The position numbers and the translations under genes were made by a program. This document shows, piece by piece, positions 1 to 64,000 of a stretch of DNA of 64,000 bases (position 1 is the stretch's first letter; the number at the start of each line of letters is the position of its first letter). The stretch is from Chrysoperla carnea (Eukaryota > Arthropoda > Insecta > Neuroptera > Chrysopidae): assembly GCF_905475395.1 (NCBI RefSeq), contig NC_058337.1:102728368-102792367 (forward strand). The letters run 5' to 3'. Below the pieces are notes generated by a model. It was not told the origin of the DNA. It worked only from the letters and a program-made list of their open reading frames with translations, and searched no databases.

Positions 1-3000
1 TGCTTTTATTGATATTTTAAATATATAAAAGCACATAATATGGTCGTACGTGGTACTACCATGAAATTGTATCTCAAAATCAATAAAATGTGCTAATGAA
101 ATAATTGATTTTTTAATTCTAATTAAAAATCTAAGTGTGGCATTGGTTTCCATTAGTGACTATTTTTAATCGTAAGGAGATATACACAATGATTTTGTAG
201 ATGTAAAAAAGATGGCAATTAAGTTCGATTGTATATCCTCAAAAAAATCATCATGTGCATTCAATCCTTCGAAGGTTTGGTAGTACAACAGTATCGTTTA
301 ACGTTTTATTTTGATGGTAACACTATTGATTTGGTTTTGTGTGTGGTCTCTCCTATTTAATAATTATGTTCATTATTGAATAATCACTACTATGAGTATT
401 CAAACATAACTAAAAATATAATAATTATTTAAAGGACGGAAATGTTCGTAAGATTATGACGTGATGTGTATTATTTATTATTATTTGTTTTGCTAATTAA
501 TATCCAATATGTAAAGTCTAATAGCTACCACAACTAAAATTATAAGTGTTACTCTTAAATTCTTGAATTGAGCACAATTTTAGCTATCTAGACAAGCCTT
601 GTTTTTTTAAAATTGGTCGAAAGATGTTCAGTTCGATCTCTTCATACAAAAAAGTACTCTTTTGCATACTAATTGCAATGAATAAACGAAATTACAATTT
701 TGTTTTCATTTATCAAGATTTCCTGCATAAATTCTCAAATATAAAAAAACACTAATAATTTTAAATGTGACAGTTTTCCAACTAGTAACGTAAGAAGGAA
801 AAATATTCAAAGCTCATATTTATTTAAATGTATTCGCAATTATAAAACTATTTAATATTTAAAAAAATATAACTATTAATTAAAATATGATTCTTTATAC
901 TTTTTAATATTTTTTGTTCTATAAACAAATCCATGATGACGTACGTGTGATATTTTAAATTTTTTTAAAAGATGTGAACAAAAATATGAAAAACATGAAA
1001 TAGATAAATACATGCGTTGAATAGATGATTCAAAAAATAACTTTTTTTCTTATAATTTTGAATCAACACCAACTTTATTGATTTAGAAATAAAATACAAA
1101 AAAAAATATTTAAAAATAAATATACCGAAGAGTAGTTGGGGATGCATGGTTTATTAAAACTAACCAACTTCAAAAAATACATAACACTGACAAATAATTT
1201 TTAAAGAAACGATCCTCATGCTTTTATCATCTAAACTTTTACTGTATGACTTAATTTTGTCGCTGGTTTAAGTATTCTCAAGATATTTAGAGAAGTTTAA
1301 GTATCACGACAAATTAAGAGTGTTTCATTAAAAAATTATTTATTTCAGATGTTTTATCTTTTTAAATCGGTTACTTTTTTGTTAAGAAATTCAAGATGAA
1401 GTATGTATAAATGTGATAGAAAGTTTCATGAAAATGATGGAATGTGGAATGCAAAAATGTGTGGTATTAAAATGTAATGTTTCGCGATTCTTTTTAAAGT
1501 ATATTTTATATTTAATCAAAATAAATATTAAAAAAACAAATATTTAATATAAAAAAAACAAGCTGCTGGCTATCTGCTGCCATTTTGTAAACATAATTAT
1601 AAAAAAATTATTCTTCATGTTTGAATAATTTTTTTTTTTCAAAACAAAAATTTTTAAAAATAAAATAAAATACGATACGACTTACAATTTAATAATAATG
1701 TCTTAAAAGTAGTTAATAAATTAATTATAAATGTTATTTCAATTATTTAAAGCAATTATTTAATTTTAATTAAACAAAAATTAAAAGCTGAACTAAACTT
1801 TGGTTGTTTTGTTTTATTTCTTTTCAAATTTCGTAGTAAAAATCTATGAAAACATCGAAATATCAAAAAAAAAAATTAATAAAAAATAACTTGAGATTCA
1901 AATAATACTAGAGCAAACTATTATGTAGATAATATCAAGCGTGATTTTATCACCAGAATATCCAATTTAATACGAAAACGTGTTTAAACTGAATCAAACT
2001 GGAGATAAAATGATGTTCGATATTACGCCTGCTTTCTAGAATGCCTTAAAAATACGTAAGTGTAATACACATTCGAGTACAATTGTTTGTTTAGCTGCTC
2101 AAAATGCTCATTTTTTATCATCACAAATTGTTACATCGCGCCTTACATGTTTATTTTTTTCTATACTATTTTATTTATTTATTATATAAATATACATATA
2201 CAGAATGATTATATTTTAATCATTTTCTGTATATTTATGTTATATAAATGGCTCTTCTACGATCTTCTATATTTTTTTTTATATATAAATATTATGTACT
2301 TTTGTTATATGTGTGGTATGGTACAAAGGTTCTTTATTTTTTATTTAAATTTAAGAAGGGGGATTTCGGATTTATATATATAATTTTGATTTGTTCATTT
2401 TTTTTATCTCAGCACAACTCTCAACTTTTTTTTTATTAATTATTATTATTATTTTTTTAAACAAATTAGTCAACAATAAAAAAAATAATAAATATGGCAC
2501 ATAATGGATAAAAAATTAAAATTATTAAAAAAAAAAAAATTATTATAAACTAGGTAAGTACACAAAACTAATAATATTTATTAAATTTCATCAAATTATT
2601 GATTGGAATGTAACTAATGAATAAAATAAATATGGCAAATGGTATTTTTACTAAAATAAATAGGGCTGTTTATATCCGACTACGATAAGTCAAGATAATG
2701 TATGTCTTTTTTAATTTTTTAGTAATACCGATTTTTCTACGTATTTAAAAAGGTTCGAATTTATTTGATACCAACATTTTAAAATGATGAATACCAGACG
2801 TTCAAACTTTATGAATTATCTATGTCAGAAGATTTTCAAACAGTCGGATATTTTTCTGATTGTTTTAAGTGATTTATTGTGCTGAGATTTAATTATTATC
2901 ATATTTTTATCAAATTATATAATATATAATAAAAATGATATATTATACATATTAAGTTGTCTTCATATTTCTAAAAAAATATCATAGAAATATAAAGCTA

Positions 3001-4192
3001 CAAAATTTGCATGATAATTTCTTTTTTTATTAAAAGCTTATAACTAGTGTTAATGTTCCGAAAAGAAAAGATTAAAAATGATATTTTTCACACATCATGT
3101 GGAACACAAAGCTTAAATATATTTATTATATAAAATATAAAGCTAAACATTTTTTTTTTTTTTACTTATTTGTTTTTTTTTTTCTACACAATTAGAGTAT
3201 AGGGTATTCATCATAACCTAGAAAATAAAGAAAATAAAAATAAATAAATATAAAGAAAAAGTTGTAAATATTCTACAAGAATAAAAAGGGAAGGAAAAAT
3301 TTCAATTAAATTAATCGCCATTTTGAAAATGTCTTTTAATAATTATTTTGTAATAATTTTATTTAAAATCTTCACTCTTTAATCGTGTTTTTTTTTTTAT
3401 ACATTAAAAATAAACGAAATGATGTCATGTTTAATTTGTTTGAATCGATTAGCTAAATTTTGTACTTAAATATTAATTTTATTTATTACTCTGGTTTTTG
3501 TATGTACAAAAGAATCAATCATCTTTAAATAAGACATCATTTTCACTTATTTAATATTCAATACCAAAAGAAGAGTGAAAAGCGGAGAAAATATATAAAT
3601 ATATAGCAAGATAAAGAGAATTATATGTATTATGATGTATAAAGATAAATATATAGATCTAAGAGAACTGGAGCAAAGATGAGTCTTCTATATGCATAAG
3701 CTTCCTCTATGTTTTTAGCATATATAAAAACATGCTCAAATAGAAACTTTGAAGGCTCTTTCTTGCTTAAATTACCCCTAAATATTTATTACCTACAAAA
3801 GCAGAATATAATAATTATTTTTAAAGTTATTATTATTATTTTATGAATATTTTTTTTTTTATAAAATGAATTTTTTTTAAAGCTTTTATACTTACATTAC
3901 AAATTTTAAACAACATGATAATAATTTCAAATATTTATCAGTATTTGAGAACATGATCATAACTTGACAAAATGGCGACAGATTTAATGAATATTAAAAA
4001 CAAAAAACAGTAAATAACTAACCTCGTTCTATACAATTAAACATTAATAATATACAAATATGTTATATTATTGTTGTTGTTTGTTGGTTGTTGTTTTGTT
4101 GTTTGTATACAAATTATTTTAATTTTTTTTTTTTAGAATTTATTAATTAAATATTTTTTTAAATTAAAAATTTTTTAATTTTTGTTTGTGTT
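1..4192. other. Gene-free AT-rich stretch downstream of Appl
   Basis: No coding region could be supported here. The sequence is very AT-rich, with many homopolymer A or T runs and short low-complexity open frames that resemble no known family. The part next to 4192 is probably the 3' untranslated region of Appl: on the minus strand an AATAAA hexamer lies at 4139-4144, about 50 nt past the stop. Longer 3' ends cannot be excluded. Confidence 0.6.
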
Positions 4193-7100
4193 TTATTCTT
4201 TCACTTCAAAATATTTATATGTTGGATTTTCATAACCATTAATTTGCATATTAGCTACATGTCGTTCTTCAGGTGTTGCTGCCTGATCTACTTCCACAAA
4301 ACCATGTGCATGTGGATGACGAGCGGCCCGTCGTCTAGCTGCAACGGCAACACCAGCTACGGCGGCTGCCATTAATGCTAGACCAGCGAATGCTAATGTG
4401 AAGTAAACACTGCGACCACTTTCGTGATGACCATATACTTCTCGTCGCACAGAATATGACTGAAATAATACCAAATAATTAATTTTCAGAATAAAATTTT
4501 TAAATTGTCATAAATATGTTGAGATTTTATTAAGATCATATGGAATTATTTCGTTTAATTGGTTGCTAAATTCGAAGTGCTTTGTAGGAAATAATCGAAG
4601 GAATGAAATAATGGAATACATTCTCCCAATTCGGTAAGAATTCCGGCAATTCTCTTATGTTTAAGCCATGAAACAAGGTAAGTCATCTCTTACTTTGCAG
4701 TTTACAGATCTAATATATTGTGTAAACATTAGTTCTCTTTTACCCCCTATCTTAGAGATAGGTTAGGTTAGGTTAGGTTATATTATATAGAGCCCATTGT
4801 GATACCATATATGTGTTTTACCCACCTTCACGCTGATAATTTCATTTATCAGCTCCTCAATTTCAGAGGCTGAGTGCACCTCCTTCATGCATATACCATG
4901 CACAACACCAGCCTATCACAACTATTAATTAAATTAATTTTGTTGCGACGGCGGGCAACAATCTAAGAGCTAAAATGCGTCAAATCTTTTATATTAGAGC
5001 TATATTGAACTAGTGGAAGTATTCACAGCTCACTTTGTTGGGACAAAAATAGAGCCAACAAATTATGATAACGATTAATGTGTTAATAAAAACTAAATTC
5101 CTAGACTTGTTTTCTTTCTAATTCAACTGGTCGGATTAATACATTATTTCTTAATAACATACCGGTTCATGACTGATATCATGTCGCATTGCATGTGCAA
5201 CTCGTACAATCTCTTGATGTTCAATTGCCGCAGACGCTTCTTCAACAGCTCTTTGCACAGCAGCGTCATCTACATAAGCTGTATGTGTTTCTGTTGATTT
5301 TTCAGTGCCATTCTAAAACAAAAAGTAATAATTAATATCCATAAAACAAGTAAATTAATTTTAAACTTACTTCAGATAAAGTTGAAGATGACTGTGTTGA
5401 TGAGAAGGTTTGTTGATCAATTTCATATTCCATATCATCGGCATCATCAAAATCGGTGATTTTCTTACCTAGAACAGCTTCGACACGTTTCTTTTCATCA
5501 TGTTGTATTTCATTACGTTCCTTTTTCCTTTGTTCTTTACGTTGTTGTTCCTGTATTCTTTGTTGTTTGCGTTCTAATTGTTTATTTACAATATCCATAC
5601 GATATTTATCTAATAATGCAGCTTCAGCTTCGGGTGTTAATGCTAACAATGAGCCAGGAGTATCATCTTTCGAACGTAATGCTTGTATGTAATCAGTCAT
5701 TAATTGTCCAATTTTATTGTTTAATTCTGGAATACGTTGTAACATTTGCATACTTTGATTCACTGTATGATCGACGTCGGTTAAACGTTCTAATATTCGT
5801 GGTTGTTCGCGTGATGCAGCTTCAATGCTTGATGCTAATAAATGACGATAATGTGCTATAGCGTGAGCACGATCTTTGTGTAATGCACGCAATAATTTTT
5901 GTAAACATTTTTGTACTTTATGTGTCTGGAAAATTTAAAAATGAATATTAAGTAATTAAAAATAATATAAAAGTAAAGAAAACAAAGAGAAGAGGTATAG
6001 AATTGGACAATCAAACTATTAGAAACAAAATCTTAGACTGGCCGATATATGAGCATAGAATCAAGCTTGTTATCTTCTGCCTAAAAACTGTTTCGAACAT
6101 CCCATGCCCCTAACTGGTGTCAAAAAAAAAGACTCTTACATTTGGATTGTGTTCATTTAATGCATGTGTATAACATTGCATTGCTTCTTTTTTCCGTTGA
6201 TTGATATGCGCTAGAACACGTTGTTGATGCATAGCAGCTAATTGTCGTTTCTCCGCATCAGCTTCATCTTCCAAAGTTTGCACAGTCTGTTGGAATCGTC
6301 GTGTCATACGAGCTTTAAATGCATCTGCTGCATTTATATCTAATGCACGCATATCTTGGTATCGTTCTTCTAAATCAGACCAATTTTTCATAACTTTTGT
6401 TACTTTTTCCCGGTGTGTTTCTTCTAAACGTTCTTGGGCTTGTTTATAACTTTCATGTTCAATTCTTGGATCGAAATGTGTGAAATATGGATCTGGTGTT
6501 GGTATTGGCGTACTTTTTTCTGTTGTGGTTGTCGTGGTTGATGGAGTAGTGGTTGTAGTTGTAGTAGTTGAAGTTGTCGTTGATGAAGTTGTGGAAGATG
6601 ATGTTTGTTTTGTTGAAGCTCCACCTACAACATTTTTGTTATTTGAAGGAGTCACGTAATCTGTATCGTTTTCATCATAATAATCGTCTTCGTCGTCATC
6701 ATCATCTTCGTCGGTATTGTTATTATCTCCTGCATTTGGATCATCAGCAAATTCACGATCATCAGATAAATCATCATCTAAATCAGTATCATCAACATCA
6801 TCTTGATCTTGATCTGATTCTAATGAATCATCGGTAGGTGCAACAGCCATTGCTGCAAATGGTGAATTTTTCATACTTGACACGTCAATGACTTTCTTTG
6901 ATTTCATATTATCTGGAAAATTAAATTTTATTAGAAATTTTCTTACACAGTAAAAACAAGGAAAAAGCAAAAAGAGAATGATTTCTCTCTTTTAACTCAT
7001 TTACTATACGTTTGATCTCGGTCGAAAGAAAACTTCAAATTGAATCTTTTCTACGCTATTGTTTCACTTTGAGTCTCCAAGATATTTTTCAAAGTATTGG

Positions 7101-10100
7101 CGGAATATATTCGAAATTTATCGCCTAAACCCATCGTTTGTACGTTGTTTTTTTTTTGTAAAGGGAGGACTAAAGAATAAAAATCGCTTCTCTCGTTCGA
7201 AAACTCAAGGACTTATTTAGTTTAAGTCTCATGGATAAATTTGTAAAAAATATAGACACTAACTAGTAAAGCTATTAAATTTTTAAGAGAGTTAGAACAA
7301 ATTTTTTCACCTTTGAAATGTTTTGGACAGCATACAAATTCCACACCACTAAACAATGAAATTCCACATGGTAACAACATTGCAAACGATCGTAACTGCA
7401 GACCACGTTCATTACAAGCTGCACCAGCTGTTCCATTCCAACGTGAGAATGGCCAACATCGTGTAGCATTATGTACATGATCAAATGCACAACCTTCGGG
7501 TACTAATAACGCATCAGATTGGAATGGCCCCTCCAAGCATCGGAACGGTTTGATCCAACGTTGTGTTTTGCATTTTCCACGTGCTTGGTCATTATTACTT
7601 GCACCAGATCGACACCAATTACTCACTTTCATGTAATGACTACTTTCAACAATATTTGTAATGTCTCGTTTTGGATATACCTAAATGAAGTTAATTAATT
7701 ACATAAATTTACTTAATTTTGATTAAAAAATAATAAAAACTACATACTTTTTTACAAAAATCTAAAATCATCATTTTTTCTTTTGGACATATTGGTTTTG
7801 ATGTTAAATCAGTTTGCCAATGTCCCTGTTCAGTCATGTATTGTGAATGGAAATATTCAGGTCCTTGTGGTCCAGAATCACACATTACAGCTACTTGTGG
7901 CTCAAAATGTAGCATTGCTGGACTACCAATTGCTCCAACACTATCTAAACTACTGTCTGTTGCATATGTTATCTAAAAACAAAAAAGACATTTTCAAAAA
8001 TTATATCAAACTGCTAGATAAACTTTGAAGTAACTTTATAAAACGTTTTTACATAAAAGTTTTAGTTAGTTAACTCATTTATATTTATAGTTGTTTAATA
8101 AAGTTTAGAATTTTGGTGATGGGATTTATAATGTCTCAGAATAATTATGTATTTGAATTTTCCGGTTGAAACACTCTTTTCTATAACAACCTTTATGACG
8201 TCAATGTTATTCTATAAATATAACAACATCCTCTTGCTTTTAATTTTATTGAAGAAGGGTTAAAGATACAAATTACAAACGATATTCTTAACAAGCATCA
8301 TTAATTACTTTTAATTTTTTCATCGATAAATATACAGTTTATTCGCGATTTACAATACAGTGGCGTATGATTGTATTGGTCGGATTATAAACGAGGAGGG
8401 CCTTGTAATTCGACAAATTATTAAAAAATGGCAACTTCGTGATACGATCAAGTTAAAGTCTGTTCAAACATGCATTGTTGAATATTTTTCGTATAAAGGT
8501 GCATTGTATGTATTTGTTATATTCATGCCGGATTACAGGGCCCATTAGTCAGGGATCGGATTAAAGAGCTTTATGTACGTTTAACTGTAGAATCGATTAT
8601 AAACATTAGGCGTTCCAAAAACGTTGAGAAATTCTAAGTTATTCAGAATTCTTAAGACTTTTTCAGAGTTTCTAAGAAATATTAAGGCTTATTCTTTCTT
8701 CAAATATTTTTTCCACCAGATCCAAAAAAGGTATATTTGTAAATGACAAATTGCTACCAGGGCGGCATTAAGCACAAAAACATATTAAAAATTCTTTTTA
8801 ATATATATAACAAATTGTCTTCTTAATTTTTCTTATTTTGAAGACAACGTTTAATCCCATTCAGGCCATTCTAGAAGATATATGCTAGACACTTTCTTTG
8901 TAAAAGGAGTAGTCTTACTAAAATTTTCTAAAAGACATCGAAAAAACAGTCAAATTAAAGCATGAAGTAGAGAACGCTAGCCTGTAAGTGGATGCGATAT
9001 GCGAAGCGAGAGAGAAGACTGCCAGTTGGTTCCCCCGTGTCCTTATCTAATACATATACTTATACTTACTAATTCATGTATAATAAGTATATAATATGTC
9101 CATATGATTATGACAAGGACACAGGGGAACTAACTTCTCTCTCATTCATTATATCGCATCCACTTACAGGCTAGCAAATTCCTCGCGTTCTCTATGTATA
9201 ATATTCTATGGATTAAAGAATCAAATAAGCATATGAGCTTTGACATTTACAAATGTTATGTTAAGCCCTATCTTCTAGAAAAAGTCGTCTTCCCAGATGA
9301 GGTTGAGATCTAAATTTATAATGTTTCCGCTAACTTTGACTTTCCCTATCTTCATGTAAAATCGTAAAATCTTCCTTAAATTCATATAACGACTCTTTTG
9401 AATATACAGATTTCCATGATTAACCGTACTTTGACTGTCTAGTATCATGTCAATTATTTATATTAGGAGCATCACGTTAAGAAAAATTCAGTGTCACATT
9501 TTGTGACCCTCTCGATAATTAATAATAAGCATACTACAAATCTCGTTACGTAAGCTGACCACGAATTTATATTTGTTTTTTTACACAATATCGCTTTAAC
9601 GAATAAAGCTAATTAAAGGCTACATAAGCTTTATAAAATATTTTTCTATGTATTTCTAGGAACTTCGGATGCAATCAAGTTTTATTTCATTGAAAGTATC
9701 GATCGATGAAAAAACGAATTACACGTAGTAGGTATACAAAGAGGAATGGGTTTATTTTGATCCTGTAAATAACATAGAGGTGTTTAGTCATTTTTTTAAT
9801 TTATAATCAGGCTGGTTTATAAGTTGATATAGTATTAATTGTTTCTTTGACACGTGTGGATGATATGGCGAGTAACAACTAGTCTGGCCTATACATTTCT
9901 GTTCTGTTACACATGCATATACAATAATAATTGTATTGTTATATGATATTGACTTGTGTCTCCTAGTCGCGTCTGTTTGATTTTGATCGTCATCAACTTA
10001 TAGACGTTCTAACTAATACAATTTAAATATAATAATAAATTTACAATCAATGTTCAATAGAATATAACGAACGCCCACTTATTTTATTCATTTCATTCGA

Positions 10101-13100
10101 TTTCTATTCAATAATCAGAACTTCAATTTATTCCACATAACTATATTAAAGATCTAAAAATATCGATTCTTTATATGTACAGTCAAACCTGGGTAAGTGA
10201 GAACTGGATGAGTGAGAAAACTCTATAAGTGTGAGTAATAGCCAGGACCCGTCATTTTAGGCTTCTAAAACCTATATTAGCGAGAAAAAGAAACTCCTGT
10301 AAGAGAGAGTCGTTTTTCCCTCATGGACCTCCGTAAGTGAGATTGCTACTTATCTATACCTCTAAAGGCGACAGTCGAGCTTTATTTATTTATATCATTT
10401 AGGAGGAATTATAGCTACAATAAAAATATATACGTATACATACATAAAAGACTTGTTATTGTTGCGTACCTCTATAAGAGAGAAACGCTAACCATGTACT
10501 TGCATTAGCGAGAAACTCTGGTTAGTGAGAAACCTCTATAAGCGAGAACGAGATTGTGCTCCCTTGAACGCTTATCCAGGTTTGACTGTATATATATTAT
10601 AGAGAAGCACACTATAGACCACAAACTCATGCTGAAATTTTTCGAATTCAATGACCCACCAGGAATCATGTTGGGAAAAAATGCCCCTAAGCACCATGGT
10701 CGAAGTTTTGCTAGGTACAAGTGAGATTATGAATGTCACACCCCTTGGTGTCTCACCCCTGCACCACCAAATATGTACCGCGTTGCTGTATACTAACTCT
10801 GCATAAGTATCCGAAGCGATTAATATAAATACCGTACAGAAATAAACATGTAGGACTTCGGAAATTGATGGGATGTAGGACTTCGGATTTATCTTTTCTT
10901 TTAAATTTAGATTAATACATCTATGGCTGAAATTCGTTTCTTTGTATTTACTTTTGAATATTTATACTTTAATCCTCAAAGAACAAGGAGAATAAATTTC
11001 TTAAAACCATCTATTTTTCTAAAACAAATTACCACAAATTATCTAAGAGCCCCCAGTTTTCGATTTTGTAGTTGTCTTAGTTCTAAATTCTATTTTTTTC
11101 AGAGGACACATCGTTTTGCTGATCTTTCTGACCTCTGACTATTTAGGATCTACACCGGATTAAAAAACTCGTACTTTTTATTATCAAATTGTTATTTGAG
11201 TTCTTAAGAAAATTAGATCACGATAAAAATAAGCAAATAACATTTAAAATATCCACATGCAATCAAAGTTATTTATCTGTAAATATATACCCAAAGCTCG
11301 TCCAAGGTAAATGGATATCCTATATGTAGTACTTATATTTTATATAATAATAAATCAATTCGATTTAATTAAATTTTGTCTATAAATTATATATTTAATT
11401 AATTGATTGTAAAACGGATCTTCTGCTAAATTACTAAGTAAGTACTTGTAATTTATATCTTTCTTATATATTGTCATTGAAACTTAATTGGTACTAAATC
11501 AAATGTTATTTAAATAAATACATTGTTTAGATATATAGAGCAAGGATTTTGATGATTACATAAAATCTCAAAATATGTACCAAAATACATGAATATAATA
11601 AAATGGAGCAATGCAAAAATATAATGCAGATGTTGATGAGAGTTAGGCGTATAAATATCCTATTGATAAGAAACATGGCTATCCTTTTGTAAGTGAAACA
11701 GTAATCTCATTCTATAAGGACTACCTTCAGAGTTGGATTATTCATAAATCAAAGTAGGCAAGTGTCTACAGATGCGAAGTTTACAAAGAGGCACGCGCTT
11801 GGAAGTTTTTAAACAGACATCAAATTAATTGTCTTAATAAATATGCAAAAAATTTCAGTCCGTTGATATTGACATTTGACGTATGACAGTCCAATTCATA
11901 TAATTTCTGCAGAAAGGGAAAATTTTAACTTCAAAAGAGACGAGAAGTGTACAGCAATTTTGCAATACATTTTCGTTTTTAAGCAATTTTATCAGTTTGA
12001 ACACTGAAGAAGTTCAAAATAAAGCAAACTTGTTAGTAAAGTTTTGGTGATTCAGAAAAATATTTATCCATCTTATGTTCTTATTTAACAACGATAGCCA
12101 GAGTCTGAAAACTGCCCTAAATAACCAACGTGATTTTACAGGTTCTAAGAAATAAGGAACTTGAATCTAAGGAACTGAAAAAAAATCTTTAGTGATAGAG
12201 TTATATTAAGAGGCGCGCAAATTTTTTTTATAATGCCTATGAGCGCTAATCTTGAAAATTGGATAAAAATTACAGACATCTTAAATATGCATACTACGAT
12301 ATTTATGATTATTTCGGAATCTGAACTCGGAAAAGCTATACCTACCTCAAAATTCATATTGTCAGTTACCAACATGTTTTTTTTTTTATCTTAAACTAAA
12401 TTATATTAGTTTATGTCTAATATTTTTAGAAACATGCATATTTTTTATTCGTATAATCCAATCGGGATTAATTTTTGAAGAAATTGGTGAAGATGTATAT
12501 AATATAATATACCAACAATAAAAAATTTTATTCGGTTATTCTTTGATGATTGTCACCAGGTGAGTTGTTAAATTTGTAAATCTTGGAAGAATACTAGCCT
12601 TGTATTGTACTTGCACATCTTTATAGCTGTTCTCTTTAGGGAATTAATGTCGCAAAATGACATTAGAATGTCGAAAGAAAACTAACATATATGAGTTTCT
12701 TGGAAATACAAGTTCCATGGACTAAAACTGTGCATTGTGTAAAGACACAATACATAAGAATCCTACCCCTAACAATATATAATCTTAAATTAACCATAAG
12801 GTGTGAATATCCTTATTTAATACAGGATATCCGTTTATAAGATTATATAACATAGGTAGGTATACTATCATATGTGTAACGTAACTTTATACGATATTAA
12901 TATGGTGCACCTAAATATAATTTTAAGATCTTATTGTGATAGATAACAGAGATACACTTAGGTAAATATTATTTTTTAATTACTATATATAATCATTTTA
13001 ATATAAGAAAATATTTCTTAATCAACAAAAAATATATTATTCTATTTATATAATATATCATATGTACACAACGCATGCGCAATTACACCATAGCTCCATG

Positions 13101-16100
13101 ATTGTCATTTATTTTTTAGGTATATATTATTTAATTTTTTTAACCTTTAAATGAGTATAATTTTATTTACTTTTTCTTAATTTAAAGTCTCTAAATATAA
13201 TTAGCAAGTTCCTTTATTACAACATTTACATAAAAATCATCTTGTGAATTCCTAATATGGTTCCGAAAACTTCTAAGCAAAATTGTTTTTAGTTATATTA
13301 TTCGATTTCTTAGAGAATCTAATTACTGCGAGGCAGTGAATATAAATTTTTTCAATCTTGCGAGCATATTAGTTTCAAAGCACGTTTTATCGAATAAGAT
13401 AAAAGTTTTTTGTCATACTAATTTCGATAAGAAGCCTTTTTAAATATGTATATAGATTGAGAAAAAGGATAGAAATTCCTAAAAAATGGAAAACTTAGGG
13501 ACAAAAATTGTAGAAAATCGAACAAATAATTGAAGTGACCTTGTATTTTACCTTGACCTTCAAGTTCAAGGTAATTTAAAAACAACACATGTCCATAGCT
13601 GATTAGGCATACAGGAGCACTTAACAAGAGAAGGTTTTCTTTATAAAATAACAAACATCTTTGGTTCATTTCGAACATCTAATAAATTCGACAGAAATTG
13701 AATTTAATTTTTGTAAAAATATACCTATGTATAATAATTAAAAAAACTTTTTCCTAATAGTCCAAGATATAAAGGTCGAACTTTACGACTTTGTATGTCG
13801 AGGCCAAATATAAAGTCATTCTAAATTCCTCATTTACTTTACTCTAGTTTCTCTCTCTACAATTTTTCGTCTAATTTCCAATATTTTCAGTTGTTTTCAT
13901 ATTTTCCCCCAGTCCTGTATAATAATAGCTTTCATAAGTATTGATTGAATTACCCATTGGCAATTCATTTTACGTTTCAAAGGATGCAAAATTTGAAAAT
14001 GAAACAAAGAAGTTTCCGTACGAAAACATTCTCGAATGTAGTGGATTCCTTAATAACACTGCCTGGCCAGTCTTAATATTATAGCGACTTATTACGTCAA
14101 TATAAAGTTTTTAGTATTTTCTGGAATCAGCAATCAAAATGCGAGGATTTTTGGATAGTCATATTTCATTATGTCTACTCATAAAATTATACACATTACA
14201 TAATTAATAAACGTTCGTACATCCATTTTTAAGGTATGTGAACGACAGATTGGAAGTATAAAGAAGTTAATATTTTAAATAGCAGCAACATTTCCGTTCG
14301 ATTTAATTTAACTTTCAATACATGTATTAATTCGCTTTTGCAAAATATTTATAACAGTTTTATTAGTATCTTAAACGTTTTCAGTTTAGGACCTTTCTCA
14401 ATAAGAATTAACTAAAATTGTAAGTTGCTAGTTCATAAATAATTGTTAGAAACCAAAAAACCTTGGTATACCCGAAAAGAAAACATGGGTTAATTCTCAG
14501 TTTGACGTTTAATTGCCATCGAAGCATTCATTATATGCATTTTTGAAAATCATTGGTGAACAAATATTATCATGAGACAAACTTTTAAAGTACCTAAAAC
14601 CTAAAAACGCATCCAAAAATTGAATTTTAATAAAATTAGTGACATGTTACGTTTACTATAGTTTCTTATGCTGTTGCAACTTTACAACTAAAGGGATTAA
14701 TTTTCTTATCGGAGATTTCCATGAATAAATCTTTGTTTTCGAAAAATATTGTAGAATTTCAAATGAATGAACATACATAGAAATAATATTTAGTGTTGTT
14801 CGCAGTATGACGTTATCAGAACTGCAGCTTATTAAAAAATTATGTAATTATGATTGAAAATAAAAGGCGACTTTTATACAACAATGCAATACATTAACTG
14901 ATTATTGACTATTTTATTTCAAGTATAAAATTTATTTTTATAAATAATAAATGAATATTAAAGTGATGTAAATTGCCTATATATGTGGTTTATACTTCCA
15001 TACAGAGTGTTGATTATAAACAATACTCGGCAAATGTTCTACCAGATTAAATAGTCACCCATTTTGCTTATTCTGTTTGTATAATTCGCAACTAAGTGTT
15101 AATGAGCTAGAATTCCAGAAACATAGCCTTCGAAAGTTTGTCAATTATAAATAACAGCGCGATTAATTGCAGGGATAATAATAAAGTAACTTTCTATGTT
15201 TGTGAAAGTTTTCCGAAATTTTTCTTAACGAAGTCTAGACGAATTCATTTTCTCTGTCAGTGTCCAGCTCTTGCCAGGAGGAGATGGCTCATTTGAGCCA
15301 GACTTTCTTTGACGACCTCTCCGACCTGAAGTCCGTTGACTTCAAAGCACTCCTGCAAATTCTAAAACAGCTCCAAATGAGTATCACTTTTCGCTATCAC
15401 AACGGAACCTATGCTCTAAGTGTGTCCCATCTCAGGAAAGTCCCTCTAACTTAACCTTACCTAACTCCAGATGAATGTCAGCACAGGTCCCATATATAAT
15501 TTGACCGAAAAATTTGTTGAGTTTGCACTATGACAATGAAGCGTCTCACAAATCGTTATTTTAATCAAATTTTTGAAAAAACAGTCACGGCTAGTATAGA
15601 ACGATATTCACTGAAGTCTCGAAGTGCCCACAGTGTGTGAAGAAATTGCGCGAACTCTGAAGTGATAAAACTCTTGGACAATTGTGACAGTATGAACGAA
15701 ATGAACAGACAAAACGTACTAGATTTAAATTTTATATTTTTTTAACAGCCATTGTGAACAGACGAAACAGACAAAATGTGCTAGATTTACTTAACATAAT
15801 CATCAGATTAAGTGAATTTATATACATAGTTTAATCTGATTAAGGTGGCCACCAGAGGGTAGATTACCATTCAAGTCAACCTTTTAGTCACTAGGTCTAT
15901 TTATAGTTCTTTTGAGAACTGATAATAGAAAATTCAGCAGCTATATAACTCAGTGTGGGATCTAAATGGACTTTTGTTTTCCCCTAGGCGTATGATTCTT
16001 GTAGGTAAGTGGGTTTAAGGGCAGGTTTGACAATTCCAACACTTACGCAGAGACCAGAGGTCCATTGTGATACTCCATATGTATTTTACCTCCTTTTTGG

Positions 16101-19100
16101 TTGATTTTAGATTCTCAATTATTTTGAGCCCATCATATAAATTAATTTTTTGCTGTGACGGTGATAATCGAACTCGCTACTCTAGGCATAGGTAACGCGT
16201 ACGAAATTGGTTACGCAACTGATACTAGAGTTGGATTATTCGTATAAAAAAAGGTACTCCTGTACTGGTTTTATCATCGAAATTTGATTTAAATTAATCA
16301 ATTTTGACCTTTTCGAACACATAAGATGTAGATAATAAACATTAATTGTATTAAAAACATTAAAATTACGAGAAGAATAAAAAATAATAATTTATGAAAG
16401 TAAATGAACAATGAATAAAAGAAAAGTCATCAAGCATTAACTCTACTTTCGACTTGTCGAGTTGGTCAGATAGCGAAAACCACGAGTGGTAGTACCTAAT
16501 ATAATGGTTAGAATGTGTCTTTTCAGTTTGAATTTCTTGATATAGTATTTTGTAGTACCTGTCTCTACTTATTATTTTATTGCACGAAATAGTAATTTTA
16601 ATTCCTACAATTCATAAGTTTAAGGTAGTACGATCGCCAAGGCAAGTTTAGACTTGCGGTTGGAATCATTTGTACCTTATTTACAACTTTGATGGTAAAT
16701 TTTGTTATAACTTCAATCTTCGATATCTACCTTGGTTTTCGAAATATCGAAAGCTAAATAATTAAACACAATTTTCGATATTTTTAAAATTACTCCAGAT
16801 ATTGAAAAATTTTATGCTTACTTTTCGTTTTATATTGTTTTAACTTTAATTTCAATAGTTTCTTTTTTAATTTCCATCGACTAGTTTTGGAGAAATCTAT
16901 GAAAACATATCATCAATCTACCGTTTTCCCATAAGACAAATGTTAGTCCAACTTCATAAAAAAAAACAAGCCTTTTATCCAAAATTACCAGGGTGCTCAT
17001 ACATCCTTAAGGATGTACAAAACTTAATATACGTATAATTTTAAATATTATTGTGCAAGTTAATATAATTCTAATGCTCTTATCACGATTAAATATCACC
17101 CTCATTGTAACAAGATACATCACTCTTGATTTCCAAGAATTATTATTCTGAGCCAGGCTGTATGAATATCATAGTTCTTGCCAAGAAATGTCTCAAACTA
17201 TTAGGTACTTCTGTTATATTGGTTAACTGACTGACTGACTCACTAACAATGAAAATCGATTGTTAGTTGTGACTCATTGAATATTTAAAAAAAATAATAA
17301 TATTATATATTATGTAGGTACATATAAATATTATTATGCACGCCATTTTTTTTTTTAATAATTTATAATCGAATTCTAAAAATTATGTATTCAATTCATG
17401 TTTTTTATTATTTTGAGAGGGACAATACCTAACAGTCAGTCGATGGATATCGGTATATTACTTTGTAGTGTGCTGTTGTGTCATGTTTATAAAATAAATC
17501 TTCTATACCTGCCCCTTACTATAAAGTTTGTGGTATATGATTAGGTGTACAAGTTGTGTGGTAATTTTTATCTCATATTAATATTTCCTTTGTTTTATTC
17601 ACCCTTAACTGACATCGTCAATATGGTTTTAGCGATGCTCAGTTATTGGTCTTCCATGACGTCCAGCAAAAAGTATTTGTACTACTCGATACTTTCGTTA
17701 AGATTCCTAGTTGTTGTCGATAGATACTTTTACATATACTCAACTCTTGTGTAAATATTTTAGAGAAAAGACTTAAAAAGAGAGTTTTTCAGAATAGTAA
17801 GAATTAGTAAGCCTTTTGGTCAAATTATTTCTACAAAGGATTACTTTCAACAGTTGCTTCTTCTTTACTTTATGCAAATGTGGACATATTTAGAACGTAA
17901 ATGTGGATTTATTTGAGAACGATATTGATGTTGGAGTAAAGAAAAAAACTTGTTTCCCAAATTGCTATACCATCTTAAAGGTTTTTTTAACGTTATATAG
18001 GATCAAATCATCGACTAAATCATTCATCAGTTCTTTCCATAAATTGCGATTTAAGAAAGGTTGTAACTCCTTTATGTAATGAGCAAATGAAGGAATTTGT
18101 AGCATAAAATGCAAAAAGGATGTTTTATAATTTATATATCATAACTACACAAAACATGTCAATTTATTTTGCAATAATATTGTGCAGTTATTTTATTGTC
18201 AAATTTTTTTCCTATCACTAAAGAAAAAAGTTTTTTGAGAAAATGACAATTAGTTGGTTAATAAGGCAGGCCCCTAAGTAGTATTATCCAAAGGCCCCGC
18301 AAATTCACGATTCTCTGTCCCCCTGAAAGGTTTATTTCCACAATTGACATCATTGTTGTAAAGTTACATCTTACTGGCTTCTGCTTGAGAAAACTTTTAT
18401 TAATTTCACATTGCATACAAGATTGACAATTTAAAAAATAAAACCATGTGAAATATTACTTAAGCCTTTTTACGCCGGAAATTCTAGATGTTTTATTTCG
18501 TTTAGTTCCGAAATTTCACATTTATTTTTATTTAATCGAAAATAGTACTTGATACACAATGGTATCGATGGTTTAAAATTTATACTTTTATACACATCGA
18601 TTACACTTTCCGATATTTTGGAAGTTTTATGAAGCGCTAATTTTCGCACTTCATCATTAAATATAATGATATTATTAGATTCCTCAATATTCCTTAAAAA
18701 TAATTAATTGTAAGCTGAAATTTAAGAGACGTAAAGTCCTTAGCCTTAACCAATCAACAGTGTAGAAGTAAATTTTATAATTCAGTATAAATGCGATGGA
18801 AAATAGTCTTAGCATCGATTGTCCGCCAATTATGTATTTATATAATTATTCACTATACTGCTCAGATTTCTTAAAAGTTCTGCATACCCCAATTACATAT
18901 TTTTGCAATAAACAGAGTGGTAAACTAACTGGTCTCATAAAATTCCTTGGCTGATTTGATGGTACTCCATGGGACTCCAAAATAGGTACTCCATTAACTT
19001 CAAATTTCGATAAAATACTGTACTCTGGTAAATCGAACTCAACAACACAACATATCGAAAGAATTAACCATCAATTTCAATATTTCAGAAAACATTATCA

Positions 19101-21058
19101 TTTTCCCGTACTGCGAATGAAACTCCTTGTCTATTCCCTAACATACAGATTCTTTAAGTTCTGACATGTCCAGATTTTCAAAAGTTTACAAGTCTCTTTC
19201 CACGCTGAATAAATACATGAATTTATGATCCGAGAAAGAATTACAGCTCTTAGACGTATTACTTTTTCAAATTGAACCATGTTTTTCGAATTTTTTAGAA
19301 GGATCACATTCGTTTATTTTTATACAGTTTCATAACACGCAGAACCAAAATACATATTAACACGCAACCGAGCATAATTTACAGGAAGTCACAACTCAAT
19401 TCCCGTATTTTCACAAATATGCAATAATTCTGTTAATATGCGTTAACATCAATTCTTGCAGCTGCCAAGACTTAGTTTGCAGCAATGAATAAATATGAGT
19501 TTGTACTTTTATTACTTAATCTACAATGTTCACGACTTTTTTATTAAGTAAATTCAAAAGCATTCCATGGTTCTTTAAAAAAAGAATATCTTATATTAAA
19601 GTATAAAACTAAATTCAGTTCGAAATTGTCAACTCGCTAGTAGAATTGTCCACGTGCAAATTGGTTGCTACCCAAGTTTCAAATTATATCTTCAGATAAA
19701 ATATTATCAATTATTTTGGACGTTTTCCAACGAATTATTGAATAATTCCCTATTATTCCAGTAACTACTTTTTCAGAATTTATAGACTTTTCCTACTATA
19801 TTACATAATTTTTTCTTTCTATATGAATTATTTTATGATTGAAAATGGCACAATATTTTAACGGAGTTAATTTATATAGATAGAAACTTTAAAATATAAT
19901 ATTATAATACTTTTATGATGTTCCTTTACATCCGCCATATTCAGTTAAGAACGATGTCAAATATCCCATGACACATGGAACATCAATATTAAATCTAACG
20001 ACTTTTAAAATATCAAAATTGCTTTTCCAATTTGGGACCTATATTTCTAAAAGCATACTACATACTAATTAATTGCATATTTTTATCATTCATTTTTGTT
20101 TGTTGTTGTCTAATAATAATAATAAATATTAATTTATCTATTAATTATTTAAAAAAAAAAATAGAAATTATAATTTTATCGAAAATAAATAGGTAATAAT
20201 TTGTCAATATTTTCTATATTTCGATGATTATATAAAATGTATGGAAAAAAAATCAATATTTTAATTAGAATAACAGGTGAAATATATACAAATAGTTTGA
20301 TATAAAATAATAAGCTAGTGAGCTATAAAATAAAACGCAACAACAAAATCGATCGGAGCTAATAACCTTAAGAGTTAGTCATCATTCCTTTCATCCATAT
20401 CATACATAACATTTGTGTATTTGTATAAGAGATAAGATATTAAAAGAGCTATATATACGACTACTAGAAATATAATATTTTAGGAGACATAAAGGTGCCA
20501 TAAACCCAATGAAACCAGTGCTATCCAACTTTTAAATGAAATACACAACAATAAATACATAGGTAATCTAATTGCTATACCTTTTGAATGATAATGTTAT
20601 TATTACAGAGGTAAGCAAAGGTAAATTATAAAAATAAATGACAAAAAAAAATAAAGGAACAAAGTAGGTAATTTAAGGAGCAGGTGGGTAATGGATATTT
20701 ACAGGTCAGGTGTGTGTTAGTACAAAGTAAATAAAAGAAAGCATAAAAGATAAAATAAATAATTTTTTTTATTAAAAATGAAATTAAATGTTAAATAAAA
20801 AAAAAAAGATTGTATATATAATAATAATAGTGTGATTATTTTAAAAATCAATGTTCTAACGTCGGCTCACTACACTAATATAAGAGTGGTATCATGGCCG
20901 AAATTATTATATATACATACATACGATATTTAAATGATATATTTTATAGTAAATTTTTTGAAATTGATACAAAAATAATTAATATTAAATACCTGAATAT
21001 TGCAAAATATTTGAATATACACATAAAGCACCCAAAAACCGGTTGAAAAACGTAACAT
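4193..21058 (-). CDS. Appl: Amyloid precursor-like protein (APPL), complete, 801 aa in 7 coding exons
   Basis: Coding exons in transcript order are 20993-21058, 7748-7972, 7311-7680, 6140-6912, 5371-5925, 5163-5312 and 4193-4459. All junctions are GT/AG and the phases agree. Exon 1 gives a 22-residue hydrophobic signal peptide. Exons 2-3 encode the E1 region: the growth-factor-like part, then the Cys-rich copper-binding part with [20 protein letters not shown] and the CCPKHFK end. Exon 4 starts with an Asp/Glu-rich linker and a Thr run, then enters the helical E2 domain, which continues through exon 5. The last exon has the membrane span (about residues 730-758) and a short cytoplasmic tail ending in [14 protein letters not shown], the endocytic and adaptor-binding motif of the APP family. 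No Kunitz insert is seen. Length is close to the fly protein (887 aa, from memory). The family acts in neuronal outgrowth, synapse formation and vesicle transport. Exon 1 is the least certain exon; the rest is very secure. Confidence 0.95.
4755..4965 (-). repeat. tRNA-derived SINE copy with CCTAA-repeat tail, in the last Appl intron
   Basis: Read on the minus strand this matches the SINE at 53757-53976: CGCCGTCGCAACAAAATTAA, then the GCATGGTATATGCAT palindrome, a GTAAAACACATATATGGT segment and an ACAATGGGCTCTAT stretch, ending in four TAACC units at 4758-4781. It sits between Appl exons 6 and 7. Box B is damaged in this copy (GCCCGCCGTC remains). Confidence 0.75.
8611..8720 (+). repeat. Solo arm of an inverted-repeat transposable element
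   Basis: About 110 bp starting CGTTCCAAAAACGTTGAGAA and ending CAAATATTTTTTCCACCAGA closely matches the right arm of the palindromic element at 39379-39664 and, inverted, its left arm. Only one arm is present, so this is a fragment or deletion derivative in Appl intron 1. Confidence 0.65.
8968..9194. mobile_element. Small inverted-repeat element (MITE-like)
   Basis: The left end TAGAGAACG-CTAGCCTGTAAGTGGATGCGATATG is mirrored at the right by CATATCGCATCCACTTACAG-like sequence, GGCTAG and CGTTCTCTA. Further inward, GTGTCCTT is matched by AAGGACAC. The whole 227 bp can fold back on itself. Ends of the form TA-GAG/CTC-TA suggest a TA target site as in Tc1/mariner-type elements (inference). No coding capacity. 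Confidence 0.7.
10180..10588. mobile_element. pogo/Tc1-type miniature element with internal repeats
   Basis: Terminal inverted repeats CAGTCAAACCTGG at the left and CCAGGTTTGACTG at the right are each flanked by TA (10178-10179 and 10589-10590), the target of the IS630-Tc1-mariner-pogo superfamily. The 409-bp interior has several degenerate copies of a CTCTATAAGYGAGAA-type unit near both ends, with no transposase frame. It is therefore a non-autonomous copy. Family assignment is by TIR and TA site only. Confidence 0.75.
15245..15470 (+). mobile_element. Degenerate 3' end of a non-LTR retrotransposon
   Basis: A broken frame reads [11 protein letters not shown], then (after a frame change) [20 protein letters not shown], the typical residues that follow the Cys-rich knuckle at the C-terminus of R1/LOA/I-type LINE ORF2 proteins. 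It is followed by ATCACAACGGAACCTA..CTAAGTGTGTCCCATCTCAGG and a CTTAACCTTACCTAA tail. The post-coding part matches the LINE at 61683-62149. It is 5'-truncated and non-functional. Confidence 0.7.
16055..16215 (-). repeat. Diverged tRNA-derived SINE copy in Appl intron 1
   Basis: On the minus strand the element shows a tRNA-like head (GCGAGTTCGATTATCACCGT), an AATTTAT stretch, GGGCTCAAAATAATTGAGAA and a tail side with AATACATATGGAGTATCACA. These are in the same order as in the SINE at 53757-53976. The CCTAA tail is not preserved. Confidence 0.6.
20993..21058 (-). CDS. Appl: Appl coding exon 1 (signal peptide)
   Basis: On the minus strand an ATG (21056-21058) opens a 66-nt frame, [20 protein letters not shown] plus two residues, and ends at a GT donor (20991-20992). 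It joins in phase 0 to the exon at 7972, whose first residues (ITYATDSS) precede the growth-factor-like domain. A hydrophobic leader is expected here because APPL is a type I membrane protein. The resulting intron is 13,020 bp; long first introns are common in Appl genes. An alternative first exon elsewhere in the intron is not excluded. Confidence 0.7.
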
Positions 21059-24000
21059 TTTGAATTTTTTTTTATTTATTCGAGTGTATTTTAGTAGTAA
21101 CACACAAGAGAAACACAGTTAACTCTTACAATGGGAGTTGTCAGACTGCACCAAACTGCAGCGCTATTATCGACAATCCTCTTTACCACTACTCTATAAC
21201 GAATACGACTGTCGACTGCTCGACTATACTATACTGAATACTCACCGTACGGAGTGAGACCAAATGTGAGACTTTATTCAATAGTATATATAATATTGTT
21301 TTCTGTATAATACAATATCTATGTATCATTATAGACCAAATACCAGCAATGATGAGCCATCTTTAACTTATTTTTCTTCTCCTTGACCTATTGGTTAAAC
21401 TTTTGACAGATAAGAATGTTTAGTGAGAAGGTGCTCAGATAAATTATGCAAATTATCAAAGCAATAAGCACTCGATTCAACAACGGCATTTTTATACTCA
21501 TTAGCCCATTAAGAAATATTTCAAATTACGTATAACGCACAATTATGATGGAAAATGGCTTTCGGGTAAACTTTCTGATATCATAGGTTTTAGTAGTTGT
21601 CAATAAGTAGATTAAAAGTTTCCAAAGGGAACAAAGTCCTGAAAATTCGCGTTTTTTGAGATATGGAGAGTCAAAACTCAAATATATAGAGAATAATACA
21701 TTCCTTCGAGGAACTGAAGGACCTTATATCTAGTGTTATATGCATCTGAAGAGAAAACTAACGAAGATGATTAGTGGAAGTGCTTTAAAAGGCAACCAAC
21801 GTATTGATAGGGAAAAAATCGGCATTTATATTAACCTGGAAAAATTGAAAAAAAAAAACACTTAAATGTCAACAATGAAACACTATAGTGCGAATAGGGA
21901 CAATGCAATCCAAACGCAATTAGCCGCATATTACTCTTCTGAAGTTATTCTATCCAAGCGACAGTAAAGACGTACAATACAATAAATTGCAAACATTGAA
22001 ATTGCTTGTGGCATTTGTCTATTAACTTTACCAAGCATGCGAAGAATTAAATATTAAGAAGACTCTTAATTTGTGGTATCTGCTCTATACAGAAGAAGTT
22101 CCTATAATATTATATGTCTTCTTCAGTGACTCACTCACTCATATAATGGTATAGTTGGTTTATTCTATATGATTCTATAGTACGCACTAGCCGTTACTCG
22201 CTAGATAAACTATAATAAAATAATACCACACAATATTCCCACTTGTCTCCTCGACCCTCTTCTTCTAGACCCCAAATTTTCATTCAATCTGACTTAGTTA
22301 TTTGGCATCAGAACTCGCTTCACTTGAAGTATGGTATAGATAATATTTAAGTCTACCCTCCTAAAAAGGGGAATCAATTGGAAATGGGGTTGGATTCAGC
22401 CTGGATTCGGACTCAGATCTTGTTACGCTCACAATACGATGATTTAACTGCTCACAACCCTAAAGAATGTTTGAGGGGAGGAGGGCAAGTGTAAATCAAG
22501 GGGACCTTCGACCATACTTTGATCTTTAACGGTTAAACCTGGCTTCGGCCTATGAGCTTTGTTTCGCTTGCAACAACATAGTGGAGCCGGAAGCAAGAAA
22601 GTGGGCGGAGGCGTAATATACCACAGAAACCAATAACAATATTTAGTAAATTTGTTCTCAATCGGTCACGTCGTTCAGAAGTTACATAATTATACTCAAG
22701 AGTCAAAATAAACCCAAAAGTTAACCATTCTAAGTGATATTACTATTTAACAGTATATGTAATTCACATATATATTGTTATAACTGTAACACGTGCATTT
22801 TTTGTGACACAGAGGTACAAACAGACGCACCAACGATTAAATAAGATGTATTATGTTTGTGTATGTGATATTTTGAGATCATAACATAACAAAATACTAA
22901 ATCTATGATATCATCATAAACGATACTCTCAATATATTATTATTTAACCATCAAACCGAATTTTTTTTTCAAATATACCAAGTATCAACCATACAATTAG
23001 TGTACTCTAGTGACATCATCGTACATTATTTCGAACCATTAATGTAAATTTAAGTATCTATTGTATTGATATTTAATACAATATTTTTTTTTTTTCAAGA
23101 ATAATTTTTTAAATTACTTTTAATGACATTAATACTTAAAAATTGTAAAAAAAATACCCTTATCTTTATTTACAGCATAATGACGTCACATAAAGTACAA
23201 AATAAAAAAAGAGTTCTCTCGACTTAAAAAAGTGATTTTTTTGCGTGAAATGTTAAGATTATAAAATTTTTATTGCGGAAGCATAAGAGATAGTACAACT
23301 ATAACAAAACCAACACCAAGATTCAAATATTTTACTTCTTCAAGTGCTTTTACAGTTTTCTAGATCACGGCACAACAATCGAAAAGAGCAAATAATAAAG
23401 TGATTAATAAAATTAGCCACCTTCAAATCGATCCATCCGCTTGAGAAGAATTCAGATCCCACAACAGATAGGCGCTTCTTTATAGCAGTCGAATTTTTTG
23501 TCGCAGATTGGAAATAAGCTAATCATAAAATATTGATCACAATATTTTATTTTCAGATTTTTTGATTAATTTTTCATGAGATCGATTTAATTTTTTTTAA
23601 ATATTAAACTATTTTTGTTTAGTAGAAATTTGTTACAAAACTAAAAATTTTTATGCTCTTTAAGTTGATTAACTTAAAGGCGTAATATCCATTCTATACT
23701 ATTATGTGAAAACATTTAAACCCAATCCAATTTTAGTACCTTTAAGTAATTAAATTTTTAGTAGGTATCTGTAAAAAAAAAGACATTGGAAAATTAATGA
23801 AAATAAAATTATACATGAATGTGATATGAAGTTTCTTTAAGACACTACCTCCCCTTCCCCCCATCTTGATCGATGTACTAAACTAAATCGAAAATTCAGC
23901 AAAATAATTGTGTTGACCTAATTTGATTTTTCTTCGAAATCAACCTTATAAATAAATAAATGCCAATATATTTTATTTGCTTTATTGAAAATTTTTATAA

Positions 24001-26149
24001 ACCATCGCAATTTTTTTTTTGAAAAAATTATTATGAGTACAGGAAGTTATTTAAAAAAAAAAGAAAAATTATGTAAAACAAAGCAGTCTTTATACAGTGG
24101 AATTAGATTTTTGAATAGAAAAGCAGTACTTAATATTAAAAAGCAATCGATTTATTTTATTATGTGGCCTAAGGTAATAATATATACAAATTAATCTTTT
24201 TAAAAAAATAAAAATTATGAAAGTTATATTTATAATACGATGATTATGTAGTGGGTGGTACAAAAACAAATAAAAAATATTACAAATACACATTAGTTTT
24301 TATCTACATTAATTATTATATATAATTTTTAATGCAAGGCCACTTATATACTTGACTTAAATATGTTCTATATTTATTTCAGTCATTTTTTAAAATGAAT
24401 GACATTATAAAATAAGTATTATTTAATTTTCATTTCCATATTTTCTTTATTTGAATGCATTAAATGCGTTATAAAAATCATTTACAAGATATATATTTTT
24501 TAAATATTATATGTTGGTATGTGTATACCACGTATATACAAAATATTTCAAGTTCATTGACATTACATAATATAATAGATGTCACTAGAATATGGTACGA
24601 ACTATTATGCAGTTAAATTATTATATAAAATATACTCAACCAAAGTATTAAAGGAATATTTCTTTTAACTCAAAATTTCGTAGAGATCTCTTCAAAAATT
24701 CATCAAATTTGTATCACCCGTTGCTGCTTTGCACGAAGGGTTGAAAGAATGACAAATGTTATTTGGAATATAATTCAAGAATTTTGAAAACAATTCAAAT
24801 TATAGTATCTATTCTAGAACTTTGAACGTAAATTTTTTTTATAATAACTAACGGAAAAATGATGTAATTATGTAGTTATTTCATTTTCCACGATTTTCCT
24901 TATATAAAAATTTTATTTTCCCAAACTTTACTTGAGAAATTCTTAAAATAAAAAACGATAGTTAACGAAGTCGAAAAGCGTCAAATGGATTTTCGACTTA
25001 GAATGGTGTATATAGAAGAACAAAATAAGATGCATACTTGTATATGTTACCGTGGTAATATGGCATCATCTACTATAGTTTTTTTGCTTTGATTTTCTAT
25101 CGTTAATATTTTGGATAATCAATATCACTTAATGTAATTATAATTATGTAATATCAGTGAATTATATGATACAAGATACAAGTTTTTTAATATAAAATTA
25201 TTTACATGTTAAAATGATTTTATTTGTAACAATCAACATGGGTTCAGTTAATAGAACGATATTGATTACTTACTTGATTAAGTTATAATAATTCACGCTT
25301 CTGCAATTATAAATCATTTATATTATTAAAAATTGCAAAAAACTCCAAAAAAAGGAAATTGTTTTTGGAGTTTCTAATAGTGGTGGCTTTAATATTAAGA
25401 AGTGAACTTTTAGTGTGGCTAAGAAAATGATCGCCTACTACATACTTATATATCGATAGTACAATACTCCTCAGTTCTAAAAAAGAATCCCTTAGTGACT
25501 GTGATTGGTGAGACTACCAAATAATACCGATAATTTATTATCAAGAATTAACAAAAGCGTAAAATCAAGAACTTTACGCCAACATACATCCGCTCGATAT
25601 TGTCTTCTAACAACACAGTGGTTTATATTTATACAAGTGTGCGGTGATCCTAGAACATGTCTTTAACATATTATATTGTATGGTGGATTAAGAGAACGAT
25701 AATGGAATCTTTAGATAAAATCTGATTTTTAAATTTTAGTTTCTTAACATAAAGGTAAACAATATGTTTATAATGATTTCCGTACCAAATATATAACAAT
25801 GAATTTATAAAATACTAAATTTAAATAATTATTCATATATTATAATTATCACATTTTAATTTTTTAAATATTTTTTCTACCACTGTGAGCCAAACTTCCT
25901 TCGTTGACACGACTAATATTTTTTCTTAATTGATAAATAACAGTGTTTATTATCTTTGATATACTTATCGAAAAATAATAATAAAGAAAGTGAAAAAACC
26001 TGTAAGAAATTGAACCTCGTACTTTTGATTTACGCGAACTCCTTAGCCTGTAGATTGGCCATTTGATTTACGTGTATTTTATCAAAAGATAATAAGGTCT
26101 GGTTGTACGGATAGATTGACTAAAATGACTTCATACTTTCCAGTAAATA
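21059..26149. other. Intergenic stretch between Appl and the DDE-derived gene
   Basis: This should contain the Appl 5' untranslated region and promoter close to 21059, but no TATA box or initiator could be assigned with confidence. The rest is AT-rich. Short open frames near 23985-24293 are low-complexity and not supported. No RNA gene was seen. Confidence 0.55.
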
Positions 26150-26157
26150 GCCTATGT

Positions 26158-26494
26158 CAGGGATGGCGAACCAATGGCACGCGACACAATATTTTGGGCC
26201 TGCCACCGATAGCAAAGTTTATAATGAAGTAATAGTTTGTTTACGCATTGCATACTAGTCAATTTCATGGTTGATTGCTTGGAAGAAATCAGTCTGTTTA
26301 TGCACAATGTTATGTGACTTTCAAAATAGAAGTTTTTTTGATCTCATTCGAGCCTTTGACTCTAAACCGCATGTTTAGAAGAAGGATATTATTACAAGAA
26401 ACTACAAATTTTTTCCAAGAAGTATTCACGATTTAGATGCACATGAGAAACCAGGCGAAGAAAAAGTTACTAAAGAATAAAGTTCGCCTCCCCG
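26158..26494. mobile_element. Non-autonomous hAT element with perfect 8-bp target duplication
   Basis: The element begins CAGGGATGGCGAAC; its other end, read inverted, is CGGGGAGGCGAAC, a hAT-type terminal repeat with one base missing. The octamer GCCTATGT occurs immediately outside both ends (26150-26157 and 26495-26502), the 8-bp duplication expected of hAT transposition. At 337 bp it is a deletion derivative without a transposase. The intact duplication suggests a fairly recent insertion. Confidence 0.88.
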
Positions 26495-26681
26495 GCCTAT
26501 GTATTGCTAAGCTTTATGCCACTTCTATCACAATTTTGAAAAAATATACGGCCGATATTGAAAAAGTTAATAGTGTATATATTTACATTACGATATGATA
26601 TGCATCATTTTCCGATAATAAAAAGGTATTTCCCTGACATTCCAATAATCCCATATCGAAGAAAATGATGCATATCCTTAT

Positions 26682-29600
26682 TTATGAAAATAAATTCTTA
26701 TCATTGTTATCATGATGTAATGTTGATGTATCGCCCGTAATCAATGTATGTTGATCATGATGTACTGTAAGTGAATCTCCATCATGTTGATCATGATCAT
26801 CGTCTGAATAATAATCATCATGATGCTCGTCATCTGATTCACTATCACTTTGTAGATTTATAACAAATGATTCTAAATGTTGATCACGATATAATTCTTT
26901 CTTAAAATCATTCTCCTGCAATTGTTCAGCATGTTGTACACTTTGCTCCCATACTTCACGACTAGTTTGATCGAGTACATGATTTACTAATTGTTCAACA
27001 TCAGCAACTTGGCATGTAATATTACGTTCAGCGACTTCACTTTTCACTTGAGCCCATACCATTTCAATTGGATTATATTGATTATGATATGGTGGTAGAC
27101 GTACAACAGTATGGCCTTTTTCTTGTGCAATAGTGTCTAGTTCGTATGATTTAGATTTGGGTTGATGAAGTTTTACAAGCGATAGTAATTCAGCTCGAGT
27201 TTGTTTGGTATCGTGTGATACACCTGTAATAAATTATTCAAAATAAATAAATTTCATATTTTTTTAAAAATATACGATTCATTAATATATGGTCCTCAAA
27301 ATTCATTAGATAAATTTAAGTATCTTAAAATATGGTCGATTTATGGTAGTTTAAAATTCTAATTTGACATTTTCCTGCGCTAGGTACCAGTGACAACATA
27401 TATCATTATATTTGAAGTCATACCTAACACAAACCTACTATTGTCATACAGCCTGTCTTTCTTTCCTTATTGGGATCTGACAAAAGGAGGCATGACACCT
27501 GGTTGTCAAAGTAGAAACTAATTAGTACAGCAAGTTACAGCTTTTAGTGTTGAGCATTGAAAAGTTTGGAGTTGATTACTTTTTGCAAGTTATAATTACA
27601 ACATTAACAAATAATTGATAAAAAAATTAAATTATTTCGTCTGGAAAGTATTTACCTCAATTTAAAAGCACGAGAAAAGTAAAGTGTTGTGTGAAAAATT
27701 GCCAAAGTCGTTTCAATACGAATACAGGTCTGAGTTTTCATAATTTGCCTCAAGCAGGCAAATATTACATGAAAATTGAAAATAATTTTGGTAATTTTGA
27801 GAAAATAGATGTCTTAAAATTATGGCAGAAAACACTGCAATTAAAAAATATATTACCTAGTCAAAAAGTGTGCTCACTTCATTTAAAAAAAAAATTATTA
27901 TGTCTTATAAAGTAAGTACAATATTTATAATGTATTATTGAACTAATATGTTTAAATCTAAAAAGATTATTGCGTTTTGACATCAAGAATACTTGAAGAG
28001 ATATTTATTTTATATCGATTTGATGAGGCTTTTCTTTTATTAGTTGTTTGTAAAGAGTATGACGTTAAACTGAGCACATTCTCCTCACTTTCGACTTGAT
28101 TTTTTCCACATTTAATCACTAGCCCTGCTTTCAATAGTATTTCACCTTACGTAAAATTACGATTACTCGGTTTTGTTTGCCCCCAACAACAAATTTCATT
28201 AATATTAATCATTCTCTTCTTGAAAAATTGCAAGGGTATGTATTGCTATGTTATTTTTAAAATTTGTCACTTTATGCCAGCCATGTTGTTTTAGCCCCGC
28301 CCATATGTCAGATCCCAATATTATTGACATCCAATTATCTGGTCCGAGAGTCTATCTATTATATTCTATCATTTATGTTAAATAAGCTATCGTTTTTTAT
28401 TTAAGGTAGTTTGTTACCCAAATCTCTTAAACTTGATCTCATATTTTTTAAATATTTATTCGAAATGCATCCATAGAAAAAAATTAAAATTTTTACCGCA
28501 TGGTTCACGAAAAATAATTAATTAGAGTTATGTTAAAATATATTGGATCTTATGAATATTCTTATTCGATAACTCCGGAAATCAAGGGTTTATGAAAAAT
28601 ATTTACATATTGAAAAAATGTTATATTGTTACTTACCATAACGCCATAACCATTCAACAATGTCAGCTTTCCGTGATCCAGCACCTGGAACTAAATCTAG
28701 CAAACGAGAATGATGTTGTGAATTATCCATAACAATAATCGATGGTTCCTGTAAGTTATGCAAGACTTTAACAAACCATGATTTAAAAACATGTGTATTC
28801 ATTTCATTAATTTGTCCCGTCTCCGGATTTTTAGTTTTTGGTTGAAATACTAATTTACACTGTGATAAAAATCCCGTTTTGGAAGATCCTACATGACATA
28901 TTACAATCGAATTTGAACCCTGTGGTTCCTGTTTTAACTTTTTTTGTTCTTTATTGTTGTTTTGAGTTAAATTTGTTAAGCTAAGCGTATAATTAGGATC
29001 TACAGAACTTTCTCCCACGTAATATATAGTACGTTGATCAGTTTTACGTAACTCGTGCATTGTACGAAGAAATTTCACTCGAGCAGCTACAATATCTGCA
29101 CGTTCCATTAAGAATTTCCGTCCATCAGGTGCTTTACGATAACTGAACCCTAAATCCTTTAATATTTTACGTAAGGCATTACATGATCCTTGAAAATTGA
29201 TTTTATTCGTGATAACTGGTAAAAGTTGTTTAACTGTTGGAAATTGTTTTTGATCGTAAAATTCATGGACTGTTCGTCTTAAAATAAAGCAGTCCATATC
29301 ATCTAAGCGATTTATTTTATCACGTTTCATTGTTGTTATTCCATTGTTATTGGTTGCAATTGTTGTATTGCTTGGAGTTGTACGAGTTTTTACGGGCGAT
29401 TCAAATACCGGTTGTTCATTTGTTTCCAAAGATATCCGACCTTCTTTTATAATCCGTTGTACAGTTCTTTTACCAATTCCACAAGCTTGGGCAGTAAGTT
29501 CTTGTGTTTTCGCAAATTTTACCGGTTGCTGACATTGTTGACGCATGTGCATTGCCTTCAAAAACATATAAACATTAAAAACAATTCCTCGTCCTTGTTT

Positions 29601-29972
29601 GTCGATAATTTCTCGAGTAGTTTTCCGTTTTGTAATTTTTTCTTTTTTAACTTTCGGTACTTTCTTGATTACTTTTTCTTTACGTTGTTTTTTTACAGCC
29701 CCAGCACCTTTATCAGCCCCTGCACTTTTTTGTTTTTTTACTTTTTGTACAATCCCTGTTTGTTGTTGAGGTTGTGACGGTTGGGGCTGAGGCTGAGGTT
29801 GTTGAGGCTGTGGTGGAGTTGCCATTAAATGTTGTTGTACAACTTGTATTGTTTGTAATTGAGTTGTTTGTTGTTGTATTTGAATGGTTTGATGTTGTTG
29901 GGTGATTTGATGGGTGCCTCCACCACCAGCTCCTCCCCCGGGCGGGGGATGGATCGCCTGCACCGTGAACAT
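26682..29972 (-). CDS. DDE-transposase-derived protein, 625 aa, two exons; first catalytic Asp apparently lost
   Basis: Exons are 28637-29972 and 26682-27223 (GT/AG, phase 1). Domains in order: a Gly/Gln/Pro-rich N-terminus (about 10-75), a Lys/Arg-rich block that looks like a nuclear signal (80-118), a helix-turn-helix including AQACGIGKRTVQRIIKEGR (about 150-185), a second winged-helix-like part (about 235-295), an IS630/Tc1-like DDE fold, and a very acidic Asp/His tail (about 575-610). Known relatives have a YLDET-type motif at the first catalytic site; here it reads YYVGESSVD, with Gly320 in place of Asp. The second Asp (VMDNSQHHS, D416) and the Glu (LPPYHNQYNPIEMVWAQ, E499) remain. No terminal repeats frame the gene and it has an intron. 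An exapted, catalytically dead, DNA-binding nuclear protein is the best inference; a decaying transposon copy is less likely because the frame is intact. The ATG is the first after an in-frame stop and lies 17 bp past the COMMD4 stop. Confidence 0.8.
27468..28320 (+). mobile_element. THAP-domain transposon relic inside the DDE gene's intron
   Basis: The outer ends are a perfect 15-bp inverted repeat: TATTGGGATCTGACA at 27468-27482 and its complement at 28306-28320. A partial match continues inward (GGAGGC versus GGCGGG). No clear target duplication was found. The 853-bp element lies on the strand opposite to the host intron and contains one THAP-domain frame. P-like and several other DNA transposon families carry THAP domains, so the family is open. 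Confidence 0.65.
27676..27915 (+). pseudogene. Isolated THAP zinc-finger domain (transposon-derived)
   Basis: An open frame reads KVKCCVKNCQSRFNTNTGLS, then FHNLP, LKLWQKTLQ and KVCSLHLKKK before a stop. This fits the C2CH THAP pattern: two Cys near the N-terminus, a conserved Trp, and a late C-x2-H. No convincing ATG is present at its start, and no transposase follows within the element. It is read as an exon remnant of the transposon at 27468-28320, not a working gene. A spliced chimera with another exon cannot be excluded. Confidence 0.6.
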
Positions 29973-29989
29973 TGTTGTAAAATCAATTG

Positions 29990-31633
29990 TTAATTCGTTT
30001 GTAAACTATTTAAATTTAATTCAATTGATTTCAGATTTTTAAGGAGGTTTATTGCCTGTGTTTTCTTTATTAAAATGCGTTCTTGTTTCTCTTGAATTGT
30101 TAACTCCAAATAGATAAAACCTGGTACAGGTGATTCCAATACTTGAACACCTTGTAGACGATTTACTAGAAAAAAATAATCATAAATTATTGTTATATGC
30201 ACTAAAAATGAAACAAATATCGCTTGTAAAACTCATATATGCTTGTTAACTAAATTTATTTTAAATATATTTACGAGTATTGTGGTATTTAATTATTCTT
30301 TGAATAACCTTACTACCTACACTTGAAGTTAGGGAATATTAATGTATTTTTTTTATATGTTTAATTCATTGTTTACACCGTTATAAAAAGTAAAAAATAT
30401 AAATACTGCTTAAAAATGCTGTATTTAAATGTAAAAAAATATTTAAAATGCATTATAATTTTGAGATATTTAAACGCAGAGATATTTGCTCTCTGTTGAT
30501 GACGTATAAGTACGTGAACTGTCAATTTTTGACAGTTTGCATAATTTACACTTTAAAAAAATGAATTTACAACACAGAATTTGTACTCGTTATTATTAAG
30601 TTTTTTAATAAAAAGCCATAGAATAGTCTAATTTAATGAAATACCATATAAAATGTTAGTAATTAATATCATACAGTATGTCAACAAATTTGACAAGCGC
30701 GTACTTTGATGTCACGTCCGTACAAAAATTTGAATTTCCGTTTTAGAAATTTTTAAATGCCCTAACTAAATTTGTACTTTTATTAATTAATTTTAAGTAA
30801 TTAAAAAGATATTAATTACTAAAATAATGGTTTAGTTGAAATGTCAAGTCATTAAAGTTGCGGAAGAAAATATTTGAACCAAATTTAAATTTCATGAATA
30901 TTCCTTATTTTCAAAATTATCTGATATTTCTCGATTTTCGAGTATAATGTATGATTTTGCTAGACTTTTTTTTGTAGAATGGTCAAATAACCGTGTTTTT
31001 TGGATACTTTAATATCTATCTAAATCGAAATGAAATTGATACTATTAAAATAATTCTTACTTCGTAATGATTGACTCCGTAACTGTTTGGTTAAAGTATC
31101 TTGACGATCCACATAAACACGACGTAACGCTTGACTATGTTCCTGTGGGAGTCCTAATTGCTGTAATTCACTGGCTAAAGCTGATTCGTCACAACCATGT
31201 CTTACAGCCGAGTTTAATATAAAATTGATACATGCAATAGTAGCTTTTAAATCTCCAGTATTATCTAAAAGTATGTTAATGTTTTACTTATTATGTTTAA
31301 ACCCAGTAATGGGAAAATATTACCTAGTTTTGAATCACTTAGTAGCTTTCGAACTTTTTCAATCTAAAAATAAAAACATTAGTTGAATAAAAAGTTTATT
31401 CTCATGCCTTTATAACTCACATTTAAACCTTTAACATCCAACCACGAATCAGCAACAACTTGTGCTAATAATTTAAGTTTAATTGAACTTAATCGTGATA
31501 GCGAATTAATTTCCGCAAGAACCCAATCGGGGCAATCAGCATCTCCACAAAAACGAAATCTCTACAAATAGTACGGACATGTTAAAAAACTATGAAATGT
31601 TAAAAAAAATATATATATATAATTACTAACCAT
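29990..31633 (-). CDS. COMMD4: COMM domain-containing protein 4, complete, 187 aa in 5 coding exons
   Basis: Exons in transcript order: 31631-31633 (only the ATG is coding), 31421-31561, 31324-31363, 31061-31264 and 29990-30165; all GT/AG with consistent phase. The protein begins [19 protein letters not shown], almost the same as the start of vertebrate COMMD4. It continues with [50 protein letters not shown] and SLRINRLQGV, ending LNLNSLQTN. The N-terminal helical domain is complete. The C-terminal COMM domain is about 10-12 residues short just after RLQGV, where family members normally carry a W-containing strand; this accounts for 187 versus about 199 residues. COMMD proteins form a hetero-decameric ring that works with CCDC22/CCDC93 in endosomal cargo recycling and cullin regulation. 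The stop is 17 bp before the next gene's ATG. Confidence 0.93.
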
Positions 31634-32421
31634 TATCAATATAAATTTGAAATGTTGTTTATTTTCCAAGTGTGGAATATTCAAATAAGTTTTTAAAATG
31701 TAACATAAATATCATGTAATGGCGTCTATCTGAGAGAGATAATCTATAAAATAATTTTTGATAATCTTTTATATTTGAAATGATTTATTACTTATATTTA
31801 TTGAATATCTCATTAAATTATTATTCTATGCATAATTAACTTACAATCTTTATTATTTAATTTATTAATTATAATTGTTATTTTTTATTTATTTAATATT
31901 TTTATTATAGTTATCTGTTTAGTTTTTATTTTTATTAAACTAAGACAGACAGTAATACCAATCTACACTTCATACTCGTATTCATATTTATCATAGACTT
32001 AATAATAAATATATAGACCAGCCAACAGAGTTCTTTGTCCACTTGACTTGTGCTCATCTTGTGCTCGTAATCATGTTTCTCAGTTTCTGAATAACAACAT
32101 GACTGTCGCAACGTATTCGACGTGTTTTTAACGTAAATAAATGATAAAATAAACGGTTGGAAGCGTAGCATATTAGAAACATTATGGATCTAATCACTGA
32201 TCATTCCGATCTATAGAGTTTATTACAGATTAGTGGGTACTATTCTTTTTAATGTATTATCAGTCTATATTTAGTATAGTACTATGATGCTTGTTAGAAT
32301 GTTATTATGGTTAAACCAAAGAGTGTTAGATAGAGGATAAGGCTTCCCATTACTGGCAATGTTAAAAAAGAGTATACGAGTTTTCAACTTCTCTAGTGAT
32401 TGCAGTGTGCAGTCATTCTGT
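31634..32421. other. Intergenic stretch upstream of COMMD4
   Basis: AT-rich sequence expected to hold the COMMD4 5' untranslated region and promoter. No core promoter motif was assigned and no further gene was seen. Confidence 0.5.
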
Positions 32422-32493
32422 TGGCAGAGCGTAGTTTCGTACTACAGACCTCTGAGTTATGGGCCCAGCACGCTTCCACTACGCCACTCTGTT
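32422..32493 (-). tRNA. Initiator tRNA-Met(CAT)-like gene, possibly a pseudogene
   Basis: The minus strand gives a 72-nt cloverleaf very close to eukaryotic initiator tRNA-Met. It has GTGGCGTAGTGGAAGCGTGC (box A TGGCGTAGTGG), an anticodon arm CTGGG-CCCATAA-CTCAG with anticodon CAT, variable AGGTC, and a T arm TGTAG-TACGAAA-CTACG. The iMet-type GAAA T loop is kept. Acceptor positions 3-7 pair, but 1:72 and 2:71 are A-C mismatches, and box B departs from the usual GGATCGAAACC. It is either a diverged or a decaying copy. Confidence 0.65.
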
Positions 32494-34863
32494 CTGTGTA
32501 ATAATATCGTAATAACATGTACTGATTTTGTTGTAAAAACCGTATGAACATAAATACAAAATAGCATTTCTCTCTTCTTTTCTTTGGTGGAAACTTTTAA
32601 GTTAAAGGCCATATGCTATATATTTTCGTATGTCTATCCTCCATACAATAGATACAACATTCATTAACCTTTGATTATATTCTAATCACTATGATTCTAA
32701 CATAGCCCACCAATCATCATGCCTTGCTATTTTGTGACCGAATTTCGATTGAAGCCATTGCAGTATCTCTAGGCATAGAGGAAAAAACGAGGTTTATAAA
32801 TAGTAATAAGAATTGACTGTAAATATAGCCATTTATTGTCAAATATCCATTTTAAAATGTACATTATATGCATTTGACAACAATAATAACATTTTAATAA
32901 TATTTCATATTTTAATTATTATTTTTATTTATTTATTTTTTTCATATACTACAACAAAAGAACAACTTTTAATAACAAATTATAAATAAATAAATTCAAC
33001 TAATCATATATATATTTATATATTTTACACAAATTATATAATTTTATAGCATTTTGAGAGTTGATAATATTATTTACGGTTAATATTTGTGTTACGTTTA
33101 AGAGTTTTTTTTTTAGTTTTTTTAGGTCACATTTACGAGTATTTTTACGAATCATATTTGTAGTCTAGTTTTAAATAATGATATAAGCATTCTTTTTACT
33201 TTATTAATAATTATTAGGAATTATTAATTTAAAATCATTTAAAAATTTGCTGATGTTTAGCATAATGCAATGAGCAACACAGATCTTAAAAACTATTTGT
33301 TACGATTGATTTATCGCTGAAAGGCTTATAATTGTTACATAACTATTATTTTTTTATTATCACGTAGTAGGTGAAATTAGTTAAACTAGATATACTATCC
33401 TCTGTTGTCAAAATGACCTAGCTAGAAAGAATCATTTTAAGAATTTACAGAAGGGAAATAAAAACTAGTATCATTTAATTAATGTCAAAAATTAATATTT
33501 AATTTACATTGAAAAAGTTTCGTTATTAGCTCAAATCTCTCAAATTATTTATAAAATCAAAGTTATATTTACAAATATAACCATAGATATTCGATAAAAT
33601 CATCTTTGAAATGGACTACATAACCTAATCAATAGTAATCACATAATGACAGTTGCTCAGCACCGGAATCGGATTATTATTGTTATTTTTGCAGAATGCA
33701 GTTATTAGCGTGCAGTTCTACGCTATACAATTCTATCTATGTTGGTGAGAATATATTTTAAATGGTTTTAATTTAATATTTTTAATTAATGAAAATTATG
33801 AGATCGCAGAATACCAAAATTATTGTTTATTTAAAGCTAAGTTTAAATTATTATACTTAAATTAATTTAAATACTTTGTACATACATTACAATATACAAA
33901 GTGATTATTCTATTTTTTTAAAAATAATTAGCAGTGATTGGACTACAGAACAACATCACTTTATATAAATATACCTATTTATATTATAATAAGCAAAAAT
34001 TATTAAAGGGGTTTTCTCATTATATGTATAATCACACAAATAGCGATCGATGAATTAATAATTAATAAAAATTTTCAACAAATTCGATAATTTTTTAAAT
34101 GTAATCCAATCAATATATATTTATATTAATATAATTAATGACCAAATTTAGTCCATTTTACAATATATCAATAATATAAGATGTTTTAAGCCTGATCAAG
34201 GATTTATCGAATTCCATTTTTTTATCGACGAAGTTCGAAGTTTTTTTTATAAATTAAATAATCATTAATGGTATATGTTCGTATGTTTTTACTTATTAAA
34301 TTTCTTTAATCCTTAAATGATCTTTTTATAGAACGTTCATATTGCTTTCAAACTATCGCACAAATGTACGATACAAAATTTATTGTAGAAAGGATTTAAA
34401 ATGGTCAAGATAATACTGTCATATATCTACTTATAATAAATATAATTATATACAATTTCAATATTAATTATTCTTTGGTCTAAATATTTATTAGGGCAAT
34501 CTTTGTGTAGCAACTTTAAGTTTAAGTTTAAGTTGAGTATGTGCATTTTTGAAAAATCTAATAATGCTTGAGATAAGTTTAGAATATCACTTGTCTATAT
34601 GAGAATCTAATTTAGAGTCCACAAGAAGGACGTTGATCGTTCAAAATATACTTGTTTATAAGGCAAAATTATATAAATATATTCGTTTGAATATTGGCTA
34701 AAATTGCTAAACAAGACAATATTTTGCTTTTGACCTTAGAATATATATTTTTTATAATATGTTTCGCCAGAGTCCACAGTCAGCTTAAAAAAAGTTAACG
34801 ATAACTTGCGTAAATTTGTCAAAATACGCTTTTTGCGGTAAAAATCTTTCTCTAATTATTAAT
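32494..34863. other. Intergenic stretch between the tRNA-like gene and stoned
   Basis: AT-rich with no supportable frame. The right part is likely the 3' untranslated region of the stoned transcript; no decisive polyadenylation signal was identified. Confidence 0.5.
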
Positions 34864-37800
34864 TTAATCAGAATCACTGTCTGATGATTCAGCAACGGGT
34901 GGTACAGGACTTGGAGTTTCCGCAATTGGAGCAATTGGAGGTGGCCTGACGGCCGTTACAGCGGCGTAAGCATTTGGACTATCACCTTTGGTATGTTCAA
35001 TACCAACACTAGAAAATAAAGTATAGTTTAGAGTAATTAATAGATTGAAACAATTTTTTGGAGCATCCCGGACAACTCTTCCTTTTATTAAGGACTTTCT
35101 TTCTTGTCAGTCCTGAAGATAAGGAAGAACTATTCTAGGACTACCTGTGTAGTGATGAATACTTACCGATATTCATGCCTAGCTAAATATCGTACATATT
35201 TTTCTGGAGGCTCATCACTATCAGACCCTTGTACACTAACCGAGCGTATTGTTGTGTGACTAACTTGTGTTGCAGGCATTGTAAATTCAACATATGCGTA
35301 TTCAGATAATTGTTCAGGAATTTGATCAAAACTTGTTAATGCCATACGACACACTAAATTATGGGTTGTATATGCACCTTGCCCTTCTTTGGGTAAGCGT
35401 GGACATCGCCATACTATGGAACGATGTTGATGTTCATATTTTGCTTGCCCACTAGTCACTTCAATTAGAGATTCTTGTAAAGTTTCTACAGTTCCCAAAA
35501 ATCTTTCAATGCCTTTTATTTTACCAGTCCTAGAAGAAAATGTAAAATTATTATAAGATTACAGAATTAAATTTTTCTTAATGTTGCAAATAAATTCACT
35601 TTTCAAATGCAACATAGTTAATGACATTACGTACCTTCTATGGGCTGATTTCACAGAACCATAACGAAAATGTTTCTCGACACGGAATAAATATATCCAA
35701 CATTCTGGTATTGGGAAACGAATCATAACATCTTCACATGGAACTTGTCCTAATTTACGTGAAGCAAATCCTGGCACTAAGACATCTGCGCGTAATTCTA
35801 CTTTATTACCAGTTACACACATAACAGCTTTTAATTGTAATGGTAATTCGCGATTCTTAGGTGGCCGTACCCGAAATCTCATTAATTCAATATAACAAGC
35901 GTCTGGCGGTTTAAACCTAAAATGAAAAACAGGTAATTACATGATGTAAATTTTTCAGGCAAAGCAAATTTTCAGTCGTATCTAATCGATGTTCTTATTC
36001 CTTGATCATACTAGATTTTAGTAAAAGTAGATAAGAATAGTAATCTAACCTTATGATATGTGATTTTTGATATTCCTCTTGTTGTACACAAGCATGGAAT
36101 TCATAATTTTCTATTCGAATCCACTCTTCTGTAACCACCGGTATAATATCATGGCGTCCAACTACTTCTTTTCCTTGACGTCGCATATCGTTGACACCCA
36201 ATTCAATATCTGGCATACCCGATAAGAAACCTAAAAAGAAGACTCGAACCCTTGCAATTTGTTTATCTACTCCTCCCTCGGCATTTTGTTCGACGAAAAT
36301 TTCATCAACAGCAGTAATTTGTACTTCTTCCATTTTATAGTGTAACGCCCGGTCACGATGGACGGTTAAACGAAATAGAGCTTCTTCAATCATCATCGAG
36401 AATTCTTTCATGTGTTCATAGTTTTGCGAACCAATTTTAAATAGTTGTGAGATTTGCGGAGCATGTTCCACTGGTAAACCTAGTTTTTTTAAATCACTAC
36501 CAAATTCTTTAACACCTTGATAATCACCCTGTATTGCGTAGGCAGCAAATTGACTTAATTTATTTGTTATACGTTCTGCCTTGGTTACTTGTCCCGGTCG
36601 AACTCCAGGACGTTCTTTATAAAAAATATATTGCAATTTGATTGTAAATATTTTTCCAAATTGGTCGTATTGTTGAGCACCAATCTCTGACACACTATAA
36701 CAAGCTTGTAAAGGTAATTCTTGAAATGGATCTTTATCTGTTTTATCCGCGTTGTATAACTGTAAAACAGGATTATCTCCCTGATAGACCATTTTTATAA
36801 AGATTTTCTTCCAAAATCGTTGTCCTGTGATTTTCTTTTTATTTGGTTGACGTAACTGCATTTCCCAACCCTCACCTTTATAGTGGATACGTGGAAATTC
36901 TTCTAGGGGTTGAGATGTATCTTCATCGAATAATGGTGTAGGTGGAGTTTCTTGGGAATCGGTACGTTCTAATTGTGGCAATCCTATTTAAAGAAGGTTA
37001 TAAAAAACATTAGTTTAGGTAATATATTTTAAGGAAATAGTCATATATAAATATGTATTAATAAGACGATTCAATCATATTAATGGAATGGAAATGAGCG
37101 ACACTAGCGTATCTCTTGCGGGCTACACGAACTATTTTGAAGTTAAAAAGGTAATTTTTTTTGACTGTTCCATGTATATCTTACACAGCCGAGCTGTTAT
37201 ACCATCGGCTTCTTATTTTGAAGATAGCTGGTTAAAATCTTATTTACACCACCCAAATTTTGTATTAGTGTAATCCTCAATAGTGTCGCTAGCTTACGGT
37301 TATTTCCAATAATTTTACTATAGTTATATTTTGAAATACGTAGATCAAATGTTAAAACGAGAACTGTATTGTTTAACTTAATATCACTTTTTTATGTTTT
37401 TGTAAATAATAATTTATGCCAGACCAAAAAAAATATTTACCTTGTGGTAAACCACCATCAATAATTGCTGACTGTGGTGGAATACTTGTAAAATCGCCAA
37501 ACTGTTGTTCTTGTTGATCGAATGGATTAAATCTTGGTGATGTATCTGATGAGATTGCTGATGATATTGCTGATTGTTGTGGACTTTTTGGTGGCGGTGC
37601 TAATGTTGGTACAAATCCACCACCAATGGATACATTGTCACCTGCTGTTGTTGATGATAAATCTAAATTTTTAGGTCTATAAAAAAAATTATATTTTATT
37701 ATATCCAGAAAAAAAAATTCGAGTAGTGCTTACTATATTTTCACTAAGAAATAGGATAAAATATCATCTCCAAACACATGGTGCAGTTAAAGAATATGGC

Positions 37801-40800
37801 GAGAGGTGAAATGTAGCGACGAGGTATCTTAAATTTTTCTAGGACTATATAGAACTGCTGAAACTGCTTTCTAAGACTTTTCGAAGCTATGCATATTTGA
37901 AAGAAAAGTAATCCGAAAGGTTTATTTTGGCATTACGACCTTGGCATAAGGAGACGAATGTGAAATTGGAAAAAATCCTTAAAAACGAAAATATTTTACA
38001 ATTTTCCAGATATCAAAGATTTCGTAGGCTGGAATGGGGGCTGAAAGACGCTAAGGCCGACTATGCTATTGCAAAAGTGTTGAAGTGGAAACACAACTAA
38101 GTCAGATCCCATTTTAAGAGTTTCATGTGTTTTGAAATAGGCCATTCGAAAGGCCGTAAGTCACACTGATGTTCTGAAGTATAAACATATAACTTGCTAC
38201 TTACAAAAAGGATAGATTTATACGTACTTTATAAACACTGCAAAATCTTTATCATCATCTGAATCCGAATCCAATTTCGTACTTCGTGCTGGCGTACTTT
38301 GTGGAACAGCCGGTGGTGGTGCTGACAATGATAAAAATGAATCAAACGGCTCATCATCGTCAACTCCGAAACCCATTTTATCACCACCGCTACCAGTATT
38401 TATATTTGTATCACCCCATGCATCACCCCCACCACTAACATTAGTGGTGGTGGTACTGCCACCAAACGCATCAAACGCATCAGTATTATTACTACCAAAT
38501 GCACTACTACCACCATTTGCTCCACCCGTTGATATATTATCTTTTGCAGATTCAAATTTAGCAGCAAATGCATCAAATTCTTCACTTTGTCGTTGGAATT
38601 TTTCTAAAATTGATTGTGGTTTAGATGGTATTATATTTGTATTGGCATTGCTAAATATTTGATCCTGAAGTGTTGATTGTTGATCGAGGTTTTCCGTACT
38701 ACTACCCCCACCACCAAATAAATCATTAAAACCACCCACAGTCGTTGTTTGTTGTTGTTGTTGCTCAAATATATTATTAAATACATCATTGTTACTAGTA
38801 ACTGTCTTTGTTGGTTCCTCTTTTGGTGGTGCATCAAATATATTGTCAATGAACTGTGTAGTAGTTGTTGTCGTTGTTGCTGTTGGCGCTGCTGTTGATA
38901 ACATAAAATCATCATTATCATTTACTGTTGTTATTGTTGTTGTATTTGTTAAAGTATCAACAAGCTTCGTATCATCTTGAAATGAAAATGGATTTGTATT
39001 TGAATTATCTACTTGATCTAATGTTGAAGTTGTTGTTACTGTTGTGTCTAATATATTAGCTTCGTTTATTATTTCTGTTGTTGGCGGTGTGAATATGTTA
39101 TTAGCTGTTGTTGTTTTTGTTAAATCATTTATGGGCGATATTGGTCGTGGAGGAAGTTGTTGCTGAATCACCTATAACAATGATAAAAAATTAATTACTA
39201 CTTAAATCGATAGAGTCCGTCAATTAAGGTGCGGTGAAGTAAATGGATAATAAATAAGCCATGAAAAAGAATCTCGGTCAAATGTTCACCGCAACTGCAA
39301 GACAAAGATTGGAATTTCCAATGACATAACTGGTAACTGGTAACTGGTAATGGTAACTGATTTATTAACATAGAAACCCTGGTGGAAAAAAATATTTGAA
39401 TAAAGAATAAATCTTAATATGTCTTAGAAACTTTGAAAAAGTCTTAGCAACTCTGAATAACTTTGAATTTCTAAACGTTTTTGGACTGTCTAACGCAGAG
39501 TAACGCAGAGTAACGCAGAGTAACGCAGTATAACTTATTAAGTCTGAATTAGACAGTTCAAAAACGTTGAGAAATTCAAAAACGTTGTGAGAGTTATTTA
39601 GAGTTCCTAAATCTTTTTCAGAGTTTCTAAGACTAATTCTTTCTTCAAATATTTTGTCCACTAGAGAACTTCGATAGATGCCACAAATAAGTAGAGAGAT
39701 GCTAAATCGTTACATACAGAGTGGGTCATTTTAAACTATACACCTAAATATCTCGTTTTATAGTTAGTCAATAAAAAAATAACTTAAACAAAAGTTTGAT
39801 GAAGAGACATCATGTTCTGACATTAGTTTGGACCTAGTTTTTCGGATTTCTTTAATATCCAATTTAGATTCTAAACGGTAAGAGACACTTTAAATTAGAA
39901 GTTGATCCCCATAAAAAAATTAACAATTTTAACATTTTTTCGAAAAACGTTGGCTTTCGAAGGAAATTCGACTTAAAAATATATCATTATTCGAATGCTT
40001 ACTTAGAAACTTTAACTAACGTGACATACCTTTGGCAAAGGTGGTTTTGGCGGTAATGGTCTTGTTGGCGCCGATGTCGTCGAAGTTGATGTTTGTTGTG
40101 CATTTATATTGCTATTACTATTATTATTATTAACATTATTATTATTAAAATTACTACTAATTGTTGTTTGTGGTTGTTGCTGCTGTTGTATTACTTTTGG
40201 TAATGGTGGTTTTGGTGGTGGACCAGGTCTTGGTGGCGGTGGTCGTTGCGGTTGCTGTATTGAGCTATTATTCTCTGGTTGATTTTGATTTATATCACAT
40301 ATATTTGGTTTTTCTATTGTTGTTGGTGCTGTAGTTGTTGTTGTTATTGTTGTTGGAGTTACCATAAAATCATCATTATCAAACAATAAAGATTGTTGTT
40401 GTTGATTTGTTGTTGTTGTTGTTGTTGCAGTTGATGTTACTATTGATTGTGGTATTGTTGTTGTATTAACACTAAAATCATCATTTTCCATATCAAATAA
40501 ATTGAATTGCTCTTGTTTTTGAGGCTGTGGTTGTTGTGTATTAGCACCAAAACCTCCAACATCAACTAAATCATCAATTGCCCCGCTTCCACCACCAACA
40601 GTGCTATCCACAACACTTTCTCCTTGATCTAATAAATTGATTGGTGATGGTGAATGTAAATCACGCATTGATATAGGTGATGGTGTTCTTGTACGTGGTA
40701 TACAATCTAATAAATATGTAGTTTGTGTATCCATTGTATCCGTAAATGATGATATTAAATCTTTTGTATCTTTGGATACAGGTACATTTATTGCACTGTC

Positions 40801-41409
40801 ACTTATTATTGTAGTTGCTGCTGTTGTTGATGCTATTGGAGGTGGTGCAGGAGGTCTTGGTGGTGGTGGTCTTACTTTAGGTTTATTATTTTCATTACTT
40901 GTTGATGTTATATTTTGTAAATTTAATTCATTTGGTGGTATTACTTGCTTTATCGGTGTTATTGTTGGTGTTATTGCTGCTGTATTATCTCCACTGCTCA
41001 TAAAATCCTCATCGTTATTTATTAATTGTGATTGCTGTTGCTGTGGTATTGCCGATGTAAATATATTTTGATCATCATTACCAAATATATTTGTTGTAGT
41101 GGTTGTTGATGAAGTTGTTATTGCTGTTGTAGCTTCATAATCATCCATTGCATCAAATGCAAATGGATTTTGTGCCGTTGTTGTTGGTGCTGTAACTGTT
41201 GTAGAAAAAAATGGATTATCAACCATTGTATTATCACCAAATATATTATCACCACCACCATCCCCAAAGCCACTAATATCATCCATTAAAAATGGATTTA
41301 AATTTGATTGTGATGATGATGAAGATATTGTGGTGGTACCAACAACCCCACCACCTCCGGCATCATCAGCACCCATCATTAAAAATGGATTAGCACCAGA
41401 TACTTCCAT
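34864..41409 (-). CDS. stnB: Stoned B (stonin), second cistron of stoned, 1427 aa in 7 exons
   Basis: Exons: 40030-41409, 38228-39171, 37441-37676, 36050-36983, 35635-35916, 35167-35529 and 34864-35008; all GT/AG and in phase. The N-terminal 850 residues are low-complexity (Thr, Gln, Asn, Pro) with six NPF motifs (about residues 7, 38, 65, 81, 520, 825) that bind EH-domain proteins such as intersectin and Eps15, plus Pro-rich PPRPPAPPP/PPPPRPGPP stretches. From about 880, IHYKGEGWEMQLRQPNKKK opens the stonin homology domain. It is followed by the mu homology domain (about 1010-1375; FRVRPPKNRELPLQLKAVMC, FASRKLGQVPCEDVMIRFP, QAKYEHQHRSIVWRCPRLP). The tail is acidic. Stonins link synaptotagmin to clathrin/AP-2 coats in synaptic-vesicle retrieval. 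The ATG lies 2 nt past the stnA stop, in a good context (A at -3, G at +4). The fly protein is about 1260 aa; the excess is in the repetitive part. Confidence 0.95.
39379..39664. mobile_element. Palindromic element with tandem decamer at its centre, in stnB intron 1
   Basis: The left end CTGGTGGAAAAAAATATTTG and right end CAAATATTTTGTCCACTAG are imperfect inverted repeats extending roughly 110 bp inwards. The central part contains tandem TAACGCAGAG units at 39491-39530. A solo arm of the same family is in Appl intron 1 (8611-8720). An open frame of 98 codons across it has no family resemblance and is a by-product of the repeat. Confidence 0.7.
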
Positions 41410-41414
41410 GTTTA
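41407..41414 (-). promoter_or_regulatory. stnA stop / stnB start junction (TAA-AC-ATG)
   Basis: On the minus strand the stnA stop TAA (41412-41414) is followed by AC and then the stnB ATG (41407-41409) with no intron between them. Both frames must lie on one mature exon. The spacing is compatible with termination-coupled reinitiation. The bases around the stnB start (AAACATGG) fit the insect start consensus well. Confidence 0.9.
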
Positions 41415-43727
41415 TTGTATTAGTTCAGATTCAATTAATTTTAATTCAACAGCACCCGGTACTAAATTTGTTGTTACCGATGTTGTATCAAATGGATCAA
41501 AATCTTCGTCTTGTTCTTGTTCTTGTTGCTGTTGTTCAGCACTTGTTGTAGCTGCTGGAGTTAATGGTTGTAAATTATGTATGAAATGTTGATCATCTGC
41601 ATCATCTAATGATGTTAGTAAATCATTTAATTTCTCTTGTTTACTGATAGTTGTCGCTGCTGTTGTGGATGATTCTTGTATGGTTAATAACTCATTTTCC
41701 AATAATTTTAATTCAGCTTTACCAGGTAATATATTAAATGAATTTGTTGTATCAAAGGGATCAACGTAAGTTAATTGATCATCAATATTATCATTTGGAT
41801 TCACTGGTGTTAATACTTTTGTATTTATTATATCATCATTATCATGGTCAACAACTAATAAATCAGTTATTTCTTCTTTTTCTTGCTGAACTTGTTCTTG
41901 TTGCTGTTGTAATAACTGTTGCTTTTGTTGTTGCTCTAATAATTGATTTAATTTTGAACTTGGTGCATTATTTTTAGCTTCTTCAATCGTTGCTAATTCA
42001 TTTTCAATTAATTTCAACTCAGCTTTACCTGGTACAACCGTAGCAATAAATGTTGTATCAAATGGATCTTCTAAATAATCTTCCAATTGGTTATCCGCCG
42101 ATAATGCAGGTGTTGGTTTTAGCGCAGGTGTTTGTAATGTTTCTATTGATTGTAAAACTGATAAATCATTATCATCAGTTTTCTCAAATAAATCATCTGG
42201 TGTAATTATTTGTTTTTGTTGGGGTGGTTCGTCTTGTCGTGGATTAAAATCATCGTCATCAAAATCGTCACTTGTTAATGCTGATTGTTTTGGTTGTGGT
42301 TTATCACCCAATAATTCAGCTTCAATAAATTTTAGTTCAACTTTTCCAGGTATATTAATTTTCTCAATTGAGCTTGTATCGAATGGATCTATATCATCAT
42401 TCTCATTATCAATTTCATTGAATGTTGTAATTGGTGTAATTGTATCATGTAATTGTGATAAATCTGTTGTGCTACCACCAAGTAAATCTTTTTGCAATAC
42501 GTTTAATTGATTTGTTGTTGGTTTTGGCTCATTGTCGAATGCATTCCATTGCTGTGTATCGATTTCAACCTTTGGTTCTATTTGAATCTGTTTTGCATCT
42601 AATACAACTGGAACTGTTGTTTTTAATGATTCCGCAGCTAGACTTGTAAATTCATCATCTAATTCATCAGTTTGGGTTGTAGCTAATACATCAAATTCAT
42701 TTAAATCAAGAACGTGTTTTGATTCTTGTTGTTGCTGTTGTTGAAGTTCTTTTTGATTACTTGTTGTTGTGGATGGTAATGTTATTGTTGGCTCAGGAAT
42801 GACAATATCATCGATATCGTCATCTAATAAACTTTTCGGTGCTGATGTTGTTGTAGCAACAGTGACGTTATTACCATTCGAATCAGTTTGAAGCTGTTCT
42901 TGCGGTTCGTCAACAATTAATAAATCATCAATTTGATGTTTACGACGTATTGATGGGGATCTTGTTGTTGTTAAACACGATGGATCAACACGACCAGTTA
43001 ATACTTCAACTGCAGATCCAATTGAAACTAATTTTTTGCCTTTTTTCGATACTTCTGGACCACGTATTATTTTATCAGCAGCGGATGTATCAAATGGATC
43101 TATATCATCTGTACCGTCGTTCTGATCGTCATCATCAGGTATATAAGCTAGTTTTATTTCTCCACTTGCAACAACATCTACATATGACGTATCAAATAAG
43201 TTATCATCCTCATCGGTTTCGTATTCACTACCTGATTCTTCTAATAAAACTACGTTTGCTACAGCTGCTTCAGATTGCGGCTGTTGTTGTGGTTGTTTAA
43301 AATCAGCAAGAGTGTAAGTTTGATCTTTATTTGTAGAATGCCCTTCGGGAGCTGCTGGTTTTGGAGGTGGTGCAGGTTTCGGTGGAGGAGTTCGTTTAAA
43401 GAATGATGTTTGTTTGATTCGATCTAAGTCGTCTTTAGTTTTATGTAAGATACTATCAATACCAGTTGTTAGTTCATTAAATTTCTTCCATTCGTCTTGA
43501 TCTTGTGCTTTTGTTGTTTCAGTAGTGCTGTGCTGTTGGTGATCTTCACTCTCTTCGTAACCCGCTCCACTTCCACTACCTTCAAATTGTTCAACTACTG
43601 CAGCAGTAGATCGTTGTTGGTGTTCACGCTTGTATTGTTCTAACTCCTCTTGTGTAAATAATTCTTCGTCTTTTTTATGTTTTTTTGATTTTTTCTTCTT
43701 CTTTAAACCTTTACCTATTTTCAGCAT
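41412..43727 (-). CDS. stnA: Stoned A, first cistron of stoned, 771 aa, single coding exon
   Basis: The frame begins MLKIGKGLKKKKKSKKHKK, a basic start, followed by FTQEELEQYKREHQ, a segment WKKFNELTTGIDSILHKTKDD and PPPKPAPPPKPA. The body is acidic and Gln-rich and carries a repeated unit DPFDTT...PGKAELKLIE.EL. DPF motifs (AP-2 appendage ligands) are at about residues 210, 447, 554, 656 and 744, with a degenerate LFDT copy near 178. The last repeat ends at the stop codon. In the fly, stnA acts with stnB in synaptic-vesicle membrane retrieval. The protein has no Met after residue 1. The upstream splice acceptor at about 43765 makes this the second transcript exon, with a 5' noncoding exon not located. 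Length is near that of the fly protein (850 aa, from memory). Confidence 0.95.
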   Translation of the reverse strand: MLKIGKGLKKKKKSKKHKKDEELFTQEELEQYKREHQQRSTAAVVEQFEGSGSGAGYEESEDHQQHSTTETTKAQDQDEWKKFNELTTGIDSILHKTKDDLDRIKQTSFFKRTPPPKPAPPPKPAAPEGHSTNKDQTYTLADFKQPQQQPQSEAAVANVVLLEESGSEYETDEDDNLFDTSYVDVVASGEIKLAYIPDDDDQNDGTDDIDPFDTSAADKIIRGPEVSKKGKKLVSIGSAVEVLTGRVDPSCLTTTRSPSIRRKHQIDDLLIVDEPQEQLQTDSNGNNVTVATTTSAPKSLLDDDIDDIVIPEPTITLPSTTTSNQKELQQQQQQESKHVLDLNEFDVLATTQTDELDDEFTSLAAESLKTTVPVVLDAKQIQIEPKVEIDTQQWNAFDNEPKPTTNQLNVLQKDLLGGSTTDLSQLHDTITPITTFNEIDNENDDIDPFDTSSIEKINIPGKVELKFIEAELLGDKPQPKQSALTSDDFDDDDFNPRQDEPPQQKQIITPDDLFEKTDDNDLSVLQSIETLQTPALKPTPALSADNQLEDYLEDPFDTTFIATVVPGKAELKLIENELATIEEAKNNAPSSKLNQLLEQQQKQQLLQQQQEQVQQEKEEITDLLVVDHDNDDIINTKVLTPVNPNDNIDDQLTYVDPFDTTNSFNILPGKAELKLLENELLTIQESSTTAATTISKQEKLNDLLTSLDDADDQHFIHNLQPLTPAATTSAEQQQQEQEQDEDFDPFDTTSVTTNLVPGAVELKLIESELIQ

Positions 43728-43751
43728 TATCTTCTAACCACTACGTGTGTA

Positions 43752-43764
43752 CTACATTGAGGCT
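43752..43764 (-). promoter_or_regulatory. 5' leader of stnA with splice acceptor and ATG-TAG start-stop element
   Basis: A pyrimidine-rich TTTTTCTTTTGCAG acceptor ends at 43765; the exon then begins AGCCTCAATGTAGTACAC. The first ATG in this exon (43755-43757) is directly followed by TAG (43752-43754). It forms a minimal upstream frame about 25 nt before the stnA ATG. Such start-stop elements can hold ribosomes and tune reinitiation. Whether this exon is used in the mature transcript is inferred from the acceptor only. Confidence 0.5.
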
Positions 43765-46700
43765 CTGCAAAAGAAAAATATTAAATTTCAGTTTGTCCCA
43801 AGTTCTAAATAAGATATTTTACATTATTCTATTTCAATTAAAATGTAGTTGGTATGCTTTAGTTAATAATACAATCAGTTATTTTTTGAAGAGGCATATA
43901 TTATCCCTCATGAATTTTGTAACTATTTTATTAACTTGGTGAAAAATTGATTTAAAAAACAAAGCAATTATCTTGGCGTCATAATGACGTTGTTTATTTC
44001 ATTACTATTGCCAAGTTTGTTTGGCTAAGGTCAAAGTAAATATCTTATAAAAATAAAAATAAATTTTACAAAAAAACGAGTTAAAATAAACAATTGACTG
44101 AGCCAATTGTTGAAATACCCTGTATAGACAGTGTTGAATATCAGATATTGAATTTTTTTTTAAATACATTTGATCAATTTATGAGTGTTCATGTAGAATA
44201 AAATGCCAGTCTTCCGGTTGCCATTTCCGGGTTTCGAAAACTTTTGTAGTTTACTCTTAATATTATCCGATAGGTTTTGTATGAAATTAGAATCAATAGA
44301 TTCACTATTTGAAGCTATCTACAAATATTCACCCTTCTTTCTTTTATAGTCTTTGAGAAGATGAAACTTAAGCTTTGCCCTAATTTGAACCCTCAAGGGC
44401 AGCCAAAGATATTTACAAAAAAAGGGATCCAAACAAAACATTTCTGTATTTTTAAATAAAAAACATTTTTACATTTTATTTTTAAACTTTTATTCTATCT
44501 ATCTCTTACGATTTACAAGATGGGTTCTACGGATCAAAACCCGATGGACCTATTTTGCTCATTTACGAACTCAAACTCACGTTTTATGCCCTGTGCATAC
44601 TATACAAATTACAGCCAATATCTCTTTTCAACAATAGCCCAATATCGTTTTTGAGTTATCTTGCTAACGAACAGACGGACAAATCTATCCAAAAATTTTC
44701 TGACTATCATCTTTTATAGCCTAGAGCCAAATGTAGTATTTAACAGCCATTTCAGGAAGGCTGTAAATTTGAAGGACTGATATCAAAGTCATAGCAAATT
44801 AATTTTTTCTTCACATTTTCTAATCGGTGGTACCGATTTCAGGGGACCTGAAAATATTTAATGCACGGCAAGCTTAAAATTGATGAATATTCATTGAAGC
44901 CGATTTTCAGATATGATATTTGAATAAAAATGTAAAAATCATTTTGTTCAATATTCGAACCTTCGAGATTGCAATTTTCAATGTGTCGGGCAACGAACAC
45001 TGTTTTGTTGAGTGTCTTTCCATTTTTATTCAATTATCTTTTTATTTGAATATCGTCCTCAATTTTAAGCTTACTTAAACTTTTGTGACTGTCTCAAATT
45101 TATATAATTGATTTGATTTTTCTATAGCTCATGCTTACGGCGTAATAATGTATATAATAATAAGGTGTAGAGTACTTGAAAGACAATCTAAAAATTACAA
45201 TCTTACATTGTGTCAGGGGTTATTGTTTTCTATTTTTTATTGAATTATATCTTGATAAGCATAACAAAAGGCGAAAATTTTCTTTGTTATTCCCGACAAA
45301 GCAGATATATTTGAAGAAAATTTATCAGATGTTTGAAGATTACGGACTTTTTTCAAAACTATGTCAGGCTCTAATCATAAAAGAAAGTTTCGGATAGAAT
45401 AAAAGATTTGAATGTTTACATTGGAAATTTTGAAATGATAGCACTTGGCTTCGCTTACTCAATAAAATTCAAATAATATCACTAAAAGTAAGTTTTGGTT
45501 TTTTAATTAGCTTTTTTTTTTTTTTTTTTTTTAATTTTGCAAACACTTTTTTATAAGTATGATAAAATCGAGTCAACTTTATTGTTATCAATAATTTTGT
45601 TTGTTATTACGACTGGCGGTCCAATCAATATTTGCTTAAATTTATTTACGCCTACGACAAATTTAATCAGTCAACTATTCAAAGGTTTCAATTATGAATA
45701 TAATAAAAATATTTTTTTTATACACTTGATAATAAAATTCAAAATAATGTTACTAAAATCGATCTTAAAAAAATTTAAAAAAGAAAATATCTTACAGAAA
45801 ATACGATGAATATGTAGATACATATATATCTATGTACTACAAAGTATTGATTTTTATATTATTGGAGTATACTATATAATATATACATAATTATTTTATT
45901 AAAAAAAAGAAAAATAAAAATAAAAATAAAGATATATGAAATAACAAAATAATATACTAATTAACTTAAAAAAAAAAGAAAATAAAAATAATATCTTACT
46001 ATTTAGTGCCCCATTGTAATAATTTATACCGTACACATTTTTAATCTTAAAAAACAATTTTAATTCGTTACACTTTTTTTTACACAATAAATTTAATATA
46101 TATTTAATTTAATTGAATTAAATAAATATATAGATAAATTTTTTAACACTATTTCTGGTATAGAAGATGTTATACTATGGTGGGTAGAGTAGGTACCTAT
46201 TATGTAAGTAGGTATCGATTTTATATAACGCATACACAAAACAACCCTACTATGATGATGACTTGGATGATTTTCGGTACCCTGATATCTTCCGAGTTTT
46301 TCATATCATTTTGTGTGATTATCAAGACATACATTAATCAGACTACATCGGTTTATGTTCGTATTGTATCGAATTTTACCGAATATGGAACTATTTAGAG
46401 TAAATGTGAAATAAAATGACTTTTCTTGTGTAAATTATTGAGTTTTCTTATTATAAATGTAGCACTTATTTTTTTTATTTACATTATATTTTTCTAAAAA
46501 TTAAGGTATTACTTTTAGAAGTCAAATACTTGTTTGATTCTTTAATTTTTACTGTATGAATTAATTGTAGTATTAGATTAAAAAAGACATACTTCTGATT
46601 TATTAGTCAACCTAATAAGTGCGTACATTACGTTTGGTTTGATCAGGATATTTATTATGATATAACATAAAAATTTCATTGTACTTACTTCAAATTATAT

Positions 46701-48218
46701 CTGTTATATAATTTAAAGAAAACTTTCATAACTCAATTATTTCAAATAATACAACATAAAATTCTAACAAACAGTACAAATGGACTGTTATAAATATATT
46801 TTTGCATTTCTCAAAATCCATTCCATTCAATCGATTCAAAGTTTTAGTCTCCTAGGTAACCTAAATGTAGGTTTTAAACATACTTCCAAAAAGGTCAAAC
46901 TTAAGTGTTATTAAGTGAGGATTAACTATGGTCACTTTTCAGACTACATTTTCAATATAAGTCAAAGTAGTCTTTTATTTGCTTTTTGAAATAAATTAAA
47001 TTGAGGTCGCTGAATAACCTTTACAAAAATTTGAGCTTATGCCTGGTATCCGTTAGACATTTTCTGATTGATCTATCTTAGTTTGAGGGCTCAATTTAGT
47101 TCGAATGTGCCGTATATTTCACATTTAGATGAAAATATTTTCATACCTATTAAAGTAATATAAAAAAAGTGAGACACCTGTACATATCTTTTAGTTGGAA
47201 TGGGAAAATCATATCCCGTTTAACTAGACATGATTCATTTCATTGTGCGCATAGACACTTCTATTATTGATTTCCGTCAAATCAAATATTTGTTTGTATT
47301 TTTTATAAAATATGATTCCTAAATTTTCATTCTCATATGATTTCCGATAAGATTGACGTTTCCTTAAATTATTTTAAAGTGAATAATTAATAAGAGTTCG
47401 ATAATCTATGAAAAATTAAAATCCAAATTTAAAAATCAAAATAAATATAATATTTTATTCAGTTTTTCTCTAAAACATACATGTCTGATTAATTCGTTTC
47501 GTTTTAGGTTAGTTCAAGTTATTGATTTATGGAAATGTATTTTGTAGTTCCCATATTTGTAACGCTTGGAAATTGTATTTGAAAAGAAAAACTTTTTTCT
47601 TACCTCTATGAATCAATTTTTGTTTTCACGATGGCAATCTGAATTTTATAATTGGAGTATATTTAATTTGACCATTACTTCTGAAATCTTAAATAGTAGA
47701 TTTTCGTTTAACTTACATTCTTCGGTTTTGTTATCTCAATGATTATAAGCTACAATTTTGCATTACATACCAATTTTGCATTACTTACTCAGATATCAAA
47801 AATGGTATGAATCGAGATAAGCATAATAACTTAAGCAAATAAGCATATAACTAACTTCCATTTAAGTTTGCGGCATATAGAAATTTTTGATTTTTCGGGC
47901 TTTTTATCTTGGATGGAAATGCAATTTAAAATGTTTCATATATGTTAGCGTGGCAAAAAATGTCTCTAAATTTTTTATTACTATAAATAATATGTTTTCA
48001 ATAAAGGCTTTCAATCAGATCATTTCGAATTTTTTCCAAAGCGTTTTTATTTATTTACCTGAGTAATTATCTAACTATTCAAGAAACTTTGGGATGGATA
48101 TTATTCGTTTTCAAAAAGTAGACTCAGAGATGAAATTTCTTCCTCCTCTCAGAATCTAGGCAATCATGGCGCTTATTCTTTACAAACGTGAATTAGTGGA
48201 GGGCCGCTAGATTTTTAC
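43765..48218. other. Gene-free stretch upstream of stoned
   Basis: The stoned promoter and 5' noncoding exon should lie here or beyond, but neither could be located. Contents are AT-rich sequence, a long poly-T tract near 45511-45533, and several short unsupported open frames (for example 45176-45397 and 45537-45809) without recognisable motifs. Confidence 0.5.
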
Positions 48219-49500
48219 CTCGGAATCGAAGGATTGTCAATGAATCTTTATAAAAACTGTTCGACTGCATTGTATAAAGCTTACTTAAAGAAGTTAAAAA
48301 CAAAAATTTGTGCGATCTGGTCCAGGGGGTAAGGGACACCCCTTCGTGGGGGTGGAAAAGTTTATGTTAAAAATGACAACGGGAAGCGAGAAAAGGATGA
48401 ATTCTAAACAAAAAAAGTCATTTAAGTATATTTCGAAAAGTCAATACTTTCCGAGTTATTGGCGATTGAATTTCGGAGTATTTAACGTCAAATAACTGTA
48501 AAATTTGAAGTTTTTTTCAGAAAGTAGATGGTACACTTTTTAAAGTACTAAAAAAACCATGAAAATGGAAAAAGTTTCAAGTCATTTGCATGAAAATTGA
48601 AGAAGTTATAAAGAAAACAAAATTTTTCGTACCTTTCTGTTAATGTTATATTCAGCACAAAAACTGATGAATTTACCACGGGAACTACTGCAACATGTTC
48701 AAAAAGTTACTAGCAGTTACGGATATATATTTTTTTTAATATTGCAATTTAAATGCGAAAATTTTTATCGAAATTTCAAAAAAAGAAATGTCTTTGTCGT
48801 TTAATAGCTCGATAAATAATAAAGTTAAAGAAAATCTCCCAAACTTTTTTCGGTAAATTAATTTTTTTTCGAGTTATTTAACGATAAAAGTATTTTTTTG
48901 TATTTTTAGAAAAAATAATTTGCATTTAAATTGCAATATTTAAAAAAATATATATCCGAAACTGCTAGAACTTTTTGAGCATGTTGCCAGTACTTAAATA
49001 AAGAAAATTGAAAAGCGGCAAGCATTAATTTTAGTTCCCGTGGTAAATTCATCAGTTTTTGTGCTGAATATAACTTAAAAAGAAAGGTACGAAAAATTTT
49101 GTTTTCTTTATAACTTCTTCAATTTTCATGCAAATGACTTGAAACTTTTTCCATTTTCATGGTTTTTTAGTACTTTAAAAAGTGTACCATCTACTTTCTG
49201 AAAAAAACTTCAAATTTTACAGTTATTTGACGTTAAATACTCCGAAATTCAATCGCCAATAACTCGGAAAGTATTGACTTTTCGAAATATACTTAAATGA
49301 CTTTTTTTGTTTAGAATTCATCCTTTTCTCGCTTCCCGTTGTCATTTTTAACATAAACTTTTCCACCCCCACGAAGGGGTGCCCCTTACCCCCTGGACCA
49401 GATCGCACAAATTTTTGTTTTTAACTTCTTTAAGTAAGCTTTATACAATGCAGTCGAACAGTTTTTATAAAGATTCATTGACTATCCCTGGATTCCGAGC
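48219..49500. mobile_element. 1.28-kb foldback element (near-perfect palindrome)
   Basis: Sequence from about 48219 (CTCGGAATC) is repeated in reverse complement up to about 49500 (GATTCCGAG). The arms are nearly identical over 500-600 bp each, close enough that a 61-codon frame at 48310-48495 recurs exactly at 49223-49408 on the other strand. Divergence increases only towards the centre near 48860. No transposase is encoded. It resembles a foldback or long-TIR non-autonomous DNA element. A target duplication was not evident. Confidence 0.85.
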
Positions 49501-49894
49501 TTTTAACATATTTATACCTTACGGATCTCTGTTAAATACCTATACATACAGATATAACAGATATCTTAGAAATTTTGCACCCGCCTTTTAGTTCATATGT
49601 TACGGTTTATAACAATCATGGCATTTGTCAGCTGTATTTATTAGCAGATTTCCTTTACTCAAACTCCAGGCGAATGTTGATATAGTCTAATAATAATCTC
49701 TCTCACCCTGGATTTCTGCTTGAATCTGCTTGCTCGAGTTGCTTTATTTAAATAGTGTGTGGTTTTTTTGTTTTTCTCATGTGGACTTCATCTGAAATTC
49801 CGCTGAAATGTTGCGAGAGCTTTAGACACATTTTTGCTTCCTTCTTGACTTTTTTTCTTTTATTTCTACAATACTTTTTCTTGTTTTACGATTG

Positions 49895-50075
49895 CCTACT
49901 TAGGCTAGGCGATATAACATATGAAATCGATTTTTTTTCGGGTAAGACCGATCGAGATGCAGTTTTTTGCATTCGATTCAGGTGTAATCAGTTATATATA
50001 TTTAACGAAATCGGCCAAATTATGTTACTCGGGGGTTTTTGTTGCTGATCACGAATATGATGTATAAAATACTGG
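49895..50075 (+). repeat. Probable dispersed repeat fragment
   Basis: The segment around GATATAACATATGAAATCG and TGTTACTCGGGGGTTTTTG, with GCTGATCACGAATATGATG, resembles a dispersed repeat I recall from insect genomes. A 97-codon open frame over it (49755-50048) is hydrophobic and unlike any family, so it is not called as a gene. No second copy was found inside this window. Confidence 0.35.
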
Positions 50076-51107
50076 GTGGTAAATTTAAGTATTTATTTTG
50101 TGATTGTTATAAACATTCTGCAAAAAAAAAAATGACACAAAATTCTTAATGTGTACTTTATGTATGATCTAGCCCAATAATTATTACAAATTTAAAAGTA
50201 TTTCCTCGGACTTCTGTAACTAAAAAACGAGTAAGACAGTGACAACCTAACCAGTGACAACTAAAAATACGAGTAAGACAGAGAAACAACATTTTTTCTA
50301 TCTATCTCATTACTATTAGAGAAACTGAGATAGGTTGAAGAGTCGTATACCCGTCTCGCTTCCTCCTCCATGAGCAATGCGGACTTGGATAAAGAGACAT
50401 ACAATAAAGTTATAACAATTGTGACTTCGACTTAAAATAACTCGCCCATGCCTGGCTTAAAGCAAAATCGGGACCTAATCAAGATAGAGATCTACTAGGT
50501 GGCAGATTCAAACTTTTTTCTTCCACCTTCAAACATACCAAATAAAAACAATCGACAAAATGCATTTTTATATTTGTATATTAAAAATATATACATTAAT
50601 ATAATAATAATAATTATAGACTTAAAATTTATAGATGAGTTTATATATACTTTTATATAATTTTTTTTTTTATATATAAACAGAAAACAGTCAACGGGCG
50701 TCTTTTATCTTTTTTTATTCATTTTTATTTTTTTAAAATTTATTTGTTTTTATATTTTTTTTTTATATTAATCTTTTTTTTATTATTTATTTTTTAAATT
50801 ATAACATAGGTACATTAACATCTCATATATATAAATAAATTTATATATATTATATATACTTTTTTAAAAATATTATTTTCCATTTTCACATAGTTTTTCT
50901 TTTTATTGTTATATTTTCACAATAAAATTTTAATATAAGAATTATTTTATGACAATATTTCGAGATTTTTATTATTTATTTTAATTTGATATGTTTTTCT
51001 ATATTTTCAAAGGAGAATTATTATTATTTCCGAATTGTATCGTGTAAAAGGTGTTTTAACCTCTTCATTCTTGCGGGGAAAAATTTTGCACTTCGTTCTA
51101 ATCAACT

Positions 51108-51159
51108 TTTAAAGTAAACAAAATAAAACATTTTTTTGTTTTATTTTGTTTACTTTAAA
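51108..51159. repeat. Perfect 22-bp hairpin
   Basis: Positions 51108-51129 and 51138-51159 are exact reverse complements separated by an 8-nt loop (ATTTTTTT). The stem is built from TTTAAAGTAAAC and AAAATAAAAC. It could fold in RNA or extrude as a cruciform. No gene context is known; the nearest coding exons are over 7 kb away. Confidence 0.7.
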
Positions 51160-52239
51160 CAAGATTTTGATGATAAAACGAAAGAAAAAAATGACATGTT
51201 TTTATTACTTCAAAAAAGCCAATTTAAAAAAAATTCTATTCAAAATTTGAAAGAAGAGGTTAAGAATATTGGAAATAGATAAAACATTTGTTGTTTTTAA
51301 TTTTTAGTGTCTGGTCAAGGAAATCATTTTTATCGAATTCATTTTATCGAAGTTGAAAACAAGTCCCTGAACTAGTTGACAGACTATATAAGTGAGAGTT
51401 AAAAAAAATTTTTCTCGGTAACTTCTTATGCGGGAAATTTCTGGGAATATTATTTAAAATTATTGAAATATGTATATTTGATTTGATATAAATGTAATAA
51501 GTTAAGTTATTTCTGTAAGAATTTTATTTAAAATAATAGAATGCCTCAATATCAAAAATATTAGTTTTATAAATTTAAAATTCGTTGGTTTCATTTAAAT
51601 GAAGAAAGAAATAACTCCATTTTAAAACAATTTTCTTTTATTCAAGTTCGAGTAATGATATCCGCATTATGATATATGCATACCTTTCTTAATAAAAATA
51701 GAAATAGTTCATTTAGAAGTCGCCGATTAAGAGACCCTTGATAAAAGTATTATCTAAAGCGGTATTATCGTAAAATAATTTATGTTGTACTCTCTCATTC
51801 TTGAACGCATCAGGAATCTTAATGCTAAGAAAGACTCTATCTAGCGATAGAAAAAAGAACTATAAGTGTATTTAATAGAAATGTTGTATATAATCTTGTA
51901 TATTGTATACCATACGCATATAAGAGAAGTTAATGTTTTGACAACAAAAATTTGGTTAAAGAAGGTGGTTAAATTTTCAAAGTCCTAATTTTGTATGAAA
52001 AAATATAAAATTATATGTAAAAAATTTATAACACAAACTACAAAGTTTATATAAAGAATTAGGAAAATTATCGCAATTATAAAAGATTAAAGGAGCAAAT
52101 ATTGCGCAGCACATTAGTATAAAAGTTGAGTCTAACAGGTATGGTTTACATATTTTTTAACTCGTGGCGCCCTTTATCCTGAACCCAAGAACGTTTATAA
52201 TAAGGATATAATACTTCCTATGCCGAGCTATAAGCGCAC

Positions 52240-52500
52240 GTGGATCAATTAAAGACACCTATCTAGGCGGGGTCTAGTCATTTGTCTAAGTGATTGAAAA
52301 CATGTTTTCAAGTTTTCAATCACTTTCATTTGATTGAAAAAGACAAAAAATTGAAAACAAAAGACAGCTTGATGAGCAATATAAGGTAGCAACGACCGAG
52401 AGGACTAGACATCACTCAGATAGGCGCTTTTTGTACTGCCATCCTTTCCACTCGAGTTTCACGTCCTTCTTACATACGTTCTTGCCTGAACCGTTTGAAA
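52240..52500 (-). repeat. Dispersed repeat, copy 1 (inverted partner at 63140-63335)
   Basis: On the minus strand it reads AAGGACGTGAAACTCGAGTG, GGCAG, GTCTAGTCCTCTCGGTCGTT, then TCAAGCTGTC and a TTTTCAATTTTTTGTC stretch. This parallels 63140-63335 read on the plus strand over about 200 bp. The left side also carries GGGGTCTAGTC facing GACTAGACATC, so the copy has its own internal inverted repeat. Confidence 0.65.
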
Positions 52501-53730
52501 ATTAAAGTTTGAGGGTTGGTTTTTTCCATCACTGTATATTTTCACATCGCGTTCTTCATAAAGTTTTAAAATAAATAAATGAGAACTTATGGCATAAATA
52601 GAATATAATTCTTACATAATTATGACACTGAGTTGTTTTTTATTATTAATTGCATGAATGATATTTAAAATTTGTTTAAAAGTTAAATTAGAATTAAATT
52701 TATTGTGAAAATGTAACATTAAAAATAGTATTTAATTTATTTTTTTTTACAAAAATATAATTTAGTTATGACAGTTACATTATTGATAACGCTTATTATA
52801 TTGCCTGCTGTGTAAAGAATTTGAAACAGATAGGGTTATGGAAATTTAATATAAAGTTTTTAAGTGAATTTTTATCAAAGAGCTATAAAAATAAAAAATT
52901 GTTGTGTGACATTACAAGACATTTATTTTTTTGCCTTATTCTTTAAAGGACCAAAAGAGTTCAGTATAGGATTCTTTTCGAAATTATACAATTTTTCTAT
53001 GTAACATATATTTCTTTTGATAAAAATTCAAAGGGATCTTAATTGAATCTTCGTTTAGTCATTTGAAAATACAATTTAGAAAGTACATGATTTTGCAATC
53101 GAGAGACAGATATGTGAATTTGAGACAAAATTAAGCAGAGCAATAAGCTTCTTTTTTTTTTTTTTATTAATATTAGCACACAAATTGTATAGCAGCGCTC
53201 ACAGCATTTTTTTCTTTTTATTTAAAAACATTTATTTATAATTTTTCACAAATTTTCCAACACAATTAAAATATAGTTAAAATTTGTTTGACTTTTATTT
53301 TTCATTTTATTTTTAAACGCTTAAAAATATTTAATTCCAGATTGTCTAATCGCGCATATATATATATATATATATTTTATAATAACAACATGTATTTTCA
53401 ATATTTTTTTTTTTTTTTTTTGAATTTAATTGTTTTTTTTTCTTCGATTTAATAAATTAGTAAATTATTTAACAATTATTTTTAACTATATTTTAAAATG
53501 ATATATAGTATTTATATAAACATTTAACTCAAAAATAAATGTTTAAGTTATCAAGTTTGTAACGATATTTGGAATCTGTCCATTGCTTTTATTTTAAAAC
53601 ACTTTGTCAACCATTCATGAAGTGGGTTTAAGAATTTTTAGAGAGAATATTGGCTCAACCAAAATTTATTTTTTGATTCAATGCAAAGGGGTTTATATCA
53701 ATATTTTCTCAAAAATGAGAGTTGCTCCTA

Positions 53731-53774
53731 ATCGAACCCGCTACCCTAAGTATGTCTAGGGTAGCGGGTTCGAT
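53731..53774. repeat. 18-bp snapback of the SINE tRNA-like head
   Basis: ATCGAACCCGCTACCCTA at 53731-53748 is the exact complement of 53757-53774, separated by 8 nt. The right arm contains the box B-like GGTTCGATTC of the SINE at 53757-53976, so this looks like two SINE heads meeting head to head, or a snapback made during insertion. Confidence 0.65.
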
Positions 53775-53976
53775 TCTCGCCGTCACAACAAAATTTAATT
53801 TAATTAATAGTTGTGATGGGCTGGTGTTGTGCATGGTATATGCATAAAAAATAATTGAGAAGCTGATAAAAGAAATTATCAGTGGAAAAGGTGGTAAAAC
53901 ACATATATGGTGTCTCAACGGGCTGTATAGCCTAAGTGTATCCTTCGTGGACAGCCAATATAACCTAACCTAACCT
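53757..53976 (+). repeat. tRNA-derived SINE with CCTAA-type tail (best copy)
   Basis: The head GGGTAGCGGGTTCGATTCTC carries a pol III box B-like core. The body includes CACAACAAAATTTAATTTAA, TAGTTGTGATGGGCTGGTGT, the palindrome GCATGGTATATGC, AGCTGATAAAAGAAATTATC and TGGTAAAACACATATATGGT. The 3' part (AACGGGCTGTATAGCCTAAG, TGTATCC..GGACAGCCA) ends in three TAACC units. This 3' part resembles the end of the LINE at 61683-62149, the usual mark of a SINE using a partner LINE's machinery. Confidence 0.75.
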
Positions 53977-55983
53977 ATTCCTAGCTGTCAAATTCAGCAA
54001 CCGCTTGTTTCCTCCGTTGATAAAGGTATAACATAATAGATACCTTTAACTAACAATGAATCGATAGATGTTAAGTTATCACAAACTAAGACCTATCTAT
54101 TCCCCTCTCTCCACTGTAAGTATCGCGGAACTGTCATTATGTCAACAAAGCCAATAAAAATAAGTAAACCTTCATACTGAACTTATTGAAGAAAGACTTG
54201 TAAAATTAAGATCATTTTTCTACTACAATAGAATTTCGCTCAGCGATTAATTCGACGCAACCATTTTTATTCGAGTTTGGATGGAGAATTCTACCAATAT
54301 TATAATTTTTTTATTTTTTAAATTTTATTTAAGGTCGCTTTTAACGTCTAGGTCATTAGCGACCGCAGAGACTTATACATTATTTACATGTGTTATTATT
54401 AATACAAAATGTGTTCATATAATTAAGTCATTGTCCTTAATAAACTTGAAGAGACTTGGGAAATATTTGGGATCATTGAGGATATCCAATATTATTATTT
54501 GCTTGATTACTTAAACATTTATAAAATAAAATATTTATAAGTATCAACAATTTAAAATATATTTATTGACTGACAATATACGAAGAATTTAATAAATATC
54601 ATTTGTGAAAATGGAAAATTTACAATAATTTTAAATAAAAAAAGTGATTTTGTCGAGTAACAATCAAATATAGATACTTCCCTTTTGCTTTAAACCCTTG
54701 ATCAATAATTTCAATGTGGAATTTAGATCTTTCTACTATTGATCAATAATTTCAATGCGTTGCTAGAATGAATATCACTTCGTCTTGTTCTGAAATAAAG
54801 GATTTTATAAAAAGTCTATCTTTTCGAAATAATCGGGCAATGAATGTCTTATTCGCAGTGTGTGCGGCGATATTTAGCGGCATAAAGGCGTAATAAGTGT
54901 TGCATGCTAATCTTTAGAATGTTAATAATTACGCAGTTCATATTAGTAAAATATCAAAAAAGTGGGATATATTTTTAGTGTATATATGCCACTTGTCTAA
55001 TGTCGATATTAATATGGTTAAAGGTACATCTAATTTCCATAGTCCATAAATATACCAACAACAATGCCGAATTAAACCAGAGCAAGGCCCTTAGCAAATT
55101 CAATCAATGGAGGGGCGTTTTTTTTGGATAGTTGTGTATCTACCGACGCCTCTTTTGCGTTTATGACTGTCCTTTGCAAAAATTTGTTTTTGTCAACGAG
55201 TATAGAGTGTGCATTCGATAAAATTCATGTTCCAATATTAGAAAGAGATACAAAGAAAGTTGCGATATAGTTATCTCCGTTATATGTCATATGATCACCG
55301 CACAGCGGAACAAAAATAGCTCTACCTTAGATCAGAGACTGTCTATTTCTAAAGTTGGCACAACTTTTCAACACAGAAAATATATGAATCGCGTAGTCTA
55401 GTATCACTATGTCTATGATTTCACCACTATATTTTAACCTTCTTTTTTAATCCATCTTCAGCCTCTTATCGGGCTTCATCAAAAACTTGTTTACGTTGAG
55501 TCCGTGGGGCCTTTGCATTTGCTACTCTTGCTACATAGCTAATCCAGTACTGAGAATCCGGGATTTTTTTTAAACCCTATACCAAGCTTAAAATTAAATA
55601 ATATTTGGTTTTTGAAATCTGTTAAAATTGATCGGAAAGAAAAATTTTCTCCAGGGCCCGCGCCTTATTAACTTATTGTTATGTCATTGCAAATAATTTC
55701 AAGAGGAGTTCGCTGGCTTTATATTTATTAATTGAGCTTTCTTGACTGTTTGTATGTTGTCTAAAAATTGTGCCTGGGAAACTTTTTGTCTGGAAGCAAA
55801 AGAGAAGCAGCTAATATTGTAAGAAGTATCGTTTAAAGAATTTTGTAAGCTTATACCATAAAATACACATGGATCGTATTTTTCACATGGTAGACTTACA
55901 ATAAATCTAGGAGTTAGATAAGTTTAAATAAGGTACATTTCATATGGCAAACAATTTACATATTGACAATTAAAATCAAAATA
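53977..55983. other. Gene-free stretch
   Basis: Nothing beyond AT-rich sequence and unsupported short frames (for example 54281-54514) was recognised. Confidence 0.5.
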
Positions 55984-56570
55984 TTACGGAAACCTGAATG
56001 TGTCACTGTCAATTTATGAGAAAGCGGCGTTACACTAGCTTACTTTTTAAATGTGTACTAGCCACAATTTTAAAAAAGTCACTTGTTCACTTTCAACAAG
56101 TGCACTTGTGACTTGTGGCATTATGGAAACGAACCTTTTTGAAGATGTCGGTATTTTGTCATGTACAGATTTCTACTTAAACGTCATAGTAAATACTTAA
56201 TAATACTTTTAAAGGTTAGAAATTAGAAAGAAAAACATCAACAATTAAAGCATTGTATTTTTTAAATAATAAACATTAATAATAAACAACATTAAATAAT
56301 AAACAAAGTATAAACATTATCATATTATTATTAATAATTCCAGACAGTTTCGGTAGTGTCTAATTAAAGGATAGTCATCACAGACTGACATCTTCAAAAA
56401 GGTTCGTTTCCATAATGCCACAAGTCACAAGTGCACTTGTTGAAAGTGAACTAATGACTTTTTTAATAGTTGGTTTTATACTTGTGGGTAGTACACATTT
56501 AAAAAATAAGCTAGTGTAGCGCCACTTTCTCTTAGCGCCAAATTGACAGTGATCCATTCAGTTTTCCGTA
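55984..56570. mobile_element. DNA element with about 170-bp inverted repeats
   Basis: The left arm starts TACGGAAACCTGAATGTGTC; the right arm ends CATTCAGTTTTCCGTA. Inside, both arms carry AAGTGCACTTGTGACTTGTG (or complement) and GGAAACGAACCTTTTTGAAG, with a spacer of about 230 bp that lacks a transposase. Ends of the TA-CGG/CCG-TA form suggest TA target sites. A third arm occurs at 59461-59665. Confidence 0.75.
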
Positions 56571-57044
56571 AAATATTGGTGGCAGCACATTCAAATTTCT
56601 ATGTAGAACGAATTGTGCGTATTTAATATACAAGTGAGATAGATATAAAAAGAAATTTTCTTTGTTTATACATGGACTTTGTAAAAATAATAGGTCATCC
56701 TACATAGAATTTACATTTAACACCAAAGAAAATCACCTCTTTTAAAAAAATTCAAATATTTGCGAAATTTCAAACATCTCTTAGTAAAATGGTTCAATTG
56801 GAATCATCTACTAATCATTCGAATGCTTGCACTTTGTATCATCCCAATCTTCTTCAATAATATGCAACTCAAGATCTTTAGAAATGTTAATAAAAAGGGA
56901 TACCAACCCAAGTGTTTACACGTGCTCAGGTGTTAAAACTAAAGACTTGACCTGGTTAAAAAAAACGAATTGTTATAGGCGTTAGTAAAAGATGTAATAG
57001 TTCAGCTAATAACTTATAAGAAGGTGAGCTAATACGACTTAGAA

Positions 57045-58190
57045 CCGGTGTCAGCCTTCACCCCTTCTTACGAGTTTTTCACAAACCATACAGACGAAGA
57101 GCTACAGAATTATAAGTTCTTAAACTCTTTATCATCATCAATAACAACGTTCTGGTTCATAATTGAAACTAAATCATTGAACCGAACCATTTCTTATTGG
57201 TTTTCAAAAATAAGAACGAAATTAAAACTGAATTTTGCTACGTTCTCGAGTGATTAATTTTTGCCTACTTACCTACCATCAGTAGTAGGAATCGTTGTGG
57301 CTTTGAGGTTCACTGTGGGTTTGAGGTTATGTTCAAGGTCAAATACAAGGTCCCCGTCAAAATTTTTTGTCAAAAAATACGTGGTATATGGTTATTTGTG
57401 AGTAGAAGGTGATAGGATAAAATTTCATGTTCGTAGTCAAAAACTGCAAATCACAAGTGTTCGAATGAGTTGTAGCTGGAACCGATAAGACCATTTTTCT
57501 CGGGAATATAGATATTTGAGGTGATTTTTTTTGGTATCAAGTGTATTATGACTTTAATTGTTAATATGCGTATAAAAGTATTTGGCGTTACTTTACACTG
57601 AAAACATATTCAGTCCTTGTGTACTTTGAGGACTAGCTTGTAAGAATTTGACTTGAAGATGATATTACAAAATTGAAGTCTTAAAAGTTGCGCAGCTGCA
57701 TAAGATGCGCACATATACAAATATTGTTTGTGTGAAACAGAGATTGATTGATTTTTTTTTGGATGATACACTTATGTTGCGTTTTTATTTATTTATTTAT
57801 TTAAATGAATGATTTTTGATTGGTTGATTGATGTGAAACAATTTCGAGAAACTTATCAAATAATATATTGTTCGTTTCGACTAATAATAATTCTATATTA
57901 TTATTTTTATGTATAGCCGATTATTATTTTATATTTTTTTATTTCTGGTAGTCAGATTTTTTTTCTTTTTTTTTGCAGACTTTATTTAGAATTGTTAATC
58001 ATTAAATTTATTATTTTATTTTTATTTATACAAATTTGATACTTAAAGACCTTTTTTTTTTTTAATAATCAGTCTGTACTTTTTTTTTTTTAATTTTTTA
58101 TTTTTGTGTGTGTGTTTGATAATGAATTTTGTGACACATTAATAATTTAGGAGTATAAAAAGGCGCTCTGTGAATTAAAAATACAAAACA
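57045..58190. other. Gene-free stretch with AGGTCA-like half sites
   Basis: TCAAGGTCA at 57333-57341, the consensus of FTZ-F1-type nuclear receptors, is followed by ACAAGGTC. Similar wording occurs at 13536-13571 in Appl intron 1, so a dispersed repeat is as likely as a regulatory site. No exon seen. Confidence 0.35.
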
Positions 58191-58197
58191 ATGTATG

Positions 58198-58318
58198 TAC
58201 AGAGTGTTCTAAAGAGACGTACTGACTTTGTTCTTTTAATACCCACAATTATTATTGTTTCTAGCTTAAAAAAGCTCAACTTTTCAAATGTGCACGAGTC
58301 TTTCTGAAACATTCTGTA
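58198..58318. mobile_element. Short TA-flanked inverted-repeat element
   Basis: TACAGAGTGTTCTAAAGAGA at the left and TCTTTCTGAAACATTCTGTA at the right are imperfect inverted repeats, each bounded by TA, giving a miniature Tc1/mariner-like element of about 120 bp without coding capacity. Confidence 0.5.
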
Positions 58319-58570
58319 TATATAACGTTTGTAGGTATGTATGGTATGGTATTTGTGTGTTAAATGTTAATGTGTATGAAATATTAACAGTGGTTGATTT
58401 TAAATCAATTTTAATAATTTTTATCTATTGATTGATTTATTTTTGATTTGATGATAATCCATACCGAGTATGCCGTATGAAGTATGGCAACACAATTTCC
58501 ATACAAAATTACTATAAAATTGTAAATAAAAACAAAACGATTTAAGATAACAACATTTTTTGAATTTTTA

Positions 58571-58700
58571 ACCCCCGAACTAAAAAAAGGGGGTGTTATA
58601 AGTTTGACCGCTATGTGTGTGTATCTGTCTGTTGCATCGTACTGCTATAACAAATGAACTGATTTTGATTTTTTTGGTTTCGTTTGAAAGGTAATTTCAA
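58571..58700 (+). repeat. Dispersed repeat of the GGGGGTGTTATAAGTTTGAC type
   Basis: The stretch with AAAGGGGGTGTTATAAGTTT, GACCGCTATGTGTGTGTATC and GAACTGATTTTGATTTTTTT has the wording of a repeat I recall from several insect genomes. The assignment rests on memory; no second copy lies in the window. Confidence 0.4.
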
Positions 58701-59460
58701 ACGAAAGGAGAGTGTGGAGAGAAAAAAGGGACCGCCTTCCCTCTTTGTCTCGCAGCTTGACAAAGCGTGATTATTAATATTTTGAATTATGGTATAAACA
58801 CGTGCATGTCTTTGTATTTCACAGAGGTAATACAAGACAGACGAAGACAGCTATACACCTACTTTTATTATGTCTCTCTCTATAACGGTTTACCGTTTGG
58901 ATGGCCACATTACGGTTCTATGTTATTACTTCTATGTACCAGATAGACTCATCCACTTTCCCTTAAACCACCTAAACGGGCAATCAAAATTCCCTAGATT
59001 GAAACGAAATCCCCTAAATTAAATGACTTTGAAATTATCAGAGGTTTGATAACTTTTTAAATTGGATTTTTTAATAAATAAAATATAAAAAAATATTATA
59101 CAAAATTTCCACGTTAAAAATTAAAAAACTGAAAGTATACATTTTTTAAATTAAAATTTGTTACTTAGAAAACCCAAAAAATTATCAAATGTCTGCTGAT
59201 TTTTAATATCATTAAGAAATTAGTAAATCCCCTGAACAAATCCTATAAAAAAAGTTTCCCCTTGATTTTCTGCTGTCTTATTTGCTGCTCTTTCGTGCTG
59301 TCTGAATCATCGCAGCGTGCGTGCATTCAAGAATGCACCATTGAATTTATTTTTGTGAGGGTTTCTTTTAAGATTTGCGTCTATAGTAACAAACCTGCAG
59401 CTTTGGAGCACCTAAAAGTTAATATCCGCCAAGTTATGGCCGAAATAGTCTCCGAATTAA

Positions 59461-59665
59461 TTAGAAATCTGCACATGACAAAATACTGAAACCTTCAAAA
59501 AGGTTCGTTTCCATAATGCCACAAGTCACAAGTGCACTTGTTGAAATTGAACTAATGACTTTTTTAAAAGTTGGTTTTATACTTGTGGGTAGTACACATT
59601 TAAAAAATAAGCTAGTGTAGCGCCACTTTCTCATAAATTGACAGTGAACCATTCAGGCTTCCGTA
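59461..59665 (+). repeat. Solo arm of the 55984-56570 element
   Basis: TAGAAATCTGCACATGACAA through GGTTCGTTTCCATAATGCCA to CAGGCTTCCGTA matches the left arm of the element at 55984-56570 (inverted) including its inner flank, and also the right arm. Only one arm is present, pointing to a deletion or one-ended derivative. Confidence 0.7.
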
Positions 59666-59971
59666 CTCTTTATTTAAAAAATTACGTCGTTAATATTTTT
59701 GATGATTTTTAAACTCGTAAAGATGTGAAAATGGAAGATTTGCTTATTTACAAGAGCTTTTTCGTACGAGTCGTATTATGTAGGATTGTTTTTTAAATTT
59801 TTTTGTATTAACATTCATACGTACTATATTCATAGAAAATTTAGTTTGAAGAAAAGACTAGCAGATAATATAAATTGATAACACAGCGGACAAGGCCACA
59901 GAAGACGGCTATACAAATAAATTATCATCACATCACATGTTTAAAAAAATAAAATAAAATCGATATTAGTA

Positions 59972-62900
59972 TTAAGATCCACAATCAAATGATTCCCATT
60001 CACTAAATCTAGAATCTTGTTTTTGAATACGCTTCTGACATGCTTCAATATAATCGTCCTGTATACGATACATACCACTATTTGCTTGAAACATTAATGT
60101 TTCTAATATACGTTCATTTTTAATTGCTTTTGATGGTAATACAACCTAAACAAAAAATAAATTAATATTAATAAAAATATTTTTTTTATTTTGTTGAGCT
60201 CTAACTAAAATACAGTTATTTTAATAACAAAACCGATACCACAATATTCTACACACAAAAAATAATCATCAATTTTTATATTTTATTATATTATTCAATT
60301 CTTTATCATGAATAATATATTGAACTCCGCCACGAAAACTTTTTTAAAAGCTTTGTATAATTAAATATGAGTTAATTAAAATGAATTAAATATACAAAAG
60401 AATTCACAGATTACAAACGTTATTTATGTTTTTAATCTATGAAATGTTAAAATTCAAAAGCCTGTTTATAAATAAATATCTATACATATAAAATGGTTTG
60501 TCCTGAATAACTGACTGACTGATTGACGGATCAACGTACAGCAGTAGTATTAGTGGGTATTCCGAAATTCCATGGGCTATGAAATAGGAGATGAAATTTT
60601 GTATGAAAATTCTTCATTTCCCTAAGGGGGGTGGGTCTACTACTTAACCGATTTTAAAATTCTTTCACCTATAGAATGCTACATTGTCAGCAAGTAATAA
60701 CTTAAAATGGGGAATAAAAGGGGAATTAAGTGAGGGTAAACAAGGTTCAGTATGGTTGGTTTGTAAATTTGAATTATTAAACTTACTTTGATTAATTCTT
60801 GTGGTGTAATTCTATATAGTTTTAAATCACGTGCCAGACGTTCCATCGTACATTTAAATTCTTTTTTATCATCACTTTTATGTGACATTTTTGTACGTAT
60901 TTTATGTCGTGTCCAATTTAACATTGCTTCAAATTTTCTAACTTCAGGTACTTCTAAATTTCTATAAACATAATATTAATATAAACATTAGGACCTTTTT
61001 CAACATGTACAGTTAGTTATCTAATGCTCACGGAAGCGACGTTAATTTGCTTATTCGGTAAAGTGGGCAATAGAAGTGGGCAAGTGCAGCAGTTTCTTTT
61101 AATAGGGGTAGTTACTATCTAAGTGCTTCACTTGTTTATAAGGCGAAATGCTTATTATCCAACAGTAACAGTAGAAGAGGAAATTATACCTAATTGCGAA
61201 TGAATTAGTTAAATAATAAAATTAATAGGAGTCAGGATTCCTATGTTTTCCTGTTAAGAAATTGCAAGCAATTTATAAAAATATTTGTGTTTTTGTTTAA
61301 AAATTATGTATTTGGATTTTTGTAAACATACAAATCCTATAAATTGACTCAACCGATAATAATTATAACTTTGAATATGTATTTACCTGCACATAATCAT
61401 TTGTACCATAGATTCACTAAGGTTTAAAAATTCAGGTGTATGAAATAATTGATATGCTCTAGTTTCAACAAATGCTAATATCATATTGACTAATTCTGAT
61501 GCTGATGTATATCTCCAATAATAATTCTCTAATGAACATAACATAATGCATACCTGCAATAAAAACAATGTAAATTAATTTTCACTCATTAATAGTAATT
61601 AGAAATAATCTAGATGTCGCGATTTTTAACTTATCTCATTTTTGTAAAAAAATTATTAATAGAAGTTAATGTAACCGAACAAGAAAATTCTGTCGGCCGC
61701 AAGCATCAATAGATATCCAGGAGTTCCTTTCGTGAACTCCAAGCTGCTCCTTAAAGAGAATATCTTAAAAAGGACCAATCTTAGATGGAGGGAGGAGCGT
61801 ACTTGTGGTACTACAAGACAGATATGGTCTGAGTACAATCGTAGGCGTTCCGAAGTTCTTATATCCCTTTTAAGGGCCTCTGTTAGCAAAGTTGTTGCGA
61901 CTATTACAAGGCACTGGTTGGGCGGCAGGCATGACGAACGCCTGGGCCTGGTAGTGTATCACGAGTACTGCAGGAGCTGTACAAAGGATAAAGTTCGCCG
62001 ACGTCAAAACACTCCTGCTGTTCATAAACAGACCCAATCATAGAGTATTGGCCGGGGATGAGCTAACCCTTTTTCGGTATCACAACGGACCCTATAGTCT
62101 TAGTGTGTCCCACTCCAAGACAGCCACTTTAACCTAACCTAACCTAACCAGGTGAAAAATTTCCACTGCATAGGCAGAAAAGTGAAGTTGGTTTTCGAAA
62201 ATTTTTAGAAGACGTAAAAAATATAGGTAAGTGGACGGCATTGATATCTGATATTACCATAGAGATACTTATAAAATACATATAAAACTTTGTTTTGCTA
62301 AGGAGAGGGGCAACCTTTTAATGCATTTGATTGCTTATAATTTCTTCGTTTTTTAATCAATTTTAATTTTACTTTTAAATTTGGCCATGGTATCAAGTCT
62401 AGTTTTACATTTTTATGCCTAATATGACAAATTCGACATAAGGCAATTACCGTATTAAAACTAAAAATTGCTTATTAATAAATATATTATACTTACAACA
62501 TCTATACGTAAATGTTGTTTAGCATGATGAAAACATGCTTGTAACAATTCAGGTAAATCGTAATGTTCAGCTGCACATATTAAACCAGGTATTGTTGCGC
62601 ATGTTAATGGACATGATCCCGTATGTAAATAATCTAATAATATTCGAAATGTGTCTGGATCAAATTCGATTATTGAGAATTCAGTTTGTGCTAATTTTGC
62701 ACGATCAACTTTTTGTGCATCTGCACATACAGATAAACGTGGTACAGCCAATGCTACATTTAAATTTTTATTATCTTTGTTATCTTTGTCTTTATTATCT
62801 TTATCTGAAAAATAATTCTTATTAGTTTTTTATTCTAATAAAAGCGTTAATTAGATGGCAGCAGCACTCAGTAATTGTTATCATATTTTAGTTTCAAATA

Positions 62901-63609
62901 GATTTTATGACAGAAAAAGTTTTTTTATATAATTCACAAGCAAAGAGGTTATATATATAGAAGAGACAAGCCAACATGAAATCCGTTATCCGCCCGCAGA
63001 AATAAAAGAGATAGAGAGAATATCTAACGCTATCTAACTTAATTATGATAGAGAGGATCGCGGTAGCTGTTGTTAACACATTACAGATGATAACCAAGTT
63101 TATTTTGTTTGCAGAAATTTCCACTTACACAGGCTTACGCAACAACATATGTATTAAGGACGTGAAACTAGAGTGGAGAAGATAGCAGGAAAAAAGGCGC
63201 CTGCTTGGGCGAAGTCTAGTCCTCTCGGTCGTTGCGCACTTTGTACTGCGCATTAAGCTGTCCTTTGCTTTCAATTTTTTGTCTTTTCAATTAATTGAAA
63301 GTGATTATAAACATGTCTTCAGTCACTAAAACAGCCTGATACGCAGAAATTTTTTCCGATGCTTTAAAATTCAAAATATTTAGCTTAGTAACAATGATCG
63401 TGTGCTGCGGCCATTATTTGTTTATTACTTGAACAATCTTGACTCGATGACCATTTCTTTTTATCTTCAGCAGATAATTGTTGTGTATTATGTTGTTTAC
63501 GTATGGATCGTCCCCAACCAGCTGTTATTGTGCCTAAACGTGAGAATGCACGCTTTACCATTGGTGAATTTGGTACTGATTTAGGTCTTGGTGATTCAAT
63601 ATCAGGTAC
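59972..63609 (-). CDS. gprs: BTB/BACK-domain protein like insect 'serine-enriched protein', 3' part (346 aa in window)
   Basis: Exons in transcript order: 63393-63609, 62497-62804, 61387-61553, 60787-60961 and 59972-60145; GT/AG with consistent phases (the first has a weak GTTACT donor). The 5' end lies beyond the window. Order of parts: a Ser/Pro/basic segment (SPRPKSVPNSPMVKRAFSRL); a Lys/Asp/Asn linker; the second half of a BTB fold (DRAKLAQTEFSIIEFDPDTF, RILLDYLHTGSC, IPGLICAAEHYDLPELLQAC); then a BACK-like helical region (LENYYWRYTSASELVNMILA, LSESMVQMIMCR, EVPEVRKFEAMLNW, LARDLKLYRITPQELIK). It ends SRFSEWESFDCGS. BTB/BACK proteins often serve as substrate adaptors of cullin-3 ligases, but this family's role is not established here. 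The BTB/BACK call is firm; the gene symbol is from memory of insect orthologs and less sure. Confidence 0.75.
61683..62149 (+). mobile_element. 5'-truncated non-LTR retrotransposon (R1/LOA/I-like) in an intron of the BTB gene
   Basis: A frame at 61729-62043 encodes the C-terminal part of a LINE ORF2: basic WREERTCGTTRQIW, then ATITRHWLGGRHDERLGLVV and YHEYCRSC, the conserved residues before and within the Cys-rich knuckle. The rest of the knuckle is missing or degenerate. The noncoding 3' end (TATCACAACGGACCCTATAG, TGTGTCCCACTCCAAGACAG) finishes in four AACCT units at 62130-62149. It lies opposite to the host gene's direction. Confidence 0.75.
63140..63335 (+). repeat. Dispersed repeat, copy 2 (inverted partner at 52240-52500)
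   Basis: AAGGACGTGAAACTAGAGTG, AAAAGGCGCCTGC, AAGTCTAGTCCTCTCGGTCG and TCAATTTTTTGTCTTTTCAA match the other copy in inverse orientation. It lies within an intron of the BTB gene, close to the exon ending at 63393. No coding potential; family unknown. Confidence 0.65.
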
Positions 63610-64000
63610 CTATTAAAAAAAGGTAAATATTAATAACTGTTTTGAAATATAATAAACGCAAGAAGATTTAAGTGGGCTCATCAAAGTCTAAAAATGAGGT
63701 TTTATGAAAAAATTCAAGAAGGGCGAACTTTAAGAAGTTTAAACATTTCGAGATGAATCAAATATAGTGATTTCGATTATTGTCAAATATCTAAAAGGGA
63801 GATATGAAAGATGTTTTGCTTCGTAACAGTACTAAGCTTACAAAAAAAAAGGATTGCTCTTGTCTGAGGTAGGACGGTAAGCCTGCTTACTTAAGATAGG
63901 GGAAAGTGTTCTGTAATGATCCCTCTAAGAAAAAATATAGTTTATAGCCAAACTATTCGAGATATGTAAATAATAATGGGGTTTTACCTCCGTTCATCAG
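63610..64000 (-). other. Upstream intron of the BTB gene up to the window edge
   Basis: No further exon could be assigned with a matching phase. A GT donor-like site at 63986-63987 preceded by GAACGGAG was considered, but its reading frame contains stops in the phase required. Confidence 0.4.

Follow-up and report, generated by a model that had tools for sequence, protein, structure and literature searches.

The window analysed here, 64,000 nucleotides of the Chrysoperla carnea genome (contig NC_058337.1), contains two tandem open frames, and these raise the question of how the second frame can be translated when it starts 2 nt behind a first frame of 771 codons, and why this first frame has no methionine codon other than its initiator.

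Anatomy and identity of the locus

No Pfam or NCBIfam model matched the first frame at the thresholds used, and the locus was therefore named by its anatomy, that is, by a Lys-rich N terminus and DPF repeats in the first frame and by NPF motifs and a mu-homology domain downstream. On this anatomy, the locus is the insect stoned dicistron, stnA-stnB (Table 1). In the translation of stnA, Lys makes up 11 of the first 20 residues, and five DPF motifs are present, four of them in the repeats at the C terminus and the fifth, at residue 210, outside that set. The first open stretch of stnB carries four NPF motifs (residues 7, 38, 65, and 81) and proline-rich runs in its N-terminal part, and a donor-like GTATGT at ~40029 suggests the end of stnB exon 1. 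The open stretch starting at 39171 is probably a further stnB exon with approximate boundaries. Pfam PF00928 matches three more stretches, 35995-36987, 35559-35936, and 35163-35558 (E 2.9e-13, 5.5e-9, and 2.9e-13, respectively), and the PDB matches of the stretch 35995-36987 are to AP-2 mu. With the exons taken unjoined, this putative adaptor mu-homology domain is the one expected at the C terminus of stnB; it had no relatives among the viral, bacterial, and archaeal records of viral_contigs and genome_contigs. In the accessible part of the published account, the Drosophila melanogaster locus is described likewise, as tandem frames with a Lys-rich N terminus and DPF motifs in StnA and NPF motifs and a mu-homology domain in StnB (PMC3373503), and STNA is reported, in the available portion of another source, from insects only (PMC3393740).

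Table 1. Features of the stoned locus (positions in the window)
Feature	Position	Strand	Details
Presumed 3' splice site TTTTTCTTTTGCAG upstream of the stnA exon (CAG)	43765..43767	minus	from pyrimidine count
Start-stop uORF ATGTAG	43752..43757	minus	30 nt upstream of the stnA ATG; T at -3
stnA coding frame	41412..43727	minus	771 aa; sole Met is the initiator; single open exon
Four C-terminal stnA repeats, DPFDT then PG..ELK	41439..42389	minus	DPF at residues 447, 554, 656, 744
Possible 15-bp hairpin, GU pairs included	41390..41465	minus	arms 41465-41451 and 41404-41390
stnA/stnB junction	41407..41414	minus	TAA 41414-41412, AC spacer, stnB ATG 41409-41407
stnB first open stretch	40012..41409	minus	465 aa up to the next stop
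Open stretch in stnB orientation	38218..39171	minus	2 Met in 317 codons
Three mu-homology stretches	35163..36987	minus	35995-36987, 35559-35936, 35163-35558

The stnB ATG has a near-optimal context, AAACATGG. With a spacing of only 2 nt and nothing strong among the acceptors in the 300 nt ahead of stnB, the two frames fit a single mRNA, and we infer such an mRNA for both cistrons. The context of the stnA AUG is ATA ATG C. The presumed stnA acceptor had the top pyrimidine count among the sites scanned between 43900 and 41300. The ATGTAG uORF between this site and stnA is in a weak context and may be a chance occurrence. The sequence-only reading had called the locus a stoned dicistron at 41407..43727, with only AC between the stnA stop and the stnB ATG on one exon and a strong stnB start context. 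Motifs, mu-homology domain, and tandem frames uphold the name and the dicistronic layout; the coordinates are correct, and the junction is as described.

Methionine and out-of-frame ATGs in stnA

The reading of the sequence had also held that stnA has no internal Met where about 15 would be expected, and had proposed a comparison with composition-matched proteins. The count and the expected number were borne out, with the controls drawn from the same genome only. In particular, stnA contains one Met, the initiator, in 771 codons, and none in the 770 internal ones, fewer than any of the 42 control frames; as in stnA, in-frame AUGs are reported to be absent from the first cistron of D. melanogaster stoned. 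In the controls, which were taken stop to stop, uncurated and partly selected, we counted 350 Met in 15,365 codons (range 0.63-5.73 %), and 0 of the 42 were Met-free. The probability of 0 Met in 770 codons is then 2e-8 under a binomial model and 7e-5 under a beta-binomial one, which allows for spread between proteins. The 16 disorder-like control frames yield an expectation of 15.9 Met in stnA (P 6e-7), and even if the rate were as low as the 0.63 % of the most Met-poor control, the probability would be 0.008. The longest Met-free run in the controls was 304 codons.

The control set comprised 41 non-stnA frames of at least 200 codons and, counted without its initiator, stnB exon 1; this exon shares a few bases with the stnA open stretch and was joined to the controls separately. 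The frames came from 10-kb pieces taken at even intervals along one contig (20 pieces, four of which yielded frames of at least 200 codons); from 14 regions near some of 101 homeobox hits and 12 regions near some of 52 HLH hits, both picked for long open frames; and from the 64-kb window and the neighbourhood of Snapin. The sequences L001, L002, L003, and L005 were omitted. One frame of L025 (1046-2263) resembles, by eye, a retrotransposon reverse transcriptase, and the remaining L025 frames resemble one tandem family; all were retained.

Out of frame, ATGs are common. The total of 45 ATGs in stnA comprises the start, 42 in frame +1, and two in frame +2. Each of the 44 out-of-frame ATGs begins an ORF of 1-19 codons. 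Every one of these ORFs terminates inside stnA, the last of them 151 nt before the stnB ATG, and none overlaps stnB. That these ORFs are short and end ahead of stnB is absent from the sequence-only account. The longest has 19 codons, compared with a mean of 38 in 2000 synonymous shuffles (P 0.002) and with 47 in codon-order shuffles (P 0.0025). This short maximum was the most extreme among 42 frames (P 0.003, the next values being 0.020, 0.043, and 0.062), and, as one among several statistics inspected, it is no more than suggestive. Two other properties were given no weight. The number of out-of-frame ATGs is lower than expected (44 vs. 50.7, P 0.006 in 2000 synonymous shuffles), but we rejected this depletion as a signal, since P was 0.007 or lower in 3 of the 41 control frames. 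ORFs overlapping stnB were absent from 62 % of codon-order shuffles and from all 2000 synonymous shuffles, and their absence from stnA is therefore no sign of selection.

Possible routes of ribosomes to stnB

Long-range leaky scanning calls for an upstream region with few or no AUGs in any frame, which stnA, with its 44 out-of-frame ATGs, does not provide; reinitiation after short ORFs calls for intervening ORFs that are short and closed before the main start, as the predicted ORFs are. We modelled the flux of subunits starting just past the stnA AUG, with initiation probabilities assumed from the -3/+4 context. With pure leaky scanning, the fraction reaching stnB was 1.5e-8, 5e-4, or 0.028 at the three leakiness settings, and with short-ORF reinitiation it was 0.04 to 0.42. 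The model needs reinitiation after short ORFs, and it speaks of feasibility rather than fact. The earlier judgement that simple scanning across stnA is unlikely agrees with a modelled arrival of 1.5e-8 to 3 % through 44 out-of-frame ATGs.

The model was sensitive to ATGs in frame: at one setting (medians of 200), 16 in-frame ATGs placed at random Ile/Leu codons lowered the modelled arrival to 6 % of the original, and a single added one to 86 %. Among 58 control segments of 200 codons, 42 equalled or beat stnA in out-of-frame permissiveness in the same model. Since stnA is no better than the controls in this respect, the visible constraint is that on in-frame ATGs. With all frames considered, nine of the 58 segments equalled or beat stnA, which is only moderately permissive. 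If the model is right, the constraint falls where it matters, that is, in frame.

Our best reading, to which we give a probability of about 0.6, is that leaky scanning at the stnA AUG is combined with hops over short ORFs up to stnB. A part of the 43S complexes on the dicistronic mRNA would leak past the stnA AUG, and the leaked subunits would meet out-of-frame AUGs only, none of which starts an ORF longer than 19 codons. Once such a short ORF has been translated, 40S subunits would remain on the mRNA, reinitiate, and hop forward, until some reach the stnB AUG in its near-optimal context. At an in-frame AUG, on the other hand, the subunit would be engaged in making a shortened stnA, still long unless the AUG is near the end; such AUGs would therefore be selected against, while out-of-frame AUGs would be tolerated. 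Points against this reading are that the stnA AUG, with A at -3, does not sit in a plainly weak context, and that subunits using every AUG would have to make many hops. The asymmetry between frames (0 internal ATGs in frame, 44 out of frame, all with short ORFs) makes the passage of subunits through an AUG-rich cistron directly testable.

A more specific version of hopping seems to us possible, though doubtful. In it, stnA would be a 2.3-kb string of reinitiation-permissive short ORFs, crossed in ~11-22 hops (with every AUG in use, 22 for a refractory distance of zero and 11 for one of 100 nt), the output of stnB would depend on DENR-MCT-1 and reinitiation and not on simple leakiness, and the start-stop uORF would perhaps first release subunits past the stnA AUG. 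If true, this would explain why in-frame AUGs alone are banned. In Drosophila, according to the accessible text of PMC5972666, reinitiation after short uORFs is aided by DENR-MCT-1; the pairing of DENR-MCT-1 with start-stop uORFs in reinitiation is known as well, and is described there for strong contexts. As the context of ATGTAG is weak, its role in reinitiation remains a lead.

Termination-coupled reinitiation, in which a ribosome reaching the end of stnA would stay at the stop and initiate again 2 nt further on, possibly with the help of a hairpin, had been considered the more attractive route. It is in line with the narrow gaps, 2 nt here and 6 nt in the Snapin-HemK2 pair described below, and with the strong start context of stnB. 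In addition, the putative stem around the stop and the start is among the three longest in 8.7 kb and is the richest of these in GC pairs, its 46-nt loop would contain both the stnA stop and the stnB start, and the junction folds with z of -2.4 to -2.6; however, z is lower still in 3 of 88 windows scanned over the same stretch, including one that overlaps the junction. The hairpin was rejected as proof of coupling for this reason, and remains a lead. In calicivirus and influenza B termination-reinitiation (TURBS), stop and start are similarly close, but stnA, unlike these systems, contains no TURBS-like UGGGA core. We know of no Met-free upstream frame as a feature of the TURBS class. Moreover, internal Met codons make no difference to ribosomes that initiated at the stnA start, so that coupling neither needs nor explains the absence of in-frame ATGs, which the scanning routes do explain. 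The available part of PMC5972666 regards reinitiation following long ORFs as presumably very rare. Hence, the earlier preference for coupling is unsupported, and we consider this route unlikely.

Selection on the protein itself would make the delivery of stnB incidental: the disordered stnA would avoid Met, along with Cys and Trp, or N-truncated stnA would be harmful. The composition of stnA, with one Cys and two Trp in 771 aa, agrees with this, and a part of the lack of Met may arise at the protein level. Still, Cys-poor frames contain Met: control frame L033 has 0 Cys and 9 Met in 343 codons, the stretch 38221-39171 has 0 Cys yet 2 Met in 317, and stnB exon 1 has 3 Cys, 0 Trp, and 11 Met in 465. 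The truncation version, in turn, requires leaky scanning as well. Overall, we find this explanation quite unlikely.

A source of its own for stnB, be it an internal promoter, alternative splicing that removes stnA, or an IRES, would have precedents, as many fly dicistronic loci yield additional monocistronic transcripts, and at only 45 of 159 such loci do both products apparently come exclusively from dicistronic transcripts (accessible part of PMC4528330). However, it leaves the missing in-frame Met unexplained, and IRES entry, like termination coupling, does not predict an in-frame ATG constraint. By a rough score, the best acceptor in the 300 nt before stnB has 9 of 15 pyrimidines, compared with 11 of 15 for the presumed stnA acceptor; with nothing strong in the 300 nt scanned, a hidden acceptor was rejected. 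No known RNA family matched Rfam at the gathering threshold over 34000-50000. Taken with these points, a separate source is very unlikely. Finally, fusion by stop readthrough or frameshifting was rejected, as the stnB frame is open for just 15 nt upstream of its ATG, where no slippery heptamer was seen by eye.

Drosophila, green algae, and a second tandem pair

The stoned locus (stnA-stnB) of D. melanogaster is said to have been described by Andrews in 1996, and Wall, Phillips, and Kelly reportedly attributed in 2005 (J Biol Chem 280:27670) the translation of the second cistron in stoned and Snapin dicistronic transcripts to a first cistron without in-frame AUGs. As that rule came from Drosophila, a Met-free stnA of 771 codons elsewhere lends it evolutionary support. 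The gap in Chrysoperla is 2 nt, while the intercistronic spacer of fly stoned is longer; such tight spacing may represent a compact version of the locus.

That the first cistron is free of in-frame AUGs, and that this affects the second, is already known from Drosophila. In-frame AUGs attenuate the second ORF in stoned and snapin, as given in the accessible part of PMC3372440. For the same pairs, the available text of PMC11892635 notes a shortage of internal AUGs in both upstream ORFs, along with Kozak-like regions that depart from the consensus, and adds that mutational analysis indicated leaky scanning. Similarly, in the bicistronic transcripts of green algae treated there, ORF 1 is AUG-depleted, leaky scanning is favoured, and restoring an in-frame AUG lowers ORF 2 (PMC11892635). 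Unlike stnA, where 44 out-of-frame ATGs remain over 2.3 kb, the algal ORF 1s are relatively small, and AUG 3-mers are depleted overall (same part of PMC11892635). In the open-licence papers covered, we found no account of why in-frame AUGs alone matter when numerous out-of-frame ones persist; the 2005 paper may give one.

A search of the Chrysoperla carnea genome found Snapin on the same contig as stoned, in two exons. Its reading frame closes with TAA in the last exon, and the same exon contains, after a gap of 6 nt, the start of a HemK2-type methyltransferase, named from NCBIfam TIGR00537, which we take to be the same partner as in the fly Snapin dicistron. The spliced Snapin has 142 codons and matches its profile over positions 1-89 of 89. 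A second, weaker Snapin/Pallidin match (L003), below the Pfam cut-off, was left out.

Fly Snapin is deficient in internal AUGs in the accessible text of PMC11892635, whereas Chrysoperla Snapin has two in frame, both with T (U) at -3. Its Met content, 2 of 141, is not depleted (P(<=2) 0.37). Since Snapin retains two in-frame ATGs, the in-frame rule is not universal, and the absence of in-frame Met, a cue for finding dicistronic loci, should be used with the caution that Snapin here is without that feature. Both loci have closely spaced tandem frames, but the strict in-frame rule applies at stoned only.

Snapin and HemK2 frames

Elsewhere in the genome, the frames of Snapin and a HemK2-type methyltransferase share an exon and are separated by a 6-nt gap (positions 7990-8138 of region L004 and 1503-2424 of region L002; ~33.78 Mb on contig C1 of G000). 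Snapin contains two in-frame ATGs. With this pair, the second of the fly dicistrons of Wall, Phillips and Kelly (2005) appears to occur in Chrysoperla carnea as well.

In the same region, a zinc-finger-like frame (L004 5390-7420, minus strand) has 677 codons and 5 Met, and its out-of-frame ATGs are below the level of synonymous shuffles, in which the protein is kept and synonymous codons are permuted (P 0.005).

Surroundings of stoned

The minus strand also carries an amyloid precursor-like gene ~27 kb downstream from stoned, with an exon of a COMM domain protein between the two, and two frames possibly derived from transposases.

Other minus-strand features of the window
Feature	Window position	Strand	Basis
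Amyloid precursor-like gene, open stretches	5332-7972	minus	APP E2 domain PF12925 in 5332-5934; remainder by eye
183-aa open frame	26682-27233	minus	transposase-derived look, by eye
458-aa open frame	28629-30005	minus	transposase-derived look, by eye; Pfam matches sub-threshold only
COMM domain protein exon	31020-31283	minus	PF21672

A 65-aa open stretch is present in two copies ~0.7 kb apart and in opposite orientation (48298-48495, plus strand; 49223-49420, minus strand); this inverted repeat may be a mobile element.

Folding within stnA

Among the 88 windows scanned for folding, the lowest z (-4.6) was that of a 201-nt stretch within stnA (window 42127-42327, minus strand).
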